Below are positions 1-64,000 of a stretch of DNA of 64,000 nt, one piece after another (position 1 is the stretch's first letter; every line of letters begins with the position of its first letter). The position numbers and the translations under genes are program-made. Below the pieces are notes generated by a model. That model had not been told where the DNA came from, did not search any database, and was given only the letters and a program-made list of their open reading frames with translations. The stretch is from Desulfofarcimen acetoxidans DSM 771 (lineage in GTDB: Bacteria; Bacillota; Desulfotomaculia; Desulfotomaculales; Desulfofarciminaceae): contig NC_013216.1 of assembly GCF_000024205.1 (NCBI RefSeq), positions 3,844,001 through 3,908,000 of the forward strand, in the 5' to 3' direction.

Positions 1-537
1 GTTTAATTGATTAATGTGAGTAATCACAGCTTTAATCTCTTCTGCCGCTTTCGCAAAAAGGTCCTTAAGTTGGTTTGTTTCCAAACATTCTGACCTAAAG
101 TAATTCAGGGCCTCGTCATAAAGAATGTCTTCATCTGGTTTCATTCTCTCCGTGTATTTATCCCTGCCTCTAAGGTCCAAGCAATCAATCAGGCCCCCGT
201 GATGAGAGCAGACCGCAAGGGAAATAAGTTGAGCCGTAAATTTTTGCAGTCTATCCGCTGTGTTATAGAAGCTGTCGTAGATCAACTTGGCTCCCGCTGT
301 GGAATGGTTGACCTGTCCCTTAAGAGACTTGTCCTGGGGATTTTGAGCGCAATAGCGTATGTAAGCGTCAAATTTCCGGGTCCCTTTCCCCATATCGTGA
401 AGCATCCCCATCAGTTCACCAGTCGCTGCCAGGGAAATTTTTGAACTGAATTCCTTGGCTAATTCAGCCACGCTGTACAGGTGTTCTTTGACACTTTGTT
501 CTTTGGCGATTGACGGGTTGATGTGGGCACAACGCAT
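1..537 (-). CDS. cas3: CRISPR-associated Cas3, N-terminal HD nuclease domain (cut by window edge)
   Basis: The minus strand is open from an ATG at 537 to the window edge (179 codons seen). AGGAG lies 8 nt upstream of the start. Residues show the HD-nuclease pattern of Cas3'': His in KEHL near residue 19, LHDMGK with HD at about 47-48, NHS near 77 and CSHHGG near 110. In type I systems this domain degrades the non-target strand of DNA unwound by the Cas3 helicase after Cascade binding. The helicase part and the rest of the operon must lie left of the window. The N-terminus resembles I-C/I-B type Cas3, but the subtype cannot be decided here. No repeats are visible upstream of it. Confidence 0.88.
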   Translation of the reverse strand, partial: MRCAHINPSIAKEQSVKEHLYSVAELAKEFSSKISLAATGELMGMLHDMGKGTRKFDAYIRYCAQNPQDKSLKGQVNHSTAGAKLIYDSFYNTADRLQKFTAQLISLAVCSHHGGLIDCLDLRGRDKYTERMKPDEDILYDEALNYFRSECLETNQLKDLFAKAAEEIKAVITHINQLN

Positions 538-1263
538 TGGCTTTTACTCCTTTGCAATAAGACTCGCTGGACTAGGATAAAAGAAAAATCTTGTAATCTT
601 TAATTGATTTATATTATAACTTAAATTTATTCAACGATTTATATATTTTTAAAAAATTTTAACATAAAATGCTTACAACCCCTTTTGCTGCTTTATCCAC
701 GTTGAACTCATTAAGCTGTTATGCAAAGAACTATGGCTACTCTTATACCCCTGCTATGCTTCAACTATAAATGACATTGTTAGTGTAGGAATTTGGAATT
801 AATGTTCACGACTTTTTTTACTGCAATCGGTTATCAATAAATGGAGTAGGTGTCATAAATCGTACATACATACAATTCCGCAAAAACCTTGTTATTTCCG
901 CGCAAATGTATTTTTCTGCGTAAAAGTGCACCCCCCTAACTAACAAAAAGTTCCCTTAAAACAAAAGTCTAAGGGAACATAAAAAATACCATAAAAATAA
1001 CCCCAAAACGTTAAAAGCCTTTGATATCAACCTATTTACGCTCTATCAACACGACTGTCTCAACGTGTGTTTTGATAGAATGGTGATACCGCAGCGCAGA
1101 ATTATTATATTCATACCCAGGGGGGCTTTTAGGGGGTCGGAGGGTCGATGATTATACCAAATACGCAAATTGATTTCGTGGGCTTTATGTGTTTTGCAAA
1201 TAACGGCGTTTCGGTGAGGTGCTTGCTCGGTTGTGGTGTCGGTCTGGAGTATTCGTTATACGA
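538..1263. other. Intergenic region upstream of cas3, no gene seen
   Basis: AT-rich stretch with no convincing gene on either strand and no CRISPR-type repeats. It holds the cas3 ribosome binding site at 545-549, an inverted repeat at 950-978, and from about 1090 a G-rich stretch that leads into transposase debris. The cas3 promoter should lie between about 560 and 700, where the sequence is very AT-rich, but I cannot name a clear -35/-10 pair. Confidence 0.5.
940..978 (-). terminator. Hairpin terminator, minus strand
   Basis: GTTCCCTTA at 950-958 pairs with TAAGGGAAC at 970-978. Read on the minus strand, the stem is followed by TTTTTG. This would stop transcripts entering from the right before they reach cas3. 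Confidence 0.55.
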
Positions 1264-1703
1264 TAGAGGGGTGTGCCGGACGTTTGGGTAACTTTGGTGA
1301 TACCAATCTCACTCATCGACTGGTTTCACTGGTTGCAAGCCTTACTGAGCATCCAGAAAAATCTTTGCCTGAAGCACTTGGTCAGTGGAGCGATGTCAAG
1401 GCTGCCTATCGTTAAGTAACTGTTGAAGCCATATATGATGCACACAGAAAGGCCACTATAGAAAAAATCAAGAATCAACCGGTGGTTTTGGCCATCCAAG
1501 ATACCACCATTTTCAACTATACCTTACATCGAGAAACAAAAGGGTTGGGACCTATCGGTCAAGCGGGTCTTTCCGGCTTCTTTCTACATTCTTGTCTTGC
1601 TGCATCCGCTGAAGGAGTTCCATTAGGAATCTTGGCCCATCGCTTATGGGTACGTTCACTAGAACCCAAACCTGCTAGTGTCAGCACATTTTCCTTGGAA
1701 TAA
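1264..1703 (+). pseudogene. Degenerate IS4-family transposase
   Basis: One frame encodes the start of an IS4/Tn5-like transposase: a GDTNLTHRL...KSLPEA..W...KAAYR DNA-binding segment, a TAA stop at 1413, and then, in the same frame, VLAIQDTT...GLGPIG...GVPLGIL, which carries the first catalytic Asp of the DDE triad (QDTT). The protein breaks off at 1703, about a third of the usual length, so the second Asp and the Glu are missing. No terminal repeats could be paired. The remnant separates cas3 from the accretion zone and is dead by both nonsense mutation and truncation. Confidence 0.8.
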
Positions 1704-1761
1704 GTAATAACTGTTATGAAAAATATAGTATTATATAATCAAAATGTTGGGGGAGACAGCT

Positions 1762-2253
1762 TTGAATATAAGACTTGCTACTGAAAACGATCTACCCATT
1801 ATCGTAGATATTTATAATTCCACCGTCCCTTCTAGAATGGTTACGGCTGACACTACCCCGGTAACAATTGAAAGTAGGTTAGCTTGGTTTCATGAACATA
1901 ACCCAGATAATCGTCCTATCTGGGTTGTAGAGGAAGGAGGTAATGCCTTGGGTTGGTTAAGTTTCTCTTTTTTTTATAACAGACCAGCCTATAATTCTAC
2001 CGCTGAGGTTAGCATTTATATTGCTGAAGAGTACCAAGGAAAGGGTATAGGTAAGAAATTACTGGCAAAGGCAATACATGAGTCACCCAAATTAGGAATT
2101 ACAACAATCTTAGGGTTCATCTTTGGACACAATGAACCAAGCTTACAATTATTCCTGAAATTTAATTTTGAAAAATGGGGTTATTTACCCAAAATAGCTG
2201 TTCTTGATGGCAGAGAAAAGGATTTAGTTATCCTTGGACTTCGAGTTGTATAA
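1762..2253 (+). CDS. GNAT acetyltransferase, phosphinothricin acetyltransferase-like
   Basis: A GNAT-fold N-acetyltransferase of about 163 residues. The N-terminal pattern IRLATENDLP..VDIYN and the block AEVSIYIAEEYQGKGIGKKLL (acetyl-CoA binding site, Q-x-x-G-x-G/A) match the PAT/Bar-like family. These enzymes acetylate small amines such as phosphinothricin or methionine derivatives; the substrate here is unknown. I prefer the TTG at 1762 because GGGGGAG lies 6 nt upstream; an in-frame ATG at 1744 has no ribosome binding site. It stands alone between a dead transposase and dead element-A genes, typical of cargo. Confidence 0.8.
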   Translation: MNIRLATENDLPIIVDIYNSTVPSRMVTADTTPVTIESRLAWFHEHNPDNRPIWVVEEGGNALGWLSFSFFYNRPAYNSTAEVSIYIAEEYQGKGIGKKLLAKAIHESPKLGITTILGFIFGHNEPSLQLFLKFNFEKWGYLPKIAVLDGREKDLVILGLRVV

Positions 2254-2340
2254 TTCACAGTATTAAACAGAATGCCCCTTTAGATTCCGCTGTCAACCAA
2301 ACCAACCAGTTTTTGTATGCCAAAACTAACCCGGTTGACG

Positions 2341-2366
2341 CAAAAAAAATAAACCCTTTCGGGTTA
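2341..2366 (-). terminator. Terminator of the pilin-like remnant
   Basis: AACCC/GGGTT stem followed on the minus strand by an A/T tract (TTATTTTTTTT). The same hairpin follows the intact homologue at 51741-51767. It overlaps the stop codon of the remnant gene. Confidence 0.75.
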
Positions 2367-2741
2367 ACCTGAAAATTCTGCCACTGTGGTTATTGCCTTA
2401 AACACCGTACCTGCCACAAAGCTTATATATGAAAACACAGTAGTTATTTTACTCATATCTACTATCTGTCCTTTCCCTACCGCCTAGGCTATGTAACCAG
2501 ACAGCCAGCCGACACAAGCAATGAGCATCATTTGCACTATAACAATGCCAGGCCCGCCAGTTCCAAAGGTAGATAAAGCAGCCTTTCCAATGGCACCGGT
2601 ACTTGCATGGGCCGGAAATGTACTTATAGCCATAAAAGCACTGGCACAAAATAACTGCAGCTTACAGCCCTTCTCCGGGGTCATAATGACCTTGGAGTTA
2701 CATTTTCTTTGCGGTCTAACATAAAATACCGTAATCGTCAA
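2364..2741 (-). pseudogene. Pilin-like membrane protein, nonsense-mutated copy
   Basis: This aligns along its whole length with the intact gene at 51366-51743, sharing MTPEKG, LQLFCASAFMA, PAHAST, GPGIVIVQMMLIACVGWLSGYIA. Directly after GYIA the glutamine codon has become TAG (2484-2486), and the second membrane segment (KITTVFSYISFVAG...FKAITTV) continues in the same frame to a TAA at 2364. The full protein has a signal-like hydrophobic start and two membrane helices, like TrbC/VirB2-type pilins. As in the intact copy, it overlaps the end of the replication-relaxation gene by 4 nt. Confidence 0.8.
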
Positions 2742-2935
2742 AGTAATCCCTCCTTAATTTCGTTCAACAGCATAACCTTAAATTCCAGTCCTGCCGTGTT
2801 TTCATTTTTTACCCGCTGCTGTATGTGTGCCGCCCTTTTGGTTGAAGTGGTGACCACCAGCACCGGCGGGAACTGGTTGGCCAGTTCACCCACCACTGCC
2901 CGGCATAATCTGTAAAACATAAAAAACTTCCCAAG
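2738..2935 (-). pseudogene. Replication-relaxation protein, C-terminal remnant
   Basis: The last ~55 residues match the end of the protein at 50725-51369 (VTTTSTKRA.HI.QR..NENTAGLEFK.ML..IKEGLL). The preceding YAGQWW block is present but in another frame, so there is a frameshift as well as loss of the N-terminal three quarters. Upstream it joins a hairpin (CCAAGACCATGATGG, about 2926-2956) that resembles the hairpin at 48792-48830 in element C. A deletion therefore removed the XRE, FtsK-like and replication-relaxation N-terminal genes that lie between these two points in element C. Confidence 0.75.
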
Positions 2936-2986
2936 ACCATGATGGTCCTAGAAAGGCTAAAAGATAAATATGCATTCAGGTTCTTA

Positions 2987-3199
2987 TTATACCTGTCTAC
3001 TGTTTTTGCCCCTGTACAACCCTCCAGTGAAGGATTTGAGTGCCAGTGCCTTTTGCCGGTTGCCAAAGGTTACGCCTCTTACCTTTGTGTAGAATTTGCC
3101 CTGTTTAACCATTTGCCAGGCTGCTTTTAATGCTTGGCTTTGGCTCAGGCCCTGGGTGTAGTGTAAGCGGTTTGCTATGGTCATTACTGTTGTTTTCAT
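2987..3199 (-). CDS. Small basic hypothetical protein (element A)
   Basis: A 70-residue, Lys/Arg-rich protein with a well-placed GGAGGG 9 nt before its ATG. The pattern MTIANRLHY....SQSQALKAAWQMVKQ suggests two helices; the C-terminal part contains GVTFGNRQKALALK. I recall similar short proteins of unknown role in clostridial phages and integrative elements but cannot name a function. It faces away from the XRE-hicAB unit and would be co-transcribed with the remnants downstream. Confidence 0.6.
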   Translation of the reverse strand: MKTTVMTIANRLHYTQGLSQSQALKAAWQMVKQGKFYTKVRGVTFGNRQKALALKSFTGGLYRGKNSRQV

Positions 3200-3239
3200 T
3201 GTGTAAGTCCCTCCTATACGGTTCAGTGTTCTGAGCTTT

Positions 3240-3370
3240 TATATCTAATATCTGATATAATGATACTATACCCTGATATATAAGTCAATACTTTTATATC
3301 AATTTACTTGTATTCTGTCGCAGACTATTGAACCTTTTTCTTAATAGTGTTAGAATAATATTGGGAGGGG
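3240..3370 (+). promoter_or_regulatory. Divergent promoter/operator region upstream of XRE-hicAB
   Basis: About 130 nt between two divergent genes, very AT-rich, with repeated ATATC/GATAT words at 3246-3300 (ATATCTGATATAAT, CTGATATATAAG, TATATCAATT). These are candidate operators for the adjacent XRE protein. GGGAGGGG at 3363-3370 is its ribosome binding site. Confidence 0.4.
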
Positions 3371-3375
3371 TTATT

Positions 3376-3615
3376 ATGCCTATAAAATCGAATCTTAGCC
3401 GGATACTTGGAGAACGCAGGATAAAAATGTCAGAGTTAGCCAAGGATGCTGGCATTGCTAAAAATACAGCACTAGCCTTATATCATGAAAGAGCAAAAGG
3501 AATAACCTTTGATGTGCTGGAGAAAATTTGTTTGGCTTTAAACTGCCAGCCTGGGGATCTATTTGAGTGTATGGCGGAAGGGGATGACGGTAGCAGTGGG
3601 TCTGAAAGTTCGTGA
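3376..3615 (+). CDS. XRE-family helix-turn-helix regulator
   Basis: 79 residues with a single Cro/C1-type HTH (SELAKDAGIAKNTALALYHE, then FDVLEKICLALNCQPGDLFE). The ATG at 3376 follows GGGAGGGG at 5 nt. The last 32 nt overlap the start of hicA, so the three genes XRE-hicA-hicB form one translationally coupled unit. The likely role is autorepression of the toxin-antitoxin operon or control of element genes. A close relative with the same NCQPGD core is at 44605-44817 in element C. Confidence 0.85.
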   Translation: MPIKSNLSRILGERRIKMSELAKDAGIAKNTALALYHERAKGITFDVLEKICLALNCQPGDLFECMAEGDDGSSGSESS

Positions 3616-3799
3616 GGTAATCAAGTTGCTGGAAAAAGAGGGATGGTATTTAGTTGCCCAGCGGGGTAGTCACCGACAATATAAACACTCTGTCAGGCCC
3701 GGACGTGTAACCATAGCGGGACACCCAAGTGATGATTTAGCACCTGGTACCCTTAACAGTATATTTAAACAAGCTGGAATGAAAGAGAGGCGGTATTAA
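3584..3799 (+). CDS. hicA: HicA-like mRNA interferase toxin
   Basis: A 71-residue HicA: KVREVIKLLEKEGW, then the diagnostic GSHRQYKH with the catalytic His, VTIAGHPSDDLAPGTLNSIFKQAG. HicA proteins are dsRBD-fold ribonucleases that cleave mRNA and are neutralised by HicB. I chose the ATG at 3584 (GGAAGGGG directly before it); an upstream ATG at 3563 would add 7 unsupported residues. The stop codon shares its last base with the hicB start (TAATG), which fits a coupled type II toxin-antitoxin pair. All key residues are intact. Confidence 0.9.
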   Translation: MTVAVGLKVREVIKLLEKEGWYLVAQRGSHRQYKHSVRPGRVTIAGHPSDDLAPGTLNSIFKQAGMKERRY

Positions 3800-4017
3800 T
3801 GCAGTACCTGGTTATAATTGAAAAGGCTAATGGCAATTATTCTGCTTACCTTCCGGACGTTCCGGGCTGTGTGGCTACAGGTAAAACTCCAGAAGAAGCG
3901 ACGAAAGCTATCACCGAAGCATTGACCATGCATTTAGATGGATTAACTCAGGATGGTATTCCTTTACCTCAACCGGCTGCCCGTGCCGATTACATAGCGG
4001 TTCCGATAGCTACATAA
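3799..4017 (+). CDS. hicB: HicB-like antitoxin
   Basis: A 72-residue HicB with the pseudo-RNase H fold pattern YLVIIEKANGNYSAYLPDVPGCVATGKTPEEATKAITEALTMHLDGL. It has no C-terminal DNA-binding extension, so the XRE protein at the head of the operon may supply the DNA-binding function. Start overlaps the hicA stop. It is the last gene of the unit; nothing follows but a G/C-rich hairpin region and element debris. Confidence 0.9.
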   Translation: MQYLVIIEKANGNYSAYLPDVPGCVATGKTPEEATKAITEALTMHLDGLTQDGIPLPQPAARADYIAVPIAT

Positions 4018-4181
4018 AATTATTCCACGTGATATATTTTTAAAATGCGAAGTTATTCCTTCTGCATGTTCGTGTAGACAATCGCGCACTAGCACACACC
4101 TGCGCAAGTGCGTTTTTTGTGCGCAAAGCTTCATTATCTCATCAAGCAGCACTTAACGGGTAATTTTATAAAGGAGAGGGA

Positions 4182-4593
4182 TTAGCCTCTCCTTTCTGCC
4201 AGTAAAGCTTGCCTTTTAAGCTTAAGCTTTTGTATCATTTTTGTCTTTTCATCACGCGGAATGCTCTTATCATTCATGATCTTGGATATTTCCCGTTCTA
4301 ATATAGATATTTTGCCGCCCAAAACAAGCTTATTAAACGCATCTTCTTTATTTCGGCCATTGCGGATTAGCTTTTCATAATTTTGCAAGTGCTTTGCTGT
4401 AGGCTGAATTCCAAATAAAACTTGAACCTATCCGGTCAGATGTTTCCATAGCCCATACTGCAAAATCCCTGGCCTTTGTAGGAGACAAAACATTACCTAA
4501 CTTACCCAACCTATTACCGGTTAAATTATCCAGCCACGACGCGTTAAACTGCCGGTACATACGGCCACCTATACTGCCATACCTTTCTTTCAA
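4182..4593 (-). pseudogene. Polyvalent-protein C-terminal fragment with one-base frameshift
   Basis: Two adjacent frames join if one T is removed near 4385, giving a continuous segment ...WNSAYSKAL-QNYEKLIRNG..KEDAFNKLVLGGK. The first part (YGSIGGRMYRQFNASWLDNL...SPTKARDFAVWAMETSDRIG) is the kind of sequence seen near the C-terminus of large phage or plasmid polyvalent proteins. The fragment occupies the position, relative to the primase remnant at 4625, that the polyvalent gene has in element C, though inverted. It has no usable start and is dead. Confidence 0.5.
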
Positions 4594-4624
4594 AAAACCT
4601 GATTGTTCAATGGGACTGCCTTTC

Positions 4625-4849
4625 TTAAAAATTGATAGTAAGGTCCTTCCGGCTCCTGCTAATTAAATTCTGGTTACCGGCCATAATCCGATTTAAAAAA
4701 GATTCCCAAGTAGGTGCCCTGGAATTAGGGTCAAACTCAACTGATAGTATTTTAGTTATGAGGTCCTCTTGGGCATGTTTCCTCAGTTCTGCAGTTCTTA
4801 AATTAATGCTTCCATTTTGCACATTTAATACCCAAGGATCACGGTCCAT
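4625..4849 (-). pseudogene. Fragment of D5-type primase-helicase
   Basis: The translated piece (VLNVQNGSINLRTAELRKHAQEDLITK, EFDPNSRAPTWESFLNRIM.GNQNLIS) aligns with the middle of the 798-residue protein at 29421-31817 (LNCLNGTVDLKTGKLLPHRRDDYITKIAP...FLNEIMEDNQNLVS), just before its helicase domain. About 75 residues remain, with no N-terminus and no ATPase motifs. It shows that element A once carried the same replication gene as element C. Confidence 0.8.
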
Positions 4850-4861
4850 ATCATCAGGTAA

Positions 4862-5025
4862 CCATTACACTGTTAATCAGCCAAAACCTTGATGCAAATA
4901 TAGGTACCACATATGATATTTACGGCCACATGTTAAAATCAAAAGATAAAGAAACGGCCGAAAAGATAGACCAGTTTCTCAATTCAGCCAAAACAGAACC
5001 AGAACGCAAAAAAGGGCAGGCCTAA
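4862..5025 (+). pseudogene. Tyrosine recombinase, C-terminal scrap (element A integrase)
   Basis: The last ~50 residues of a phage-type integrase: NIGTTYDIYGHMLKSKDKETAEKIDQFL...ERKKGQA, containing the catalytic Tyr in TYDIYGH. The end KKGQA is identical to that of the integrase at 5481-6650. The stop codon lies inside a hairpin (AGGGCAGGCCTAAAAACCTGTCC) followed by T residues, again like that gene. It is followed 200 nt later by the att copy at 5232, as expected for the integrase end of an element. Confidence 0.7.
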
Positions 5026-5042
5026 AAACCTGTCCTTTTTAT
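5013..5042 (+). terminator. Terminator overlapping the integrase remnant stop
   Basis: Imperfect stem GGGCAGG...CCTGTCC with TTTTTATT after it. The stop codon lies in the loop side. The same arrangement occurs at 5469-5498 for the neighbouring integrase. Confidence 0.6.
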
Positions 5043-5071
5043 TGTTTGGCGGCAAATGTGGGGCTATTTGT

Positions 5072-5165
5072 TTTAGGTTTTTATTGGGTTTTAGGTTTTT
5101 ATTGGGTTTTATTTTGTCTATTTGGGTATTGTTTATTAAAAATAAAACCCAAATAAAACCCATTA
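5072..5165. repeat. Direct and inverted AAATAAAACCC repeats next to att A
   Basis: TTTTAGGTTTTTATTGGG occurs twice in tandem (about 5078-5111), and AATAAAACCCAAATAAAACCCA at 5139-5160 is the inverse of the flanking GGGTTTTATT words. This is the usual position of integrase arm-type sites beside the core, but the role is inferred. Confidence 0.45.
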
Positions 5166-5199
5166 CGCTGCTCTTTCGCTATTCTATACAAAAAGAGAA

Positions 5200-5231
5200 A
5201 CCCCGGAAGCCTTGCTATTTCGGGGTTTCTT
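5200..5231 (+). terminator. Hairpin just before att A
   Basis: GAAACCCCG...CGGGGTTTC pairs across 5200-5230 and ends directly at the att core. Equivalent hairpins precede the other two att copies. Confidence 0.6.
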
Positions 5232-5276
5232 TGGAGCTGATGGAGGGAATTGAACCCTCGACCTACGCATTACGAG
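5232..5276 (-). repeat. Attachment site copy A (45-bp tRNA-Thr 3' half)
   Basis: 45 bp identical to the 3' half of tRNA-Thr(CGT) at 55559-55603, running from the encoded CCA (TGG here) to the anticodon (ACGAG here). Only this half is present; the 5' half of a tRNA does not follow, so this is a displaced integration scar and not a tRNA gene. It marks the border between elements A and B. Confidence 0.9.
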
Positions 5277-5370
5277 AGAGAAGTAAGCAGTTTGCATGGT
5301 TTGAAGAAGGTTGCGAAGGCTTGAATTTGCTAGGTTTTTGTTTTTGGTAAGTTGCTTGAAAGGGTGGTTT

Positions 5371-5466
5371 TGGGAGCAGTTTTAAAATGTTTGCTCCCAA
5401 ATTGCTCCCACTGGGAGCAGGGATTTTACCGAGAAATTAATTACGCTAAAACTATAAATGGGAGCG
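5371..5466. repeat. Cluster of TGGGAGCA boxes, candidate integrase arm sites
   Basis: TGGGAGCA at 5371 and 5412, its inverse TTGCTCCCA at 5391 and 5402, and GGGAGCG at 5460. Five copies of one short word lie between the att core and the end of the adjacent integrase gene, which is where arm-type binding sites of tyrosine integrases normally lie. Confidence 0.55.
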
Positions 5467-5468
5467 TA

Positions 5469-5498
5469 AAAGGACAGGTTTTAAGCCTGTCCTTTTTT
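5469..5498. terminator. Terminator at the integrase stop codon
   Basis: AAAGGACAGG...CCTGTCCTTT, about 11 bp, with a T run on both strands; it contains the integrase stop codon. It works for the minus-strand integrase operon. Confidence 0.75.
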
Positions 5499-6650
5499 TC
5501 GTGTGGTTAAAATATCATTCATTTTATTGGCTGCTTCTGCATCAACAGACTTAAAACTGTGGGCATAAATATTTAGGGTTGTGTTGGGTGAACTATGACC
5601 CAGGCGGCTGGCTATATTTTTAAGCGGGATACCGGCCTTAATCATGTAGCTGGCTGCAGTATGGCGCAAACCATGAAAAGGCAATGGAGACAGGTTGTTG
5701 TTTTTTAGAAAACCACTAAACCATTTTGTTATACTGTCCGGGTGCATCGGTTTTCCGTCCCAGGTAGTAAATAGTCTATCTGAGGCTTGCCACAGGCCGC
5801 CTACTTGTAAACGCTGCTCATTTTGCTGTACTCTGTGCTGTTTTAATAGCGACATTGTTTCTGTAGGAACGGCAATAATGCGTTCTGAGCTTTCATTCTT
5901 AGGTGACTTTGCAAACGTACCATGACCGGGTAGGTACTGGCTGGACTGTCTTACCTCCAGTGTACCTTTTGTGAGATCAATGTCCTTCCATTCCAGGCCC
6001 ATGATCTCACCGCGACGAAGACCACAACCAAGGGCAATATAAACAATTGCCTGGAACTTTAGCGGCTGTTCCTCCAATGCACTGAGTAAAGCTGCAGTGT
6101 CTTCTTCCTCATAGGAAGTAGCCTTATGCTTTTTGGCCTTGGGTGCCTCCACACGTAGGGCGGGATTGGTAAGGATTATTTGCCATTTAACGGCTGCATT
6201 GAATATATTGGTCAGCAGTCGGTGGTGATAAAGGACAGTAGCTGGCGATAATGTACCTTCTTTGCCATCCTCCCTTATACCGGGTTCTTGTAAATTGCCA
6301 TAAAACTGCATTATATGAAATGGCTTAATGTCTTCAATCTTAAGGTGCCCCATTGCCGGTAATATTCGGGAGTTTAATATCTCCTTATACCGATATAAGG
6401 TTTTTGGTGCTAAGTCCTTTTTGCTTTCAAGCCATTTTTGACTGAACTCTTTGAAAGTTAATTTTGATGGTGCGATATACTGGCCCTTTTGGACTTCAGC
6501 AGAGAAAACGTCCAGCAGTTTTTTAGCTTCGCGCTCACTGGTAGCTTCAACTACTTTTCTGTGAGTGATACGTTTTCCATCCGGGCCAGTCCCATCAGGG
6601 ACATTTAATCGCCATTTGTTTTTACCACGAGATTCAACCCAGCCGGCCAT
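5481..6650 (-). CDS. Phage-type tyrosine integrase (left end of element B)
   Basis: A 389-residue integrase with the usual order: an AP2-like/arm-binding N-terminal domain (GKNKWRLNVPDG...KRITHRKVVEAT), a SAM-like core-binding domain (TFKEFSQKWLESKKDLAPKTLYRYKEIL), and a catalytic domain with Arg in GCGLRRGEIMGLEW, HxxR in FHGLRHTAASYM, and Tyr in TTLNIYAHSF. All catalytic residues are present, so it may be active. It integrates element DNA at a tRNA 3' end. Its start overlaps the stop of the zinc-finger gene upstream (TAATG), so the two form an operon. Its downstream end faces att A with arm-type boxes between. Confidence 0.93.
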   Translation of the reverse strand: MAGWVESRGKNKWRLNVPDGTGPDGKRITHRKVVEATSEREAKKLLDVFSAEVQKGQYIAPSKLTFKEFSQKWLESKKDLAPKTLYRYKEILNSRILPAMGHLKIEDIKPFHIMQFYGNLQEPGIREDGKEGTLSPATVLYHHRLLTNIFNAAVKWQIILTNPALRVEAPKAKKHKATSYEEEDTAALLSALEEQPLKFQAIVYIALGCGLRRGEIMGLEWKDIDLTKGTLEVRQSSQYLPGHGTFAKSPKNESSERIIAVPTETMSLLKQHRVQQNEQRLQVGGLWQASDRLFTTWDGKPMHPDSITKWFSGFLKNNNLSPLPFHGLRHTAASYMIKAGIPLKNIASRLGHSSPNTTLNIYAHSFKSVDAEAANKMNDILTTRKKGQA

Positions 6651-7606
6651 TATTTAGCCTCCTTTTTTATTTTAGGTTTTTGTATTCCATTCCGCCGCAT
6701 CCATTGACCGTGACGGTTTTCACACCTTGATCGTTTTACGCCTAGTGGTGGCGGGCAGTATTCTTGGTCTGCTTTTGTCGGGAAAAATAGTTGCCTACAT
6801 TTAGGATCTGCGCATCGTTTTGGAGATGGTCCCCCTTCAACAAGAAGGAGATATTCGATAAATCGAAAAAGACCGTCAAACTGGATGATTGGTTGTCCCG
6901 TGGGTGTACCGTTATTAATCGGACTTGTTCTTAACTGTATCCAAACACCTCTTTCGGAGCGATGGGAAAACGAGCGCTGGGATCCATGCAAAATTATATC
7001 TAAGATATATTTATAAAAACCTGGTTCGGTGTGACTAGGACCGTACTGTTCTTGCAGGATTTTTATATTTACCTTTACAAGAACTTTATACCATTCAGGG
7101 GAGAGATTATTTATCCATTCTTTTGCTTCATAAGCTGCTGCCGTGAAATCTTCCTGGTATAAATTTAACAATCTTTTTACTTCGGATAAACACCTAACCC
7201 ATTGGGCGAAACGGACTATATCAGAAATAGGTTCACCAATGGGTGTAAGATTAAATCCACCATTTGGATTGAAAAATTGAAGCACTTCCTGGTGAACGCT
7301 CTTGAAGTCAATGTCCTGGTTATCTTTTTTGCGAGTAGCATAAGTGAATTCGACTGCCCCAATGATTTGGTTAGAACGTTCTTCAACTTCCGGGGCACTT
7401 TGCGCAAAACCCAACATACCCCATTGTTTAACGAATTCTATAGCGGTTTTATCATCATATATTCCCTGAACAGCATTAAGAAGTTCTTTCTGGTGTTCTC
7501 CTGGGTGATATGGTTCTATTTCATCACCTTTAATTATTAAGCCGTTTTCAGTTTTTACGTCTGGTCTTTTCATCCATGACCAGTAATATATTGATGGTCC
7601 AGCCAT
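6650..7606 (-). CDS. CGNR-type zinc-finger hypothetical protein
   Basis: 318 residues. The C-terminal ~60 residues contain KRCADPKCRQLFFPTKADQEYCPP...RCENRHGQWMRRNG, a four-Cys cluster of the kind found in CGNR zinc fingers, probably for nucleic-acid binding. The bulk of the protein has no motif I recognise. Start taken at 7606 where GGAGGTG lies 7 nt upstream. It is first in an operon with the integrase and is divergent from an XRE regulator, so it may regulate integration or excision; that is inference. Confidence 0.7.
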   Translation of the reverse strand: MAGPSIYYWSWMKRPDVKTENGLIIKGDEIEPYHPGEHQKELLNAVQGIYDDKTAIEFVKQWGMLGFAQSAPEVEERSNQIIGAVEFTYATRKKDNQDIDFKSVHQEVLQFFNPNGGFNLTPIGEPISDIVRFAQWVRCLSEVKRLLNLYQEDFTAAAYEAKEWINNLSPEWYKVLVKVNIKILQEQYGPSHTEPGFYKYILDIILHGSQRSFSHRSERGVWIQLRTSPINNGTPTGQPIIQFDGLFRFIEYLLLVEGGPSPKRCADPKCRQLFFPTKADQEYCPPPLGVKRSRCENRHGQWMRRNGIQKPKIKKEAK

Positions 7607-7624
7607 TAATACACCTCCAACCAT

Positions 7625-7698
7625 AATGTAAGCATATTTTTATTTTTAATAAGCATACGCATAATGTAAGCATCTGAAAAATATACATGTGCTTACAT
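7625..7698. promoter_or_regulatory. Operator repeats between divergent zinc-finger/integrase and XRE genes
   Basis: AATGTAAGCAT occurs at 7625-7635 and 7663-7673, and the inverse ATGTGCTTACAT at 7687-7698. Three copies in a divergent promoter region, next to an XRE gene, fit operator half-sites for that repressor. Confidence 0.6.
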
Positions 7699-7747
7699 AT
7701 AGTCTATAATTAAGTTAGTCAAAAGTCAATAAGGAGTGAAATGTAAA

Positions 7748-7948
7748 ATGTTGCGATTACGTCAAGAACGTCAACAGAGAGGTTTGACTCAGGTCAAGTT
7801 ATCGGGAATGACTGGGATTGCTTCAACTGATATTTCTGCAATTGAAAATGGATGGAAAAGACCGTACCCCGGTTGGAAGAAACGTATTGCCAAAGCGCTT
7901 GGAGTATATGGTCCAAAAGCGGATCAACTGTTTGAGGAGATACGATAA
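7748..7948 (+). CDS. XRE-family repressor (small)
   Basis: 66 residues, a bare Cro/C1 HTH: LRQERQQRGLTQVKLSGMTGIASTDISAIENGWKRPYPGWKKRIAKALG. AAGGAG sits upstream; the ATG at 7748 is preferred, with a GTG at 7736 possible. Its stop abuts the GTG start of the excisionase-like gene, so the two are cotranscribed. It probably binds the ATGTAAGCAT repeats upstream and controls both divergent units. Confidence 0.85.
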   Translation: MLRLRQERQQRGLTQVKLSGMTGIASTDISAIENGWKRPYPGWKKRIAKALGVYGPKADQLFEEIR

Positions 7949-8215
7949 GTGGAACGAAAATCAGAGCAGCTTAAAGAAGATGCTAAGAAGTCCCTTCGCG
8001 AAACAATCGAAGCAGCAGAAGTGGCTGTAATATTGGGATTAAGCACCTGGAGCGTATATGATTTGGTGCGAAAAAAAGCCATCCCTCATATACGGATCGG
8101 AAAAAGGCGGGTACTATTTAGGCGGTCAAGCATTCTTCGATTCTTAACGGAACAGGAAGTAGCTAGTACACGGGTAGAGGAACCGGAGAAGTGTAAAATT
8201 AGGCAGCTAAAATAA
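7949..8215 (+). CDS. Excisionase-family DNA-binding protein
   Basis: 88 residues with a MerR-like winged-helix of the excisionase (HTH_17) type: EAAEVAVILGLSTWSVYDLVRKKAIPHIRIGKRRVLFRRSSILRFL. GTG start directly after the stop of the XRE gene, with GAGGAG 10 nt upstream. Excisionases bend att DNA and direct the integrase to excision. Here it is separated from the integrase by the regulator, a common layout in Gram-positive elements. Confidence 0.85.
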   Translation: MERKSEQLKEDAKKSLRETIEAAEVAVILGLSTWSVYDLVRKKAIPHIRIGKRRVLFRRSSILRFLTEQEVASTRVEEPEKCKIRQLK

Positions 8216-8267
8216 ATACAAAAGCCCGGTAGCGGGCCGGGCAAGCATGGGAATAAGGTGACATGAT

Positions 8268-9281
8268 ATGTTAAAACCAATCTTAGAATATATGCCTGAT
8301 GGCAGATTAGACGAAAGGCTTATCCGTGGTGCTGCATCTGGTATGAGTGAATCAGTTCCCAGTGACGGTGGCTTTCTCATTCAGCAAGATTTCACTTCTG
8401 AGCTATTAAAAAGGACATATGAAACCGGTATCATTGCAAGCCGGTGCCGTAAACTTCCAATTAGCACAAACGCTAACGGCATGAAAATAAATGCAATTGA
8501 TGAAAACAGTCGGGCCACTGGTTCCCGCTTGGGTGGTATTAGGGCTTACTGGGCCGCTGAAGCTGAAACTGTGGCAGCATCTAAGCCTAAATTCAGGCAG
8601 ATGGAGCTTAACTTACAAAAGCTTATTGGTTTGTGTTATGCAACGGATGAGCTTTTAGCAGATCAAGCCACTCTTGAATCAGTATTAATGGATGGTTTTG
8701 CTGAAGAATTTGGATTCCTTGTTGACGATGCTGTAATCCGGGGTACTGGTGTAGGAATGCCTCTGGGGATCTTAAATTCAAATGCAGTTGTCACTGTTCC
8801 AAAGGAAAATGCTCAGGCGGCCAGGAGTCTTACAGCAGAGAACATTATAAATATGTGGGCAAGGTTATGGGCTCGTTCTCAACCTAATGCAGTTTGGTTA
8901 ATTAACCAAGATATAATCCCGGAATTATATCAACTTAAGATCCCTATTGGTACTGCTGGACAACTTCTTTATATGCCGGCAAATGGTTTAAGTGAAATGC
9001 CTTATGGCACCTTATTTGGTCGGCCGGTTATCCCTGTTGAGTATTGCGAAACATTAGGTACAAAAGGGGATATTATACTGGCGGATTTTGGGCAGTACGT
9101 TATTGCTGATAAAGGTGGGGTTACCTCCGCTGTTAGTATTCATGTGCGCTTCATTTACGATGAGCAGTGCTTTAGATTCACATACCGTGTTTCAGGTCAA
9201 AGTTTCTGGAATGCACCTCTAAGCCCATACCGTGGGACTAATACCATAAGTCCGTTTGTAGTATTAGAAACCCGCGTTTAA
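8268..9281 (+). CDS. HK97-type major capsid protein, N-terminally truncated
   Basis: 337 residues. From residue ~25 it matches the mature HK97 gp5 fold: SVPSDGGFLIQQDFTSELLKRTYETGIIASRC, KFRQMELNLQKLIGLCYATDELLAD, MPLGILNSNAVVTV, FGRPVIPVEYCETLG, IILADFGQYVIADKGG. The N-terminal delta (scaffold) domain and the protease and portal genes normally just upstream are missing; the first ~20 residues come from unrelated DNA directly after the excisionase gene. This is a deletion product, probably not capable of shell assembly. A GCCCGG...CCGGGC hairpin (8224-8244) precedes it. Confidence 0.85.
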   Translation: MLKPILEYMPDGRLDERLIRGAASGMSESVPSDGGFLIQQDFTSELLKRTYETGIIASRCRKLPISTNANGMKINAIDENSRATGSRLGGIRAYWAAEAETVAASKPKFRQMELNLQKLIGLCYATDELLADQATLESVLMDGFAEEFGFLVDDAVIRGTGVGMPLGILNSNAVVTVPKENAQAARSLTAENIINMWARLWARSQPNAVWLINQDIIPELYQLKIPIGTAGQLLYMPANGLSEMPYGTLFGRPVIPVEYCETLGTKGDIILADFGQYVIADKGGVTSAVSIHVRFIYDEQCFRFTYRVSGQSFWNAPLSPYRGTNTISPFVVLETRV

Positions 9282-9282
9282 T

Positions 9283-9376
9283 TCACTTAAACCGGGGGAA
9301 TGACGGTCCCCGTTTAAGATAGTTTTCCTCCTCTTAAACCCCGAATAACTTAGCTTTGGTTATCCGGGGACTTTTT
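9283..9376 (+). terminator. Two consecutive terminator hairpins
   Basis: CTTAAACcGGGG (9285-9296) pairs with CCCCGTTTAAG (9308-9318). A second stem, CCCCGaATAAC...GTTATcCGGGG (about 9340-9372), is followed by ACTTTTT. They end the capsid transcript. Confidence 0.7.
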
Positions 9377-9404
9377 AATAATAAAAACAGGAGTTGGTAT
9401 TAAA

Positions 9405-9980
9405 ATGGCAGTTGGTAGTCTAAATGTCGAGCTTATGCTTGACACAAGCGATATGATCGCAGCTTTACGTGAATCCCAGGAAAGGCTTGCTCTTGTTGGT
9501 TTTGCTGCTTACGAAGTTATTAAACACTGGGAACCCATAAAGAAATTTTTCGCAGATTTATGGCAGGGCATAACAGATGCATTTAAAGGTGCTGTAAATA
9601 TCATGATCGATGGTATGAATTGGCTTATAGATGGTCTAAATAAATTAAGTATTGATGTACCCGGTTGGGTTCCTGAATCACTTGGCGGAGGTCAGACGTG
9701 GGGTGTAAATATACCTGAAATACCTAAGCTGGCCACTGGGGGAAGCATAACCAAGTCTGGGTATGCTATTGTGGGCGAGGAAGGCCCAGAATTAGCATAT
9801 TTTAATGCCGGCGTTGGGGTAGTGTCGAATGATAACTTTGTGGATATGATGGGTAGATCCTCAAAGCAGGTAGTAGAACATACCGGCACAATAACCGTAA
9901 AAGGAGTAAACGACAAAAATCAGCTTGCCGGAGTGGTTGACATAGTTATAAGCAAGCTCCGCAGGGAGACTCGTATATGA
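9405..9980 (+). CDS. Phage tail tape-measure protein remnant
   Basis: 191 residues. A short N-terminus like tail proteins (MAVGSLNVELMLDTSDMIAALRES) is joined to the C-terminal part of a tape-measure protein: EPIKKFFADLWQGITDAFKGAVNIMIDGMNWLIDGLNKL, then GGSITKSGYAIVGEEGPELAY, the typical ending region. Real tape-measure proteins have 600-2000 residues with long helices, so an internal deletion has removed most of it. It directly follows the capsid gene, with all head-tail genes lost. Confidence 0.75.
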   Translation: MAVGSLNVELMLDTSDMIAALRESQERLALVGFAAYEVIKHWEPIKKFFADLWQGITDAFKGAVNIMIDGMNWLIDGLNKLSIDVPGWVPESLGGGQTWGVNIPEIPKLATGGSITKSGYAIVGEEGPELAYFNAGVGVVSNDNFVDMMGRSSKQVVEHTGTITVKGVNDKNQLAGVVDIVISKLRRETRI

Positions 9981-10471
9981 AAAAGAGAATAAAAGAGGAA
10001 TTGCCAGAGGTTACAATTGTTAAGCTCTTTCTAAAATCAATTCAGGACAATAACACTGAAACCTTTTGGAATCTGTTAAGCAATAGCGGTCAAAGTTTTT
10101 TAAAAGGAACTTTTCTATCAAGAGGATGTATTACCCTGTCTGAGATTAACGGGAATGTACCGGAAATATGCAAAGAGCAGTTAGAAGAATTAATTTCAAT
10201 ATATAAAGAAAAAATCGGCAGTGGTTATATTGATAACCCTGGCATATGCGATACACCCAGGGAGGATACCATTCTACGCAGTAGGATATTAGTAATTCCA
10301 GATGTAAAATGCCCTATAAACATACTAAAAGAAACACAAATGATAGGCAGACACATTCCTGTTATACGTGAACTATTGGAGCCAGAGCCAGGTGACGGGT
10401 ATGGTCAATGTCGTATTGCCTGGAAAATTGACTATCTTAAGCTGATAGAGGGGTGGGGAGTAATCGTTTAA
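9977..10471 (+). CDS. Hypothetical protein, 164 residues
   Basis: Starts at an ATGA overlap with the tape-measure remnant, so it belongs to the same transcript. Soluble, mixed charge, no signal or membrane segment, two Cys in the middle (ICDTPREDT, VKCPINI). I do not recognise a domain. The position after the tape-measure gene could make it a tail-associated protein or a later cargo gene. Confidence 0.5.
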   Translation: MKKRIKEELPEVTIVKLFLKSIQDNNTETFWNLLSNSGQSFLKGTFLSRGCITLSEINGNVPEICKEQLEELISIYKEKIGSGYIDNPGICDTPREDTILRSRILVIPDVKCPINILKETQMIGRHIPVIRELLEPEPGDGYGQCRIAWKIDYLKLIEGWGVIV

Positions 10472-10539
10472 TTTTATAAAAACCCTGTTTTATTTCCTCT
10501 CCCAGCGGAAGTTAAATAATGTGTTCTTGCTCGCCGACT

Positions 10540-10730
10540 ATGGAGAGTCAATAATAACTGTGTGTCAGATAAAAGGTTGGTTGTCACAACCGACCTTTAT
10601 ACTTGGATGACACATCCATAAACTCACTCCGCAGATTTGCGGAACTACTTTCCCGATTTGAAATCGGAAAACCTGTATACCAGCGATTCAGTTTAATTAC
10701 TAACATAGGAGAGTAAGCTAGCTTCATAAT
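10540..10730 (+). ncRNA. Candidate structured RNA with nested hairpins
   Basis: No gene fits here, but the sequence folds strongly. TGTGTCA (10561-10567) pairs with TGACACA (10608-10614) around a 12-bp hairpin (10572-10598, AAAGGTTGGTTG with its inverse). Then follow TCCGCA/TGCGGA (10628-10643) and CCGATTT/AAATCGG (10653-10667), and after 60 nt a terminator. Strand and function are unknown; a small RNA ending at the terminator is one reading. Confidence 0.4.
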
Positions 10731-10762
10731 AAAAAATCCCGGTTATGCCGGGTTATTTTTTA
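10731..10762. terminator. Bidirectional terminator
   Basis: AAAAAATcCCGGttatgCCGGGttATTTTTT, a short GC stem with A/T runs on both sides. It ends the minus-strand coiled-coil gene and possibly a plus-strand RNA. Confidence 0.75.
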
Positions 10763-11002
10763 TCGTATAACCATTTTTTCTAAATTAGTAATTCTATCAT
10801 CAAAGTTACCAATATCCTTCCATGATTCCTTTAATTCTTTTCTGATTAGGGTAACATCTCTTTGGAGTTTTTTCTGGCCCTTATCTAATGTATCAAGGCG
10901 AGTTTTAACTTCTTGTCGGAACTCCTGGAACTCTTGACGCACCGGTTGTAATTCCTCCTGGATAATAGAGCGAAGCATATTAGCTAATTCACTGTTTGGC
11001 AT
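10760..11002 (-). CDS. Small coiled-coil protein
   Basis: 80 residues, almost entirely heptad-like: LRSIIQEELQPVRQEFQEFRQEVKTRLDTLDKGQKKLQRDVTLIRKELKESWKDIGNFDDRITNLEK. Similar in size and style to the protein at 17513-17791. Such short coiled coils are frequent beside phage repressors and metallopeptidases, without a known biochemical role. AGGAGG lies upstream of the ATG. It is probably the second gene after the RHH gene at 11033-11191. Confidence 0.65.
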   Translation of the reverse strand: MPNSELANMLRSIIQEELQPVRQEFQEFRQEVKTRLDTLDKGQKKLQRDVTLIRKELKESWKDIGNFDDRITNLEKMVIR

Positions 11003-11032
11003 TAGGTTATTCCTCCTTGTCGGGGTACCGGG

Positions 11033-11191
11033 TTATTTTTTCTCTCTCCTTTTTAAAGCTTCTTCGATTAGCTCATTTATCATAAACGTCACAGATCGAC
11101 GTTCTTTTTCAGCTATAGCAGCTATTTTCTCATAAGTTTCTTTATTCATAGTCAAAGTAAAACTACGTTTATCGGGTGGTAAATTAGCCAC
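11033..11191 (-). CDS. Ribbon-helix-helix (Arc/CopG-like) regulator
   Basis: A 52-residue protein from a GTG start with GGAGGTG upstream: LPPDKRSFTLTMNKETYEKIAAIAEKERRSVTFMINELIEEALKRREKK. A beta strand (RSFTLTM) followed by two helices is the classic RHH dimer fold. It is divergent from the gene at 11360, and the promoter between them has repeated CAACG words, so it probably represses that promoter and its own. Too short for most gene callers. Confidence 0.8.
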   Translation of the reverse strand: MANLPPDKRSFTLTMNKETYEKIAAIAEKERRSVTFMINELIEEALKRREKK

Positions 11192-11257
11192 ACAATCACC
11201 TCCAAAAACATGGTACCATAAAATCTTTTTTCTTTCAAGGATTTTCGTTGAAATATG

Positions 11258-11286
11258 TTGACAATGAATTTTAAATGCTTTATACT
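11258..11286 (+). promoter_or_regulatory. Sigma-A type promoter
   Basis: TTGACA at 11258-11263, spacer of 17 nt, TATACT at 11281-11286: a near-perfect housekeeping promoter reading into the 11360-12670 operon. Confidence 0.85.
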
Positions 11287-11291
11287 TAGGT

Positions 11292-11326
11292 CAACGAATA
11301 ACAACGGACAACAATGATACACAACG
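11292..11326 (+). promoter_or_regulatory. CAACG direct repeats, candidate RHH operator
   Basis: CAACG at 11292, 11302 and 11322 and CAACA at 11309, just downstream of the -10 box. The inverse CGTTG lies at about 11246. Short direct repeats near one helical turn apart are typical RHH sites. Confidence 0.5.
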
Positions 11327-11359
11327 AGCAATAAATAACGCTACTTAGGAGGTACCACA

Positions 11360-11602
11360 ATGATTACCGATAATCAAACAGAAAGACTAATGCAAAGCCT
11401 TCACGGCAATATTATGATGCACGCCACTGACTGGGCCTTAGCAAAACGTAACATTGACTGGTACCATGGATGTGTAATGGGTTCTATATCTGCCTGGTTT
11501 GCAGTTGCACTTAGTTTAGGCATTGAAAATAACCTGGAAATACGGAAGGAATACCTGGCATTAATTGTGTTGGATTACAAACAAAATCAGGAAAGGCTTT
11601 AG
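11360..11602 (+). CDS. Hypothetical protein conserved between elements B and C
   Basis: 80 residues with GGAGG 7 nt before ATG. It has a clear paralogue at 44992-45234 (shared QERL.QSLH..IMM.ATDWA.AK.NI.WY.G...G.ISAWFA) and a scrap of a third copy at 45940. Several Trp and a central WYHG..MGSISAWFAVAL helix suggest a compact helical protein. It heads an operon with two ImmA/IrrE genes in both elements, so a role together with these metallopeptidases is likely; the mechanism is unknown. Confidence 0.7.
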   Translation: MITDNQTERLMQSLHGNIMMHATDWALAKRNIDWYHGCVMGSISAWFAVALSLGIENNLEIRKEYLALIVLDYKQNQERL

Positions 11603-11702
11603 CTTGGCGGCTTCCTTTCCTGATACACACTACCCCAAAGGGCGGTTATTAATATTATAACCAGCCTCGCGGGGAAAGTAAACATATACCCTGGAGGTGT
11701 AA
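11586..11702 (+). promoter_or_regulatory. Conserved structured intergenic element, copy 1
   Basis: TCAGGAAAGG (11587-11596) pairs with CCTTTCCTGA (11614-11623). The loop TTTAGCTTGGCGGCT contains the stop codon of the upstream gene. Then follow CCCCAAAGGGCGGTTATT and a Shine-Dalgarno site CTGGAGGTG. Copies 2 (45217) and 3 (46010) keep the layout, and a C-G pair here is an A-T pair in copy 2. Confidence 0.6.
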
Positions 11703-11705
11703 ATA

Positions 11706-12299
11706 ATGACCTGGCCGAAAGTTTTAGGGGTTGCAGCCCCGCCTGAAGATGATTTCTGGAGTTATGGCGATTACAGGAAGGATGCCATGTGGCAGGCTCT
11801 TGAAAGCATGGCTAAAAAGCGTGGAGTAAAGGTATTGGTTAAGCATTTTGGTTCGAAAAAAGACCGGGTTCTTGGACTGTACTATAATAACGGAAAAGGT
11901 CTTGACTATATTTTTATTAATAAATTGCTACCTAACTGGTATAAACCTACGGTATTAGCACATGAACTAGCCCACTATAAGCTACATAAAAACATATTGG
12001 ATATAACTGCTTACGAAAGTAATCAAAAATACCGTACAGAGATTGAAGAACAGGCAGATAAATTTGGTGAGCGGTTAAGAAGGTTTCTCGGACATATACT
12101 ATTTCCACCAATTAAGCCATCGGAGAAAAGTATCAACACTTCGGAAGGTTGGAATGCCCAGGCTAATAAGAGGCGGGAAAAAATGAACGAAATACACAAG
12201 CGTATACTTCACTTGATGCAGCACCTGGAGGATGCAACACCGGAAGAACTGGAGATTATACGGACTTACTTAGAGGCTGCAGTAGGGAGGGTTGGCTGA
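11706..12299 (+). CDS. ImmA/IrrE-type metallopeptidase
   Basis: 197 residues. Zinc-binding HELAH near residue 88 in VLAHELAHYKLHK, with the downstream Glu in the EQADKFGERLRR helix. This is the ImmA/IrrE (M78) signature. ImmA proteins cleave XRE-type repressors and so induce mobile elements; IrrE relatives cleave DdrO. The ~65-residue tail (NAQANKRREKMNEIHKRILHLMQ...EELEIIRTYLEAA) is helical. It is followed 2 nt later by a second ImmA gene; the XRE genes of the element are plausible substrates. Confidence 0.88.
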   Translation: MTWPKVLGVAAPPEDDFWSYGDYRKDAMWQALESMAKKRGVKVLVKHFGSKKDRVLGLYYNNGKGLDYIFINKLLPNWYKPTVLAHELAHYKLHKNILDITAYESNQKYRTEIEEQADKFGERLRRFLGHILFPPIKPSEKSINTSEGWNAQANKRREKMNEIHKRILHLMQHLEDATPEELEIIRTYLEAAVGRVG

Positions 12300-12301
12300 T
12301 T

Positions 12302-12670
12302 ATGGATAGCTTAATATATACTGCCCTCAAAAAACTGGCAAAGAAACGTGGTATACGTGCTAAGGAAGTATTGTTTCCGGATAATTTGAAGGATGATTTT
12401 AGAGGTCTATATTACGATGATAGCGGTGTTAAATTAATCCTAATCAACCAGGAAGATAACTTGGAAGAAAGGATATTTACCCTTGCCCATGAGTTAGGCC
12501 ATTATGCACTGCATAGAGAGTTTTTAACTTGCGCACGATGGACCTGCAGTTATCAGGAAGATGAAGGGCATTGGAAAACCGTAGAGGATGAAGCAGATTC
12601 TTTTGCCCGGAGATTAATTTTCTTTATTAAGAAAGGTTTGCCGATGAATAATAACCCTGCAGCAGCTTAA
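12302..12670 (+). CDS. ImmA/IrrE-type metallopeptidase (second, short)
   Basis: 122 residues with HELGH in TLAHELGHYALHREF and the E of EDEADSFARRLI. It covers only the minimal M78 domain. It resembles the disrupted gene at 46170-47757 of element C (same LAHELGHYALH and RRLIFFIKKG endings). Start 2 nt after the preceding stop, so the two ImmA genes are co-translated. A pair of a long and a short ImmA protein is unusual, and one may be regulatory. Confidence 0.87.
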   Translation: MDSLIYTALKKLAKKRGIRAKEVLFPDNLKDDFRGLYYDDSGVKLILINQEDNLEERIFTLAHELGHYALHREFLTCARWTCSYQEDEGHWKTVEDEADSFARRLIFFIKKGLPMNNNPAAA

Positions 12671-12750
12671 AAACCTTTATTATTTCCAATTTACTGGAAT
12701 CAGGATAGATTGAATAACCCGGTTATTTATTAACTTTGGAGGGATGTTTC

Positions 12751-12833
12751 ATGTTAGATACAGAAACTGCTACAGCAGAAAATATTTATCAGGAAATAAA
12801 TAAACTGCTTGCTACAATTATGTGTTCTGATTT
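12751..12833 (+). pseudogene. Truncated gene start (cut by rearrangement)
   Basis: GGAGGG precedes an ATG at 12751 encoding MLDTETATAENIYQEINKLLATIM. The same start (MLNKETV...) follows the ImmA gene in element C at 47805. After about 28 codons the sequence becomes the antisense end of the minus-strand operon, so a recombination near 12825-12835 fused two regions tail to tail. The plus frame runs on to 13029 but that part is only antisense sequence. Confidence 0.5.
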
Positions 12834-12944
12834 GGACGACATGGCCCATATGGCCTTCTCCATAGAATCAACGACAAAAGGAGTTTTTATAGCTTCGTCT
12901 ATATTCTCACTAAGAAATTTCTCTAGTTGCTCGACCGTATCCAT
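12789..12944 (-). CDS. Small hypothetical protein, end altered by rearrangement
   Basis: 51 residues (MDTVEQLEKFLSENIDEAI..PFVVDSMEKAIWAMSS...) with a strong GAGGAGG 7 nt before the ATG. It is the last gene of the minus-strand operon that begins at 14660. Its last ~12 residues are encoded by the complement of the truncated gene at 12751, so the original C-terminus is lost. Confidence 0.5.
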   Translation of the reverse strand: MDTVEQLEKFLSENIDEAIKTPFVVDSMEKAIWAMSSKSEHIIVASSLFIS

Positions 12945-12955
12945 GTTATTCCTCC

Positions 12956-13159
12956 TCAAAACGGTGTATCATCTTCATCCGGCATACTATCAGTATCCAC
13001 TCTCACTTTGCTCGGACACTGCTTATTAATACAAACCGGCATACATTCAACAACTTCCCGGTATCCAATATCGTTATAATCATAGGTAGGTTCGCTGGTT
13101 AGGTACTCCACTAAATCCATTTCAGCCCCGCAGTATTCGCATATCTCCCAATCACTCAC
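12956..13159 (-). CDS. Small zinc-ribbon-like protein
   Basis: 67 acidic residues with two Cys pairs, CEYCG near the N-terminus and CMPVCINKQC in the middle, which could form one zinc site. No family recognised. It lies between two other small genes of the minus-strand operon, in the place where phages have small regulatory or replication genes. Confidence 0.6.
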   Translation of the reverse strand: MSDWEICEYCGAEMDLVEYLTSEPTYDYNDIGYREVVECMPVCINKQCPSKVRVDTDSMPDEDDTPF

Positions 13160-13171
13160 ACTGCCAACCTC

Positions 13172-13411
13172 CTACGCAGCAGCTTTGTCCTTTTTCACTA
13201 ACACTTCCATGTCTTCAATGACGAAACCTAGCCTGAGTGCCTTAAATTCTTCTGCAGCCTTTCTGGTCACTTCCAGCGGGGTTCTTGATTTGTGCTGCTC
13301 GTAGTTTTCTAGTACCCTGGTACCACAGTTAAGCACAACCTCTGCAACTCGCCTGGGAATGTTGTAAGCCTCACGTGCTTCCTGTATGCAATTTCGTAAC
13401 GCTATTTCCAC
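13172..13411 (-). CDS. Hypothetical protein, 79 residues
   Basis: ATG with AGGAGG upstream; sequence MEIALRNCIQEAREAYNIPRRVAEVVLNCGTRVLENYEQ...TPLEVTRKAAEEFKALRLGFVIEDM. The pattern suggests a helical DNA-binding protein, possibly HTH-like in the first half, but I cannot assign a family. Part of the 14660-12789 operon. Confidence 0.55.
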   Translation of the reverse strand: MEIALRNCIQEAREAYNIPRRVAEVVLNCGTRVLENYEQHKSRTPLEVTRKAAEEFKALRLGFVIEDMEVLVKKDKAAA

Positions 13412-13517
13412 CGTTATTCACCTCCTTTCTACGTAAATTTATCTCACCGCTAATTAAGTGAGTTATAGTAAAATTTGTTATATAAAACTAACCTTTGCTT
13501 GCTGACCACAAGTACCT

Positions 13518-13537
13518 CTTAGCGGGCTTCCCGGCCC
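13518..13537 (-). terminator. GC-rich hairpin inside the minus-strand operon
   Basis: AGCGGGC...GCCCGCT stem between the genes at 13557 and 13411, with no clear U tract, so it may be a processing or attenuation element and not a full terminator. Confidence 0.35.
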
Positions 13538-13556
13538 GCTCCTTCCCCGGCCGGTT

Positions 13557-13838
13557 TTACTTCACACAATCTTTAATAACGCATTTTAAGAGTCCTTTTT
13601 CCACCCAGTACGTTACTGCAGTTTCCGGCAAGCCAATTGATTCCGCAATCTCCTTGTCCAGCTCATTAAGAGCCTTCACGGCTTTCTCAATATCTATTTT
13701 TCCGTAGTTGTTTTTTAGTTCGTCCATAATCTTTTCCCACAATCCTTGTTTGACGAAATAGCTAAAGTCTGGCCTAAATAATTGGAATGCGGCCTTGGCA
13801 GCCGGTAAAACCTCTAGAGTTAAATTGACGTGTTTCAT
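13557..13838 (-). CDS. Hypothetical protein, 93 residues
   Basis: Mixed helical protein (LTLEVLPAAKAAFQLFRPDFSYFVKQGLWEKIMDELKNNYGKIDIEKAVKALNELDKEIAESIGLPETAVTYWVEKGLLKC). The segment SIGLPETAVTYWVEKGLL could be a degenerate helix-turn-helix. Cys pair near the end (CVIKDC). Function unknown; member of the early-type operon. Confidence 0.55.
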   Translation of the reverse strand: MKHVNLTLEVLPAAKAAFQLFRPDFSYFVKQGLWEKIMDELKNNYGKIDIEKAVKALNELDKEIAESIGLPETAVTYWVEKGLLKCVIKDCVK

Positions 13839-13854
13839 AGTTTTTCACCCCCTC

Positions 13855-14148
13855 CTAACTTGCAGTAGTCTGCTTACTGGCAACCCACTCTAAAAGCTCC
13901 TTAGTTAAAAATTTCTTGCGGTTGCCTATTACGACAAACGGTATTTCTCCCTTTTCTATTAGGGAATACAATGTATTACGGCAAATCCTAAGTAGCTTCG
14001 TAGCTTCATTAAATGTCAGTAGTGGCTGAAGTTGCATTATTACTGTTTCTGCCGACTGAGGTATCGGTTTAGGCTTTTCCACCTTCTTACCGCACTCAGG
14101 ACAGAATTTTATGCTTTCGGCAAGCTCTGTACCGCATTTGCATTTCAT
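13855..14148 (-). CDS. Zinc-ribbon plus excisionase-type HTH protein
   Basis: 97 residues in two parts. Residues 1-25 form a zinc ribbon (CKCG...CPECGKK). Residues ~40-92 form an HTH_17/excisionase fold (LLTFNEATKLLRICRNTLYSLIEKGEIPFVVIGNRKKFLTKELLEWVASK). Likely a DNA-binding accessory factor for recombination or regulation. It is the second excisionase-like protein of element B (the first is at 7949) and so supports the view that B is a fusion of two elements. Confidence 0.75.
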   Translation of the reverse strand: MKCKCGTELAESIKFCPECGKKVEKPKPIPQSAETVIMQLQPLLTFNEATKLLRICRNTLYSLIEKGEIPFVVIGNRKKFLTKELLEWVASKQTTAS

Positions 14149-14163
14149 GAAATTCCACCTGCC

Positions 14164-14424
14164 TTATAAACTTTTCAGCTCAGATTGCATACTTCTTATC
14201 TGTGAGGTAAGACTCTCAACCCTCCGAGCTCTTGCCAGCATATCCTCAAAGATTCTGGTCCCGAAATTAATGTACATATCAACATAAAAATCCTTCTTTA
14301 AGTTACCCTGGGTTGGGTAGTCCAGATAGACCGGCTCTATCGTGTTGCTGTAGGTCACTAAATCAGGCAATTCTACACTGGTATCTACATGGCTCACTAA
14401 CTTGCAAAATTCTTCATGCATCAT
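14164..14424 (-). CDS. Hypothetical protein, 86 residues
   Basis: Starts MMHEEFCKLVSHVDTSVELPDLVTYSNTIEPVYLDYP and ends in a helical segment rich in Arg/Ser/Leu (ARRVESLTSQIRSMQSELKSL). No recognisable domain. Positioned between the repressor-like gene and the zinc-ribbon/HTH gene in the operon. Confidence 0.5.
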   Translation of the reverse strand: MMHEEFCKLVSHVDTSVELPDLVTYSNTIEPVYLDYPTQGNLKKDFYVDMYINFGTRIFEDMLARARRVESLTSQIRSMQSELKSL

Positions 14425-14450
14425 GGTTTATTGCCTCCCTTCTTCTGGAA

Positions 14451-14660
14451 TTAACTGGCCTGCTCTTCTAAAAGTTCGGTTATTTTAACACCTAAGGCGG
14501 CGGCGAATTTACCTAGCTCACGTGATTTTACTTCTCTTGAGCCACTTTCTATTTTGCTAATTTGAGACTGCTTATAGCCAGTCAAGTTTCCTAGTTCATC
14601 CTGTGTCATATGTTTACTTTCCCTAATGATTCTGATTTTGTTGCCAATCAACCCGCACAC
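14451..14660 (-). CDS. XRE-family regulator (Cro-like), first gene of the minus-strand operon
   Basis: About 69 residues with a Cro/C1 HTH: GNKIRIIRESKHMTQDELGNLTGYKQSQISKIESGSREVKSRELGKFAAALGVKITELLE. Start GTG at 14660 or TTG at 14651 (GGGGGTG lies 6 nt before the latter). It is divergent from a second XRE gene at 14811 with palindromic operators between, the classic Cro/CI switch arrangement of temperate phages. Confidence 0.83.
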   Translation of the reverse strand: MCGLIGNKIRIIRESKHMTQDELGNLTGYKQSQISKIESGSREVKSRELGKFAAALGVKITELLEEQAS

Positions 14661-14674
14661 CCCCTTAATTGATT

Positions 14675-14800
14675 CTATTATAGAATATTAACATATCGAT
14701 GTCAATTGATTTGATTCTATTTTAGAATAAAATATTCTTATATATTGGCTTACTATTAGTAAGCCTGTAGAATAAATATTAATTATTCTTTTTTGGAATA
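14675..14800. promoter_or_regulatory. Palindromic operators of the 14.7-kb switch
   Basis: ATTCTATTATAGAAT (about 14672-14686), ATTCTATTTTAGAAT (about 14713-14727) and ATTCTTTTTTGGAAT (about 14784-14798). Three near-identical 15-bp palindromes with centres about 40 and 70 bp apart lie between two divergent XRE genes; the last one overlaps the start region of the plus-strand gene. Confidence 0.7.
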
Positions 14801-14810
14801 TGGTGTTATT

Positions 14811-15122
14811 ATGGATATAGGAAAACGTATTAAGGAACTAAGAAAAACTAGAAAACTTACAACCAGACAGCTGGCTGATTTGTCGGATATATCTCAACCG
14901 GTTATTAGTCGTTTAGAAAACAATGAGCGTTCTGCTGATGTTGAGTTAATAAAGCGTATCTGCAAAGCCCTAGAAATAACTCTTCAAGACTTTTTTACAA
15001 CTCAAGAACCAGAACAGGAGCCGCTCCCCCCAGAAGCTCACCGGGTAATAGATAAGGTTAAGGGCCTATCACTGGATAAGCTTAAAGTGCTGGAGGCAGT
15101 TCTTGATACATGGGTTGATTAA
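14811..15122 (+). CDS. XRE-family repressor (CI-like)
   Basis: 103 residues: Cro/C1 HTH (GKRIKELRKTRKLTTRQLADLSDISQPVISRLENNERSADVELIKRICKALEITLQDFF) plus a short acidic/helical tail ending ...DKLKVLEAVLDTWVD. The ATG at 14811 has only a weak ribosome binding site, and the third operator lies just before it, so the message may be nearly leaderless. No ImmA-cleavage or RecA-type protease domain is visible in it. Confidence 0.82.
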   Translation: MDIGKRIKELRKTRKLTTRQLADLSDISQPVISRLENNERSADVELIKRICKALEITLQDFFTTQEPEQEPLPPEAHRVIDKVKGLSLDKLKVLEAVLDTWVD

Positions 15123-15289
15123 GTTGCCAAAAGTGCTAGGGTAATATGTCAAGAGGGAATTTAAAAACATATTTTTCCTTGTTTTTGGGTATAAAAAATT
15201 AACCACCACAGAAACACCCAAAAATTCCTGTTGCGGCTATAAAATTATTCCCTGATATTAAGGCATAATCTTAAAATATGGTTATTGTT

Positions 15290-15328
15290 TGCACCAATAA
15301 AGCTCAGGGAAAAACATATATTGGTGCA
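15290..15328. repeat. Inverted repeat, 10 bp
   Basis: TGCACCAATA (15290-15299) and TATTGGTGCA (15319-15328), perfect, 19-nt loop. Lies between the CI-like gene and the IS110 element; no gene in this 335-nt stretch. Confidence 0.55.
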
Positions 15329-15380
15329 CAAATAATATTTCAGTGCATCACCACTCTTTTACCTGTGGATAACTATGATA

Positions 15381-15428
15381 ATTAATATTCCTAGCCAGTT
15401 GGCAGCAGACAACCGCAGGAATATTAAT
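15381..15428. repeat. Inverted repeat, 12 bp
   Basis: ATTAATATTCCT (15381-15392) and AGGAATATTAAT (15417-15428), perfect, with a 24-nt loop. It sits directly at the downstream end of the IS110 transposase gene. IS110 elements lack terminal inverted repeats and often insert into palindromic targets, so it could be the remains of such a target; that is inference. Confidence 0.5.
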
Positions 15429-15457
15429 CAGCACCGTTACCGCAGTTATTTAAACAG

Positions 15458-16684
15458 CTATCCCCTGTCCGACCTGTAAAGCTGGTTCTTTGAAAGTAAG
15501 GAAAAAACCAGCCTTACAAACTTCCTAGCTGTAAGAACCTGAGCTCGTTTATGGGCATGTTTTTTTGATTCTTGAAATTTTTTTTGATAGTAAGCTCGGT
15601 ACTCGTCATTATGTCTCCTCAAACTGTCCGCAGCTTCTATCAGATAATACCTGAGATACCGGTTTCCAGCCCTATTCAGGGGTTTATCTTCACCGTCAAA
15701 TTCGCCGGATTGATTGCTATTCCAGGTGATACCTGAAAATTTAGCTAACTGGGACTGATCTTCGAACTTGTTAATATCCCCAATTTCAGAGATAATGCCG
15801 GCGGAAAACACTGGCCCAATTCCCTTGATTGACATCAATGGATTCGAGAGCTTGGCCATATCCCTGGCAATCACACTGTCCAATTTGCGGATGGTTTGCT
15901 CAAAAAAGCGGATATTATTCATACTGGTTTCAAGAATCAGATTAACCGAATCCGTGAGCTTCGGACTCATCCGGTAGGATTCACGGCAAATTCGTTTTAG
16001 CTCAGTAGCCAATGTTTCAGGGTTAGAAAATTGCTTATTTCCTTTATCCACAAGCAATTGAACCAAGTCTTCAAGTGGTGTATTAATAATTTCTTCCGGG
16101 CCAAAAAAATCGGTAATAATAGACATGCTGGTGGCTCCAAAGATATCACTGAATACATCACCATAATTACTAAATTTCATAAACAACATAGTTAAAAAAT
16201 AACTTTTTTCTCGCACAAGTGAACCCACCAGGTGAAACCTGTAACGGGTCAGTCGCTGTAGCGGAAGATACATCTCATCAACCTCGTAAGGTTTAGGTAA
16301 TCTGCCGTGTCTTAGTTTTTCAGCTATGATATAAGCGTCATATGCATCGTTCTTGCCCTTTGGAGGATAAGACTTCTTGAAGTTCTTGATACTTCTGGCA
16401 TTGAGTTGGTAAACTGTAGGCCTGTATGGCTTTAATTCTTCGGTGATTAGTAAATAATTCATCAAGTGAAAGTGGTATAAAGAAGTAGCTTCCATTCCAA
16501 AAACAACATGATCAAAGCTATCTTTAATCGATAACTCTTTAGTTTTAGATGCCAAACTCTCGGCACCTGAAATGGAGTTATCGAAAACTAACTTTTTCAA
16601 CAAAATCGTTCCGTCTAATTTCATAAAGCAAGCCACATTCTTATTCTTACCAATATCAATGCCAACATGCAAGGATATTGTCAT
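15458..16684 (-). CDS. IS110-family transposase (RuvC-like DEDD recombinase)
   Basis: 408 residues, full length. N-terminal DEDD domain: HVGIDIGKNKN (first Asp), GMEATSLYH (Glu), KNDAYDAYIIAE (two Asp). C-terminal transposase_20 domain: LMSIKGIGPVFSAGIISEIGDINKFEDQSQLAKFSGI, with the serine of NRAGNRYLRYYLIEAA-type region nearby. IS110 enzymes recombine a circular intermediate into a target guided by a bridge RNA. The 5' untranslated end of this gene is long and highly structured, as required by that model. Appears intact. Confidence 0.93.
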   Translation of the reverse strand: MTISLHVGIDIGKNKNVACFMKLDGTILLKKLVFDNSISGAESLASKTKELSIKDSFDHVVFGMEATSLYHFHLMNYLLITEELKPYRPTVYQLNARSIKNFKKSYPPKGKNDAYDAYIIAEKLRHGRLPKPYEVDEMYLPLQRLTRYRFHLVGSLVREKSYFLTMLFMKFSNYGDVFSDIFGATSMSIITDFFGPEEIINTPLEDLVQLLVDKGNKQFSNPETLATELKRICRESYRMSPKLTDSVNLILETSMNNIRFFEQTIRKLDSVIARDMAKLSNPLMSIKGIGPVFSAGIISEIGDINKFEDQSQLAKFSGITWNSNQSGEFDGEDKPLNRAGNRYLRYYLIEAADSLRRHNDEYRAYYQKKFQESKKHAHKRAQVLTARKFVRLVFSLLSKNQLYRSDRG

Positions 16685-16704
16685 AAAAACACCTCTGGTA
16701 AGTG

Positions 16705-16850
16705 GATTAACTTTTCCGTTTTCTACGCGAGAACATCCTCGTAATCAGAACTGACATGGAGCGGGAGACTACCTGGATCTGCTGCCATCCAGGTCAACTA
16801 TCATGCTGAACAGGCTAGGTGTTAGAACTAAAACGTAGAAGGAAAAGAAA
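16705..16850 (-). ncRNA. Candidate IS110 bridge RNA
   Basis: Upstream of the transposase. CTTTTCC and TTCTACG (16711-16727) pair with CGTAGAA and GGAAAAG (16834-16847) as a closing stem. Inside are ACCTGGAT/ATCCAGGT (16771-16794) and CGAG/CTCG (about 16728-16740). Nested stem-loops in the left end are the known layout of the bridge RNA in this family; which loops are target- and donor-binding cannot be told without the native ends. Confidence 0.55.
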
Positions 16851-16870
16851 CATACTTTATTAAGCAGTCT

Positions 16871-17512
16871 ATGCTGCTCGGGGTATTGAGAATTTACCAT
16901 CTTACCGGGATCATTCTAACTAAATGATTATTTAAATTGCTTATTTCATCAAACATTGACAGACAGGCACCTAAAAAGTACTATCTAAACCATTGTAAAT
17001 TATAGCACTCTTTAAAGAAAGTTGACAACACCACTCCCCCGGGTTTAAACAGCCTCACGTAAATCAGAATTGCTAAGCAAACATTCTAAGTGTCAGAATC
17101 AAACCCTGACGGGGAAAGAGAAACAGACTTAAAAAGCATTGTGGATATCACCACATGCGAGGAGGACTGATGAATTCATCTTACTAATTTTTCAGTGTGG
17201 GCTGTCTCTTTGAAAATGATTTGCCTGTGGATATTTTTCTGTCAATAAAATTTTCGGTTCGTATAGACATCACCATCCTATCATTGATTGGGTACCTTGG
17301 CGCAACTACTTCCAATAAGTAACCCACATGCAGTAATTCACGTGATTAATAGGTACCTTTACTGCATTGTTGTGGTATTGTTATTGACTTCATCAAACCC
17401 AGGTACCCTTGATATGGGAACCGGTTCCCTGAACATCCGGACCACAACATTCTACTATTTTAGAACATGTCGTATTCGGTTGTTCTGACTCTATTATACG
17501 AGGAGGATAACT
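16871..17512. other. Intergenic region between IS110 and the coiled-coil gene
   Basis: No gene seen. GGTACC-centred words recur at about 17291, 17351 and 17402; GGGAACCGGTTCCC at 17417-17430 is a 14-bp perfect palindrome. The ribosome binding site GAGGAGG lies at 17501-17507. Confidence 0.4.
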
Positions 17513-17791
17513 ATGACCAATGAACAGTTTCAAGAACTCGTAATAAATCACCTTAAAGCACTAACAAACGAAGTAAAAGAAATTAAATCAAATCAACACA
17601 AACTTGAACTACACATTGAAACAGAAGTTACCGATAAAATTAGAAGTCTTTATGAGTTCCGCGAAGTTCAGGCAAATGTCAATGAGCGTATCCTTGCAGC
17701 ATTAGATCGTATTGAATCTAAGGTAGAAACTCACGATATTCAGATTTCAATACTGGACAAAACTAAATCTAACAAGCGCAAGGTTAAGTGA
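17513..17791 (+). CDS. Small coiled-coil protein
   Basis: 92 residues, heptad pattern over most of its length (HLKALTNEVKEIKSNQHKLELHIETEVTDKIRSLYEFREVQANVNERILAALDRIESKVETHDIQISILDK), basic tail. GAGGAGG 6 nt before the ATG. It is of the same type as the protein at 10760-11002 and is near an XRE switch in the same way. Confidence 0.7.
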   Translation: MTNEQFQELVINHLKALTNEVKEIKSNQHKLELHIETEVTDKIRSLYEFREVQANVNERILAALDRIESKVETHDIQISILDKTKSNKRKVK

Positions 17792-17825
17792 TATTTAATA
17801 ATTTTCCCTTCTTTTGGGATAGAAT

Positions 17826-17984
17826 CTAAGGTGCCAGATCACTCATTGCCTGCGCACAGTCTTCGCATATAAACGTTCCATCCTCAAGAGCTAATGTGCC
17901 GGTAAGTTCTTTACAGCAGACACATTCATGCTTTTGCTTTTTCTGTTGCTTCCGGCGTTGTTTTCTCTTTTTAGGTTTAGTCAC
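17826..17984 (-). CDS. Small basic zinc-ribbon protein
   Basis: 52 residues from a GTG with AAGGGAGGTG upstream. A highly basic start (KPKKRKQRRKQQKKQKH) is followed by CVCC...CEDC, one zinc site. It starts 5 nt after the stop of the HTH gene at 17990, so the two are co-transcribed. Probably a nucleic-acid-binding accessory protein. Short enough to be missed by gene callers. Confidence 0.65.
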   Translation of the reverse strand: MTKPKKRKQRRKQQKKQKHECVCCKELTGTLALEDGTFICEDCAQAMSDLAP

Positions 17985-17989
17985 CTCCC

Positions 17990-18262
17990 TCACCTCCCTT
18001 CTGTGCCGGTTAGGTTAAGTATTGGCATCGACACAGATTTATTAATGGCATCTATAACGGATTTCGTTAGTTCATCATCAAAAAAAACAGCCGGTTCAAC
18101 ACTTAGCGCACTTGCTATTACTTTTAGTCTCTCAACGTCTAAACGTGTATTACCTAACATAATATGACGATAACCTTGTAAGGATAACTTTAACCTATTA
18201 GCAAGATAAGTTCTTGTAACCCCTTTAGCTTCTCTAATTTTTTCTACGTTTTCATGTACCAC
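17990..18262 (-). CDS. HTH regulator, XRE-like
   Basis: 90 residues: VEKIREAKGVTRTYLANRLKLSLQGYRHIMLGNTRLDVERLKVIASALSVEPAVFFDDELT, a Cro/C1-type HTH with a short tail. It is divergent from another XRE gene at 18443 with shared operators between. It and the downstream zinc-ribbon gene form the minus-strand side of a third regulatory switch in element B. Confidence 0.78.
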   Translation of the reverse strand: MVHENVEKIREAKGVTRTYLANRLKLSLQGYRHIMLGNTRLDVERLKVIASALSVEPAVFFDDELTKSVIDAINKSVSMPILNLTGTEGR

Positions 18263-18289
18263 TATTAAAACACCTCCAGTTGTATTACT

Positions 18290-18402
18290 AATTAACGAAT
18301 TCTGTTAGTAATATTATACTAACGAATATCGTTATAGTCAACACTAAACATTATACTTCTCTCAAATTTCGTTATAAGTATATCAAATTACGTTAGTCGC
18401 TG
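18290..18402. promoter_or_regulatory. TAACGAA operators of the 18.3-kb switch
   Basis: TAACGAATTCTGTTA (about 18292-18306) and TAACGAATATCGTTA (about 18321-18335, a perfect palindrome), with further half-sites TTTCGTTATAA (about 18367) and TACGTTAGT (about 18387). They lie between the divergent XRE genes and overlap both promoter areas. Confidence 0.65.
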
Positions 18403-18442
18403 TTACTATTATATTTAGTAACATTTTGTGAGGGATAAATTT

Positions 18443-18844
18443 ATGAATATAGGTAATAGAATTAGAACACAAAGAATATTAAAGGATTTTACACAAAAAC
18501 AATTAGCTGAACTTGTTAATGTTTCACCGCAAGTTATTTCTAATTGGGAGCGTGGATATACTCCAGTAATACCTCATGATGATGTTGTGAGATTAGCAGA
18601 TGCACTTGGTATCTCTCCTGCCTATCTTTTGTGTGAAACTGACATCAGTGAAACACCAGAACAGCAAATAGAATCTGCCATCAATGATGATGCCGATCTA
18701 TTGGAATTTTGGCATGAATTAAAAAAGAGAGATGATTTGCAACTTCTTTTTAAGCAAGTTAAACCGTTATCACCTAAATCAATAAAGAAGATAATTAAAG
18801 TAATCAAGGTTATTGAAGATGAGGAAGCTATGGAAGATTTATAA
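18443..18844 (+). CDS. XRE-family repressor
   Basis: 133 residues: HTH (GNRIRTQRILKDFTQKQLAELVNVSPQVISNWERGYTPVIPHDDVVRLADALGISPAYLL) and a helical tail of about 65 residues (EFWHELKKRDDLQLLFKQVKPLSPKSIKKIIKVIKVIEDEE), the shape of many ImmA-controlled repressors. ATG at 18443 chosen, with GAGGG upstream; a GTG at 18428 is possible. The vapBC-like pair and an ImmA gene follow on the same strand, so the repressor-protease pair is linked. Confidence 0.83.
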   Translation: MNIGNRIRTQRILKDFTQKQLAELVNVSPQVISNWERGYTPVIPHDDVVRLADALGISPAYLLCETDISETPEQQIESAINDDADLLEFWHELKKRDDLQLLFKQVKPLSPKSIKKIIKVIKVIEDEEAMEDL

Positions 18845-18866
18845 TAAAAGAAAGGAGGATAAGAAG

Positions 18867-19025
18867 ATGATAAAGCAGCAGACATATAAGCTTACCAAAA
18901 GAAAACCAAGAACCATCATTTTTTCGATAATAGATAAGCATAAAGTTAAAAAAGAACTGACTGCTTTCCGCTCTCTAATTGGTATGTGGGAAAATAAAGA
19001 TACCAGCTTCTTTGACAAGAAATGA
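18867..19025 (+). CDS. Putative antitoxin of the PIN-domain pair
   Basis: 52 basic residues with AAAGGAGG 8 nt before the ATG: IKQQTYKLTKRKPRTIIFSIIDKHKVKKELTAFRSLIGMWENKDTSFFDKK. Its end overlaps the toxin start (ATGA). A short protein directly coupled to a PIN-domain gene is most likely its antitoxin. The tail (SLIGMWENKDTSFFDKK) resembles the toxin-binding tail of VapB proteins, but no DNA-binding fold is obvious. Confidence 0.6.
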   Translation: MIKQQTYKLTKRKPRTIIFSIIDKHKVKKELTAFRSLIGMWENKDTSFFDKK

Positions 19026-19492
19026 GCGGAATTCTTTTAGATACGGTGATAATAATTGATTTTTTGCGGGCATTCCGTAGCTCAAGACCAAAAAGTAAAG
19101 AACATAAATATCATTCAGAAAAAGCAATAGAGTTAATTGAGGATTTAATAGAAAAAAGGATACCACGATACATATCATGCCACACAATAAAAGAGCTTCT
19201 ACAATATCCATATATATCTGAGCAAGAAGAAGCCAGAATTGATACTATGCTACCACAGTTTATTAAAATTTTACCGACTACCATGAAGGTTGCTAAGGTA
19301 GCTGGATACTTTTCCCGACAGTCAGCAGAATACAGAGAACATCATATAGAAGACTGCTATATAGCAGCTGCTGCTGTTACATATAACCTATCACTATACA
19401 CCAGAAATCCCGATGACTATAAGTATGTTGAACATGCAAATCTAAAAGTAACAGTACCCTACCAATACCAACCGTCAGTCAGTAGAGATTAA
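19022..19492 (+). CDS. VapC-like PIN-domain ribonuclease toxin
   Basis: 156 residues. PIN signature: first Asp in GILLDTVIIIDFLR, Glu in TIKELLQ, and the closing acidic group in HHIEDCYIAAAAVTYNLSLYTRNPDDYKYV. VapC toxins cut tRNA or rRNA in a Mg-dependent way. It overlaps the small upstream gene by 4 nt. The ~25-residue insert after the first strand (SSRPKSKEHKYHSEKAIE) is longer than usual but falls in a loop. Confidence 0.85.
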   Translation: MSGILLDTVIIIDFLRAFRSSRPKSKEHKYHSEKAIELIEDLIEKRIPRYISCHTIKELLQYPYISEQEEARIDTMLPQFIKILPTTMKVAKVAGYFSRQSAEYREHHIEDCYIAAAAVTYNLSLYTRNPDDYKYVEHANLKVTVPYQYQPSVSRD

Positions 19493-19525
19493 AGTAATCC
19501 TGCATACCTAACAGGAAGTGAAGAT

Positions 19526-19879
19526 TTGAATAAATATAAAAATAAATATGCAGTTATACGTGCTATGTTAAGCGGTACCATGGACCAGGATGAAGTTATG
19601 CTGGCTTATGGTATAATACCGAAGTTAGCTGAACTGGCGCATGATGTAGCAGCTTTTGTTTACCGCTCCAGAAAAGACAGATTTTACATAATAGTTAATC
19701 AATATCTTAGCCAAGAAACAAGAAAAGCTGTATTTTTTCATGAGCTCTGTCACATTATTAGGGACATGCCCGCCGCTGGCTATATTCTTGGCTTAAATAG
19801 GCAGAGAAGTCCAATTGAAAAGAGGGCTGATTTATTTATAAAAGAAGTAGCAGCAGCATTTAACACCCATAACGGGTGA
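19526..19879 (+). CDS. ImmA/IrrE-like metallopeptidase
   Basis: 117 residues from a TTG start (AGGAAG upstream). HELCH in VFFHELCHIIRDMP and the E of IEKRADLFIKEVAAAF give the M78 zinc site. It differs strongly from the other ImmA genes in the window. It lies in the same transcript direction as the XRE repressor at 18443, and its natural target could be that repressor. The C-terminus ends just after the zinc-binding helix, so the domain is minimal. Confidence 0.8.
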   Translation: MNKYKNKYAVIRAMLSGTMDQDEVMLAYGIIPKLAELAHDVAAFVYRSRKDRFYIIVNQYLSQETRKAVFFHELCHIIRDMPAAGYILGLNRQRSPIEKRADLFIKEVAAAFNTHNG

Positions 19880-19990
19880 TTTTGTGTTTTAGGGGTGATT
19901 CGACAAAATATTATTAAGTTATGAACTTAGTTTTATAGTGAAAGCAAAAGGAGGGTTGGAGTTAGAATTCATAAAAGGAGGGTTTGTATT

Positions 19991-20641
19991 TTGAAACTAA
20001 AAAGAGGCATAGTCTTCTTTCTCATGTTGGGGTTACTGTTAATGCTGCCAGTTCCAGCCATGGCTACCCCAAAAGTTATATTGGATGGCAATCAGCTATC
20101 ATTTGATGTATCACCTACAATTGAAAACGACAGAACTTTGGTACCACTTAGAACAATATTTGAAGCCCTTGGCGCAGATGTTAATTGGAATGGGACAACC
20201 CAAACCGTGACCGCAACTAAGGATAATGTTGAGGTAAAACTGCAAATTGGGGTAAAAACTGCTTATAAGAATGGCTCTCCTGTTACCCTTGACGTACCGG
20301 CTAAGATTATGAATGATAGGACAGTAGTACCGCTACGCTTTGTAAGTGAGGCTTTTGGATCTAACGTAGCTTGGGACGCATCAACGCAAACTATAACTAT
20401 TACTTCTATAACAGCAGTACCTGCAGTTACTGGACAAATTAAAGTTACTCCTCAGTCACAATCACAACAAGAACTATCTGTCACTCAAGGCCAATTTGTA
20501 GGCAGTACCGAATCAAACAAATACCATTCTCCTGATTGCAGATATGTCGAAAAAATTGCTCCCGAAAATAAGATTTGGTTTAAAGATGCCGTCGATGCCG
20601 AGGCACATGAATATGTACCTTGTGGAGTATGTAAACCATAA
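19991..20641 (+). CDS. Secreted copper-amine-oxidase N-terminal domain protein
   Basis: 216 residues from a TTG start with AAAGGAGGG upstream. Signal peptide: MKLKRGIVFFLMLGLLLMLPVPAMA. Two beta-rich repeats follow (ENDRTLVPLRTIFEALGADVNWN, NDRTVVPLRFVSEAFGSNVAWD), the Cu_amine_oxidN1 domain that is very common on the surface of this clostridial group. The C-terminal 45 residues (NKYHSPDCRYV...YVPCGVCKP) look like the small Cys-containing metal-binding domain found in Ada and secreted nucleases. Role: probably cell-wall associated; ligand unknown. Confidence 0.8.
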   Translation: MKLKRGIVFFLMLGLLLMLPVPAMATPKVILDGNQLSFDVSPTIENDRTLVPLRTIFEALGADVNWNGTTQTVTATKDNVEVKLQIGVKTAYKNGSPVTLDVPAKIMNDRTVVPLRFVSEAFGSNVAWDASTQTITITSITAVPAVTGQIKVTPQSQSQQELSVTQGQFVGSTESNKYHSPDCRYVEKIAPENKIWFKDAVDAEAHEYVPCGVCKP

Positions 20642-20652
20642 TATAACAATTA

Positions 20653-20675
20653 GCCCGGCCTTGTGGCCGAGTTTG
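20653..20675 (+). terminator. Terminator after the secreted protein
   Basis: CGGCCTTGTGGCCG stem, weakly followed by AGTTTGATTT. Confidence 0.5.
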
Positions 20676-20681
20676 ATTTAA

Positions 20682-20697
20682 TATTCCACGTGGAATA
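20682..20697. repeat. 16-bp palindrome resembling parS
   Basis: TATTCCACGTGGAATA, perfect. It differs from the ParB site TGTTTCACGTGAAACA at four symmetric positions. No parA/parB gene is in the window. A half-match (TATTCCACGTGATATA) is at 4020. Confidence 0.4.
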
Positions 20698-21823
20698 ATC
20701 CCGAATCACTGCCGGCAAGGTCGGGTGGACACAAACAGTATGCATAAAAGAGGTGATAGTTACGGGAGGCGTAAACGGCGGCTACCTAAGAAAGAAGGGT
20801 AAAGACAAGTGGGAAATAGTTGTGGAAGCAGGGAAAGATTCGGCTACCGGCATAAGAAAACGGATCAGTAAAACATTCAACGGATCGGAAAAAGCGGCAA
20901 AAAACGAGCTCGATCGTATAAAAAACGAAGTTAAACAGGCAACATATATTCCACCAACCAAAATGAACCTGCAGCAGTACCTTGAAAAGTGGATGGGGTT
21001 CCAGAAGGACAAGCTGGCCCCCCGGACATATCAGCGGTATCAACAAATAATTGACCTTAGGATTATACCGGCACTAGGCAAGATTATCCTGGAAGAATTA
21101 AAACCTATGCAGCTCCAAGAGTTTTATGCCAAGCTTAAAAAGTCTCCTCGTCTTGACGGTAAAGAAGGCACTCTATCGTTGGACACAATTATGTACCACC
21201 ATAGAATCCTAAGAGTTGCGCTTAATCAGGCAGTAAAATGGCAGATGATCGGCAGAAACCCGGCAGACGCTGTTGACACTCCAAAACAAAAAAGAAATCA
21301 GTTTACCGCCCTAGATGGGAATCAAACAAAGAGACTATTGGAATTGGCAGAAGGATCGCAACACTATCTGGCTTTGCTCTTAGCTCTAAGTACCGGTCTT
21401 AGAAGAGGTGAGATATACGGCCTACGATGGAAGGATATTGACTTCCACCACAAAACATTAACAGTTAATCAGGCAGTAAAGTATTTACCTGGTCAACCTC
21501 TTATTTTTGGCCCACCAAAGAACGATTTCAGTCGGAGAACTATTCCGCTGCCTCAGAAGGTATTTGATGCTTTTCAAGAGCGCAAAATAGCGCAGGATAA
21601 AATGAAAAAGAGGCTAGAATATGCCTATAGCGACAATGACCTTATTTTATGCCAAGAGGACGGATCTCCTACCCACCCTGACACTATTTCATCATGGTTT
21701 CAGAAGTTTATTAATAAACATTCTGGCTCAAATAAAAAAGAGTCTACTGACTGCATTACTCAGCAAGCAAACTCCAATAAAACAGTAAATTTACCAAAAA
21801 TAAGATTTCATGATCTAAGTTAT

Positions 21824-21849
21824 CCGTACATAAATAAAATCCGAACCTT
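21824..21849 (+). repeat. RIT left terminal inverted repeat
   Basis: CCGTACATAAATAAAATCC followed by GAACCTT, 26 bp, the exact inverse of 25226-25251. A second inverse-oriented partial copy (AAAGGTTTGGATTTTATT) lies at about 21889-21906, making the end palindromic. Confidence 0.9.
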
Positions 21850-21939
21850 CTATAAAATAGCTTAATAATAAGCCCTTTCCTTAATAGAAAGGTTTGGATT
21901 TTATTTTTATGCTGTATACTCCGAGCAGGAGGTGTACAG

Positions 21940-23178
21940 ATGAATACACAAAACTTAAGGGATAATTATCCCAAACTAATCGACTACATGGAAAGAGCTG
22001 GTTATTGCGCCACATATATAATAAAAGTGCGCCGTGAGATAGACTACGTTCTTTCTGGAGCGGATTCAAAGGACTGGGCGTCGTACACAGATATTTATCT
22101 GGAGCACGTGAATAAATCAAGTTCCCGGCATTATCTGCGTGGCAAACTGAATTGTCTTGGAATTATTGAGCGATTTGACAATCGCGGCCAGTACCCCGAC
22201 GGAAGGCGGCGACAGCAGATTGTGAAACGTGGTCTGTATCACTTGTTGTTGCCGGAGTTCAAAGCTGTGGTTGACTGTTACCGAGCATCTGAAAGCAAGA
22301 GAAACAAGAAGGCAACCACAATCATAGGCGAAGCGAGCCACGGTGCGAGCTTTTTGTACGCTTTGCAGCAGAAAGGCATAAATACTCTTGGCGAGATTAC
22401 AGAGGCGGCTGTGTTATCCGTTTTCATAGGTGATGACGACACTTTACGCCGGAGTTGCTCATACAAAAAGGACATCGTCGCAATTCTCAAAGCCTGCATA
22501 AGGGAGAATCCTGATTGCCCAGAGTTCACAAAAATATTGGCTTACCTGCCTGAATTACGGGAGCGCCGCAAGAACATCCAGTATTTGAAGCCGGATGAAA
22601 CACATCAGATCAAACAAGCTCTCGTAAATGGGGATTCGGGGCTTTCGCTCAGAGACAGAGCGGTTGGTTCACTGGTGCTTTATACCGGACTGCGCTGCTG
22701 TGACATTGCCGGACTGACGGTCAATGATATTGATTGGGAGAAAGAGCTAATCTGTATCAGACAGCAGAAGACTGGCGCTCTCCTCGAGTTGCCGCTTTCC
22801 GTAATCGTAGGCAATGCCGTCTATGACTATCTTGTGTCCGAACGCCCGGAGACCGAGTGCGAATTCCTATTTATCTCAGAAAATCGACCCTACGGACGTT
22901 TGTTGAGCGGAAGTATCGGAAACATTTCCAACAAGATAATGAAAGCCGCAAACATCAGACAAAGTGCCGGCGACCGTAGGGGATTTCATATCTTTCGCCA
23001 CCGAGTGGCAACAGAGCTTCTAAGCAGCGGTGTCCCTCAGCCTGTTATCAGCAGGGCACTTGGTCATACGTCACCCGATTCTCTGGAAACATATTTGAGC
23101 GCCGACTTTAAGCATCTCAAAGAGTGCGCACTCAGTATAGAACGGTTCCCAATGCCGGAGGTGTTTGCGTATGAGTGA
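21940..23178 (+). CDS. RIT tyrosine recombinase 1
   Basis: 412 residues with GCAGGAGG 9 nt upstream. N-terminal SAM-like region (NLRDNYPKLIDYMERAGYCATYIIKVRREIDYVL), a long middle part, then the catalytic domain: Arg in LYTGLRCCDIAGLTV, Lys in RQQKTGALLELPL, HxxR in FHIFRHRVATELL, Tyr in GHTSPDSLETYLSAD. All catalytic residues present. Its end overlaps the next gene by 14 nt. In RIT elements the three recombinases are always in this fixed order; the individual tasks are not established. Confidence 0.9.
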   Translation: MNTQNLRDNYPKLIDYMERAGYCATYIIKVRREIDYVLSGADSKDWASYTDIYLEHVNKSSSRHYLRGKLNCLGIIERFDNRGQYPDGRRRQQIVKRGLYHLLLPEFKAVVDCYRASESKRNKKATTIIGEASHGASFLYALQQKGINTLGEITEAAVLSVFIGDDDTLRRSCSYKKDIVAILKACIRENPDCPEFTKILAYLPELRERRKNIQYLKPDETHQIKQALVNGDSGLSLRDRAVGSLVLYTGLRCCDIAGLTVNDIDWEKELICIRQQKTGALLELPLSVIVGNAVYDYLVSERPETECEFLFISENRPYGRLLSGSIGNISNKIMKAANIRQSAGDRRGFHIFRHRVATELLSSGVPQPVISRALGHTSPDSLETYLSADFKHLKECALSIERFPMPEVFAYE

Positions 23179-24136
23179 GTTTATATCCTCCCTTGCACCG
23201 CTCATGCGGTCATTTGTTTTCTATCGGAAGGTTTCTGGACGTTGGAATGAAGCCTCTTACGAAGTTAATCTGAGCCTGTTCGACAAGTATTGTGATAAGA
23301 ATTTTTCTAATGCTTCCGAATTGTCGCAGGACATGGTGGATTTATGGTGCGCCCAACGCAAAACGGAAACAAACAATTCATGCCGTTCCAGAATATATCC
23401 TGTGGTCAGCTTCATACGTTATCTGCGCAAACGCGGAATGACAACCGTTGCGGAACCCGATATCCCCCGAAAAGAGCCGAGAGTCTATATCCCACATGCG
23501 TTTACTGAAGCGGAACTTCAGAACTTCTTTGCGGCTTGTGACTCTATATCCGCCGCTCCGCCCACAGAAGAACAGTTGTCGCGCCGGATAACCGTCCCCG
23601 TATTCTTCCGGTTGCTGTACTCAAGTGGAATCCGAACGAATGAGGCACGGGCTCTGATGCGTGAAGACATTGACCTTGACAGCGGCGTTGTGAATATCCG
23701 CTACTCCAAGGGGCATACGCAGCATTATGTTGTGCTGCATGATTCTATGCTTTTACTGATGCGACAGTACGATGGTGTCATTGATAAAATGTACCCTGAA
23801 CGGGTCTACTTCTTTCCTGCCAGAAAAAGAAACGGCGGCTTCCACAGAGCATCCTGGGTACAGCGTAATTTCAATAAAATGTGGCGTCAGCATAACTGTG
23901 GTAATGTCGTCCCATACGAATTCCGGCATAATTATGCCGTTGAGAACATCAATGGCTGGACGGATGTAGGGTTTGAATTTAACGCGAAACTGCTTTATCT
24001 CAGCAAGAGCATGGGACATAGCGTTTTGGAAAGCACGAAATACTACTATTCGCTTGTTCCGGGACTGACCGACATTATTGAGGCTCAAACCGACGAAGGC
24101 GCAGTCATCCCAGAGGTAGACTATGAGAGCTACTAA
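23165..24136 (+). CDS. RIT tyrosine recombinase 2
   Basis: 323 residues, overlapping both neighbours by 14 nt. Catalytic domain: Arg in LLYSSGIRTNEARALM, Lys in IRYSKGHTQHYVVL, Arg in PYEFRHNYAV, Tyr in GHSVLESTKYYYSLV. In the second Arg motif the usual His of HxxR is replaced by Tyr (YEFR), which I would expect to weaken, not abolish, catalysis; it may be a family trait. The N-terminal domain (SEFISSLAPLMRSFVFYRKVSGRWNEASYEVNLSLFDKYC) is of the core-binding type. Confidence 0.88.
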   Translation: MRMSEFISSLAPLMRSFVFYRKVSGRWNEASYEVNLSLFDKYCDKNFSNASELSQDMVDLWCAQRKTETNNSCRSRIYPVVSFIRYLRKRGMTTVAEPDIPRKEPRVYIPHAFTEAELQNFFAACDSISAAPPTEEQLSRRITVPVFFRLLYSSGIRTNEARALMREDIDLDSGVVNIRYSKGHTQHYVVLHDSMLLLMRQYDGVIDKMYPERVYFFPARKRNGGFHRASWVQRNFNKMWRQHNCGNVVPYEFRHNYAVENINGWTDVGFEFNAKLLYLSKSMGHSVLESTKYYYSLVPGLTDIIEAQTDEGAVIPEVDYESY

Positions 24137-25169
24137 CGAGTCCGTTGTACTGGCGAGGCACATTAATGCTTTTCTTAACGAATATGTTCCATCACAAAAA
24201 ACCAAGAGCGCCCACACATTGAAAGCGTATAGTGATGCGCTCAGTTTGTATATCGGTTTTCTTGAAACGGAAAAAAGCATAAACTCAAGCAATCTCAATG
24301 GAAATTGCTTTTGCGCTGCGAACATTGAGGATTGGCTCGTTTGGCTGATGGAAAGTCGTTCGTGCAGTCCTGAAACCTGCAACAACCGGTTGGCTTCACT
24401 TAGGGCTTTTCTCAAGTACCTTAGCAGCAGGGACGTTTCGTACCTTCACTTATCTCAATCGGCGTCACAGATAGAGCGAAGAAAGGTATACACTAAAAAA
24501 GTGACTGGCATGAGTAAAAAAGCAGTAAGTGCTTTGCTCGAAGCCCCTGATTCGTCCACGAAGGCTGGTCGCAGGGATATTGCTTTGATGGTCGTCATGT
24601 ACAGCACCGCCGCTAGGATAGACGAAATATTGTCTATGAGAATTGAACAATTGCACCTGGATACGGATAAACCAAACATCACGGTCATTGGTAAGAGGGG
24701 CAAAATCCGAACGCTGTATTTGTTGCCAAAGGCCACGGCTCACCTCAGGGCGTATATTAAAGATTCTCACGGGGCCACACCCAATCCGTCATCTTTCGTG
24801 TTCTACTCAAGGAACACAGGTCCCGCCGGAAAGATGAGCCAGAAAGCCGTTAACAAGCAACTTCGCAAGCACGCACAAGCAGCGAGGTCAGTATGCGGTG
24901 AAGTCCCTGCCGAGATTCACGCTCATCAGCTCCGCCACGCCAAATCCTCTCACTGGCTGGAGGACGGCATGAACATTGTCCAAATATCCTTCCTTCTGGG
25001 GCATGCCCAGCTTCAAACGACGATGGTTTATTTAGACATAACCACCGAGCAGGAAGCAAAAGCTTTGGCAACGCTCGAAGATGAAAACGATAAATCATTA
25101 ACCAAGAAGTGGCGCAATGCAAATGGGAGTTTGTCCATGTTATGCGGTGTCCGGGCGATGAAACGGTAA
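24123..25169 (+). CDS. RIT tyrosine recombinase 3
   Basis: 348 residues, XerC/XerD-like. SAM-like core-binding domain (HINAFLNEYVPSQKTKSAHTLKAYSDALSLYIGFLE), then Arg in YSTAARIDEILSMRI, Lys in GKRGKIRTLYLLP, HxxR in HAHQLRHAKSSHWL, Tyr in GHAQLQTTMVYLDITT. Complete. The last gene of the trio; 57 nt after its stop the right-end boxes begin. The Xer-like architecture suggests it and gene 1 may do strand exchange with gene 2 as partner; that is inference. Confidence 0.9.
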   Translation: MRATNESVVLARHINAFLNEYVPSQKTKSAHTLKAYSDALSLYIGFLETEKSINSSNLNGNCFCAANIEDWLVWLMESRSCSPETCNNRLASLRAFLKYLSSRDVSYLHLSQSASQIERRKVYTKKVTGMSKKAVSALLEAPDSSTKAGRRDIALMVVMYSTAARIDEILSMRIEQLHLDTDKPNITVIGKRGKIRTLYLLPKATAHLRAYIKDSHGATPNPSSFVFYSRNTGPAGKMSQKAVNKQLRKHAQAARSVCGEVPAEIHAHQLRHAKSSHWLEDGMNIVQISFLLGHAQLQTTMVYLDITTEQEAKALATLEDENDKSLTKKWRNANGSLSMLCGVRAMKR

Positions 25170-25175
25170 AATATT

Positions 25176-25280
25176 ATCCGAACCTTTCTCTTGGAGATTT
25201 CTTTAAAAATTGGATTCCATGGAAAAAGGTTCGGATTTTATTTATGTACGGGTAACTGAAGAAATCCGAACGTTCGGATT
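25176..25280 (-). repeat. RIT right end: terminal inverted repeat and palindromes
   Basis: 26-bp repeat at 25226-25251 (inverse of 21824-21849); an inverse partial copy ATCCGAACCTTT at 25176-25187; and a perfect 18-bp palindrome AATCCGAACGTTCGGATT at 25263-25280, directly before the TAAG junction. The last has no equal at the left end, so the ends are not symmetrical. Confidence 0.85.
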
Positions 25281-25485
25281 TTTTAAGACATACCCACGCC
25301 ACTTTATTGCTTTTACAGGACGTTCACCCTAAGGTAGTGTCTGAAAGATTAGGTCATGCCAGTATAACAATAACCCTGGATTTATACAGCCACATTCTGC
25401 CTTCTCTGCAGAAAGGAGCTACTGTGAAGATAGAAGAGTTATTATTTGATTAATATTAATCATAGCAGTTCATTTAATGGTTTGG

Positions 25486-25516
25486 GCAGAGAATGGCAGA
25501 AATAATGGCAGAAATA
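25486..25516. repeat. ATGGCAGAAAT direct repeats near att B
   Basis: AATGGCAGAAAT occurs twice in tandem (about 25492-25503 and 25504-25515) between the end of the split integrase and the att core; probable arm-type sites of that integrase. Confidence 0.45.
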
Positions 25517-25518
25517 CA

Positions 25519-25552
25519 AAAGGCCTGCATGTATCGAAACCATGCAGGCCTT
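25519..25552 (+). terminator. Terminator of the element B integrase
   Basis: AAGGCCTGCATG pairs with CATGCAGGCCTT, 12 bp, followed by GATTTACC; ends 8 nt before att B. Confidence 0.75.
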
Positions 25553-25560
25553 GATTTACC

Positions 25561-25605
25561 TGGAGCTGATGGAGGGAATTGAACCCTCGACCTACGCATT
25601 ACGAG
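25561..25605 (-). repeat. Attachment site copy B (45-bp tRNA-Thr 3' half)
   Basis: Identical over 45 bp to copies A and C. Only the tRNA 3' half is present. Marks the border between elements B and C. Confidence 0.92.
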
Positions 25606-25986
25606 GACTTAGAATTAATATTTTGTGTGTTATCACGTATTTTACCAACCATAAAAGCCTTGAAGACACTGATTTTTCATAATTAAATATCTTAGTATGT
25701 CTTTTATATTTTAATACATTTTAATTTGTCCGTTAGCAAAATGTTTGCAAGTTAACAACCCCCTATACCAGATAAGATTATTTATTGCATTGATTTATAT
25801 AAAACGAAATTCCCCCTACCCCCTACTTGATATGAATTCCTATAAATACTGGCTTTAAATCTATGTGCATTGGTAGAAGGTATAGACTAATGAATAGACA
25901 TAGGCGTATGGTTAAATCGCTTCTATTAGTTTATAATTTAATAAGAAAAATATTTTGGGTTTATGAAGGGATTTTATTTTGTACTA
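25606..25986. other. Left end of element C, non-coding
   Basis: AT-rich, no gene. GTTAGCAAAATGTTTGCAA at 25732-25750 matches GTTAGCAAAATGTTAGCAA at 55474-55492 at the other end of element C, in the same orientation; these are probable integrase arm sites. The IS630 copy begins at 25987. Confidence 0.6.
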
Positions 25987-26018
25987 TATAGAACCGAAAT
26001 AATAAATATCGTTATAAA

Positions 26019-26522
26019 TTAAACGCAAAGTCTCTTTTTCACATCTTCCGAACAGCATTTGATTTCCTCTAAAAACGAGTCAACAGATTTTTGAATTTCT
26101 GAAGCATTTTTATGAAAGCGATTATAAATAGCTGTATTTTTTAACCATTTCCATAACTCTTCTATGCAATTCAGATTGGGTGAGTAGGGTGGAAGAAATT
26201 TCAGAAACAGATGATCCTTATGCTCGTCTAAAAAGTCTTTAAGTAATTTTGCATGATGAACTCTTGCATTATCAAGAACAATGTAAATTTTAGAAATGTC
26301 ATCTTTTAAAAAATGTGATACCAATTTTTTAAGAAAATCTTTGAATTTTTCTGCATTGATTTTGTCATAATTTACACAAAAAACTTTACCCGTATAGTAG
26401 TTTAAAGCACCGTATAATGTAACTTTTGCATGGTGTCCATAGGTCTTAATCTTTTTTTGCTCACCTTTTGGGAACCATGCTCGTTGTAAACCTTGATAGT
26501 CCCTAATGTGAGATGCATCCAC
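26019..26522 (-). CDS. IS630 transposase, catalytic part (orfB)
   Basis: 167 residues that carry the DDE domain: first Asp in YVDASHIRDYQG, second Asp in IYIVLDNARVHHAK, Glu in PYSPNLNCIEELWKWLK. This frame must be joined to orfA (26542-27069): near 26550 a run of seven A in orfA's end allows +1 ribosomal or -1 transcriptional slippage into this frame, as is usual in the family. The ATG at 26522 lies after the first catalytic Asp region begins, so separate translation would give a partial enzyme. Confidence 0.88.
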   Translation of the reverse strand: MDASHIRDYQGLQRAWFPKGEQKKIKTYGHHAKVTLYGALNYYTGKVFCVNYDKINAEKFKDFLKKLVSHFLKDDISKIYIVLDNARVHHAKLLKDFLDEHKDHLFLKFLPPYSPNLNCIEELWKWLKNTAIYNRFHKNASEIQKSVDSFLEEIKCCSEDVKKRLCV

Positions 26523-26541
26523 ATATAGGAGTATTTCACAT

Positions 26542-27069
26542 TCAGTGAGATTTTTTTAACTCTTCCAGCTCATCTTGAAAAGCTTTTTGTTTTTCCGGAT
26601 CAGCTTTGGCTAATACATAAGTGGGACGATTATAACGAAAATCCATCTTAAGAAGCATGCGCCAAACACCATCTGATGTATATTTAACGCCGTATGTATC
26701 ATGAATGTAAGCAGCGAGGGTTTTACAATTCCAAGTAGTATGGGTACTAAAACCAACCTCTGATGGTGATTGTTTCAGTACCTCTTTGACCTCTTCTTTT
26801 TGTTCATTGGTTAGCCTTGGCGGTCTTCCCGGTTTTTTTGATACATGAAGCAGTTTTTCAACTCCACCTTCATTAAAGTAAGCAACGTATTTTCTTATGG
26901 TTTGTTCACTTATATCAAGATATTCGGCAATCTGCTTTGCTTGTCTCCCTTTCATGACAAGAATAACAGCTTGAACTCTGCATCTTAGTTTATATGGTGT
27001 TTCTCTTTTTATCTTATTCAAATCCTCAATGGTTAAATTTTGTGGATTGTTTAAATGCAATTTCCTCAT
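26542..27069 (-). CDS. IS630 transposase, DNA-binding part (orfA)
   Basis: 175 residues of helix-turn-helix type: YKLRCRVQAVILVMKGRQAKQIAEYLDISEQTIRKYVAYFNEGGVEKLL (HTH_29-like) and a second winged part (GRPPRLTNEQKEEV...). ATG at 27069 follows GGGGAGGGG. It ends ELEELKKSH at the TTAAAAAAAT slippage site. It differs from copy 2 by only two residues (Q/K and V/I), so transposition was recent. Confidence 0.88.
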   Translation of the reverse strand: MRKLHLNNPQNLTIEDLNKIKRETPYKLRCRVQAVILVMKGRQAKQIAEYLDISEQTIRKYVAYFNEGGVEKLLHVSKKPGRPPRLTNEQKEEVKEVLKQSPSEVGFSTHTTWNCKTLAAYIHDTYGVKYTSDGVWRMLLKMDFRYNRPTYVLAKADPEKQKAFQDELEELKKSH

Positions 27070-27231
27070 GGTAATAATACCCCTCCCCACACTTGATTCT
27101 ATTTTACAGGATAGGAGTAAAAATTACCATTACTTTATTAATCGTTTCTATATAGTAACTGATGAAATGCCGTGAATAGGCAGTTATCTGATTCGACAAG
27201 AACAGTAATATGAGTATGGGAGAAATAAATC

Positions 27232-28029
27232 ATGATTAATAAATATCTTCTTTATATAGATATATTAGGTTTTTCTAATTTAGTTAAAAATGACTATACT
27301 AAAATTGATAAAATTTATAAGTTAATTAACTCTTTAAATGTTCATAAGCATTATGCGTTTAATACAATTGTTTTTTCAGATACAATTTTAGTCTACAATT
27401 CAAAAGAGCCACGGTCAGAAGAGGAACATAAATACTTAGTAATGTATGCTGTAGAGTTTGCTCAGGATTTATGGTTTCGAACCGTTGGGAAAGAAATCTT
27501 TTTTAGAGGCATATTGCGTTACGGCCCATTTAATCACAATAAACTGAGCCATATTGATGCTTTTTACGGGGATGCTCTAATAGAGTCATACTTAAAAGAA
27601 AAAGATTTAAATTGTTGTGGGCTATTTATTGATAATAGCTGTATTAAGTATAATGATATATTTCCAACACTAAAATACGATAAAAATTTAAACTATGTAT
27701 TTTATCTTCAAAGTTTAGAACGTTTAATGTTAAATACAGATGGAAATTTATCTACGGATCCTTTTTTTCTGAATTCTACTTACGATTATTGGAGTATACT
27801 CTGGGATCTTAGGTATCTGAGAGATATCAATAATTTAATGACGAATCATCCCGAACCCAAAGTTAGGAGTAAGTATCTTATTACTTGGCATATTTACAGA
27901 GCAAGATATCGAAAAATATTAGACTTATTAGAACAAGCCGATTTTAACCCTCTTGTAATATGTAATGAATATGATTGGTCTGAAATGGAAGAATCTTTTT
28001 CGGAGCAAATAGAATCTTGGTATGAGTAA
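27232..28029 (+). CDS. Hypothetical protein with nucleotidyl-cyclase-like motifs
   Basis: 265 residues. The start KYLLYIDILGFSNLV and, ~35 residues later, FNTIVFSDTILVYNS resemble the two metal-binding Asp motifs of class III nucleotidyl cyclase or related folds (F-x-D-[IV]-x-G-F and G/S-D-x-x). A third conserved block is FFRGILRYGPF.....DAFYGDALIESYLKE. The C-terminal ~90 residues (YWSILWDLRYLRDINNLM...WHIYRARYRKILDLLEQ) look like a separate helical domain. Such YIDILGF proteins are usually annotated as unknown. It stands alone between an IS630 and a terminator, as cargo. Fold assignment is inference. Confidence 0.55.
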   Translation: MINKYLLYIDILGFSNLVKNDYTKIDKIYKLINSLNVHKHYAFNTIVFSDTILVYNSKEPRSEEEHKYLVMYAVEFAQDLWFRTVGKEIFFRGILRYGPFNHNKLSHIDAFYGDALIESYLKEKDLNCCGLFIDNSCIKYNDIFPTLKYDKNLNYVFYLQSLERLMLNTDGNLSTDPFFLNSTYDYWSILWDLRYLRDINNLMTNHPEPKVRSKYLITWHIYRARYRKILDLLEQADFNPLVICNEYDWSEMEESFSEQIESWYE

Positions 28030-28031
28030 CA

Positions 28032-28070
28032 AATAAGCCAAAGGAAACGGTTTACCTTCGGCTTATTATT
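28032..28070 (+). terminator. Terminator after the cyclase-like gene
   Basis: AAATAAGCC and GGCTTATT pair around an inner AAGG/CCTT stem, followed by ATTTTC. Confidence 0.7.
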
Positions 28071-28074
28071 TTCT

Positions 28075-28170
28075 AATCCAAACCTCTCCAACACACACCA
28101 CCTCATCATAATGCAAATTACAACAACCCCTTCTCCGTAAGACACTGGTACTGGGGCAAATAAATATGCC
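28075..28170 (-). repeat. About 95-bp repeat, inverse copy at 51790-51892
   Basis: On the minus strand this reads TGCCCCAGTACCAGTG..TTACGGAGAAGGGG...ATTTGCATTATGATGAGG..GTGTTGGAGAGG, and the plus strand at 51798-51890 carries the same words at roughly four out of five positions. Both copies follow a terminator. No protein family fits. Confidence 0.6.
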
Positions 28171-28514
28171 GCTTAAACTTACAATCTGCCGGGACATATC
28201 TTATGACAGCACAATGTGTTACCCGGCATCTCTGGTCGATCCACTCAAGCAAAGGGAATCTCTTTTTTTGTTAAAGGTGGTTTACACGACATTGCAAATA
28301 GAGTCAGACACACGCCAATAAGGTCAAATAAGAGACCTATTGTTGTTCTAATTTTTGATATTATAAAATAACCTTTTTCATGAATTTTCATCAAGAATTA
28401 CTAAGAGAAACAGCGCAAATAACCAATAATGAAAGTAAACAGAACATAAAACATTATTTTATACCTAATAACAGTTGCCAACACACTATAGATATGTTAT
28501 TATAAAATTGTAAG

Positions 28515-28548
28515 GTGCGCCCATCATAAATGGGCACTTTTTTATACT
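28515..28548 (+). terminator. Terminator
   Basis: GTGCGCCCAT / ATGGGCAC stem followed by TTTTTTATACTTTTTT. Confidence 0.8.
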
Positions 28549-28608
28549 TTTTTATGCTATATTGAGACGACGTTAAAAGAATCTTTACCCTGTTTTTATC
28601 CAGTCCGC

Positions 28609-28632
28609 CGCCGGAATTCCGGCGTTTTTTTT
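28609..28632 (+). terminator. Terminator
   Basis: CGCCGGAATTCCGGCG, a perfect 16-bp palindrome followed by eight T, 26 nt before the next gene's start. Confidence 0.75.
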
Positions 28633-28657
28633 ATGTCAATTTTGAAGGAGGAATATT

Positions 28658-28837
28658 ATGCAAGGTGAAAGACGAAAAGCAACTTTTACCATACCAGAAA
28701 CAGCAAAGCTACTTGGTATTAGTCGAGCGCATGCTTATGAATTGGTTAAAATAGGAAAGATTCCTGCTATTCGATTAGGTGCCAAACGTCTAATCATTCC
28801 AGTTGAAGCAATTGAGCGATTGCTTTCAGCTTATTAA
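28658..28837 (+). CDS. Excisionase-family HTH protein 1
   Basis: 59 residues with GAAGGAGG 7 nt before ATG: FTIPETAKLLGISRAHAYELVKIGKIPAIRLGAKRLIIPVEAIERLLSAY, a complete HTH_17 winged helix. It heads the long plus-strand transcript of element C together with a tandem homologue 22 nt downstream. Too short for many gene callers. Confidence 0.85.
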   Translation: MQGERRKATFTIPETAKLLGISRAHAYELVKIGKIPAIRLGAKRLIIPVEAIERLLSAY

Positions 28838-28859
28838 TTTCAAGGAGGGGTTTAAGAGT

Positions 28860-29027
28860 ATGAAAAAGGAAGCTTATTCGATTCCCGAAACTGCCAAAAT
28901 TTTAGGAATTGGCCGCAGTTTAGCTTATCAACTAGCCAGGGAGGGAAAGTTAAAAACCGTAAAACTCGGTAAGAGATTAATTGTGCCGGCAAAAGTAATC
29001 GAACAGATGCTATCCGCTTGTGGTTAA
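28860..29027 (+). CDS. Excisionase-family HTH protein 2
   Basis: 55 residues, AAGGAGGGG 9 nt before ATG: YSIPETAKILGIGRSLAYQLAREGKLKTVKLGKRLIVPAKVIEQMLSACG. About half identical to its upstream neighbour; a tandem duplication that has diverged. One may serve as excisionase and the other as regulator. Confidence 0.85.
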   Translation: MKKEAYSIPETAKILGIGRSLAYQLAREGKLKTVKLGKRLIVPAKVIEQMLSACG

Positions 29028-29146
29028 AGTCGGCAGCATCTTTCTTTTATTTAAAGATAACACAAAAGGAGATTTCAAAAGACAAAACCCGGCAGCTACC
29101 GGGCGTAAGGAAGTCAAATATTGCAAATTGGAGGCGTGATTTATAT

Positions 29147-29344
29147 ATGACTAACAATGACAAATACAAAATTATACTTTCAAAATTAGGAATTACCCCA
29201 AAAACGGTTAATGGACATACTGCCCAGTGCCCCGTTAAATCACATAACGACGCTAAAAATAGTCTATCAGTATGTTTGGACAATGACAACAGAATTCTTT
29301 TAAAATGTCACGCCGGTTATCCTATAGAAAGGCCATTGGCTTAA
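29147..29344 (+). pseudogene. Truncated duplicate of the primase zinc-binding start
   Basis: 65 residues that repeat the N-terminus of the primase at 29421: NDKYKIILSKLGIT...HTAQCPVKSHNDAKNSLSVCLDNDNRILLKCHAGYPIERPLA. In the intact gene the last part reads CHAGCSIED, so the final zinc-binding Cys has become Tyr here, and the frame ends soon after. A short direct duplication, now decaying; GGAGG lies upstream so it may still be translated. Confidence 0.7.
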
Positions 29345-29420
29345 ACTATCAATTCTTGAAGCAATTTAATTTTAACACATACAAAACAACACACAAGGAC
29401 TATTTAGGGCGTGATTTAAA

Positions 29421-31817
29421 ATGAATAATGGAAAATATGAGCTTATTCTTTCGCGTTTAGAAAATGTTCAAGTAAGTGGCAATGGATATACTGCCCGGTG
29501 CCCCGTTGAATCACATAATGATACTAAGAACAGCCTATCAATAAGAACTGGTAATGACAACAGAATTCTTTTAAAATGTCACGCCGGTTGCTCTATAGAG
29601 GATATTGTTCGAGCCCTTGGCTTAACGATGCGCGATTTGTTTCCTTTTCCTAATCATCAAAACAATGACCGTAATAACGCTTCGGGTATTACTTTGAAAG
29701 AACTGGCGACAGATAAATATATGCCAATAAATTTTCTAACTTCACTAGGAGTTTACCAATCTGGCCGGGTAGTTAAAATCCCTTATCGTCTTGAGGACGG
29801 CTCCCCTGCCCCCCGACAGCGGTTAAGAACAGCTTTAAAGGCTAAAGACGGCAGTCGGTGGGCAAAGGGCGAAGGAAGTCCAGTGCCGTATGGACTTTGG
29901 AAATTACGAGAAGCGAGAGATGCCGGACAGATTGTTCTATGTGAGGGTGAGTCAGATGCCTGGACACTCTGGTATCATGGCTTTCCTGCAATGGGTCTGC
30001 CTGGTGCAGATATGACAAAAAAACTAAAGATAGCTCATTTCCAGGATATAAGTCGGGTTTACGTGATTCGCGAACCTGATCAAGGTGGAGATACATTTGT
30101 CAATGGAATGACTAAGCAGTTCTCCGGATGGCGCAGCTGGCGGGGTGAGCTATTCGAGGTAAGGCTTAGTGAGTCAACCGGGGCGAAAGATCCCAATGAT
30201 TTACACAAACAAGACCCGGATAATTTTAAGAATGTTTTTATGGAGGTTTTAAGTGCGGCGAAGCCACTTGAAATAGTTAACCAAAATCTAAAATCAGAAG
30301 CAAAACATATGTTTGCCAATGGAAATAATTTAACCGATTTAGGTAATACCCGCCGCCTTGTTACACAGCATGGGCAAACTATTCGATACTGCCACATTTG
30401 GAAAAAGTGGCTTATATGGAACGGCAAGTTTTGGGAGATTGACAATACCGGTGCAGTAGTGCGTTTAGCCAAAAATACCGTGATGAGTATCTATGCAGAG
30501 GCATCAAAAGAATCAGATGAAGGTCTGCGAAAAGCGTTAGTGGATCACGCCAGAAAGTCTGAGGCTGCTTCTCGTATCAAAGCCATGATAACCCTGGCGG
30601 AATCCGAAGAAGGTATACCTATAAGCCCGGATCAATTAGATAACAACCGATGGTTATTAAATTGTTTAAATGGCACTGTTGATCTTAAAACCGGCAAATT
30701 GTTACCTCACAGGCGTGATGACTACATAACAAAGATTGCCCCAGTAGAATATAGGCCCGATGTGGAATGTCCTATATGGCATACTTTTCTAAATGAAATA
30801 ATGGAAGATAATCAAAATCTAGTTAGTTTTCTTCAAAGAGCTGCCGGTATGTGTTTAACGGGTGATGTTTCCGAACATGTATTATTTGTTCTTCATGGAA
30901 ATGGCCGAAATGGGAAAAGTACACTTTTAAACATTATGTTAGATATAATGAATGATTACTCAATTCAGGCACCACCCGATCTTTTAATGGCAAAGCATAA
31001 CGAACGTCACCCAACCGAACTGGCAGACCTGTTTGGAAAACGATTAGTGGTATCAATCGAAAGTGACGAGGGCCGCAGAATGGCAGAATCGCTAATTAAA
31101 CAGCTGACAGGCGGTGACAAAATTAAGGCCCGCCGCATGCGAGAGGATTTTTGGGAATTTTGGCCTAGCCATAAATTATGGCTGGCAACAAACCATAAGC
31201 CACAGGTACGAGGAACAGATACGGCAATTTGGAGTCGATTAAAACTAATCCCATTTAACGTATCTTTTGCGGGTAGAGAGAACAAACAACTACCCGCAAA
31301 ACTACTTACAGAAAAGCCGGGTATTTTTAAATGGTTGGTTGAAGGTTGTCTGGCCTGGCAACGGGAAGGACTGGGAGTACCTGACGAGGTACAGGCGGCA
31401 ACTGAAATTTACCGCACTGAACAAGATACTTTAGGAAATTTTCTTACAGAACATTGCATTACTAACCCACTAGTCAGAGTACCAGCCAGTGATATATATC
31501 GTGCCTATAAAGCCTGGTGTGAGAATAATAACGAATATGTTTTATCACAAAAGATTTTTGGCACAAGGCTATCAGAACGAGGATTCAATAAATCCCGCGG
31601 TACCAAGACCGGTGGTTATGTATGGTATGGTATTGGATTACTGAACGATCTGAACGATACTGAACGATTTTCCTATATAACAGCTTCACGAGAAAATAAA
31701 AGTGAGTTTATACGGAAAATCGAATTTAATCGTTCAGTTCCTTCAGTGGATAAGGAAAATAATGTTAATAGTAAGAATTTTGCTTGGGAAGGTGATTTAC
31801 ATAAATTACCTATTTAA
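29421..31817 (+). CDS. D5-type primase-helicase
   Basis: 798 residues. Zinc-binding start (ARCPVESH...LLKCHAGCS, about 20-55), TOPRIM-like part (IVLCEGESDAWTLW, about 173-186; VYVIREPDQGGDTF), D5_N region (LLNCLNGTVDLKTGKLLPHRRDDYITK), then an SF3-type helicase domain: Walker A GNGRNGKSTLL, Walker B LVVSIESDE, sensor LWLATNHKP, WSRLKLIPF. A winged-helix tail (ASDIYRAYKAWCENN) follows. This family starts replication of many phages and plasmids in Firmicutes. All motifs are intact. A fragment of its relative lies at 4625-4849. Confidence 0.92.
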   Translation: MNNGKYELILSRLENVQVSGNGYTARCPVESHNDTKNSLSIRTGNDNRILLKCHAGCSIEDIVRALGLTMRDLFPFPNHQNNDRNNASGITLKELATDKYMPINFLTSLGVYQSGRVVKIPYRLEDGSPAPRQRLRTALKAKDGSRWAKGEGSPVPYGLWKLREARDAGQIVLCEGESDAWTLWYHGFPAMGLPGADMTKKLKIAHFQDISRVYVIREPDQGGDTFVNGMTKQFSGWRSWRGELFEVRLSESTGAKDPNDLHKQDPDNFKNVFMEVLSAAKPLEIVNQNLKSEAKHMFANGNNLTDLGNTRRLVTQHGQTIRYCHIWKKWLIWNGKFWEIDNTGAVVRLAKNTVMSIYAEASKESDEGLRKALVDHARKSEAASRIKAMITLAESEEGIPISPDQLDNNRWLLNCLNGTVDLKTGKLLPHRRDDYITKIAPVEYRPDVECPIWHTFLNEIMEDNQNLVSFLQRAAGMCLTGDVSEHVLFVLHGNGRNGKSTLLNIMLDIMNDYSIQAPPDLLMAKHNERHPTELADLFGKRLVVSIESDEGRRMAESLIKQLTGGDKIKARRMREDFWEFWPSHKLWLATNHKPQVRGTDTAIWSRLKLIPFNVSFAGRENKQLPAKLLTEKPGIFKWLVEGCLAWQREGLGVPDEVQAATEIYRTEQDTLGNFLTEHCITNPLVRVPASDIYRAYKAWCENNNEYVLSQKIFGTRLSERGFNKSRGTKTGGYVWYGIGLLNDLNDTERFSYITASRENKSEFIRKIEFNRSVPSVDKENNVNSKNFAWEGDLHKLPI

Positions 31818-32208
31818 CGATATACTGAATCAATTAACTGACTATGGTGTTAATATAACTGTTAATGGAGGCCAAGTGCGATTACAAATGCCATGGCCTC
31901 CTGATCAGGCACCACCTGACGTAAGATTTTTGTTGCGGCAATTAAAAACACATGCATCACATATACAATCGCAACCGATATCCTTATATGCTAAGAATTT
32001 TTACGGCGGGCCTAACAGCCTCCCGGCACAAGAATGGCAAAAACTTTATCAAAAAACCGTTACTAAAATCAAGCATACCAAACAGCAGGACGAATATAGC
32101 CGGTTATTGATTGAAGCACTTTATTATAATAACTGCTACCGATTCTTAACCCACAAAAAAGGAATCAATCCATATAAGCATGTTGTAGAAAATTTAATAA
32201 TGAGTTGA
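31762..32208 (+). CDS. TubC-N-like domain protein
   Basis: 148 residues. NYLFNDILNQLTDYGVNITVNGGQVRLQMPWPPDQAPPDVRFLLRQLKTHASHI fits the pattern of the small TubC N-terminal (docking-like) domain, often seen alone in phage and plasmid replication regions. The rest is basic and helical. Start at 31762 chosen because AAGGA lies 6 nt upstream; it overlaps the primase end by 56 nt. A GTG at 31791 is also possible. Confidence 0.6.
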   Translation: MLIVRILLGKVIYINYLFNDILNQLTDYGVNITVNGGQVRLQMPWPPDQAPPDVRFLLRQLKTHASHIQSQPISLYAKNFYGGPNSLPAQEWQKLYQKTVTKIKHTKQQDEYSRLLIEALYYNNCYRFLTHKKGINPYKHVVENLIMS

Positions 32209-32242
32209 AGCAATTAACGCTAGTAATTGAGGAGCATTGAAT

Positions 32243-32569
32243 ATGAAATATATTTACCGCGAAAACCTAAAAAAAGAAGCATGGGAAGCATTACAACTCT
32301 ACAATTTAAAAGATCCACGGGATTTAAATCACGCTGTTCATTATGCTGAAACCATCCTTCGCACATGGTATTATAGAAGCCGTCAAATTGCACGGAGAGA
32401 GAAAAGAACTCATCCTGGGTTTAAGGTCTATGTAGCAGCTATTATGGCGGATTCTAAACAAAGTTTTGAACCATCTATAAGAAAAAAGTTAATTAAATCT
32501 TACGGAAAAAAACCTGGAAAAATACAACCCGGTTGTTCTGTTTGGGTAGGAGATCCCTTGAAACGCTAA
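32243..32569 (+). CDS. Hypothetical protein, 108 residues
   Basis: ATG at 32243 with GAGGAG upstream. Basic, helical (REKRTHPGFKVYVAAIMADSKQSFEPSIRKKLIKSYGKK), no recognised domain. It lies between replication and virion-like genes in one transcript. Confidence 0.55.
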   Translation: MKYIYRENLKKEAWEALQLYNLKDPRDLNHAVHYAETILRTWYYRSRQIARREKRTHPGFKVYVAAIMADSKQSFEPSIRKKLIKSYGKKPGKIQPGCSVWVGDPLKR

Positions 32570-32640
32570 TTTAAGAGGGCAAGATAATTTTTGCATTAAG
32601 ATAAGAACGAGTTAACGATAATATACAGGAGGCATATCCA

Positions 32641-32904
32641 TTGCAGAAAGTAAACTGTCCTATTTGCAGTGAACTAACAGTAAAAACCGAATTTGATTTT
32701 TGGAGATGCCCAAGCTGCCGGTGTGAGATTTGGCCGGCTGATGATATGCCCGAAAAGAAAAAGCCGGTAATAACAGACGAAGAAATTAAAGAGGTTTACA
32801 AGGAAAGTTTAAGGCAAGGTATTCGTAATGGTAGCGGAAGCGGCAATCGGCGTAATCGAAACAAGAAACATCCTACCTCTCGATACATTAACCCTTTTGC
32901 ATGA
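32641..32904 (+). CDS. Zinc-ribbon protein, 87 residues
   Basis: TTG start with CAGGAGG 8 nt upstream. Residues 1-30 form a zinc ribbon (NCPICSEL...WRCPSCRCEIW); the rest is charged, ending in a Gly/Ser/Asn/Arg-rich basic tail (NGSGSGNRRNRNKKH). Probably nucleic-acid binding. Unknown role in the element. Confidence 0.6.
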   Translation: MQKVNCPICSELTVKTEFDFWRCPSCRCEIWPADDMPEKKKPVITDEEIKEVYKESLRQGIRNGSGSGNRRNRNKKHPTSRYINPFA

Positions 32905-32940
32905 TCTCAAAAAACAAGAAAAGAAGGCAGGTGATAACCA

Positions 32941-33333
32941 ATGAAGGGGCATGGTGAAAAATTGACCCGAAAAATGGAATTAGCTGTAGCAGCTCTACTG
33001 ACAGCCCCGACGATAGGATTGGCAGCGCAAAAGGTCGGAATATCGGAGATCACTCTTTGGCGATGGCTACAGACAGAAGAATTTAAAGGTCGTTATGCGG
33101 AAGCCAAACGGCAAGCTGTTGGACAAGCTATTGCCAGGTTACAACAGTCCACTGTTAAGGCAGTGGATGCCTTGGAGGAAATAGTAAGCGATGTAGATGC
33201 CAAAGATACTGCCAGAGTTGCAGCTGCCAAAATAATCCTTGAAACGGCCCTAAGAGGGATTGAGATTGAAGACCTGGCTGCAAGGGTTGAGCTACTAGAA
33301 AAGTTAGCTAAAGATAAAGATATGGTGATGTAA
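32941..33333 (+). CDS. Small-terminase-like HTH protein
   Basis: 130 residues: KLTRKMELAVAALLTAPTIGLAAQKVGISEITLWRWLQTEEFKGRYAEAKRQAVGQAIARLQQS, an HTH of the type found in phage small terminase-like proteins (phBC6A51 group), followed by a long helical part. No large terminase gene is present in the element, so a packaging function is doubtful; it may act as a regulator or be left over from a phage ancestor. Confidence 0.65.
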   Translation: MKGHGEKLTRKMELAVAALLTAPTIGLAAQKVGISEITLWRWLQTEEFKGRYAEAKRQAVGQAIARLQQSTVKAVDALEEIVSDVDAKDTARVAAAKIILETALRGIEIEDLAARVELLEKLAKDKDMVM

Positions 33334-33588
33334 ATGGGCTTAAAAGAGAAAGTGAAAAGAATTGAAAACCGGATGGGTATATCATCATATGAAATACAGC
33401 TTATCTTTGAGGGTATGCCACCTAGCACACCAATAATCGTATCAAAGGATACTTGGTATAAAATCAGGCACAATTTATTAATATCTTCATTTGGACAGGA
33501 AGCTGAAAAAGAACACGACAGACAAGATATAGCACACAGTAAACTGCTGATAATTAAATTCACAGGAGAGAATGACCTCGAAGATTAG
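33334..33588 (+). CDS. Hypothetical protein, 84 residues
   Basis: Begins directly after the previous stop (GTAA ATG). Short helix plus beta segments (YEIQLIFEGMPPSTPIIVSKDTWYKIRHNLLISSF). Not recognised. Translationally coupled to the HTH gene. Confidence 0.5.
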   Translation: MGLKEKVKRIENRMGISSYEIQLIFEGMPPSTPIIVSKDTWYKIRHNLLISSFGQEAEKEHDRQDIAHSKLLIIKFTGENDLED

Positions 33589-33665
33589 GCGTATTCAATA
33601 ATTAGAGGTTCCGAATGCGTAAATTGAGTGGAAAAGCTATTCAAGAAAGGAGGTGAGCATCATAT

Positions 33666-33884
33666 ATGAATATATGGGCCCGATTAATGCGCTTAGAAGA
33701 AAAAAGCCAAGCGGCACATAAAAAAGCCACGATCTGCCCGGTGTTTATCCATGCAGGTGTTGCAAAAATTCCAAGTTTAGGATATGTATTTAGCGAGCAA
33801 GAGGGGCTGGCCTTTATGGAGTCCAACGAGGATAAATTTATGTTTGTTACGCTGCCTATACCAAGGTCAGACAGCGGAAAATGA
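33666..33884 (+). CDS. Hypothetical protein, 72 residues
   Basis: AAAGGAGG 10-12 nt before ATG. Contains RLMRLEEKSQAAHKKATICPVFIHAG and EEGLAFMESNEDKFMFVTLP-like beta segments. Not recognised; between the HTH gene and the virion-like gene. Confidence 0.45.
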   Translation: MNIWARLMRLEEKSQAAHKKATICPVFIHAGVAKIPSLGYVFSEQEGLAFMESNEDKFMFVTLPIPRSDSGK

Positions 33885-33966
33885 AAGAAAAGCAATGATC
33901 TATTGGTATATAAGTAAATACGAAAATCAAAGATGCATTTTGCAAAATAATTAAGGAGTGATTTTG

Positions 33967-35019
33967 ATGAATTACATTGACCAACAAAATGTAAATTATT
34001 TAAAAGCGGCATTAAATAATACTAACTATAAACCCAGACAATACAACGACTGGTATCAAGTCGCCAACCAGCAAATTGCCAGCCCTGATTATTCCTCTCT
34101 TTTCAGGCAAGCATATCAGGGCAGGGATACAGGAATTAATAGGCTTAAATCAGCCTTTAGTAATGCAATGACAGGCATTAAAAACTCTTATAATGATTCA
34201 AAACAGAACCTAACTACTCAGCAGACTAATAATGTAAACTCTGCTCTGACTAATGCTGCTGCCGGTGGATTGGGAGGCAGCGACCTGGCTAACTATCGCA
34301 GGGATAAAATAAAAGATACCTACCAACCTTCATTTGATAGACTTGACCGGGAAAAGACAATTAGTATTAATGCGGCAAAAAATAATTATGGTAATAATTT
34401 AGAAGATTTATATCAAAAATACCGGGAATCGGTTGCAGGTATTAACGCCCAAAAAGAAGATCGAGGCTTAAAGGTAGCTTCCGAAGCAACCAGGCTATTG
34501 CAGCAGGATCAAAAAGGATACCGTGATTGGAGCAGAGATGTAGCTAAGATGCTCCAGGACTATAGCCAGAATCAACAAAAAATGGAGTACCAACAACAGC
34601 AAGACGCTTTTCAAAATTCACTTGCTCAGGCAAGGTTTGATTGGGATCAGAAACAAACACTGCTTCCCTACACAATGGGTCCGACACCTGCACAAATGTT
34701 ACCGTATAAATATCCTTCTGCCAATTCTCTCTTGCCATATAATATGGGGCCAACACCTTTGCAGCAAGCTTCATTATTAAATAATGGCAGCGGAAATAAT
34801 AAATCTGCTGCCATTTCTGCTGCTTATCAGGCATTATTAAATAATCCGCAGGCATATATGGATCCTAGCTTTATGTCAGATTTCTTTGCGTCAGGACTAA
34901 CTCCTAGTGATTTCAATACTATCTATAATATTATGTATGGCGGTAGTAGCGGTAATGGCGGAATATCTAACGAAGCACAAAACGAAATTAATAAAAAATT
35001 ACAACTTAACAATGGGTAG
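33967..35019 (+). CDS. Virion/ejection-protein-like protein rich in Asn, Gln and coiled coil
   Basis: 350 residues. Residues ~40-200 are helical with repeated spacing (SRDTGINRLKSAFSNAMTGIKNSYNDSKQ..., YQKYRESVAGINAQKEDRGLKVASEATRLLQ), including a small Ala/Gly patch (NAAAGGLGGSDLANYRRDKI) typical of phage internal or minor virion proteins. Two near-repeats follow: LLPYTMGPTPAQML and LLPYNMGPTPLQQA. It is placed directly before the polyvalent gene, the place where podovirus-like elements have ejection proteins. ATG at 33967 with GGAG upstream. Confidence 0.6.
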   Translation: MNYIDQQNVNYLKAALNNTNYKPRQYNDWYQVANQQIASPDYSSLFRQAYQGRDTGINRLKSAFSNAMTGIKNSYNDSKQNLTTQQTNNVNSALTNAAAGGLGGSDLANYRRDKIKDTYQPSFDRLDREKTISINAAKNNYGNNLEDLYQKYRESVAGINAQKEDRGLKVASEATRLLQQDQKGYRDWSRDVAKMLQDYSQNQQKMEYQQQQDAFQNSLAQARFDWDQKQTLLPYTMGPTPAQMLPYKYPSANSLLPYNMGPTPLQQASLLNNGSGNNKSAAISAAYQALLNNPQAYMDPSFMSDFFASGLTPSDFNTIYNIMYGGSSGNGGISNEAQNEINKKLQLNNG

Positions 35020-35031
35020 GTGAAAAACAAT

Positions 35032-38000
35032 ATGGCTTACCGCTTTCCTGATAACCTTTATTTAGGCCCGTACAATAACAACTTTAACCCAAACGATTAT
35101 ATTAAGTCTTCTAATACTGATGCAATTCAAAGGATGCTTAATTATTCACCCAATAATAATCCTGATTACAGCAGCTTTAAAAATTTCAATCCTGAATCAC
35201 TGCAAAAAATAGCGGAAGAATCAGGGCGTGATAGTGTACCGGAAGAATGGAATAGCATGGAATTTGCAAAAAATATTCCTGCTCCTACTCCTAATTCTGA
35301 TAATAATATCAAAATCCCAAAAATAGAGTTTAAATTTGATATACCGCAACAATTTAAAGCAAATAATTTACTTCCTTCTCCTTACGCAGCACCTAAAGCA
35401 ATACAGACACCTATTCAACAACAACAGTCGCAGCAACAATTAAAATCACAACAGTCGCAGCCACAATTGCAATTACCACAACAACAGCAGCCACAATTAA
35501 AATCACAACAACAGTCGCAGCAACAAACACCTCAAAACAATTTTAACACTATAGAAAATTCAGCTATTTGGAGAACATTAATTGGCGCTCCAGAAGAAGG
35601 ATATACTACTAAATCAATGATAGACGATACCATTAACGCATTGCCAATGATAAGGGGAGCAGGAACAGCAGCCAAAGGAGCCTTAAATGCTGCTAAAAAC
35701 ATACCTATTGCCGGTAAGGCAATTAGCGGTATTTTAGGTTCTCCCGGTAAAGTGGCCGAAATAGTCAAGGAATTACCCACACCGGTTAAAATAGCTGCTG
35801 CCCCACCTACAGCTATAGCTGGTATGGAAACTTACCGCGGTGCAACTAACCCTGATATGAAAGAGAATAATTTCTTTACCCGTACTGGAGCAAGTCTCAG
35901 GGCAGGTGTCGGTGACGTTATTGAGAACATGGGCCAGGTTTCTAAATGGCAGGGTGCTGATAATATCGGCAATACACTTGTTAATGCCGGACAAAATCTA
36001 AGAACCGGATATGAAGTTAAGCCGCAGGAATTTACTTGGAAATCATTCTTTGACCCGGATTTCTATTCTTCTAACGTAGCCAGAACAGTACCGTTTACAA
36101 TGTCCCTTATACCGGCAATGGCAGCAGGTTATAAAGGCGCAGGAGCAGCAGTAGGTAAAATTCTCAATCCATTTCAAAAAGCCATTATTTCTTCTCTGGG
36201 TGGTGCCGCGCTGTCCAGGCCGCTTGAATCAGCAATGGAAGCAGGTAATACCTATCAGGATGCAATTGCCAGGGGTATGACAGAAGAACAGGCTGATCAG
36301 GCCGCCAATTCTACTTTTAAGAAGAACCTGGCTTTGGCTGGGTTAGATGCGGCGCAATTAGCAGCAGCTTTTGCTCCGTCACCGATAAAAGCTACTACCA
36401 GACTTGGTAAGGCAGCCGTTGCCACCGGTAGAGTGGGTTTTGATGCTGTCACAGAGGGATTAGAGGAAGGTGTTCAAGAAGTATTCCAGAGACAAGCATT
36501 GGGTGATAAAATTGCCTTTGACGCAAGGATGCAAGAATCTATGGGTATCGGTGCTGTATTTGGTACCCACATGGGCGGCATTGGTGTGGTGCATGAAGCT
36601 ATACAAAACAAAGTTATCGAAAAACTTCCTCCTGCCGGGCAGCAGGCATTTACTGATACTGTTAATGAATATGTTAATTCCGGTATGCCTCAGGAACAGG
36701 CAGTACAGGCTACATTTGATGATTTAGCTAATACTCAGATTGGTAAGGATATTGTTGTGGAAGCTACTCAGGAAGTTATATCTGAAAGACAAGGCTTAAT
36801 TCGGAATTCTGGTATTCCTGGGCAGTTAAGAGTTAAACCTGGTACTGATAATACTCAAGCTACTCAGGGTGCAAATATTAATCAGGTTATGCAGGATACA
36901 AGTGTAGGTGCAAACGCAGGTCAATATAATCAGGATGATATTACTGATATTATCGAGAGAGATTTGCCTACTGAAATTTCCGATTTTGTGCCGGAAGAAG
37001 ATTTGCCTGAAATCAGCGACAAGCCGGTTATTCGTGGGATTAAAGATATTAATAACGGTGATGCGGTTTACGATGGTAAAGGCAATAAGTTTACCGTTAT
37101 AGATAATACTGATCCTTCTATACTCAAAATCCAGAATGAGCGTGGAACTATCGGCAGTATTGGCAGGAAGAAGGTTTTATTAGAACCTCCGGCGGGACAG
37201 ATTAAACAAGAAGTTAAGCCCGATCAGAATACAGTAATAACTTCGGAAGAAACTCCGAAAACCAATTCAGAAATCGGAGCAAAACAAAATAATACTGCAA
37301 AAGTAGAGCAATATGGACAATCTGGACAATCAACTAATCAAACAGCCAATGACATAACTAATTCCTTCGGTGAATTAGCCAGTGGATTACAGGAAGCTGG
37401 CTACAAGAGGACAATGGATTTAGTTGCAAAACAGGGTTATGTTGGATTTAAGAAAAAGGCTGCTGCCGACTTATTTAGAAAAAATCCTAAGTATGCCGGG
37501 TGGAAAGAGGAGCAGATTAACGGCGAATATAGATTTAGTCCTCCGGGAGAAGTGGAGCAGGAGATACGGCAGGAACCACAAAATAATCTTAAAGCACAGC
37601 AACAACCAGTGCAGGAAAAACCAGTACAGGAAGTTATTTCTCAAAGCATGACTTACCAGCAACCCGAAATTGATAAATTCATTGATGAAGCTTTAAAGGA
37701 AAAACAAGTGCAGAAATATCTTACTTTACGTAGGGTAACTCCTGGAGAAGCAGATGTAATCAAACAACTCATTAATGTTGATGTTACTGGCTTTAAGCAT
37801 GAAATTAATAGCAATGACCTACGGCATGCAATGAAACATGGTGACTCTTTAAAAGAAGCTAAATCAAATCAATTACCTATTACGGATAAGGATTTAAAGG
37901 CAATTCCTGATGTTATTAATAGTCCGGATGAGATTTTACCTGGTTCAAAAACACGCAATGGGACTGGAAAAGATTTGATTTACAAGAAGCAAGTCAATGG

Positions 38001-41000
38001 ATTTATTTATTATGTGGAGGTTGTAAATTCAAAGAAGGGTATTTTGAGTGGAAAAACAATGTGGAAGAAGTCTTCCAAGGCAGATCATGGTAGTGATATC
38101 CCTACCCCTCCCTATACGTCCGAAACCGAACCTGGCCTGACTTCTCCCAACAATAACAATATAAATCCTAGGCAATCAGATGTCAATAATAATATAAATA
38201 CAAATAATTACCATAATGAGCAGGTAGGGTCACCGGCAACCGGTAGTAAAAGTGGTACAAGTAATCAACCGGAAGAAGTAAACAGCTTCGACGATCTTGA
38301 ACGCCAATTGGCCAGCACTGTAGATGAAAAAATAGGTGAAGTTAAGCCTACTATCGGCATGACAGTTAAAGACATAACCCAGAATCCTTTTAAAGCAAAC
38401 AATCCTAAAACCGGTCAACAAAAACAGCAACCTCCAAGAAAAGAATTTAGGTTAAAAAATGAAGAAGCGAATAAACGTTTCCAACAAGCGCAAGGGCAGC
38501 CACAAGAAACAACGAAGTTAAAAGTCTATAATTACATGAGTAAAACATTGAATCAGACTACAAGAGCTTTTGAACATCTTCCTGCCGGGGCTAAATTTGA
38601 GCCAATCAGGTTCGCACTTCTTGAATTAAAGAAACAAATAGGTGTCTCAAATGATAAGACATTAAGAATACTTCAGGGATTAACCGCCAAAATGGACAAG
38701 CCTGCATATACTCTATTTAGATATAAAGTTGTTTTTGATGATCTAATCAATGAAGCAGAAGTACAGGAAGTTGGCCCCGAACAGGAATTATGGTTTGGTT
38801 TAACATTGGATGAAATGAAAGCTGAAATGGTAAGAATTAATGAGGAATTAGAGTATTATCCTGAAGTTAAACGTGCTGTTAAATTTAGGCATGATTTGTG
38901 GTCAGCTTTTAAAAATGAATACATTAAGGCAATGAAAGATATTGGCTTTAATGTTGAGAAGAAATTGCAAAAACAGGATTACTATCGACATTTGGTTATT
39001 AAATACGCTGAGGAAAAATACAAAGATAATCCTGACAAGAAAAAAATAACTATGCCTACCAAAGCAGGCTACTTAAAACAGCGTGGCAATGTTAATTTAG
39101 ATATTAACACAGAATTTATTGAAGCAGAGTATGAAGTTATGTCCAGGATGATGTATGACATTAAGAGAGCTAAGTTATTTAAATTAATTGATGATAAATA
39201 TAATATTGTCAAGGATTTAAAGAGACAGGCTATTGAAATTAATGACAAAAACATTATGCTGCTTTTTAAGGAAATGGCCCAGCAATGGAATGAGGATGTA
39301 TCACGAAAAAGAATTGACTATACCGGAGAGGACATTTATCGTCAAACACTCAACAAAAAACAGGCTATGGCTATAGGTAAGCTTGGTAAATTCTCTGTAA
39401 ATGGTCTTCTGCCGGATAATAACGGTATGTATAGTGATTTGATTTATGAATTAGCTAATAGTGCTTATGATGAAGATGGGAGAGAAAGAAAAGACATTAT
39501 TCCTCTCTCCGAAAAGTCAAGTAATCAATTATATAGTTATGCAAATTGGTTATTAGAAACCAGTGATAAAGCTGATATTGAGGGCCGTACAATTAATGAT
39601 TTAAGCGAGGTTCCAAAGGATATTATTGGTTATCAGGTAAGGCCTTCGGACAGGAATAACTTCGGTAAAATTATAGCCTATAATCCCAAAAGAGGAATGG
39701 CAAAAGTTAATTTTAAAAACAAAGAAAAAGGTACTACCGAAACTAAGGAATTCAAGATAACAGAACTGAAACTAATCGGCAAAGGTAAAGATGCTGGAAC
39801 TCCTGCTATGGCAGCGGCTATGTTATTTAAAGGACGTGCCGAGAAAAAGCAATTTCTAAAGGATAAATTAGGCAGTAAATACGTGACCTGGGAAAATATT
39901 ATACCAGAGGGATATTCCCGGTTAAGACAAAAAGAAGGTACGATATTCTATTTTGTTGATTCCATAGAATCAAAACAAGCCGAGATGCTTTATACCGGTT
40001 TAGTAGAAGAAATAGGAGTCAAACAAGAAGATTTACAGCGCGTTATGGCTATGGGCGGACAGATTAAAGATTTTGTTATTCCTGATGAAATAATTATGAC
40101 CATAAATAACCCGGAGCCGTATAAATCTAATCAAACAAATTTTGGTAAACTTGCAAGTGGTATACAAAGGTACTGGAAGGAGTATCAATTAACTTCTCCA
40201 AGAAGGTTCTCTAAGTATAACACTAGAAACGCTTCCGGCGACTTTGAAGTTATGGTTAGGGAAATACCCGGTGCTGTAAGCAAAATTCATCAAGCAGTAA
40301 AAGAATTATACCCGGTTATGTTTGGTGATAGATCAATGACCCCAACTATGAAGGATTGGTTTGAACGTGGGGGATTTGAGACATTACTACAATCTCAGGA
40401 AATTGGTAGTATTAATGAGTTAAAATTATTTGTTGACATTATCAAGAGAGAAGAAAAGAAAGGTACTTTCAACAAAACCGGCACCCAACTAATTAAAGCA
40501 TGGAGATTTTATTGGAATGGTGTTAGAAAACTGACTAATTTCCGTGAGGCAATACTTCGGTATTCTGTATACCTGGAAACATTAGAGCAAATGCAGAAAA
40601 ACGAAGGAAAACCAAAATCATTTCTGGCAAGTTATCCTGAAGAAGTTATGGCCCTTGACAATATTAAAGATCGCGCCTTTAAATTATCTAATGAGCTAAT
40701 GGGAGCATATGATCAGGTGTCTGTAATAGGACAAAAATTAAGAGAGCAGTTAATCCCATTTTGGTCATGGGTAGAGGTTAACTTTAAACGTGAAATTAAA
40801 ATCTTTAAAAATGCTGTTCGAGATGAAAGGTTAGCCGGATATATGGGGCGCAAATTAATCGGTACAGCTGTCAGGTCACCGGTTATTGCATTAAAAGTAG
40901 GTAAATATGCTTTAATCGCAACCTGGATGTGGGTATTGTTAACTCTTTGGAATGATACTTTCTACCCGGAAGAAGAAAAAGAGTTATCAGAAGAAGAGCG

Positions 41001-41154
41001 CAGAAAACCCCATATTATTTTTGGGCGCAATGAAGACGGGACGATTAAAAATTTTACCAGACTTGGCGCGTTTCAGGATTTCGTAGATTGGTTTGGGGTG
41101 GATGCCGGTACTATTCAGGATATAAGAGATATGTTAAACCTTAGTTTGGCGTAA
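35032..41154 (+). CDS. Polyvalent protein with probable PBECR nuclease domain (3' end cut off by IS)
   Basis: About 2040 residues remain. Order: Asn/Tyr-rich start; Gln-rich linker (~125-170); Gly/Ala-rich hydrophobic region (~203-480) that could cross or coat membranes; an SH3-like piece (DAVYDGKGNKFTVIDNTDP); a module at ~900-1015 with TGFKHEINSNDLRHAMKHG, IPDVINSPDEILPG, LIYKKQVNGFIYYVEVV, TMWKKS, which fits a phage Barnase/EndoU/ColE5-D/RelE-like (PBECR) nuclease; and a long helical C-terminal part with LPD-type features (QLIPFWSWVEVNFKREI). Polyvalent proteins enter the host with element DNA and counter host functions. The ATG at 35032 is 8 nt after TAGGTGA. The frame ends early (NLSLA) at the IS1634 insertion; the tail continues at 43155. 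Confidence 0.8.
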   Translation: MAYRFPDNLYLGPYNNNFNPNDYIKSSNTDAIQRMLNYSPNNNPDYSSFKNFNPESLQKIAEESGRDSVPEEWNSMEFAKNIPAPTPNSDNNIKIPKIEFKFDIPQQFKANNLLPSPYAAPKAIQTPIQQQQSQQQLKSQQSQPQLQLPQQQQPQLKSQQQSQQQTPQNNFNTIENSAIWRTLIGAPEEGYTTKSMIDDTINALPMIRGAGTAAKGALNAAKNIPIAGKAISGILGSPGKVAEIVKELPTPVKIAAAPPTAIAGMETYRGATNPDMKENNFFTRTGASLRAGVGDVIENMGQVSKWQGADNIGNTLVNAGQNLRTGYEVKPQEFTWKSFFDPDFYSSNVARTVPFTMSLIPAMAAGYKGAGAAVGKILNPFQKAIISSLGGAALSRPLESAMEAGNTYQDAIARGMTEEQADQAANSTFKKNLALAGLDAAQLAAAFAPSPIKATTRLGKAAVATGRVGFDAVTEGLEEGVQEVFQRQALGDKIAFDARMQESMGIGAVFGTHMGGIGVVHEAIQNKVIEKLPPAGQQAFTDTVNEYVNSGMPQEQAVQATFDDLANTQIGKDIVVEATQEVISERQGLIRNSGIPGQLRVKPGTDNTQATQGANINQVMQDTSVGANAGQYNQDDITDIIERDLPTEISDFVPEEDLPEISDKPVIRGIKDINNGDAVYDGKGNKFTVIDNTDPSILKIQNERGTIGSIGRKKVLLEPPAGQIKQEVKPDQNTVITSEETPKTNSEIGAKQNNTAKVEQYGQSGQSTNQTANDITNSFGELASGLQEAGYKRTMDLVAKQGYVGFKKKAAADLFRKNPKYAGWKEEQINGEYRFSPPGEVEQEIRQEPQNNLKAQQQPVQEKPVQEVISQSMTYQQPEIDKFIDEALKEKQVQKYLTLRRVTPGEADVIKQLINVDVTGFKHEINSNDLRHAMKHGDSLKEAKSNQLPITDKDLKAIPDVINSPDEILPGSKTRNGTGKDLIYKKQVNGFIYYVEVVNSKKGILSGKTMWKKSSKADHGSDIPTPPYTSETEPGLTSPNNNNINPRQSDVNNNINTNNYHNEQVGSPATGSKSGTSNQPEEVNSFDDLERQLASTVDEKIGEVKPTIGMTVKDITQNPFKANNPKTGQQKQQPPRKEFRLKNEEANKRFQQAQGQPQETTKLKVYNYMSKTLNQTTRAFEHLPAGAKFEPIRFALLELKKQIGVSNDKTLRILQGLTAKMDKPAYTLFRYKVVFDDLINEAEVQEVGPEQELWFGLTLDEMKAEMVRINEELEYYPEVKRAVKFRHDLWSAFKNEYIKAMKDIGFNVEKKLQKQDYYRHLVIKYAEEKYKDNPDKKKITMPTKAGYLKQRGNVNLDINTEFIEAEYEVMSRMMYDIKRAKLFKLIDDKYNIVKDLKRQAIEINDKNIMLLFKEMAQQWNEDVSRKRIDYTGEDIYRQTLNKKQAMAIGKLGKFSVNGLLPDNNGMYSDLIYELANSAYDEDGRERKDIIPLSEKSSNQLYSYANWLLETSDKADIEGRTINDLSEVPKDIIGYQVRPSDRNNFGKIIAYNPKRGMAKVNFKNKEKGTTETKEFKITELKLIGKGKDAGTPAMAAAMLFKGRAEKKQFLKDKLGSKYVTWENIIPEGYSRLRQKEGTIFYFVDSIESKQAEMLYTGLVEEIGVKQEDLQRVMAMGGQIKDFVIPDEIIMTINNPEPYKSNQTNFGKLASGIQRYWKEYQLTSPRRFSKYNTRNASGDFEVMVREIPGAVSKIHQAVKELYPVMFGDRSMTPTMKDWFERGGFETLLQSQEIGSINELKLFVDIIKREEKKGTFNKTGTQLIKAWRFYWNGVRKLTNFREAILRYSVYLETLEQMQKNEGKPKSFLASYPEEVMALDNIKDRAFKLSNELMGAYDQVSVIGQKLREQLIPFWSWVEVNFKREIKIFKNAVRDERLAGYMGRKLIGTAVRSPVIALKVGKYALIATWMWVLLTLWNDTFYPEEEKELSEEERRKPHIIFGRNEDGTIKNFTRLGAFQDFVDWFGVDAGTIQDIRDMLNLSLA

Positions 41155-41164
41155 GATTTTTCCA

Positions 41165-43076
41165 AATGCAGTCGTAGCAAGGGCTAAGGTACTCTTAAAA
41201 AAATGCGTTCGCTACTACAGCCAATTTTCGGCCTTTTGTAAAATGTTTTTAACATGCTTTACGTCCACAATTGATTCACATCCAAGCGCTTTTAATATTT
41301 GTTGTTGCTTTTCGGAGACCTTTGTGATATTTAAGTGTGTCTTTGCCTCCGATTTATCAAAGACCCAGCGATTAGCCTTGCACTCAGCTAATAAGGCTAA
41401 AACCGTCTCAGTTGAATTGGAAATTCCGTGCTCCTTAAGTTGGAGCTCAATATCATTTCTCAGAAAATAGGCTAGCATGCAAACAGCAACATGGGCCCTT
41501 ACTCTTTTCTCCCTGGTTAAATAAATTGGACGTAATTCAAGATGTGATTTTATCTCCCTAAAGGCTTCTTCAATTTTATTTTTCCGTCGATACCACTGTA
41601 CTATTTCCTGAGCAGATATACGCTCTTGGGTAATATTGGAGATAAAACATGTGATTCCATACAAACGTTGTTCTTTCTGCAAAGCAGTGTTGTCAATAGT
41701 ATCTGAAAGCTGAAATGATTCAACAGTACGAGATTTACCAGTTTTAGTTGTAACGGTACGAGAACAGGGCGTAATCTGAACGGACAAATATTTATGAACA
41801 TGAAACCGTTTCGAGATTTTGCTGATTTCTCGCTCAAGAGTGTCACGATTTCTTGATTTTTTGGCTTGTTTCAAATCCCCATTTTTTTTGATTAGCCACC
41901 TATTAATTTGTTCTACCTTATTTCTTTGTATTTGGTGCTCATCAAGAAAACGTGCCACGTCAAAAGTTATAATGTATCGCCGATTATCATCTTCAAATTC
42001 TCGGTAATACAATATGTCATCATCTATTGGTTGAAATTCCTGCATCGCCAAGACTTGTTCCCAGTCCTCCGGCATAGGAGGGGTTGGCAATGCTGTTTCG
42101 AAAAATGATAATACGTTAATCTCGTCCCTGTCCATTGCCGAAACATAATCCCAATTTGTTTTCTCTAATGTTTTAAGGTTATCAGCAGATACCATACCTC
42201 GGTCAAAAACCATGGTGCAGTGTTGTATGGGAAAACAAGTCTTGACGTTTTGGATTAAGTCGCAAACTGTGGAAACATCCTGAGTATTACCCTCCAGCAA
42301 CTTCCAATAAAAAGGGTAACCATCCGGGGTAATCATCAAAGCAATAACAATTTGTTCGCAATCGGGACGGTGATCCCGCGAGTAGCCAAACTTAGTAAGT
42401 ACGCAGCGACTTCCTGTTACATATGTAGAGGTAATATCATAAAAAAACACATCCAGGCTATTTGGTCGCTTTTCTTGAATTTTACGAAACATATATGACT
42501 GTAGCTCGGTTTCTCGCTGGCATAGTCGGTCTAGTTCTCGAAAGATATCAAATGCATTCATTGACAATGGATCTGTATCTATATAGGCAGGCAGTACTGT
42601 TTTGGTCATCCACTCCTGCACATTGCATTTCGCAACCGGGTCAATACAACGGTTAATTACCATACCTGTAACCCAGCGGTCATCCTGAAAGAACTCGTGA
42701 AACTGCCATTGTTGCCAGATATGAACCAGAACAGCTACATCTAAATATGCTCCATGCTTTGTGACAACAATATCATCAGATTTGGCCACAACAAGATCTT
42801 GGTTAGAGTGGGCATTAAGCGTTAAGCGTAACCGATCGGCTGCTTCATCATCAAGAGGGCCAATTGCAAAAATTAAGCGGTGTTTAACTTTACCGTTGTC
42901 TCTAAATGATTCGACTATACTATAATGGGAGTATTTTTTCCCTTTGACTGTCTTAACGGATTTCTTGAGAAACATCGTAGCCTCCAATTTGTTCGCGACT
43001 ACTATAATTCTATCAGAAATCCAGTATATATCAAGGTTTTATTGGTGTATTCATAAAAATATTCGCTACTACATTT
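41165..43076 (-). mobile_element. IS1634-family insertion sequence (ends approximate)
   Basis: One transposase gene and short flanks. GTAGTAGCGAA-type words occur at both ends (TGCAGTCGTAGC at 41167; on the minus strand TGTAGTAGCGAA at 43073), likely imperfect terminal repeats. ATTTTT flanks both sides but a clean target duplication could not be fixed. Confidence 0.7.
41215..42987 (-). CDS. IS1634-family transposase
   Basis: 590 residues, full length, GGAGG 5 nt upstream of an internal ATG (MFLKKS, four residues in). IS4-superfamily DDE domain: Asp in DVFFYDITSTYVTGSR, second Asp in CTMVFDRGMVSADNL, Glu in YRRKNKIEEAFREIKSHLELRPIY (YREK-like motif). The N-terminal part (VKTVKGKKYSHYSIVESFRDNGKVKHRLI) is typical of the family. 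No defects seen, so it may be active. It has cut the polyvalent gene. Confidence 0.92.
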   Translation of the reverse strand: MEATMFLKKSVKTVKGKKYSHYSIVESFRDNGKVKHRLIFAIGPLDDEAADRLRLTLNAHSNQDLVVAKSDDIVVTKHGAYLDVAVLVHIWQQWQFHEFFQDDRWVTGMVINRCIDPVAKCNVQEWMTKTVLPAYIDTDPLSMNAFDIFRELDRLCQRETELQSYMFRKIQEKRPNSLDVFFYDITSTYVTGSRCVLTKFGYSRDHRPDCEQIVIALMITPDGYPFYWKLLEGNTQDVSTVCDLIQNVKTCFPIQHCTMVFDRGMVSADNLKTLEKTNWDYVSAMDRDEINVLSFFETALPTPPMPEDWEQVLAMQEFQPIDDDILYYREFEDDNRRYIITFDVARFLDEHQIQRNKVEQINRWLIKKNGDLKQAKKSRNRDTLEREISKISKRFHVHKYLSVQITPCSRTVTTKTGKSRTVESFQLSDTIDNTALQKEQRLYGITCFISNITQERISAQEIVQWYRRKNKIEEAFREIKSHLELRPIYLTREKRVRAHVAVCMLAYFLRNDIELQLKEHGISNSTETVLALLAECKANRWVFDKSEAKTHLNITKVSEKQQQILKALGCESIVDVKHVKNILQKAENWL

Positions 43077-43154
43077 TTATTATTAGTGCCGTGTAAGCCT
43101 TGATATAGCTGGGGTTGGAAAATATTTGCGCCAAAGTCCGGGTTAAATGGGAAA

Positions 43155-43796
43155 ATGACTATTAAGGAATATGCTCTTGATACCGCAAAGAATTTCAGCA
43201 ATAAATTCGTGCAAGGTATAACTCCATTTGCCAAAATACCCATTGAATCTATGATGGGTAAAAAAATATTTCCTAATATTTATAAACCTCAAACAATACG
43301 GGATAGATGGTTAAATGTATTCCAAGGTCTTAGTTTAGATGATGAATATAAGCTATTTGCAGGCCTACCTTCTAGACCATATTATGAATCTTTTGGCGAT
43401 TTATTATATTACAACACGGATCCCAAGCAAATTGCTTATTATGCCACTCTGGATATGAAAGATAACTTTAGGAGAAAAATGCTTGGTAAAGGCAGTGGTT
43501 CTGGTGAATCAATAAAAACCGATTATTTATATAATTTTAAGCTTGCGGTTAGATATAAAGATAATGAAGCCATGAAGTATTATTTAAATGAATATGCTCA
43601 AGAGAATGGAACAGTAAAAGGATTAATACAATCCTTTAAAATGTCACATCCTCTTTATGGTTTAAATAAAGAAGAACAGGTTCAATTTATTAAGTATCTT
43701 AATAAGGATGAAGTATTGGATTTAAAGAAAGCATTAGTTTATTATGAGGAAACATACGGAGATACGATAAGAAAACTTGAAACCATGAAGCGTTAA
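43155..43796 (+). pseudogene. Polyvalent protein, C-terminal part after the IS
   Basis: The frame resumes downstream of the IS: upstream of the ATG at 43155 it reads GLNGKMTIKEYALDTAKNFSNKFVQGITPFAKIPIESMMGKKIFPNIYKPQTIRDRW. The part before the IS ends ...IRDMLN, so the natural joint was probably DMLN-GKMTIKEYA. The ~60 nt between the IS end and this joint are foreign to both. The rest (YYATLDMKDNFRRKMLGKGS...YKDNEAMKYYLNEYAQENGTVKGLIQSFKMSHPL) resembles the ends of LPD38-type polyvalent proteins. Confidence 0.7.
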
Positions 43797-43973
43797 TGAT
43801 TAGATTTTAAAATTTAAGGTAAGGTTATGGTGGCCCTACCTTAAATTTTCTTATAATATCCGATTAACAACTATCCGGTGAATATTAGTATTACTGAATT
43901 ATCTAATAATCAACAGTTATTTATAATAATTTACTATTATTCTTTAATGTTTTCTATGGATAATTAGGTTAAT

Positions 43974-44468
43974 TTATTCGGTGATATTAAGATAGAAATC
44001 TTTCTTTTCATAAGAATAGACCGTCCCCAGCGGCAATCCTAATCCAATGTCCAAATCAAGTGCTTTTAGAGTAAAGAGTGGACTATGAAAAGCCACATGA
44101 GAGACAGTATGTAAATCTGCTGAAATTAACGAAATCAAATTAGGTATTTTATGTTGTAGCTTTTGAAAAAGTCTTACTGCAACATATTGCCGGTAAGTTT
44201 CAGGCATCATACCTTCATACGCATGGGTCATTTCATGCAATAAAGTTATATCATCATCTTTCTTTTTAGTATCCATTTCAATTAATTTTTCATCAGATAT
44301 GCAAATACCATCAAAACCATCTAAATCCTTGATGATATACCGCCAACAATGTAAGTCAATACAAATAATTTCAGTCAACATTTTTTCTCCTGTTATTTCA
44401 TTTTGAACAGAAGCAAGATCCTCTTCATATTCTTTCAGCGTCATATCTGTAAAAAAAATCACTCTCAA
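43974..44468 (-). CDS. SprT-like zinc metallopeptidase
   Basis: 164 residues; HEMTH in DDDITLLHEMTHAYEG gives the HExxH zinc site, with later His residues (TVSHVAFHSPLFTL) as possible third ligand. The architecture resembles SprT-like proteases found in phages and elements, possibly directed at DNA-bound proteins. Start TTG at 44468 overlaps a small upstream gene; an ATG at 44444 is an alternative. The operon order is XRE (44817) - small gene - protease, on the minus strand. Confidence 0.65.
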   Translation of the reverse strand: MRVIFFTDMTLKEYEEDLASVQNEITGEKMLTEIICIDLHCWRYIIKDLDGFDGICISDEKLIEMDTKKKDDDITLLHEMTHAYEGMMPETYRQYVAVRLFQKLQHKIPNLISLISADLHTVSHVAFHSPLFTLKALDLDIGLGLPLGTVYSYEKKDFYLNITE

Positions 44469-44559
44469 ACTGGAAGGCTTTGCTTTGAAGTGCTTTTTCC
44501 GCTTCAGTAGCTTCTTTGGTTAACCACTGAATGTATTTTTCTTGATAAGTATTTTCCAT
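44425..44559 (-). CDS. Small acidic helical protein, 44 residues
   Basis: ATG at 44559 with AAGGGG 10-11 nt upstream: MENTYQEKYIQWLTKEATEAEKALQSK...FYRYDAERI. It overlaps the start of the metallopeptidase gene by about 44 nt in another frame, so it may serve to couple translation. No family recognised. Confidence 0.45.
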   Translation of the reverse strand: MENTYQEKYIQWLTKEATEAEKALQSKAFQFESDFFYRYDAERI

Positions 44560-44604
44560 TAATTCTCAACCCCTTCTTAAAATAAAATTGCCTGGTCCAT
44601 TTAA

Positions 44605-44817
44605 TTAGCCAGGCAATTTTTTGTTCTCATTGTTCGGGATATGCTCTAATATGTCTCCTGGTTGGCAGTTAAAAAAGCTGCAGATCCTATCTAAAACTTC
44701 CATAGAAACATATTCGTTTTTATTAATCTTTGCTCTTGTAGCTGAAGAAAGGCCGATATCCGTTAGTTTTACATCACGATCAATCATTAGCTTAAGTAAC
44801 GGTTTATATGAAAACAT
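44605..44817 (-). CDS. XRE-like regulator, element C
   Basis: 70 residues: KPLLKLMIDRDVKLTDIGLSSATRAKINKNEYVSMEVLDRICSFFNCQPGDILEHIPN, an HTH of the same type as the hicAB-linked regulator at 3376. The first gene of a minus-strand operon and divergent from the plus-strand hypothetical/ImmA operon. It probably represses both promoters. Confidence 0.8.
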   Translation of the reverse strand: MFSYKPLLKLMIDRDVKLTDIGLSSATRAKINKNEYVSMEVLDRICSFFNCQPGDILEHIPNNENKKLPG

Positions 44818-44824
44818 TAATTTA

Positions 44825-44985
44825 TCCCCCTTTACTTACAAGTATATCTATAAAATTCACATTTGTAAAATATTTTTTTGCAAACACAAAACTTATATTT
44901 GACATTGCTTTGTACTTGCATTAATATATTTTACATATACAAATTTTATATTTACAAACATGAATAGTTTGTATGTAAGGAGGTG
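44825..44985. promoter_or_regulatory. Divergent promoter region with TTTGTA/TACAAA repeats
   Basis: Words TACAAG, TTTGTAAAAT, TTTGTACTTG, TTTTACATATACAAATTTTATA, TTTACAAACATG recur at about 44836, 44864, 44908, 44929 and 44950. These are candidate operators of the XRE regulator. GGAGG at 44980-44984 serves the plus-strand gene. Confidence 0.45.
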
Positions 44986-44991
44986 TGAGCA

Positions 44992-45234
44992 ACGTTAACT
45001 AATACTCAGCAGGAAAGACTCCTGCAAAGCCTACACAACTGCATTATGATGCAAGCCACTGACTGGGCAAAGGCTAAATGCAACATTGAATGGTATCAAG
45101 GACATGCTTTAGGCGCAATATCAGCTTGGTTTGCAACTGTAGCTTATCTAGACATTGAAAATGAAGCAGAAATTTATCAAGAATACCGGGCAATGATTAT
45201 ACCGGATTACAAACGAAATAAGGAAAGGGCTTAG
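44992..45234 (+). CDS. Hypothetical protein, paralogue of 11360 gene, with ACG in place of ATG
   Basis: Aligns end to end with the 80-residue protein at 11360 (LQSLH..IMMQATDWAKAK.NIEWYQGHALGAISAWFATV). The AGGAGG site is conserved, but the codon at the start position is ACG (44992-44994). The next in-frame ATG is at 45046, 18 codons later, without a ribosome binding site. Either ACG is used as a rare start or the gene has been silenced by a point mutation. Same operon position, upstream of ImmA-type genes. Confidence 0.6.
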   Translation, partial: TLTNTQQERLLQSLHNCIMMQATDWAKAKCNIEWYQGHALGAISAWFATVAYLDIENEAEIYQEYRAMIIPDYKRNKERA

Positions 45235-45335
45235 CTTGGCGGCTCCCTTTCCTTATTACTCAACAACCCTAAAGGGCGGTTATTGATATTATAGCCAGTC
45301 TCACTGTTTAAGTAAATAAATAACCCTGGAGGTGC
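45217..45335 (+). promoter_or_regulatory. Conserved structured intergenic element, copy 2
   Basis: AATAAGGAAAGGG pairs with CCCTTTCCTTATT (45217-45258) around TTAGCTTGGCGG, containing the stop codon; then AAAGGGCGGTTATTGATATTATAG and CTGGAGGTG. Compared with copy 1, a C-G pair of the stem is A-T here. Confidence 0.6.
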
Positions 45336-45338
45336 TTT

Positions 45339-45923
45339 ATGGATATTTCAAGATCCTTTAAACTGTGGTGTACTAAAAATAAATTATTAAAGAAATATGC
45401 TCACCAACTATATATTAACACGGCAGAAAGCTGGAATAACCAATGGAGAATAATCCATAGCCGTATTCTTATTGACCGTGGGATAGAGCCCACGGAGGAA
45501 AATCTTCAAAAGTTCCATTTGGAAGTTAACACACTGGCAAATAAACCGGAAGTGCGATATCTTCTAAAACCTGTACCGGTTGTATTTAGAAGTAGCAATA
45601 TAGCAAATACAGAAAAACGTTACCCCTATCTTGAGAAAGTCTTAAATAGAGGATTCCCAGCTACCAATCACTCTTTATTTGATGAAAGTTACGATGGCTA
45701 TGTGGGAAAATTTAATAGTCTTGCTAAAATTCTTGATAATCAAGGTATTGATATTAAATTATTGCGCGAAACCATAGATGCAGCTAGAAAATTAGAAAGA
45801 TTGCAGTTTTATGAAGTATTTTTACTAGGTCTTAGAAGTGGTATTGAAACGGTGATTGATCAACCTGAGATTATTGAAAATGCTGTAAAACGTATACCAT
45901 TAGATCATAATGAGGTCATTTAA
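45339..45923 (+). CDS. Hypothetical protein, 194 residues
   Basis: ATG with GGAGGTG 6 nt upstream. Helical, mixed charge, many aromatic residues (FKLWCTKNKLLKKYAHQLYINTAESWNNQWRIIHSRILIDRGIEPTEENL). No motif recognised and no HExxH. It has inserted between the paralogous gene and the ImmA gene relative to element B, where the corresponding place holds a long ImmA protein. Confidence 0.55.
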   Translation: MDISRSFKLWCTKNKLLKKYAHQLYINTAESWNNQWRIIHSRILIDRGIEPTEENLQKFHLEVNTLANKPEVRYLLKPVPVVFRSSNIANTEKRYPYLEKVLNRGFPATNHSLFDESYDGYVGKFNSLAKILDNQGIDIKLLRETIDAARKLERLQFYEVFLLGLRSGIETVIDQPEIIENAVKRIPLDHNEVI

Positions 45924-45939
45924 AACGGTGGTAGCCTGG

Positions 45940-46026
45940 TTTGCTATGCACTTGAAAATGAGGCAGATATCAAGAATACAGGACAATGATTATACCGGAT
46001 TACAAACAAAATCAGAAAAGGGTTTA
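45940..46026 (+). pseudogene. Scrap of a third copy of the 11360-type gene
   Basis: CTATGCACTTGAAAATGAGG...GATTATACCGGATTAC and following bases match the end of the gene at 44992-45234 with several frame breaks. Shows that this part of the operon was duplicated in tandem. Confidence 0.6.
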
Positions 46027-46166
46027 GCTTGACGGCTCCCTTTCCTGATACACACTACCCAAAGGGGTCTTCACAATACGAATACCCTTACACGACTACC
46101 CCAAAGGGCGGTTATTGATATTATCCAGTCTCACTGTGTAAGTAAACAATTTACTCTGGAGGTGCT
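46010..46166 (+). promoter_or_regulatory. Conserved structured intergenic element, copy 3
   Basis: AATCAGAAAAGGG / CCCTTTCCTGATA stem (46010-46049, one mismatch) around TTTAGCTTGACGG, then CTACCCAAAGGGG and, after a 40-nt insertion, CCCCAAAGGGCGGTTATTGATATTA and CTGGAGGTG before the ImmA gene. Confidence 0.55.
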
Positions 46167-46487
46167 TTTATGGCATGTGCATTATCGGTAAAAGAATCTG
46201 TTTATGGTGCATTATTGAAACTTGCCTGCAAGCGTTGTATTGCGGTAATTGAAGAATATTTTACTGAGGATGAAAAATTATATAATGGTTTTCTAGTCAG
46301 GTATGAGAATCAAGATTGTTATATAATAATATTAAATAAGTACCGTACAATAGAACAAAAGATATTCACATTAGCCCACGAGTTAGGGCATTATGCATTG
46401 CATATATAGAAACGATTAATAAAGTAATGGTAATTTTTACTCCTATCCTGTAAAATAGAATCAAGTGTGGGGAGGGGTATTATTACC

Positions 46488-47015
46488 ATGAGGAAATTGC
46501 ATTTAAACAATCCACAAAATTTAACCATTGAGGATTTGAATAAGATAAAAAGAGAAACACCATATAAACTAAGATGCAGAGTTCAAGCTGTCATTCTTGT
46601 CATGAAAGGGAGACAAGCAAAGCAGATTGCCGAATATCTTGATATAAGTGAACAAACCATAAGAAAATACGTTGCTTACTTTAATGAAGGTGGAGTTGAA
46701 AAACTGCTTCATGTATCAAAAAAACCGGGAAGACCGCCAAGGCTAACCAATGAACAAAAAGAAGAGGTCAAAGAGGTACTGAAAAAATCACCATCAGAGG
46801 TTGGTTTTAGTACCCATACTACTTGGAATTGTAAAACCCTCGCTGCTTACATTCATGATACATACGGCATTAAATATACATCAGATGGTGTTTGGCGCAT
46901 GCTTCTTAAGATGGATTTTCGTTATAATCGTCCCACTTATGTATTAGCCAAAGCTGATCCGGAAAAGCAAAAAGCTTTTCAAGATGAGCTGGAAGAGTTA
47001 AAAAAATCTCACTGA
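46488..47015 (+). CDS. IS630 transposase, DNA-binding part (orfA), copy 2
   Basis: 175 residues, same as 26542-27069 apart from VLKKSP for VLKQSP and YGIKY for YGVKY. ATG after GGGGAGGGG. Ends at the seven-A slippage site at about 46999-47006, where the frame can change into orfB. Confidence 0.88.
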   Translation: MRKLHLNNPQNLTIEDLNKIKRETPYKLRCRVQAVILVMKGRQAKQIAEYLDISEQTIRKYVAYFNEGGVEKLLHVSKKPGRPPRLTNEQKEEVKEVLKKSPSEVGFSTHTTWNCKTLAAYIHDTYGIKYTSDGVWRMLLKMDFRYNRPTYVLAKADPEKQKAFQDELEELKKSH

Positions 47016-47034
47016 ATGTGAAATACTCCTATAT

Positions 47035-47538
47035 GTGGATGCATCTCACATTAGGGACTATCAAGGTTTACAACGAGCATGGTTCCCAAAAGGTGAGCAA
47101 AAAAAGATTAAGACCTATGGACACCATGCAAAAGTTACATTATACGGTGCTTTAAACTACTATACGGGTAAAGTTTTTTGTGTAAATTATGACAAAATCA
47201 ATGCAGAAAAATTCAAAGATTTTCTTAAAAAATTGGTATCACATTTTTTAAAAGATGACATTTCTAAAATTTACATTGTTCTTGATAATGCAAGAGTTCA
47301 TCATGCAAAATTACTTAAAGACTTTTTAGACGAGCATAAGGATCATCTGTTTTTGAAATTTCTTCCACCCTACTCACCCAATCTGAATTGCATAGAAGAG
47401 TTATGGAAATGGTTAAAAAATACAGCTATTTATAATCGCTTTCATAAAAATGCTTCAGAAATTCAAAAATCTGTTGACTCGTTTTTAGAGGAAATCAAAT
47501 GCTGTTCGGAAGATGTGAAAAAGAGACTTTGCGTTTAA
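47035..47538 (+). CDS. IS630 transposase, catalytic part (orfB), copy 2
   Basis: Identical in sequence to the product of 26019-26522; DDE residues in VDASHIRD, VLDNARVHH and CIEELWKW. To be read as the second half of a frameshifted fusion protein. Confidence 0.88.
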   Translation: MDASHIRDYQGLQRAWFPKGEQKKIKTYGHHAKVTLYGALNYYTGKVFCVNYDKINAEKFKDFLKKLVSHFLKDDISKIYIVLDNARVHHAKLLKDFLDEHKDHLFLKFLPPYSPNLNCIEELWKWLKNTAIYNRFHKNASEIQKSVDSFLEEIKCCSEDVKKRLCV

Positions 47539-47804
47539 TTTATAACGATATTTATTATTTCGGTTCTATATAGAAATGAGATGGCAACTAATATTTGGGC
47601 CAGTTTATACAATACTGATTTTAAGTACCGGATTCAGAAAGAAGAAGAGGCTGATCGATTTGCCGAGAGGTTAATTTCTTTTATCAAGAAAGGGGTATGG
47701 ATGAATGATAACCATACAGCAGCTTTAAAATTAACTTTACCCATTTATCGAAGTTAGGCTAGATTGAATAGGCCGGTATTTATTAATTTTGGAGAGATAG
47801 TCTA

Positions 47805-48345
47805 ATGTTAAATAAAGAAACTGTACTGTTAATAAAATTTATGAAGAAGTAAATAATATATTATGGTTAAGGTGTGCACCAGACCAACTCCTTACAAGAA
47901 TATGATAAGTCAGTATTGCCTCGATTATTTAAGCGTAATGAAAAAGTTTTAGGTAGATTTAGTTCCATGACCGTTATGGTCATGGAAGTTGGAGTAATTC
48001 AAAACAGCAGAGATTTATCTGTATTATGAAAGAATTGAGTATGACCGGAGCGCACTTCACCAGCTATTAAAAAGAAATGAGGCAGTTTTAGGTAGATTTG
48101 CTTCCATGGTTATGATAACCATGGAAGCAGGGCTTCGTGAAATGGTTTGTCTTAATCGTGATGGTGTTATCGGCCTATTAATGAAAATGGACTTTAGTCG
48201 CATCAGGGACGAGAGTAAGCGTCAAACCATCGTCGATTTTCAGGTATGGGCTATAGAAACACTTGGCCGCATTATGGACAGCGATATACCTCAGCAAGAA
48301 TTTCCTTTTGTTTGGAATAATCATAGTGGATACCAGATTCGTTGA
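47805..48345 (+). pseudogene. Decayed, internally duplicated hypothetical gene
   Basis: Starts MLNKETV after GGAGAG but loses frame at once. A first block (EYDKSVLPRLFKRNEKVLGRFSSMTVMVMEVG, about 47898-47992) and a second (EYDRSALHQLLKRNEAVLGRFASMVMITMEAGLREMV, from about 48034) are tandem copies of the same segment. The second continues to 48345 (FSRIRDESKRQTIVDFQVWAIETLGRIMDSDIPQQ). The start of this gene type is also seen, cut, at 12751 in element B. Confidence 0.55.
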
Positions 48346-48398
48346 AATGAAGATGTTGTCGGTGAATTAACCCAGGCAATAAGCCAGGAGGCATAAGT

Positions 48399-48620
48399 AT
48401 GAGTGATAATCCAGAAAAAGAAATACCTACATTTGATTCAACTCCTGAGGGACTTGCAGCAGCCAGGGAATATCTGCATAAAGAACTTAAAAATCATCCT
48501 GATATAGCTGCAAAATGGGCCAGAGTTAGCAAGATTACCGGGGGAGCATTAGCCAGAATGGTTATTGAGGAGGTTGAGAAAGCTAAAGCACAGAAACAAA
48601 ATCAAGAAAACGATGATTAG
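48399..48620 (+). CDS. Hypothetical protein, 73 residues
   Basis: CAGGAGG 8 nt before ATG; acidic N-terminus, helical basic C-terminus (GGALARMVIEEVEKAKAQKQNQE). Not recognised. Last gene before two terminators. Confidence 0.55.
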   Translation: MSDNPEKEIPTFDSTPEGLAAAREYLHKELKNHPDIAAKWARVSKITGGALARMVIEEVEKAKAQKQNQENDD

Positions 48621-48714
48621 AATATTATTATGACTTTTAAAAATTGCAACATTTAACCAAAAGTCCTTTTTACACGGTAAATCTTAAAGTCCTGTATCAT
48701 ATTTCTTGCATTCC

Positions 48715-48746
48715 CAAAGGGTGTATGTTTAACATACACCCTTTTA
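48715..48746 (+). terminator. Strong terminator
   Basis: AAAGGGTGTATGTT / AACATACACCCTTTT, 14-bp stem with a one-base loop and T tract. Confidence 0.85.
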
Positions 48747-48791
48747 TTAGAATTAGGTCTGATATTGCTAATCGTTATTAAGTATATCTTT

Positions 48792-48830
48792 AAACCTTTC
48801 TAAGACCATTATGGTCTTGGAAAGGTTTTT
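48792..48830. terminator. Long hairpin / terminator
   Basis: AAACCTTTCtAAGACCAT and its inverse ending AAAGGTTTTTA. A decayed version lies at about 2926-2956 in element A, at the same place relative to the replication-relaxation remnant. Confidence 0.75.
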
Positions 48831-49051
48831 ATATTTTACAGACGATATGCTATTTTTTTTGTTGGCTGTTCTTAATGGAGTTTTGGGTAATCTTTACTAT
48901 ATGTTCTGCTGCTTTGTCAGTATTTATGTTCTTATTGCCATAGTCTTTATTTGATGTGTTAAAGATAATACCAAGCATATTATTCACCTCAGAAATGTAT
49001 TATTTACATACCGGGTGTTATATATACCTGACAGTTTTGGAGGTCTTGCTT

Positions 49052-49447
49052 ATGAATTTTAATGACTTGGGATTGTCCAATGATGTAAGAGACTCACTCG
49101 AAATTATTTATCAGAAGGCAAATAAAATTTGTCCCGCATTGACAAGAGAGGTTTTTCTTAACGGAGTTTTGAAAGAGTGGCTTAATCCATACTTAAGGCA
49201 AGATAATAAGCCGGTTCTGCAAAAAGACAAAGTGATACTTAGAAACAATTTAAAGCAAGCTTTAACTTTATCCGGTAAAACACAATCTAAAATAGCTCAG
49301 GAAATAGGGGTAAATAGATCATACATAGGACAAATATTTCGAGGTTGTTATGATCCTTCAGTTAAACTTGCACTTATTTTGCTACAGTCACTAAATTATC
49401 CCCCTGAAAAATTTACAGATTTATTTTTTCTTGAACCTGTAGAGTAG
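49052..49447 (+). CDS. XRE-type HTH protein with helical N-terminus
   Basis: 131 residues, GGAGG 7 nt before the ATG at 49052. N-terminal ~60 residues helical (LSNDVRDSLEIIYQKANKICPALTREVFLNGVLKEWLNPYL); C-terminal HTH (LRNNLKQALTLSGKTQSKIAQEIGVNRSYIGQIFRGCYDPSVKLALILLQSL). Located just before the FtsK-like operon and a likely regulator of it. Confidence 0.8.
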   Translation: MNFNDLGLSNDVRDSLEIIYQKANKICPALTREVFLNGVLKEWLNPYLRQDNKPVLQKDKVILRNNLKQALTLSGKTQSKIAQEIGVNRSYIGQIFRGCYDPSVKLALILLQSLNYPPEKFTDLFFLEPVE

Positions 49448-49450
49448 GAA

Positions 49451-49476
49451 CAACTTACCTGCTAACAGGTTTTATT
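49451..49476 (+). terminator. Terminator
   Basis: ACCTG CTAA CAGGT followed by TTTATTTTTG, directly after the HTH gene. Confidence 0.7.
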
Positions 49477-49628
49477 TTTGTTGAATATTGGACAAGTTGA
49501 CCCGAATAAAAGTATAAAAACATTTCATGTGGTAGGTATTCATACTAACAGGGAGGTGATCTCCTATCAGCAACAAAGAGAACATTCTTGAAGAAGCCTT
49601 CCAGGACATAGGCAAAACGTTCCGGGCC

Positions 49629-50759
49629 ATGTTCCGGCATCGGCAAGGCATAGAGATTATGGGACGTAAAATTGAACAGCTTAAAATACCACTGATCAAC
49701 AAAACAATCTACCTGGATAACAAGGTTCCTGGACTAATACTTGATACCATCGACAATCTAAACCTAACCGCTAAAGATGGCAGGAAGCCGATTTTATGTG
49801 GCAAAAAGCGAACTACAAACGGGTGGCATTTAATCTTTAACCTGCCCCCGGGAATTAGCTTTAATCGGGTTAAACGGTACCGGGAGTATTTTCAGGATGC
49901 CGCTAACGGGTTGATTGATTTAACTTGGAATGGAGCGTTGCAAATGACTATTCATACAGGCAGATTACCACAAAGACTGCCTTATTGTTGGGAGCCGGAG
50001 GAATATACAAAAATGTCCTTACCGGCACCGGTCGGTGTTAGCCATGGAGGGCCCGTATTGTTTAACCTTACCGACAGTCCCCACCTGCTCATTGCCGGTG
50101 TTCCTGGCTTTGGAAAAAGTAATTTCCTGCATGTTCTTATTCACTCCCTGTTATCTAAAGCACTGGTAGCAATTATTGACCTTAAGCGGCTGGAATTTGC
50201 CTACCTTGGGAGTCATGCGGCATTAGCCCGGACGGAAGCGGAAGCCCTAGCATTGATGGAATCACTTAACCGGGAGATGGAAAGGAGAATAGGTATCCTG
50301 GAAGCTGCCGGTGTCGTGAAGGTACAGGATTACCAGGGGGAAGATATGCCTTATATTATTGCCATAATTGACGAGTTAGCCGAACTTAAGGACGACAGAA
50401 CAATGGAACTGGTTGACAGAATAACCCGTTTAGCCCGTGCTGTTGGTATATCGGTAGTTGCTGCCACTCAAAGACCGTCAACGAAGGTTCTCCCTGGTGA
50501 TACCAGAGCAATGTTTCAGGCCCGGTTGTGCTTTCAGGTTGCAGATGAGTTAAACTCCCGTATGGTGCTCGGAGAATCCTGTCCCCTGGCTGCTCACTTA
50601 CCCGGCATAAAAGGAAGAGCAATATTCAAATTCGGTATTGAGGAAAAAGAAGTACAGACTATGTTTTTACCTCTCAAACAAGCAAAGGCAATATTGAATA
50701 AAAACCCCGTGAGGGCGTGGAATTATGAATACCAGGCAAAAAGGTTATTACCGCGATAA
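49629..50759 (+). CDS. FtsK/SpoIIIE-like DNA-pumping ATPase
   Basis: 376 residues from the ATG at 49629. One FtsK domain: SPHLLIAGVPGFGKSNFLHVLIHSLL (Walker A GVPGFGKS), AIIDLKRLEF, Walker B YIIAIIDELAEL, then VVAATQRPSTKVLPGDTR. No membrane segments, so it is the soluble, Tra-like type used by actinobacterial and clostridial conjugative elements to pump double-stranded DNA. Upstream in frame, without a stop, lies ISNKENILEEAFQDIGKTFRA preceded by GGGAGGTG 9 nt before an ATC codon (49566), so translation may begin there. Overlaps the next gene by 35 nt. Confidence 0.85.
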   Translation: MFRHRQGIEIMGRKIEQLKIPLINKTIYLDNKVPGLILDTIDNLNLTAKDGRKPILCGKKRTTNGWHLIFNLPPGISFNRVKRYREYFQDAANGLIDLTWNGALQMTIHTGRLPQRLPYCWEPEEYTKMSLPAPVGVSHGGPVLFNLTDSPHLLIAGVPGFGKSNFLHVLIHSLLSKALVAIIDLKRLEFAYLGSHAALARTEAEALALMESLNREMERRIGILEAAGVVKVQDYQGEDMPYIIAIIDELAELKDDRTMELVDRITRLARAVGISVVAATQRPSTKVLPGDTRAMFQARLCFQVADELNSRMVLGESCPLAAHLPGIKGRAIFKFGIEEKEVQTMFLPLKQAKAILNKNPVRAWNYEYQAKRLLPR

Positions 50760-51369
50760 AGCCATTTTGGAGGCTATAGAGAGCAGAAAAGCACTTGATA
50801 CTGACCAGATAACTGCACTGCTGTTTAAAGACTTAGCTGCAGGCCGCAGAAAGGCACAGGAGAGATTATTTAAGCTATATAAAAGCGGGAGGGTGAAAAG
50901 ATGCAGGGTTGCATTGACAGAGCCTTATTGTTATTTTACCGGCAAAAAGAACGGGCGATTAGAACACCTGTTAGCATTAAATTGGGTTTACGTGTGGTTT
51001 ATGGCTGGCTTAAAGGCATGGGAGCAAATTCACTGCTTTAGTTATGAGGCTAATTATAAGCTGCTGCAAGCGGATGCCTTTGCCGGGATTAGGAACACTG
51101 TAACCGGCAAGTTTAAGTTTAACTTTGTAGAGTTAGACCGGAGCCAGAACGATTTTGATAAAGTGAGGAAGTATAACAGGTTATACCAGGATGAAGGTTA
51201 TGCCGGTCGGTGGTGGGCAAAGTTAACGGACCGGTTCCCTACTATCCTGGTGACCACCACCTCAACCAAAAGGGCGGTACATATCCGGCAGCGAATAGAA
51301 AATGAGAACACAGCAGGACTGGAATTTAAGCTTATGCTTTTAAGTGATATTAAGGAGGGATTGCTTTGA
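50725..51369 (+). CDS. Replication-relaxation family protein
   Basis: 214 residues: winged-HTH start (YRDKAILEAIESRKALDTDQITALLF..LAAGRRKAQERLFKLYKSGRVKRCR), then FAGIRNTVTGKFKFNFVELDRSQNDFDKVRKYNRLYQDEGY and LVTTTSTKRAVHIRQRIENENTAGLEFKLML. This is the replication-relaxation pattern known from plasmids and integrative elements of Gram-positives, thought to act in replication initiation. It overlaps the FtsK-like gene upstream and the pilin-like gene downstream, so the three are one functional unit, and the same unit survives in ruins at 2364-2935. Confidence 0.82.
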   Translation: MNTRQKGYYRDKAILEAIESRKALDTDQITALLFKDLAAGRRKAQERLFKLYKSGRVKRCRVALTEPYCYFTGKKNGRLEHLLALNWVYVWFMAGLKAWEQIHCFSYEANYKLLQADAFAGIRNTVTGKFKFNFVELDRSQNDFDKVRKYNRLYQDEGYAGRWWAKLTDRFPTILVTTTSTKRAVHIRQRIENENTAGLEFKLMLLSDIKEGLL

Positions 51370-51743
51370 CAATCACAGGGTTTTATGTTAGCCCAAAGAA
51401 TAATTTTATCTCCAGGGCCATGATGACCCCGGAAAAGGGTAGTAAACTGCAGTTATTTTGTGCAAGTGCTTTTATGGCTATGAGTGCATCCCCGGCACAT
51501 GCAAGTACGGGAACCATTGGAAAGGCGGCATTATCTACCTTCGGGCAGGGCGGGCCCGGCATTGTTATCGTGCAAATGATGCTTATTGCTTGTGTCGGTT
51601 GGCTGTCTGGTTACATTGCCCAAGCGGTAGGCCAAGGGCAGATAGCAGGCATGATTAAGATAACTACTGTATTTTCATGTATAGGTCTTGTGGCAGGTAC
51701 TGCATTTAAGGCTATAACAACAGTGGCCAATTTCTTAGGTTAA
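51366..51743 (+). CDS. Small pilin-like (TrbC/VirB2-type) membrane protein
   Basis: 125 residues, TTG start overlapping the previous stop (AAGGAGGG upstream). A signal-like hydrophobic stretch ends in PAHA (about residues 29-46), followed by GPGIVIVQMMLIACVGWLSGYIA and KITTVFSCIGLVAGTAFKAITTV as two membrane helices joined by a Gln/Gly loop: the topology of VirB2/TrbC pilins. No other T4SS component is present. Its fixed link to FtsK-like and replication-relaxation genes suggests a role in DNA transfer or anchoring. Confidence 0.65.
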   Translation: MTITGFYVSPKNNFISRAMMTPEKGSKLQLFCASAFMAMSASPAHASTGTIGKAALSTFGQGGPGIVIVQMMLIACVGWLSGYIAQAVGQGQIAGMIKITTVFSCIGLVAGTAFKAITTVANFLG

Positions 51744-51767
51744 CCCGAAAGGGTTTATTTTTTTGTC
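51741..51767 (+). terminator. Terminator of the FtsK-rep-pilin operon
   Basis: AACCCGAAAGGGTT followed by TATTTTTTT; same as at 2341-2366. Confidence 0.85.
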
Positions 51768-51789
51768 CAAAATATTATCTGGAAGCCTT

Positions 51790-51892
51790 ATTTTTAATTG
51801 CCCCGGTACCGGTGTTTTACGGAGCAGGGGGTGATTTGTGATTTGTATTGTGATGAGGTGGGTGTTGGAGAGGGTTTGGGATTGATGGGGAT
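51790..51892 (+). repeat. About 95-bp repeat, inverse copy at 28075-28170
   Basis: TTGCCCCGGTACCGGTG.TTTACGGAGCAGGGGG...TTTGTATTGTGATGAGGTGGGTGTTGGAGAGGG. See the inverse copy after the cyclase-like gene. The KpnI-like GGTACC inside is palindromic (CCCCGGTACCGGTG). Confidence 0.6.
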
Positions 51893-52063
51893 ACGCATTC
51901 TAAGACTCTAGAAGATTGTTTCGTTTCAGTTTCAAAAATATTTTTTCACTTCAAGACATCAACATAGAGTAATAGATATCATATTTTGCCTATATATTGT
52001 GGTTGTATTATAAATCGTGGCTTTTGAAACACGATCCTAGTTACTATAAGATGTTTTTACTTT

Positions 52064-53221
52064 TTGACAGCTTGCAGGAAATTTCTCGTAAATAGCGAAT
52101 ATTTTATTAAGTTAAGTTGTTGTAATATATTTCCTTTGGTTGGGGTGGTGCATCAATTGGGATGGTTAGTAGGTTTATCGGATGATCTAAAATTATTATT
52201 ATATGATGTTAGAGCGCAAATACTAGATGCATTACAAGATGAACAACAAGATACAGAAGTGCTTTATTGGTTTGGTGGAATAGATTATAGTTCAGTTTAT
52301 AATCTATATGAAAAACGTAGAGTAATTTTGGGGTATAAAAGAAATAAGTTAATACTTATTTTTGATTCCTCGGGTGGCGATGCTGATGCTGCTTATCAAC
52401 TTGTTGAACTTCTAAGAAGTTATTGCGATAACCTTGAAATAGTTATACCTGTCTGGGCAAAGAGTGCAGGTACGTTAGTTTGTTTGGCTGCAAAAAAGAT
52501 TTATATGACAGGAATTGCTGAATTAGGTCCATTAGATACACAAATTATGGAGCCTGGAGAGGTTCGTTTAAAAGGTGCTTTAGATGAATATCAGGCTACA
52601 ATGCGTATTCGTGAAGAGGCGTTTAATACCTTAGATCATGCAGTAGCGTTAATTTTGAATAAAAGTGGTGGTATGAATATTCCTGATACACTTGCCCTTT
52701 CTGGTAAGTTTGTATCAGATTTACTGGAACCCCTATATTATCAAATAGACCCAATTCTTTTGGGGAAAAGAGCAAGACAACTTGATGTAGGATTTCAATA
52801 TGCAATACGCATACTCACGACAAATGATGCTTATAATGAGCAACAGGTAAAATATTTAGCAGATCGGTTAGTTTATCGGTATCCTTCACATTCATTTGTC
52901 ATAAATTATAATGAGGCAGCATATTTTCTTGGGTTACCAGTTTGTTTTCTAGAACCAGATGGGCCTCTCGACATACTTATAAATCAGTTACTATCAAAAA
53001 GGGGAGAAGATCTAGAATTAATCGGTAGCTTTGTAGGCGAAGAATCAGAGCTGCAAGTTTCGGAAGATGCGGATACTGGTGACACTGCTTTATTTGGTGA
53101 GCAAAATTCAGATTGCGAAAGGGGTGATGTTATCAGTGTTGACGATGCAATTGAAAATAGCTGCACCACTACCAACGAACATGAAAGTGAAGCAGCAGCA
53201 GGCATTGAGCAAGAGGAATGA
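52064..53221 (+). CDS. ClpP/SppA-fold serine protease (SDH_sah-like)
   Basis: Up to 385 residues. The core KLILIFDSSGGDADAAYQLVELLRSY, IVIPVWAKSAGTLVCLAAKKIYM, ELGPLDTQI is the pattern of the serine-dehydrogenase-proteinase family of ClpP-like enzymes, with nucleophile Ser in AKSAGT. The C-terminal ~75 residues are acidic and low in structure. The start is uncertain: the frame opens at TTG 52064, but the family similarity begins near residue 30 (VVHQLGWLVGL), where GTG codons at about 52146 offer a start. It lies alone between the pilin operon and the integrase, the usual cargo place. Confidence 0.75.
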   Translation: MTACRKFLVNSEYFIKLSCCNIFPLVGVVHQLGWLVGLSDDLKLLLYDVRAQILDALQDEQQDTEVLYWFGGIDYSSVYNLYEKRRVILGYKRNKLILIFDSSGGDADAAYQLVELLRSYCDNLEIVIPVWAKSAGTLVCLAAKKIYMTGIAELGPLDTQIMEPGEVRLKGALDEYQATMRIREEAFNTLDHAVALILNKSGGMNIPDTLALSGKFVSDLLEPLYYQIDPILLGKRARQLDVGFQYAIRILTTNDAYNEQQVKYLADRLVYRYPSHSFVINYNEAAYFLGLPVCFLEPDGPLDILINQLLSKRGEDLELIGSFVGEESELQVSEDADTGDTALFGEQNSDCERGDVISVDDAIENSCTTTNEHESEAAAGIEQEE

Positions 53222-53348
53222 ATATGATCATGCAGTCCAAATAAATGAATCTAGGCATTCTGTAAGACAGATATTAAATGAGCGTGAGGATAAAGCGCTA
53301 ACCAAACGAATATCATGTCGTAAACAACTGCCAATTATTTTATGCTAA
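53181..53348 (+). CDS. Possible small basic protein overlapping the protease gene
   Basis: 55 residues in another frame (MKVKQQQALSKRNEYDHAVQINESRHSVRQILNEREDKALTKRISCRK...), beginning within the last 40 nt of the protease gene. Helical and basic. No ribosome binding site, so weak support. Confidence 0.25.
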   Translation: MKVKQQQALSKRNEYDHAVQINESRHSVRQILNEREDKALTKRISCRKQLPIILC

Positions 53349-53521
53349 TACTACAGTTATCTATACATTGAATTTCAATACGTAATCAGCTTAAATTTGT
53401 TATTATTTGTTTTTACCCAGCATGGGAGCTATCTATAGAATTGAAATTAAGGTTATAGCAGTATAGCCGTAGTTTAAAAGCAAGGGTATTAGTATCCATC
53501 ATAAGGCATTTAAATATTTTA

Positions 53522-53560
53522 ATAATAAAACCGAAGGCCCACCCCGCCTCCGGTTTTATT
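53522..53560. terminator. Bidirectional terminator
   Basis: AATAAAACCGaAGG...CCTcCGGTTTTATT, about 13 bp, with A/T tracts on both sides. Confidence 0.75.
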
Positions 53561-53981
53561 CATCTCCCCCTCAATTCTCTCCAGTCCAACGCTCTTCAGA
53601 ATCTCATTAATTAATTCTTTAGTCAAGCTTATCCTCAACAGATAGGATTTAACCATATAACGATCTATTGTTAATCCATTCGCTGACTCGTACGCACAGA
53701 CGCATGAATTAAGCCTGTGAAGTTGCTAATTACGCGCATCTTTGCCGGGCATAAAGGGGATCGGGGATTTGTTTGTGGAGGTGCAGGAGGAACGGGAGGA
53801 TCGGGACTAATTTCCCTTATAACGCCCTTATGAGAAATTAATGTTTTGTTTATACCCAAAATTAGTCCTGCATCCTCCCGATCATCCCCCGCCACGTCAA
53901 ATATAAAAGTTGACTACTTCTTACGTATGGTTTATTATATGGTTAGATTATCTACTAAAAGGGATTAAGGATGTGATAATA
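53561..53981. other. Intergenic region before the integrase operon, no clear gene
   Basis: The minus strand has only short frames, one of 45 codons (MVKSYLLRISLTKELINEILKSVGLERIEG.., about 53520-53657) running into the terminator and without support. GGGAGGATCGGGACTAATT (53796-53814) and AATTAGTCCTGCATCCTCCCGAT (53862-53884) are inverse to each other: an imperfect large inverted repeat with a 48-nt loop. Confidence 0.4.
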
Positions 53982-54329
53982 ATGCCATCCATCATATGGA
54001 AACCCATTACAGGCAATTACTATGCCTATCTGCAGGAGTGTTATTATGATCCTCAAAGGAAGGGTCCTAAAACTAAAAATATATATTTAGGTAGTACACC
54101 CAAAAAGGCAGAGGAAAAGTTGAAGCAGTTTGTTACAGATGGTGAACAATTAACCTTCTATATTGAGGAGTTATACCGAAAGCGACCAACAGGAAAGCCT
54201 CCATCTGATGAAATAGCAGTGGCAGTTAAGGCTATTGATAAACTCACAAGTAGATTTAAGGATAAGCGGGTAAAAGATATCCTTTCACAAACATTGGATG
54301 CACTTAAACAGGTACAGCAGGAGGTGTAA
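53982..54329 (+). CDS. Hypothetical protein co-transcribed with integrase
   Basis: 115 residues, AAGGA 9 nt before the ATG at 53982. IIWKPITGNYYAYLQECYYDPQRKGPKTKNIYLGSTPKKAEEKLKQFV looks like an arm-binding (AP2/Arm-DNA-bind) type beta domain as found at the N-terminus of integrases; the C-terminal half is helical. It ends 3 nt before the integrase start, so it is probably an accessory recombination factor (directionality or arm-binding). Confidence 0.6.
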   Translation: MPSIIWKPITGNYYAYLQECYYDPQRKGPKTKNIYLGSTPKKAEEKLKQFVTDGEQLTFYIEELYRKRPTGKPPSDEIAVAVKAIDKLTSRFKDKRVKDILSQTLDALKQVQQEV

Positions 54330-54332
54330 TAG

Positions 54333-55478
54333 ATGCGCGGAAGTATTGTAAAAAGAGGTAAAACATACTCCATAGTTTATGACATAAATCAGGGCGGGAA
54401 AAGAAAGCAAAAGTGGGAAAGTGGTTTTAAAACTAAAAAAGAAGCTGAGGCAATACTAGCTCAAAGAATTAACGAGATTGAAAAAGGTACATATATAAAC
54501 CCTAAAAAAGATACACTGGAGGATTACCTAATAAGATGGTTTGATACTCATAAGGCAGACCTCTCACCTTCTACAGCTCGCAGATATGAAGGGATAATAA
54601 AGCAACATCTTATCCCTTCCCTGGGTAATATACCACTTGCAAAACTTCAACCCCTGCAAATACAGGAGTTTTTATCTAAAGAATTGGAAGGTGGGCGACA
54701 AGACAATAAAAAAACAGTTGGAGCCGGTTTATCAGCAGCCAGTGTTAATTACGAATACCGTGTATTGCATAAAGCATTAAACCAGGCTGTTGACTGGCAG
54801 TTAATTAGTAGGAACCCGGCAGATCTTGTTAAAGTTCCGAAACCAGAAAAGAAAGATATGGTTGTCTTATCAGAGCAGGACATTGCCCGGTTGCTAAATG
54901 AGATTAAAGACAATTATTTATACATACCTACCTTTCTAGCTATATATACCGGTATGCGCTTAGGTGAAGTGCTGGGATCAACATGGAAAGATATCGACTT
55001 AAACCGCGGCATTTTAAGTGTAAGGCAAGCAAGTTGCCAGGTTAAAGCAGATGACCCGGAATTTAAAGCACCAAAGACAGCTAAGAGTAAAAGAAATATT
55101 GATATTAGTCAAACTGTAGTAAAAACATTGAGAGAACACAAAAAAACACAGACAAAATGGAAGCTGGTTGCAGGTTCAAACTGGCAGGATAATAACCTTG
55201 TGTGCGCCCTCCAAGACGGTAGGCCGATCAATCCCCCATCGTTATCAAGTTACTTCCGAAGAGTGGCAAGCCGTATCGGATTATTTGTAAGTTTTCACGC
55301 ACTAAGACATACCCATGCAAGCCTACTACTAAAGGCCGGCATTCAACCTAAGATAGTACAAGAAAGATTAGGTCACAGCACCATAGCAGTAACAATGGAT
55401 ATATACAGTCACGTTATGCCGGGTATGCAGCGGCAAGCTGCTAACAAGCTGGATGATATGCTTAAAATCGGTCGTTAG
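54333..55478 (+). CDS. Phage-type tyrosine integrase of element C
   Basis: 381 residues, GCAGGAGGTG upstream. Arm-binding start (SIVKRGKTYSIVYDINQGGKRKQKWESGFKTKKEAE), core-binding domain (TLEDYLIRWFDTHKADLSPSTARRYEGII), catalytic domain with Arg in YTGMRLGEVLGSTW, Lys in APKTAKSKRNIDI, HxxR in FHALRHTHASLLLKAG, Tyr in VTMDIYSHVMPGM. Complete and likely active on tRNA-Thr(CGT). It is followed by arm-like repeats, a terminator and att C. It is the only undamaged integrase that faces the tRNA. Confidence 0.93.
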   Translation: MRGSIVKRGKTYSIVYDINQGGKRKQKWESGFKTKKEAEAILAQRINEIEKGTYINPKKDTLEDYLIRWFDTHKADLSPSTARRYEGIIKQHLIPSLGNIPLAKLQPLQIQEFLSKELEGGRQDNKKTVGAGLSAASVNYEYRVLHKALNQAVDWQLISRNPADLVKVPKPEKKDMVVLSEQDIARLLNEIKDNYLYIPTFLAIYTGMRLGEVLGSTWKDIDLNRGILSVRQASCQVKADDPEFKAPKTAKSKRNIDISQTVVKTLREHKKTQTKWKLVAGSNWQDNNLVCALQDGRPINPPSLSSYFRRVASRIGLFVSFHALRHTHASLLLKAGIQPKIVQERLGHSTIAVTMDIYSHVMPGMQRQAANKLDDMLKIGR

Positions 55479-55492
55479 CAAAATGTTAGCAA
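55474..55492 (+). repeat. GTTAGCAAAATGTTAGCAA arm-type site
   Basis: Two half-sites GTTAGCAA 11 nt apart, overlapping the integrase stop; matched at 25732-25750 at the left end of element C. Confidence 0.5.
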
Positions 55493-55510
55493 ATAGCACT
55501 AAAAAAGATT

Positions 55511-55550
55511 AATGGCAAGGCCCCCCAACCCCGGGGGCCTTGCCATTTCT
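55511..55550 (+). terminator. Terminator of the element C integrase
   Basis: AATGGCAAGGCCCCC / GGGGGCCTTGCCATT, 15-bp stem followed by TCT. Confidence 0.8.
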
Positions 55551-55558
55551 ATATTCTT

Positions 55559-55603
55559 TGGAGCTGATGGAGGGAATTGAACCCTCGACCTACGCATTAC
55601 GAG
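55559..55603 (-). repeat. Attachment site copy C (inside tRNA-Thr)
   Basis: 45 bp identical to 5232-5276 and 25561-25605; here followed by the tRNA 5' half, so this is the end of the stack joined to the chromosome. Confidence 0.92.
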
Positions 55604-55633
55604 TGCGTTGCTCTACCGCTGAGCCACATCAGC
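55559..55633 (-). tRNA. tRNA-Thr (anticodon CGT)
   Basis: 75 nt with encoded CCA. Acceptor GCTGATG/CATCAGC; D stem GCTC/GAGC; anticodon stem ACGCA/TGCGT with loop CTCGTAA, giving anticodon CGT; T arm GAGGG TTCAATT CCCTC. Its 3' half is the integration target of the elements to the left; the gene itself stays complete because each element brings a copy of the 3' half. Confidence 0.95.
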
Positions 55634-55752
55634 AGACATAGATAATGTATCAGTTATTATACCTCACCTGAATCCAGCAGTCAACGAAATGAGTAATCCT
55701 TAAGGCATAAAAGTTTCCGACACTTTCCGGAAACTTTTTAGTCAAATAGTTA

Positions 55753-56130
55753 TTACAGAACTTCAGTAACCCTATCAGCCATTAGTTTTGCTAAAACCGG
55801 ATCGGCTCCGATAATACGGGCAAAGACAATCTCAACATTTGGATATTTCTTCTTGGCTTCTTCAATTTCTTCCGGTATGTCGTAACGTATGTGCATTCCA
55901 TTTGTAATAAACAATGGTGCTATAATAATCTTTTCAACACCTTGGGCCATAACCTTATCAATAGCTTCCCCCAGATTCTGACGACCAGATTTAGGATTCA
56001 TATAGGCTACTTCAAAAATGTCCTGCTGCAAAACATCCTTTACCTGTTGAGCAATTTCTATAATTATATCATTAGCTTCTCCCACAACAGCCCTGCTGCC
56101 GTGCCCGAGCATTACAACAGCCTTTTTCAT
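55753..56130 (-). CDS. cbiX: Sirohydrochlorin cobaltochelatase, CbiX small type
   Basis: 125 residues, the short CbiX_S form. MLGHGSR with the metal-binding His at the start, and APLFITNGMHIRYDIPEEIEE with the second His group. CbiX inserts Co2+ into sirohydrochlorin in the anaerobic cobalamin route (or Ni for F430 in archaea). The AGGAGG site lies upstream. Linked in the neighbourhood to the cobalt transporter at 57.6-60.4 kb, which supports a cobalt role. Confidence 0.9.
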   Translation of the reverse strand: MKKAVVMLGHGSRAVVGEANDIIIEIAQQVKDVLQQDIFEVAYMNPKSGRQNLGEAIDKVMAQGVEKIIIAPLFITNGMHIRYDIPEEIEEAKKKYPNVEIVFARIIGADPVLAKLMADRVTEVL

Positions 56131-56284
56131 TCTTAATAATACCTCCCGTAAACATTAAAAATATCCTCCGGAAATTATACAGCAATTTTCACAATATTTC
56201 AACAGATTATTTGAAATACTAATAAGTTATCTTGTCATAAAAAAACAAATGCCAACCTAACTGCAAGGTTTGGCCGGCTTTCAG

Positions 56285-56359
<75 letters not shown>

Positions 56360-56541
56360 ATAATGCTTTTTAGGCATAAAAATATTATACCCAATTTCAG
56401 TTATCAATGCAAGCCAAAAATATTCTTGTATAAAATTACTTAACATACTTTATGATTATAACAAACAGTTATATAATATGACTAAATTAGGTTTTGATTA
56501 TTCTGGGCTCTTCGTAAGCTCTATACTAAAGGGAGAAAACA

Positions 56542-57444
56542 ATGAACTTTAATTTTCTGCAAACATTCGTTACTGTTATTGAATTCAATAGTATCTCTAA
56601 AGCAGCGAAAGCACTAAACATAACACAGCCGGCGGTTAGCAAACAAATAGCCTCTTTAGAAGATCATTTCGGAATAAAGCTATTAGAGCGTTTGGGTAGA
56701 AAAATGGTGCCTACCGAAGCAGGAAACAGGCTTAACCGGCATGCCAAAATAATACTAAATAGCCTGCAGCAAGCAGAAAAAGAAATTAATGAAATGATAT
56801 CCGAAGTTAGAGGCAACTTAGTAATAGGGGCCAGTACCATACCCGGGCAATATATTTTACCTAAAATCATAGGCTTATTTAAAAAACAATACCCTCAGGT
56901 TAAAACAGTTCTGGAGATCTCCGACAGCGGCAAGGTCATCGAAAAATTACTGGAACACGAAATCCATCTAGGTGCAATAGGGACAAAGGTGCTGCACGAT
57001 AAAATCGCTTCGATCAAGCTAAGTGATGATGAACTGGTTTTAATTACACCACTGGAACATCCCTTCGCAACCAGAAAAACAGTTAAGGCAGTGGAATTAG
57101 CAGGAGAACAAATGGTATGGCGGGAAAGTGATTCCGGCACCAGGCATGCAGTTGAGGAAAAACTCACGGCAAAGGGACTTAATGTCAACAATTTAATCAT
57201 CACGGCAGAGTTTGGCAGCACTGAATCTATTATCGGAGCAGTGGAAGCAGGCATGGGTATTTCTTTTGTCTCTCACTGGGCAGTACCGGAAAATGAGTAT
57301 AGGAGAAACATAGCTGTCCTAAGACTGGAGGATATTGTTTTGGACCGCAATCTTTATATTATTTATCCTAAGAGAAAATACTTCAACAGGACTGCTGAAA
57401 CTTTCATCAACTTTCTTCACCAACTCGATAATAAGGGTTTTTAA
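56542..57444 (+). CDS. LysR-family transcriptional regulator
   Basis: 300 residues. N-terminal winged HTH (FLQTFVTVIEFNSISKAAKALNITQPAVSKQIASLEDHFGIKLLERLGRKMVPTEAG), then the LysR effector domain of periplasmic-binding fold (GNLVIGASTIPGQYILPKIIGLFKKQYPQVKTVLEISDSGKVIEKLLEHEIHLGAIGTK). GGGAGAAAAC precedes the ATG. The effector-domain sequence resembles the CysB/CbbR-like subgroup (sulfur, selenium or carbon metabolism). The target is not visible; it does not face a divergent partner. Confidence 0.9.
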   Translation: MNFNFLQTFVTVIEFNSISKAAKALNITQPAVSKQIASLEDHFGIKLLERLGRKMVPTEAGNRLNRHAKIILNSLQQAEKEINEMISEVRGNLVIGASTIPGQYILPKIIGLFKKQYPQVKTVLEISDSGKVIEKLLEHEIHLGAIGTKVLHDKIASIKLSDDELVLITPLEHPFATRKTVKAVELAGEQMVWRESDSGTRHAVEEKLTAKGLNVNNLIITAEFGSTESIIGAVEAGMGISFVSHWAVPENEYRRNIAVLRLEDIVLDRNLYIIYPKRKYFNRTAETFINFLHQLDNKGF

Positions 57445-57616
57445 AAAAAGCCCCACAATAAGTACATCTACCCTGGGCCCGCTTTTTCTTAACCATGATT
57501 TTCATCCCGCAGTGGGGACAGATTACATTTCTATTCGACCATAACTTAATAGGTATTACCATAATCATACCAATTAAAGACACAATCCAAAGCCATACTA
57601 AATACTTTATCTTAAT
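57407..57616 (-). CDS. Small membrane zinc-ribbon protein with unclear start
   Basis: About 69 residues: KYLVWLWIVSLIGMIMVIPIKLW (one membrane helix) and then VICPHCGMKIMVKKKRAQGRCTYCGAFFKN, a zinc ribbon. AAGGAG at about 57621-57626 fits a start at ATT (57616) or ATA (57610); no ATG, GTG or TTG is at the right place. It directly follows cbiO and may be part of that operon. It overlaps the LysR 3' end on the other strand by 38 nt. Confidence 0.45.
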   Translation of the reverse strand: MKIKYLVWLWIVSLIGMIMVIPIKLWSNRNVICPHCGMKIMVKKKRAQGRCTYCGAFFKNPYYRVGEES

Positions 57617-57624
57617 CCCACTCC

Positions 57625-58476
57625 TTATACTGCCGCAGTTTTTTGTGCGGCAAGCAAAGCAAACAAGGCCTCTTTTGTGCGTGGCAACGGCTTATTCGAC
57701 AAAATATACCCGCTTTTCTTCAGTTCCAAATACATATCAACGATAAAAGGTCTCTCCAATCCCGTATTGCAAACAAGATCTTCTTTTAAAAAAATCACTT
57801 CGGGAGGTCCTTCCCCAACGACTTGACCTTGCTCCATAACAATAATGTGATCGGCCCAGGTATAGGCTAAATCCACATCATGTGTAGACAGTACAACAGT
57901 TTTACCTTGCTGGTTCAATAAATCAAATATCTCCATAACCTGTAAAGATAGCTTGGGGTCCAACCAGGCTGTAGGTTCATCAAAAATTATCACTTGCGGT
58001 TCCATCGAAAGGATATCTGCTATGGATACACGCTTTTTTTGTCCATAGCTCAAAAAATGCGTTGGCCTGTCTTTTAAACCCGTAATTCCGGTTGCCTCCA
58101 TTGCCGCATTAACCCTTTGAATTACTTGCTCTTTTGGCAATCCTAAATTAATCGGCCCAAAAGATATCTCTTGCCAAACACTGGCAGAAAACAACTGAGT
58201 GTCCGGATCCTGAAAAACTATTCCAACATTCTTACGCAATTCGGTTAACTGCTTGTGCTTATAGCAAACCGGCTGACCGTTAAACAAAATATTGCCCTTG
58301 TGCGGCTTTAATATACCGTTAAAGTGAAGAAAAAGAGTGGATTTACCCGCCCCATTGGAACCTAAAACAGCCACTTTTTTACCCTTCTCAACAGCTATAT
58401 TAATCCCGTTCAAAGCACCGGTGCCATCCGGATATCTAAACTCAACCCCTTTGGCTTCCAAAATGTATTCTTTCAA
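57625..58476 (-). CDS. cbiO: Cobalt ECF transporter ATPase CbiO
   Basis: 283 residues. Walker A GSNGAGKSTLFL, Q-loop VFQDPDTQLF, signature LSYGQKKRV, Walker B VIIFDEPTAWLDP, H-loop STHDVD. It energises cobalt uptake together with CbiQ and the CbiMN substrate unit. Its start overlaps the end of cbiQ by 4 nt. The last gene of cbiMNQO. Confidence 0.95.
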   Translation of the reverse strand: MKEYILEAKGVEFRYPDGTGALNGINIAVEKGKKVAVLGSNGAGKSTLFLHFNGILKPHKGNILFNGQPVCYKHKQLTELRKNVGIVFQDPDTQLFSASVWQEISFGPINLGLPKEQVIQRVNAAMEATGITGLKDRPTHFLSYGQKKRVSIADILSMEPQVIIFDEPTAWLDPKLSLQVMEIFDLLNQQGKTVVLSTHDVDLAYTWADHIIVMEQGQVVGEGPPEVIFLKEDLVCNTGLERPFIVDMYLELKKSGYILSNKPLPRTKEALFALLAAQKTAAV

Positions 58477-59255
58477 AGCTGTCCACCTCCGGAGTATAAT
58501 GACAGAGCTGCTATCCCCAGATCCAGCGCTGCAATAAAGAGCATATTTTTAATAGAAAATTCATAATAGTTATCCAGAACATTCAAACCACCCGTATAAC
58601 AACGGGAAGATAGTGCCTGAAAAAGCATTTGTGAACGGTGAAAAGATTTAATAAAAAGTGTTGAGGCCAGTTCCCCCAGAGAAGAGAAAGAGACATTAAC
58701 ACCGGCATAACCCAGTCTGGAAGATTGCGACGTATATATTTTTTCTGCGGTTTCTGCCAGAACAAAAATAAAACGATAAATGAGTGTCATGAGTTCAATA
58801 AATAAAGCCGGCACTTTCATTTTTCGCAATACATATATTATGTCAATCATAGGAGTAGTCAAAGACAAAAAATACAGACAGCTAACCGCCCCCAGTGACT
58901 TAAATAAAAGAATTACAGCAGCAGCGACTCCTGCTGCTGTAATTCCCAGGTTAAACCCCCAAAAAGACAAACCCCAAAGATAGACCCCAGGTTCTCTGCT
59001 AACCGTAACGGCTATAGTCAACACACCTACCAGTAAAAATGAAACCGGAAGAGACATAAACCCGGCAAAAACCCGAAATGGGATTCCGGCATAACCTACA
59101 ACCGCTGCAGACATAATCAATAAAACCGCCAGAGAAGTCAAAAGTGAAGAAGCAGCAAGGCAAATTATTAAAGTAACCATGGCAAAAGCACATTTTTCAG
59201 CCGGGTGAACTTTCCTCAGTTTATTAGAATAAGCATAGCTGTCAATAGAAAACAT
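58473..59255 (-). CDS. cbiQ: Cobalt ECF transporter transmembrane protein CbiQ
   Basis: 260 residues with five to six membrane helices. Conserved short motifs linking to the ATPase are visible: RLGY near residue 185 (SSQSSRLGYAG) and QALSSRCYTGG near the end (A-R-G/C type coupling motif). This T-component couples ATP hydrolysis to the S-component CbiM. Confidence 0.92.
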   Translation of the reverse strand: MFSIDSYAYSNKLRKVHPAEKCAFAMVTLIICLAASSLLTSLAVLLIMSAAVVGYAGIPFRVFAGFMSLPVSFLLVGVLTIAVTVSREPGVYLWGLSFWGFNLGITAAGVAAAVILLFKSLGAVSCLYFLSLTTPMIDIIYVLRKMKVPALFIELMTLIYRFIFVLAETAEKIYTSQSSRLGYAGVNVSFSSLGELASTLFIKSFHRSQMLFQALSSRCYTGGLNVLDNYYEFSIKNMLFIAALDLGIAALSLYSGGGQL

Positions 59256-59329
59256 CCCTTTGTATTACTCCTTTTATATTACTCTAAGAAAATTAAGGTT
59301 ATAAATTTAGTTCTTCAATTCCGCAACAT

Positions 59330-59644
59330 TCAGCTCGTTATCTTTGAGTCCCTCTCTAACTCTTGCTGATGCTTTTTCTTTCCCTTCATATAACCAAAAT
59401 AATAACCTATGAAACCGCTGCCAAGAGCTGCCTGAAGTGCAAATAACAAGCTTTGCATCTCTGCGCCGGGAGGCTCCCATAAAGAACTGTACCAGGGTTG
59501 ATAATTATTATCAATCTGTCCGATCAATTCTTTCCCCTGATCATCTGCGCCTCTGAATTCAGGCGCATTATTCATCACTAGGGGGACAATCACCAGCGCC
59601 AAAACCAACAGCACCAGAACAGTGTTTTTTGCTGTTACACTCAT
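59330..59644 (-). CDS. cbiN: Cobalt transport protein CbiN
   Basis: 104 residues: a first membrane helix ([17 protein letters not shown]), an extracytoplasmic loop with [48 protein letters not shown], and a second helix ending in basic [11 protein letters not shown]. This is the typical CbiN, which is needed for metal loading of CbiM. Overlaps cbiM by 4 nt. Confidence 0.93.
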
Positions 59645-60396
59645 GCCTTAACCTCCCTTGTCAGCGCGGATAATTCCTCCAATTCACTCTTACTGTGAAC
59701 AGTCAGCACATTCATTACCAGTACTGTCAATAAACCTTCACTGATAGCCAGCGGCAACTGTGTAACTGCAAAAACAGCGGCAAATTTATACATAGAGGCT
59801 AATACACCTCCTGTTTCCGAAGGGAAAGCCAGTGCCAGTTGAAAAGAAGTAGTCAGGTATGTAGCCAAATCCCCCAGTGCGGCAGCCATAAATACACATA
59901 TCCATAACGGGGTCCCAAATTTTTGCAAAAGCTTAAAGATGCCATAAGACACAAAAGGACCTGCCACAGCCATGGAGAAAGTATTGGCCCCCAGCGTGGT
60001 TAAACCTCCGTGAGCCAGAAGCAGTGCTTGAAAAAGCAACACAATGACACCCAGCACGCTCATAGCAAAAGGCCCAAACAAAATAGCTCCCAGCCCTACT
60101 CCCGTAGGATGAGAACAACTACCCGCAACCGACGGCAGTTTCAAAGCAGACAGAACAAAGGCAAAAGCCCCGGCTAAACCCAACAGCATCTTCAGTGACG
60201 GGCTATTAGACACCTTTTTCTGGATGGACCATAGACCTACAATTATAAACGGTAAAGTTATTACCGACCAGATAATACTCCATTTGACAGGCAAAAATCC
60301 TTCCATAATATGCATGGCGTATGCGTTATCAGGAAAAATAAAGTATGACCCCAGCATAGCTAAGAAAGCTGTTAAATACCCCTTCATCATATTCAT
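59641..60396 (-). CDS. cbiM: Cobalt ECF transporter substrate-binding protein CbiM
   Basis: 251 residues from the ATG at 60396 (GGGGGT 7 nt before). A signal-like stretch ends in NAYA, followed by [12 protein letters not shown]: after processing, the new N-terminal Met-His and a later His bind cobalt in this family. Further conserved parts: [47 protein letters not shown]. First gene of the operon, controlled by the cobalamin riboswitch upstream. Confidence 0.95.
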
Positions 60397-60443
60397 ACTG
60401 CAACCCCCAGATAATGCCAAATTTTGTCAAATACTACATAAAA

Positions 60444-60476
60444 AGCAATAAAAAAGCCGGTGTGCAGCCACCGGGA
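60444..60476 (-). terminator. Terminator in the cbiM leader
   Basis: On the minus strand: CCGGTGgctgCACACCGG followed by CTTTTTTATT. It lies 50 nt before cbiM, so it can serve as the off-switch of the riboswitch. Confidence 0.75.
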
Positions 60477-60538
60477 GTATGTTAAGCCGGTAAGGTAATG
60501 CGTTAAATCGCCAACCACTCCCTGAGAAGCGCTCAAAG

Positions 60539-60607
60539 TCAGCAATAGGCATGGTTCGGCTTTAGATCATCATGGACATCAAGTTCCTCTACAGGTTTTG
60601 ATACCAT
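60539..60607 (-). CDS. Possible leader peptide of 22 residues in the cbiM leader
   Basis: AAAGGGA-ATG; peptide MVSKPVEELDVHDDLKPNHAYC, ending in His and Cys. It lies between the riboswitch aptamer and the terminator. Its reality is uncertain; a metal-sensing leader peptide is one idea. Confidence 0.3.
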   Translation of the reverse strand: MVSKPVEELDVHDDLKPNHAYC

Positions 60608-60792
60608 TCCCTTTATTATTCCTTATTTTAAGTCCGTCTTCTCCAGACAGAACACCTATTCAAATATTAAATTGACTGGTTAAAACCAAAAAACCCTGTT
60701 ACCGGAAAGGTGACAAGGCATACGAGGCACCCGCATACACAGGTACGATGGATTTCACCTCCCTATCTTTCGTAGATCAACGGCAAATTTAA

Positions 60793-60955
60793 AACGGGCA
60801 GGTTTCCTGGCTTAAGGTCATCACTCCCTCACGCCTTCCCAGACTCAAAAAAGAACCGGTGGCTTGTGTGAGTTTGCTACCTATCACAGTGGCGGGACCG
60901 CGTCAGCACTTCTGAACTTCCCTTAAGTTTTGCAATGCAAAACACCCGTTTACTA
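60793..60955 (-). promoter_or_regulatory. Cobalamin riboswitch
   Basis: On the minus strand: AAGGGAAG, then GCTGACGCGGTCCCGCCACTG, ATAGG, GTGAGGGAGTGATGACC and the B12 box AAGCCAGGAAACCTGCC (60795-60811). All main conserved blocks of the class are present. It is in front of cbiMNQO and should turn expression off when adenosyl- or other cobalamins are abundant. Confidence 0.93.
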
Positions 60956-61026
60956 TATGGAATTAATTTAACTACATGCTAACACATTTTTATGAATGTG
61001 TCTATGCCTATTTCTAAATCAAAATA

Positions 61027-61476
61027 CTAAAACAGATCTTCCTTCCACATAATAAGGGCATCTTCTCCGGTATCCTCATAATATCCCTTGCGTATGCCGG
61101 ATTCTTTAAAGCCAAGCAGGTTGTATAATTTCTTAGCCGGCTCATTAGTACTTCTTACCTCCAACGTCATTTTAGTAGCCCCCCTGAGCGCGGCCCTGAT
61201 TAGCATCTGCTGCATCAAAGCATATCCTATTTTCCGTCCCCTATGTTCGGGGTGTACTGCTACATTAGTAATATGAGCCTCATCTAAAATTATCCACATG
61301 CCGGCATAGCCAACCACCTCATTTTTCAACAAGGCTACTATATAATAGGCAAAACTGTTTTGAGACAGTTCATAAACAAAAGATTGGTAGGACCAGGGCG
61401 TAATAAAACTGCTGTTCTCAATGGCTGTTACACTTGTCAGATGCGCAGCATTCATTTTCTCAAATTCTATATTCAT
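61027..61476 (-). CDS. rimI: Ribosomal-protein alanine N-acetyltransferase RimI
   Basis: 149 residues, GNAT fold: acetyl-CoA site VHPEHRGRKIGYALMQQMLIRA, plus FITPWSYQSFVYELSQNSFAYYIV and RSTNEPAKKLYNLLGFKESGIRKGYYEDTGEDALIMWK, both diagnostic of RimI. It acetylates the N-terminus of ribosomal protein bS18 and perhaps others. Last gene of tsaE-tsaB-rimI, the usual order in Gram-positives, 2 nt after tsaB. Confidence 0.93.
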   Translation of the reverse strand: MNIEFEKMNAAHLTSVTAIENSSFITPWSYQSFVYELSQNSFAYYIVALLKNEVVGYAGMWIILDEAHITNVAVHPEHRGRKIGYALMQQMLIRAALRGATKMTLEVRSTNEPAKKLYNLLGFKESGIRKGYYEDTGEDALIMWKEDLF

Positions 61477-61478
61477 GA

Positions 61479-62204
61479 TTATACCTTATTTGCCTCCTGT
61501 TTTCGCAACCAGACCAGCTCGGCTTCAGATAAGCGGATATATTCCGGCAAGAGTTCAAAAGGATGCAAACCCAGCCCTTGTTGAAGCAACTTCCATCCCA
61601 ACTGTGCGGCAACCGCACCCCTGGGAAAACTCAATGGCGCCGGCGCAAAAATTACCCGTTTACCCAGATAAGATAATATTTTCTCCTTATATACAGGTAC
61701 GCCGTCTCCCAAAAACATTACAAAACCCGAATCAAAATTACTCTTTTGTAATATAGAAACCAGTTCTTCGATACTAACAGCCAGAGGACCAACCAAGCAT
61801 TCCAGCGATAAAAAGTCGGTGTTGCTATAGACAGCTGTATATACTTCATTTTTCCTGGCATTTAATATCGGGCACAGCAAAGCGTTGTTTCCGGATAAAC
61901 CGTTTGCCAAAACATCCAGAGTGGAAACACCCACTACCGGTATTTTCCAAACCTGAGCCAATGTTTTGGCAGTGGACAGACCAATACGCAAGCCTGTAAA
62001 AGATCCGGGACCTGAAGAAACGGCTATTCCCTCCAAACTCGCCGGAACTACACCCGCATCTTCCAGCACACCCTTAATCATAGGCAACAAGTTTACCGAG
62101 TGTGTTCGACCGTTATTAAGCAATCGCTCAGATAAAACCTTTTCACCGTCAACTATACCGACAGTCGCTACCGGAGTGGCTGCTTCAATTCCCAGTACCG
62201 GCAC
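61479..62204 (-). CDS. tsaB: tRNA threonylcarbamoyladenosine biosynthesis protein TsaB
   Basis: 241 residues of the ASKHA fold: MPVLGIEAATPVATVGIVDGEKVLSERLLNNGRTHSVNLLPMI, AVSSGPGSFTGLRIGLSTAKTLA. TsaB is the scaffold partner of TsaD in t6A37 formation. It overlaps tsaE by 20 nt. Confidence 0.95.
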   Translation of the reverse strand: MPVLGIEAATPVATVGIVDGEKVLSERLLNNGRTHSVNLLPMIKGVLEDAGVVPASLEGIAVSSGPGSFTGLRIGLSTAKTLAQVWKIPVVGVSTLDVLANGLSGNNALLCPILNARKNEVYTAVYSNTDFLSLECLVGPLAVSIEELVSILQKSNFDSGFVMFLGDGVPVYKEKILSYLGKRVIFAPAPLSFPRGAVAAQLGWKLLQQGLGLHPFELLPEYIRLSEAELVWLRKQEANKV

Positions 62205-62664
62205 TATTCAACATCTCCTCTGCCAAACTACAATAGCGTTCTCCGTAAGGAACAAGCCTAATCTCCCGGTGCTCTATATGTTCCTCAGGAACAGACAACC
62301 ATATATCCAATCTCTCCGGCGGAAGCAGTTCGTTTACCAGCTCCCCCCACTCCACAAGAGCAACTCCCTGTCCGTAAAAATACTCTTCATAGCCCAAATC
62401 GTTCATTTCCTCAGGCCCGCCCAGCCTGTACACATCAAAATGATAGAAGGGTTCACGTCCTATATATTCATTAATTAAAGTAAACGTAGGGCTGGTAACA
62501 GGCTCTTCAATACCCAATCCCCTGGCCACCCCGCGGGCAAAACAAGTTTTTCCGGCACCCAACCCACCATTCAAACACAAAACATCCCCGGCAATAAGCA
62601 ACTTCCCTAAACTCTTGCCCACTGCTTCAGTCTCAGCAGGTGAAGTTGTAATAATTAATGGCAT
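62185..62664 (-). CDS. tsaE: tRNA threonylcarbamoyladenosine biosynthesis ATPase TsaE
   Basis: 159 residues; P-loop GGLGAGKTCFARG, then TSPTFTLINEY, FYHFDVYRL and VALVEWGELVNELLPPE. TsaE hydrolyses ATP in the TsaBDE complex. First gene of the operon; about 300 nt of non-coding DNA separates it from the response regulator. Confidence 0.95.
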   Translation of the reverse strand: MPLIITTSPAETEAVGKSLGKLLIAGDVLCLNGGLGAGKTCFARGVARGLGIEEPVTSPTFTLINEYIGREPFYHFDVYRLGGPEEMNDLGYEEYFYGQGVALVEWGELVNELLPPERLDIWLSVPEEHIEHREIRLVPYGERYCSLAEEMLNSAGTGN

Positions 62665-62962
62665 TTATTCACCCCAGGCACATTATTATAACAAATATTA
62701 TAACACAAAAATTACCGAAGCATAATTCATAAAAAAAACCGACAGAATAATACACTCTCTCGCCAGGATATATTTCTATCTACTGTCCCCAAAAAATAAA
62801 CGTCTTTCATCTAGAAAGGCGTAATTTAAAATCTGCTTATTTCCGAATAATATCTTAAGACCAGGTTTTTATCATTACCATATATTATATTACATAGTAT
62901 TTTTGGCAAAATAAATTTGTATTATTTTTACTAGTCTAACATTAGCTTTTAATTCTCCAATA
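62665..62962. other. Intergenic region, promoter area of tsaE
   Basis: AT-rich, no gene on either strand. Holds the tsaE promoter (within about 62690-62760, exact boxes not clear) and the downstream end of the receiver gene. Confidence 0.4.
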
Positions 62963-63370
62963 TTAACCGCAGCGATACCCATTTTTAAGGGCATCACGAG
63001 ATATATTCCAAACATATTGTTTGAGAAAATTTTTTATTTCTTCAATGTCAAAAGGCTTGGCAATACAAGTTAATGCCCCATTTTGCATTGCAGCTTCTAC
63101 TGTATCCTCTGCACCATAGGCAGTCATCATCACTACTTCTGTATCAGGGGATATCTTTTTAATTATTTTAAGAGCCTCAAGACCACCCATAACGGGCATA
63201 CGAACATCCATTAAAACCAGTTCAGGATGTACCAAACTAATCATATCCACAGCTTCTTTACCGTTTTGGGCAGTATAAACTTTGTGACCCTCTTCCTCAA
63301 TAATTATGTTCAATAAATACCTTACACCTGGCTGGTCATCAACAACCAACACCTTTAAATAATTCAACAT
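62963..63370 (-). CDS. Single-domain response regulator, Spo0F-like
   Basis: 135 residues, a CheY-like receiver without output domain: acidic pair VVDDQPGVRYLL, phospho-acceptor Asp in PELVLMDVRMPVMGG, Thr in VMMTAYGAED, Lys in CIAKPFDIEEI. The sequence is near Spo0F, the phosphorelay intermediate of sporulation. An extra ~15 residues (WNISRDALKNGYRCG) follow the domain. ATG with AGGTGG upstream. Confidence 0.85.
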   Translation of the reverse strand: MLNYLKVLVVDDQPGVRYLLNIIIEEEGHKVYTAQNGKEAVDMISLVHPELVLMDVRMPVMGGLEALKIIKKISPDTEVVMMTAYGAEDTVEAAMQNGALTCIAKPFDIEEIKNFLKQYVWNISRDALKNGYRCG

Positions 63371-63496
63371 TATTCAACCACCTCCGACAAAACATGACAC
63401 CAGCTAACAAAAAAGTATAAAGATTACATTGCATAATTATAGATTCGTCGTAGTTGGTTTAAATTCCTTCTTTTAAGAAAAATTTTCTATATTTTA

Positions 63497-64000
63497 TTAA
63501 TCGAATGACAACAAGTTACAATTAATGTAAACCAATTCAACTTTTGACCTTAGATCAAAGGGGTGGCCTGACCAAACCACCAAGTCAGCCTTTTGACCTT
63601 TTTCCAGTGTACCCAGGCCATTCAAACCCAGTAATTTAGCAGCATTGACTGTTATTGCCTGCAGTGCTGTTTTTTCTGACAAACCGCCCTGTACCGTCAG
63701 GCCGGCTGATAACGCCAGGTACTGTATTGGGACAACAGGATGATCTGTCATTATAGCAAAATTAACCCCGGCTTTCTCCAAATATTTACCATTAGAAAGA
63801 TTAATACCCTGCAGTTCAACCTTGGCCCGGTTAGTAATTATAGGTCCGATTATCGCCGGAATATTCAAGCGCGCCAGTTCATCCGCTACTTTGTATCCCT
63901 CTGTACAATGCTCAATTATTATCTTCAGGTCGAATTCACGGGCGATACGAACTGCCGTCATAATATCGTCGGCCCGGTGAGCATGCACTCGCAGCGGTAT
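63497..64000 (-). CDS. Amidohydrolase, imidazolonepropionase-like (cut by window edge)
   Basis: 168 codons to the window edge, C-terminal part of a TIM-barrel metallo-hydrolase: VHAHRADDIMTAVRIAREFDLKIIIEHCTEGY (metal-binding HAHR and EHC), FAIMTDHPVVP (catalytic Asp in TDH), then NAAKLLGLNGLGTLEKGQKADLVVWSGHPFD, the usual ending. The substrate cannot be told; the family includes imidazolonepropionase and related deacetylases. The N-terminus lies beyond 64000. Confidence 0.88.
   Translation of the reverse strand: MPLRVHAHRADDIMTAVRIAREFDLKIIIEHCTEGYKVADELARLNIPAIIGPIITNRAKVELQGINLSNGKYLEKAGVNFAIMTDHPVVPIQYLALSAGLTVQGGLSEKTALQAITVNAAKLLGLNGLGTLEKGQKADLVVWSGHPFDLRSKVELVYINCNLLSFD

Follow-up and report, generated by a model that had tools for sequence, protein, structure and literature searches.

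The O protein of phage lambda binds iterons in gene O, and the Rickettsia palindromic elements are inverted repeats inside protein-coding genes. Iterons ITN1-4 of lambda are repeated 18-bp replication sites inside gene O, and plasmids carrying lambda oop with iterons ITN3-4 exclude lambda (PMC3349717). There are two further kinds of palindrome: the mitochondria of nematomorphs contain numerous inverted repeats in protein-coding genes, up to 284 bp long (PMC6649704), and REP and GTAG- and CGTC-tagged palindromes of 20-40 bp are found in prokaryotes (PMC3733652).

At the locus described here, palindromes b, c and e of the window (the whole 64-kb stretch of DNA that was analyzed) correspond to the predicted wing-coding part of the genes for Phage_pRha regulators (PF09669), whereas the window itself has no intact rha gene and no match to the protein. 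Rha-like regulators are common in phages and satellites. The likeness to lambda gene O lies in a candidate DNA site within the gene of a phage DNA-binding protein, with binding at rha something that we infer; however, lambda has four iterons and an AT-rich stretch, whereas rha has one dyad of ∼27 bp per gene, with a sequence specific to the phage. The nematomorph repeats are many and long, in contrast to the single short dyad with covarying arms at one place of one gene family, and REPs are high-copy, whereas Rha-type dyads have few copies and many sequences. A search of titles and the starts of abstracts, with subscription journals mostly outside it, found no account of a palindrome inside rha, which is weak evidence that the internal dyad is previously undescribed; nor did the literature so searched yield anything on what Rha-like regulators bind.

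The palindrome array and its surroundings

The hairpins and the terminator that the original prediction described in a stretch without a gene are present: a scan found the inverted repeats, as five palindromes and one terminator, and the ORF list has no open reading frame of at least 60 aa between 10471 and 10760. The accompanying claim, that palindrome density is much above the surroundings, was not borne out, as four other 500-bp bins of the window are equal or richer in hairpins (5, 4, 3 and 3 in the bins at 5000, 43500, 9500 and 28500, against 3 in the array's bin at 10500), and the densest 110-bp palindrome stretch of the window is at 14671 rather than at the array. The elements of the locus are:

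10494-10511, + strand: motif D, TTCCTCTCCCAGCGGAAG, a weak dyad, also found in related arrays
10572-10598, + strand: dyad b, AAAGGTTGGTTGTCACAACCGACCTTT; reads KVGCHNRPL (compare KVGYHNQPM of a phage Rha gene)
10598-10624, + strand: dyad c, center 10611, core TGGATGACACATCCA at 10604-10618
10628-10643, + strand: dyad d, TCCGCAGATTTGCGGA, a stem, without a match to phage Rha genes
10647-10673, + strand: dyad e, ACTTTCCCGATTTGAAATCGGAAAACC, stem 10649-10671; reads RFEIGKP or PDLKSEN, as phage Rha genes do
10573-10698, + strand: open frame across all four dyads b-e, KVGCHNRPLYLDDTSINSLRRFAELLSRFEIGKPVYQRFSLI, with stops upstream
10738-10752, - strand: terminator stem, found by scan, belonging to the opposite-strand coiled-coil gene

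The arms of b lie at 10572-10584/10586-10598 (13 nt, 92%), those of e at 10649-10659/10661-10671 (11 nt, 91%) and those of c at 10604-10609/10613-10618. The outer arms of 7 bp that had been proposed are also present (10561-10567/10608-10614) and overlap hairpin c; they found no support among relatives in comparisons that were not aimed at these arms. Motif D is situated just upstream of 10540, where the original prediction had the array begin. The array strand folds better than all 200 of its dinucleotide shuffles (z -4.7), and the opposite strand has a fold z of -4.1. Frame 0 of the array has no stop and reads KVGCHNRPL in b, YLDDTSIN in c, SLRRFAEL in d and LSRFEIGKP in e; the LDDTSIN of dyad c may be compared with MDDTSKN and LDVTSKY of phage Rha genes. 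This frame was traced only as far as 10700, and an open stretch of 42 codons is by itself unremarkable. The center-to-center distances are 26 nt from b to c, 24.5 nt from c to d and 24.5 nt from d to e. We dropped a tiling of dyads at ∼25 nt as a general rule, since among nine arrays, the window's included, only 4 of 22 spacings were of 22-32 nt.

A terminator-like stem does exist, but we assign it to the minus-strand gene at 10760-11002 and exclude it from the array, because it lies downstream of that gene and recurs behind the gene's two paralogues. These two further copies of gene and terminator are in the same genome (loci L002 and L003); palindromes e and d follow the L002 copy, and an IS200-like insertion follows the L003 copy (the labels coiled-coil and IS200 come from reading translations by eye). 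The paralogous small genes (window 10760-11002, L002 1176-1511 and L003 1185-1511) share a common terminator, and the IS200-like transposase seems to start behind the third of them, in L003. A phage capsid gene and the remnant of a tape-measure gene precede the array, and a phage-type integrase gene occupies 5481-6650 of the window. Further along are an IS110-like transposase gene (15458-16684, named by eye), whose first 114 codons equal the copy beside L002, a cobalamin riboswitch on the minus strand (60780-60964) and two more long near-perfect palindromes, at 48099-48129 and 48716-48744.

A dyad inside phage rha genes

Rha genes were fetched by a protein pattern encoded downstream of the palindrome, blind to palindromes. 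The best 80 of 451 relatives in viral contigs comprised 72 distinct genes (7 were duplicates and one locus lacked a usable motif), of which 67 remained at an identity limit of 85%, and in each of these the 75 nt upstream of the LNEQQ codons were scored. The best hairpin score had a mean of 19.2 at this site, versus 11.5 after synonymous recoding of the same gene and 11.1 over 354 control windows. A score of at least 18 was reached by 43/67 rha genes as compared to 10/354 control windows of the same genes (Mann-Whitney p = 4e-28 on the scores) and missed by 24/67; 45/67 genes exceeded their own synonymous null at 5%, and 22/67 did not. The dyad lies ∼50-60 nt upstream of the LNEQQ codons: two adjacent 10-nt bins at the site hold palindromes scoring at least 15 in 43% and 36% of the 67 genes, and each of the other 48 bins does so in at most 4%.

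The two arms of these dyads covary. Among 54 odd-center dyads, 84% of arm positions pair, versus 49% when the arms of different genes are exchanged (maximum of 500 such trials, 55%), although these figures are inflated because the dyads were chosen as the best hairpin near the site; the hairpin-score comparison, the bin profile and the scan of named phages below are free of that selection. All four Watson-Crick pair types occur at offsets 5-7 and 9-12, and pairing is at least 80% at offsets 1-7 and 9-12 and 57% at offset 8. The dyad center falls in codon phases 0, 1 and 2 in 34, 8 and 15 of 57 dyads, several of the 8 phase-1 centers being apparent off-site picks. On the coding strand, the stems of the 57 dyads contain 10 G·T, 22 A·C and 38 other mismatches among 627 positions, and in some genes (L126, L132 and L138) the outer arms pair without a pairing center. 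Because the arms vary yet pair, the reading frames differ and there is no preference for G·U, the feature looks like a DNA dyad and not an RNA hairpin.

The AlphaFold2 model from 37 aligned Rha proteins has a pLDDT of 93 and an order of helices 16-23, 27-36 and 38-42 followed by strands 48-52 and 61-66, which we read as a winged helix whose wing is formed by the two strands. The dyad codes for about residues 48-57 of the modeled protein, which comprise the first strand and the turn. A Foldseek search of the PDB gave a single match below E 0.001, the DNA-binding protein DdrC (E 7e-4), with a weak superposition (TM 0.35, rmsd 15.1); the replication terminator protein and operator-bound PadR came up without significance (E 0.75 to 2.8), and no convincing solved relative was found by sequence (best E 0.11).

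We then have the dyads of named phages, scored with a pair model of the 27-bp site trained on 57 phage rha dyads. Two query proteins gave 234 and 247 Rha-like matches in phage records, of which 151 (by first word) and 146 were Streptococcus; the Streptococcus rows listed are satellite phages, and among those listed for the 234-record query the Rha-like protein is mostly annotated as a hypothetical protein. Twelve named records, five of them Streptococcus satellites, were taken for host diversity from the 100 matches listed. In 12/12, the site of the fetched locus that the model scores highest falls within codons 49-58 of the Rha-like gene and reaches 11.0 to 32.0 bits, versus 0.5 to 10.4 for the next best elsewhere in the locus; weak sites are those of Javan125 (11.0 bits) and Ab69 (13.5, versus 10.4 elsewhere), and Javan442, whose gene is broken into annotated pieces, was counted by reading through its stop. 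The sequence of the site varies within a host group, as seen, for example, in the Streptococcus satellites and in a pair of Gordonia phages. Eight phage genomes (one lacking bases 1-2,999) were searched for a further copy of their own dyad, and in none did the strongest other match score above the best in shuffled genomes, so that there is no operator elsewhere in those genomes; iterated copies within rha were not seen. In 7/8 phages, a gene annotated as repressor, cro or HTH regulator is found within ∼2.5 kb of the Rha-like gene; the exception, Salmonella phage 118970_sal4, has the Rha-like gene flanked by genes for lysis and head.

Counterparts and recurrence of the window dyads

Over the 64 kb of the window, e (26.9 bits) and b (26.0 bits) are the top two sites of the pair model, with 30 shuffles reaching at most 18.2, and dyad c has only 9.8 bits. 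In a reduced model, from which the 44 of 57 training dyads with at least 17/27 bases identical to b, c or e were removed, b stays first with 22.8 bits versus at most 17.4 in 100 shuffles, whereas e drops to 15.8 bits and fifth rank, the 95th percentile of the shuffles being 16.1. The ordinary hairpins at 48730 (19.8) and 5482 (17.8) are also above all shuffles, so the reduced model fails to tell Rha dyads and ordinary hairpins apart; the palindromes at 48099-48129 and 48716-48744 score 15.1 and 15.8 bits in the full model and 16.9 and 19.8 in the reduced one. When a score above the shuffles in the pair model is taken to define a Rha-type dyad, b and e belong, of which only b does so with the reduced model, and d and D do not; c falls short on score, yet two Rha genes match it directly. 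Base by base, e agrees with the Rha gene of L122 at 24/27 positions and b with those of L126, L132 and L134 at 22/27 (control stretches at most 16 in both cases), and the core of c agrees with L123 at 15/15 and with L127 at 14/15 (control stretches at most 11). At the site of the 67 Rha genes, d reaches at most 11/16 bases, under the control maximum of 14, and motif D has no counterpart above control; d and D were thus not borne out as Rha dyads. A tblastn search with Rha proteins gave no match to the window array at E≤0.05, and PF09669 has no match in the array's own genome, and for this reason we term the units in the window dyad relics rather than an rha gene.

With its flanks left free, the e palindrome occurs in 21 viral-contig stretches, two near-duplicate pairs included. 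Thirteen of them are within an ORF of 221-247 aa and the other 8 are not in such an ORF; the inner place is identical in 12 of the 13 ORFs, the exception being L090, with e at the ORF start. When ten of these ORFs were scanned, all ten matched phrog_2657 (transcriptional regulator) and nine phrog_518 (Rha-like), and a Pfam scan of nine e-bearing ORFs and the gene of genome G080 returned Phage_pRha in 10/10, of which nine exceed the curated cut-off and L084 does not. Three viral contigs have the c palindrome: two of them (the same gene) at the corresponding place within a Rha gene, and the third between genes. Comparison of the array's DNA with phage and plasmid records at E≤1 gave short matches only, one of which, in Gordonia phage GMA4, is the dyad of its Rha-like gene.

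Single palindromes of the array recur in noncoding, phage-like regions of other Desulfotomaculales. When 299 bases spanning the array were compared with 100 related genomes, 5 other genomes had short matches, of which one fell on the terminator and four on palindromes (d/e, D, D and e). The exact e core has 7 sites in 4/113 genomes of the order, in G080 inside a Rha gene; it is at 2 places in its own genome, which is not the many copies per genome of a REP or other high-copy repeat. Motif D with at most 1 mismatch is in 4/113 genomes of the order, versus 2/113 for a reversed control pattern, and in G032 it is upstream of the Rha relic HHTITRKIRDFYPDFEELGN; in 84,980 genomes it matched two Desulfotomaculales records and had four other genome matches, and in viral contigs there was one match, within an ORF. 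We took the four other genome matches and the viral one as chance, the genome flanks being coding-like by eye and the viral match lying within an ORF.

Several of the places of recurrence are clusters of palindromes in shifting combinations. Dyad d adjoins e both in the second locus of its own genome and in genome G036, and the densest cluster, in G076, has 23 hairpins within 1.5 kb, of which only 2 of ∼23 reach at least 14 bits in the Rha dyad model. Further cores, CACCCGGTG and GACAAAATGTC, are found in G076 on contig C40 at ∼16200-21100 (L077 14188-18999 and L071 1-1560). Relics of Rha protein occur in an array of G032 (83% over 35 aa, E 2e-18) and in that of G036 (64% over 44 aa, E 8e-19), a second G032 array has a Rha protein match of 82% over 17 aa, and near the first is a gene piece with a dyad and an LNEPQAT motif. 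A 34-bp unit with palindrome c, 88% identical, has opposite orientations in two arrays of G032 (L031 15264-15297 and L067 14913-14946).

Possible readers of the dyad and origins of the array

We conclude from these sequence comparisons that b, c and e are probably copies or relics of a dyad internal to rha, a putative site in duplex DNA that is most simply read by Rha. The dyad in rha would then be a candidate protein-binding site in duplex DNA, and its simplest reader would be Rha, which would bind as a dimer within the gene that encodes it; the lambda iterons in gene O, as an analogue, make Rha the natural candidate. Were Rha to read the dyad in its own gene, site and reader would travel together, like lambda O and its iterons. 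A symmetry that is kept over sequence, at one place, in several frames and without a second copy fits a co-evolving reader of a duplex site. The earlier suggestion of an origin-type or protein-binding site comes near to this reading, which differs from it by the tie to a phage regulator gene. An array with three kinds of Rha dyad and no intact gene is most simply a decayed prophage relic, consistent with the adjoining phage capsid gene and tape-measure remnant, although decay of separate genes does not account for dyads side by side ∼25 nt apart.

Alternatively, one could envision a replication, partition or recombination site in rha whose reader is not Rha but a different protein, of the phage or of the host. 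The lambda ori in gene O is a precedent for sites within replication genes (PMC3349717), and the lack of a second copy in 8 genomes would fit such a site. However, iterated copies within rha were not seen, and the sequence differs among phages of one host group (the Streptococcus satellites and the two Gordonia phages), so that the reader must change too, which fits Rha better than a host protein; we therefore regard another reader as rather unlikely. The dyads might also be mobile palindromic elements, akin to Rickettsia palindromic elements or REPs, that entered the rha linker and intergenic DNA and built up the arrays. Such elements would account for differing palindromes in differing frames at one place of rha, for several palindrome types adjacent in arrays and for the inversion of the 34-bp unit with palindrome c between the two arrays of G032, but would hardly be expected to leave 8 phage genomes without a further copy of the dyad and an exact e core at only those 7 sites in 4/113 genomes of the order, or arms that covary as for a conserved site, and this explanation seems to us doubtful to about the same degree.

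It is less likely still that the hairpins act in a transcript, whether as a small RNA, a leader or an rha mRNA hairpin for translation or decay. The folds are strong (z -4.7 and -4.1) and the arms of the Rha-gene dyads covary, both as a structured RNA would have it; but an RNA stem would be expected to tolerate G·U first, whereas A·C mismatches outnumber G·T by 22 to 10, and in L126, L132 and L138 the outer arms pair without the center. Rfam 15 has no match at the place of the array at gathering score, and of nine Rfam matches with E≤5 at 10400-10850, none is near its own cut-off; the small RNA that the original prediction had proposed is thus not supported. Its integron-like site seems unlikely from the pattern of conservation: attC sites have conserved outer core sites and a variable center, whereas within a palindrome class of the related arrays the center is kept and the arms are variable. 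That the dyad is a by-product of protein sequence or of chance we consider highly improbable. Some cores do read as recurrent motifs (GFEIR and TDLKS), but the synonymous-codon null has a mean of 11.5 versus 19.2 observed, the palindrome is read in differing frames and off-site bins stay at or below 4%.

If Rha is indeed the reader, one could go further and speculate that Rha is a self-contained specificity module and the array a decoy bank that titrates the Rha of incoming phages, or a set of silent specificity cassettes, a proposal to which we give little credence. The DNA coding for the wing would be the dyad that the wing helps to read, and a change of the site would thus alter its reader. 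A decoy role is entertained because of the lambda exclusion by plasmids with oop and iterons ITN3-4, and rests on that analogy.

A covarying dyad at a fixed place of rha offers one candidate site per phage, predictable from sequence alone. If Rha does read it, a DNA-binding protein would here clearly have a binding site embedded in its own coding sequence, with a bearing on recombination and on the evolution of phage specificities. For annotation, the dyads account for certain hairpin clusters of prophage remnants that might otherwise pass for an sRNA.

The same phenomenon is perhaps present in a second gene family, although no relatives of these ParB-like genes were found for a parallel palindrome test. 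Near the G076 array are decayed ParB-like gene copies in which the linker (GQNVP) is a palindrome, and ParB-like gene pieces of three genomes (L033 10678-10695, L024 5541-5556 and L036 2123-2146) have a palindrome around QNF codons, with outer arms that differ in one of the three.

Follow-up and report, generated by a model that had tools for sequence, protein, structure and literature searches.

A recombinase-in-trio (RIT) element interrupts a phage-type integrase gene in the 64-kb window, that is, the whole stretch of DNA analysed here. The comparison with its relatives makes it very probable that this element belongs to a RIT lineage that inserts at the HxxR codons of other tyrosine-recombinase genes, moving as a circle whose junction would offer two cores for recombination.

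Genes and ends of the element

The insert is 3,462 bp long (window positions 21820 to 25281). Its identification as a RIT element whose ends, resolved to the base, lie within the HxxR motif of a phage-type integrase is supported. The gene trio, the repeats and the joined integrase are all as the preliminary description of this DNA had them. The three genes lie on the forward strand and encode tyrosine recombinases: ritA (21940..23178; 412 aa, HIFRH motif), ritB (23171..24136; 321 aa, or 323 aa if the start is the TTG at 23165; box II YEFRH) and ritC (24123..25169; 348 aa, HAHQLRH motif; PF00589, E 1e-27). A Phage_integrase domain was found in all three products. The 14-nt overlaps first described hold for ritB/ritC, whereas the ritA/ritB overlap is 8 or 14 nt depending on the choice of start codon.

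The left terminal inverted repeat (21820..21849, forward strand; TTATCCGTACATAAATAAAATCCGAACCTT) is matched by the right one (25226..25255, reverse strand) at 29/30 bases, and the perfect 26-bp repeats reported earlier are confirmed within these 30-bp repeats with their single mismatch. Three 6-nt cores accompany the ends, all given on the forward strand. TCTAAG (21814..21819) precedes the left repeat, an internal core CTGAAG (25256..25261; CTTCAG on the other strand) sets the right repeat apart from the palindrome AAATCCGAACGTTCGGATTT (25262..25281), and TTTAAG (25282..25287) follows the palindrome. The left and right cores match at 5/6 positions. In the single-contig genome of 4.55 Mb, the 26-mer is present nowhere but at these two ends, so that the proposed search for other copies in the same genome yielded no second element, and the boundaries had to be compared in relatives. 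No Rfam family matched in window 20000-28000.

The interrupted integrase and its surroundings

The 5' part of the integrase gene, up to HDLR (20753..21819, forward strand), contains the target half-site CATGA (21809..21813, forward strand; codons H-D), and its 3' part starts at the codons RHTHATLL (25288..25453, forward strand). Removal of the insert rejoins the integrase through its HxxR motif, as had been claimed. When the flanks are joined (20753-21819 plus 25288 onward), a 410-aa integrase runs through HDLRHT, reading ...RFHDLRHTHATLL..., and the Pfam Phage_integrase match becomes whole, going from E 1e-12 (profile 3-120) in the split gene to E 2e-24 (3-168 of 172) in the joined one. Both TCTAAG and TTTAAG preserve the HDLR reading. 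The preliminary description had allowed for an integrase family that naturally contains the rit genes. Each of 1,184 phage records covers at least 80% of the joined integrase, and the best of them cross the junction unbroken and with no insert; the trio is therefore not a natural component of that family.

A repressor-like HTH gene and an M78/IrrE-type peptidase gene (18428-20641) lie near the broken integrase, and a D5-type primase-helicase gene (29421-33333) lies downstream of it. Together with the integrase, these genes suggest a prophage or a remnant of one, which may be locked in place because its integrase is broken by the RIT. Just past the integrase gene, at about 25560-25605, the sequence looks like a tRNA 3' end and is a possible attachment site; ARAGORN found no complete tRNA there. 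An IS630-type transposase in two frames directly follows the RIT (26019-27090), and an IS110-type transposase is located upstream of it (15458-16684).

Relatives of the element

Relatives were sought blind to the target, with RitA alone and then with the pattern of the right end (loci are given as L numbers, genomes as G numbers). Copies with 84-88% identical RitA were found in G032 (L012), G036 (L013 and L014) and G090 (L010), and copies at 50-59% in G109 (L016), G090 (L017), G261 (L021) and G279 (L022). A relative at 45% is present on two Priestia plasmids (L024, L025). The right-end pattern yielded the further ends L040, L041, L045, L046 and L048; L044, a match with two mismatches, was discarded because its end structure did not fit. 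All complete relatives have orthologous rit trios in one order. Extending the search within the orders of G191, G221, G261 and G279 brought no additions, these orders being small.

The more distant RITs L023, L026 and L049-L051 have different ends, and a Cupriavidus locus was matched by the window RitA at 28%. In L023 (G243), a RIT at 41-42% identity, a different palindrome (GCTTATCAGTACGTACTGATAAGC) stands beside the left end, upstream of ritA; this is a further RIT lineage with an end type of its own. Neither RitA relatives nor right ends were found in the viral contigs. On one of them (IMGVR_UViG_3300035698_027852; L053 4430-4489), a RIT-like left end lies at the contig edge, next to a palindrome of different sequence.

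The loci L012 and L013 have no palindrome and look rearranged. Past the left repeat of L012 (8176-8275, G032) stands an inverted repeat of another kind (AAATTATCTGAAGCCC); it may be the end of another insertion element that took the place of the palindrome side. The RIT right end of L041 (5851-5889, G022) is a remnant within a recombinase gene, the rest of the element having apparently been replaced by an IS3-type element.

End structure and the Priestia empty site

All 26 inverted-repeat ends begin with TTAYCC and each is preceded by a 6-nt core; the core in turn follows either target sequence or GGATTT, an arm of the palindrome, with the rearranged left end of L012 as the sole exception. The general form, checked by script, is B1-[l]-IR...IR-[x']-AAATCCRAANNTTYGGATTT-[r]-B2. 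Thus, the inverted repeat, the 6-nt core and the target recur in the relatives, which answers the concern raised earlier that other copies might have different boundaries. The internal core of the window element has its equivalent in 13 other right ends, and the palindrome lies at B2 in all 14 insertions whose B2 side is in sequence. Orientation, read from which repeat adjoins the palindrome, is plus in the window, L014, L010, L021, L024, L048 and the outer element of L017/L040, and minus in L025, L022, L016, L046 and the inner element of L017/L040.

Two plasmids of Priestia megaterium strain CDC 2008724142 carry elements that are identical over 3,436 bp and lie in opposite orientations; the genes they split share 79% identity and are hit at the same codon. 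The gene split on pPmC-142-1 is uninterrupted in ATCC 14581, where the core is ACTCAC; the two alleles show 2 mismatches in 700 bp (at 420 and 672), the junction being at 400. The interrupted copy (L025) has ACTCAC at B1 and GTTGAC both on the palindrome side and inside, and the sister plasmid has GTTGAC in all three core places. From this pattern, the target core stays by the inverted repeat and the element delivers the donor core to the other side, which is the fingerprint/footprint rule reported for SE elements (PMC10214605). By comparison, the presence of the same element on two plasmids and the uninterrupted target in another strain indicate mobility of this 45% relative. The pair also makes the palindrome part of the element, ruling out that it is target sequence or end debris. 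The palindrome first placed at 25263-25280 extends over 25262-25281 and belongs to the element, with which it travels in Priestia.

The relatives, the Priestia pair included, likewise show a crossover core of 6 nt, not 4. The TAAG described as a 4-bp overlap is the shared end of the 6-nt cores in the window, and its 4-nt length does not hold in the relatives. The empty site is that of the 45%-identical relative, and the rule is carried over from it to the window integrase allele. On this basis, TCTAAG would be native to the integrase, TTTAAG would be a footprint brought from the element's previous host, and CTTCAG would be an older footprint still.

The left and right cores are equal in 6 of the 9 insertions with both cores visible, an equality that a strict target/donor rule does not demand; core homology may be needed, or mismatches may be repaired. 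If the core of the circle had to match that of the target, left and right would normally be equal, as they are in L014, L010, L021, L024, L022 and the inner element of L017/L040, and the 5/6 match of the window would be due to later mutation. This requirement is unlikely, given that the cores of L025 differ at 3/6 positions while the empty site makes its left core native, and that those of the outer L017/L040 element differ at 2/6. We favour the target/donor rule. Taken together, the compared loci show 6-nt cores, precise insertion, a palindrome carried by the element and both orientations relative to the target; they likewise place the target core beside the inverted repeat and a donor core on the palindrome side.

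Target genes and codon

Flanks were read directly, scanned with Pfam and compared with RitA/B/C, and targets were assigned to ritB by best match. In the window element and its close relatives (RitA, wherever present, 55-88% identical), at least 10 junctions lie within a tyrosine-recombinase gene, between the second and third bases of the arginine codon of HxxR (PF00589 position about 130), and the half-site is YAYGA in every such target with its 5' half in sequence. By best match, the target is the ritB of another RIT in 6/10 of these junctions. The split (↓) is HDLR↓HT in the window phage integrase, HDFR↓HG in the ritB of L014, HDLR↓HT in that of L010, YELR↓HN in that interrupted by the inner L017/L040 element, and HDVR↓HT in the recombinase of L021. 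Five of the ten junctions in recombinase genes are one-sided, some of them at contig ends: only the 3' half is seen in L016 (R↓HSF, called a recombinase solely by best match to RitB, with no Pfam hit), L041 (R↓HSC) and L048 (R↓HSC), and only the 5' half, ritB YDF, in L012 and the L013 right end.

A sister lineage (51%; inverted repeat TTATCCAAACAAAAATAAAATCC) is inserted in DruA-DDE_5 transposase genes in at least 4 cases, each time at the same conserved arginine codon (the outer element of L017/L040, L022, L045 and L046; N/S/T-R↓FLI, PF14236 position 133/134), the DDE_5 part being observed for L040 alone and L022, L045 and L046 showing DruA or the same motif. The third lineage, the 45% relative on the Priestia plasmids (L024 and L025), interrupts two paralogous plasmid genes at HELT↓HAK. 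All three groups are cut after the second base of the codon, which is arginine in the recombinase and DruA groups and threonine in Priestia.

The chance of insertion at one given nucleotide is about 1e-5 per event, as estimated by assuming 4 Mb of genome and a few dozen recombinase genes, and coincidence of the HxxR insertions is therefore excluded. As far as the compared junctions can tell, the HxxR location is a rule in the lineage of the window element and not a single event. Fairly free insertion followed by survival, with hits in mobile-element recombinase genes being harmless, would fit the fact that every known target is a dispensable mobile-element or plasmid gene, and published RITs do interrupt radC, IS66 tnpA and a Tn6049-related transposase (PMC2864759; PMC3414803). 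Survival leaves unexplained why the same nucleotide of the same codon was hit in ten genes and why the sister lineage is found four times at one DruA-DDE_5 codon; moreover, the relatives were collected without regard to target, and the Priestia pair occupies the homologous codon of two paralogues. This explanation is very improbable and can be considered largely refuted. It is still harder to credit that one ancestral insertion in a recombinase gene was inherited and diverged, even with ritB genes as 6/10 targets, because the split genes are distant (a phage integrase, RitB 26-53% identical to the window RitB, other recombinases), their cores and neighbours differ, identical elements lie in opposite orientations on two plasmids and G090 carries the element in two different ritB genes.

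Under repeated targeting of the HxxR codon, the element itself offers a site. The target-like motif YAYGANNTNMGNCAY has a single match in the window, at 23915 in the element's own ritB, the position used for insertion in the ritB genes of relatives. Nested RITs are thus expected, and they were found.

Carried cores as a record of earlier insertions

We interpret the internal core at 25256-25261 as a putative fossil of an earlier insertion. In the recombinase-targeting group, 7/8 internal cores encode F, L or I followed by the first bases of an arginine codon; in the DruA group, 4/4 encode N or T followed by arginine. The third core base is T in 7/8 of the recombinase group vs 0/4 of the DruA group (Fisher P 0.01), a contrast that weakens to P 0.08 once cores equal to the current core are left out. 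Among the x cores unlike the current core, 8/9 end in AG or CG, as an arginine codon starts (binomial P about 5e-7, assuming uniform bases and independent cases); this ending may instead reflect an enzyme requirement.

The internal core of L014 in G036, TTTCAG, recurs at L013 as the core of a second ritB, which is physically joined there to the right repeat of the same element. An identical 6,831-bp block is present at these distant loci (L013 2867-9697; L014, reverse, 1870-8700); it runs from an IS21-like end precisely to the RIT right repeat with its internal core. The match supports an internal site that may be active, with L013 as a putatively rearranged locus. The reciprocal product that recombination between the L013 right end and the second ritB would have left was looked for in G036 and not found.

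Proposed mechanism and its implications

In the mechanism that we propose, the target site would be YAYGA-[6-nt core]-NCA, with the arginine codon split between its second and third bases. The element is laid out as IR_L - ritABC - IR_R - [core x] - 20-bp palindrome. It would leave as a circle; the joined ends, IR_R-[x']-palindrome-[y]-IR_L, would form a double inverted site with two 6-nt cores resembling two dif-like sites back to back. Folded as a 92-nt hairpin in which the two cores face each other, the predicted junction gives -39.9 kcal/mol, vs -5.7 ± 2.1 for mononucleotide shuffles. RitABC would recombine either of the two junction cores with the target. With either half usable, insertion could occur either way round, with the palindrome on the B2 side. 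The core left unused would travel along with the element, so that the two element-borne cores would record earlier hosts. The target recombinase, a prophage integrase here and frequently another RIT's ritB in relatives, would be inactivated by insertion and restored on precise excision.

A wider reading, to which we give even weight for and against, is that this RIT lineage is specialised in recombinase active-site codons, above all those of sister ritB genes, and acts as a DNA-level parasite of competing mobile elements whose own two cores record its previous hosts. If so, the two carried 6-nt cores would let donor genes be named from sequence alone. Here the sequence itself reveals the target, the core length, the role of the palindrome and where each core came from, and together these predict the circle junction and the empty site exactly. 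Near-invariant catalytic codons would be a refuge from which mutation of the host gene could not readily dislodge the element, as is the case for some inteins and homing introns. Every tyrosine recombinase, the element's own ritB included, becomes a possible landing site, which explains the nested RITs.

Comparison with known systems

A dif site consists of arms of about 10-11 bp flanking a 6-nt core. The arm/core layout of the window element is alike, but the element is mobile, has three recombinases and suggests no role with chromosome dimers. The Tn554 family has tnpA, tnpB and the non-recombinase tnpC, carries resistance genes as cargo and targets radC. It too transposes by tyrosine recombinases to a fixed site and leaves a 6-bp footprint (PMC10214605), and it differs in its third gene, which in the window element is a tyrosine recombinase.

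GInts (PMC5385486) also combine three recombinase-type genes with site-specific, 6-nt staggered cuts, and circular forms have been detected for them. They differ in an essential fourth gene (ginD), cargo, imperfect direct repeats and other targets; between the inverted repeats of the window element there is no fourth gene, and hence no full ginABCD set. The strand-biased circularizing elements (SE; PMC10214605) share several tyrosine recombinases and a 6-bp spacer between inverted motifs at the joint, and they keep the 6 bp of the target at one end with a 6-bp donor footprint at the other. This type of target fingerprint and donor footprint is present in the Priestia relative. SE carry four genes, namely intA, tfp, intB and srap, and their circle joint holds a single core, whereas the window element has three genes, all with a Phage_integrase domain, and its palindrome gives two cores.

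The closest likeness is to RITs, known from the rit element of C. metallidurans CH34 (PMC2864759) and from a survey (PMC3414803). These have three adjacent overlapping tyrosine-recombinase genes in about 3.5 kb, with gene overlaps of 4-8 nt (PMC3414803), and they interrupt genes belonging to other mobile elements; their ends, as described, vary and comprise terminal inverted repeats overlapped by a palindrome (PMC3414803; PMC2864759). The window element has the same features: a gene trio with short overlaps, a length of about 3.5 kb, repeats of 30 bp, within the ~28-34 bp of RITs, and an overlapping palindrome of 20 bp. Target specificity and empty sites of RITs were given as not tested in 2023 (PMC10214605), and no statement on HxxR targeting by RITs was found in the literature searched, which did not include the main RIT paper (Ricker 2013). 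In comparison with the published RITs, one fixed HxxR codon stands out here as the target, and the 6-nt core, the donor footprint and the carried core are resolved.
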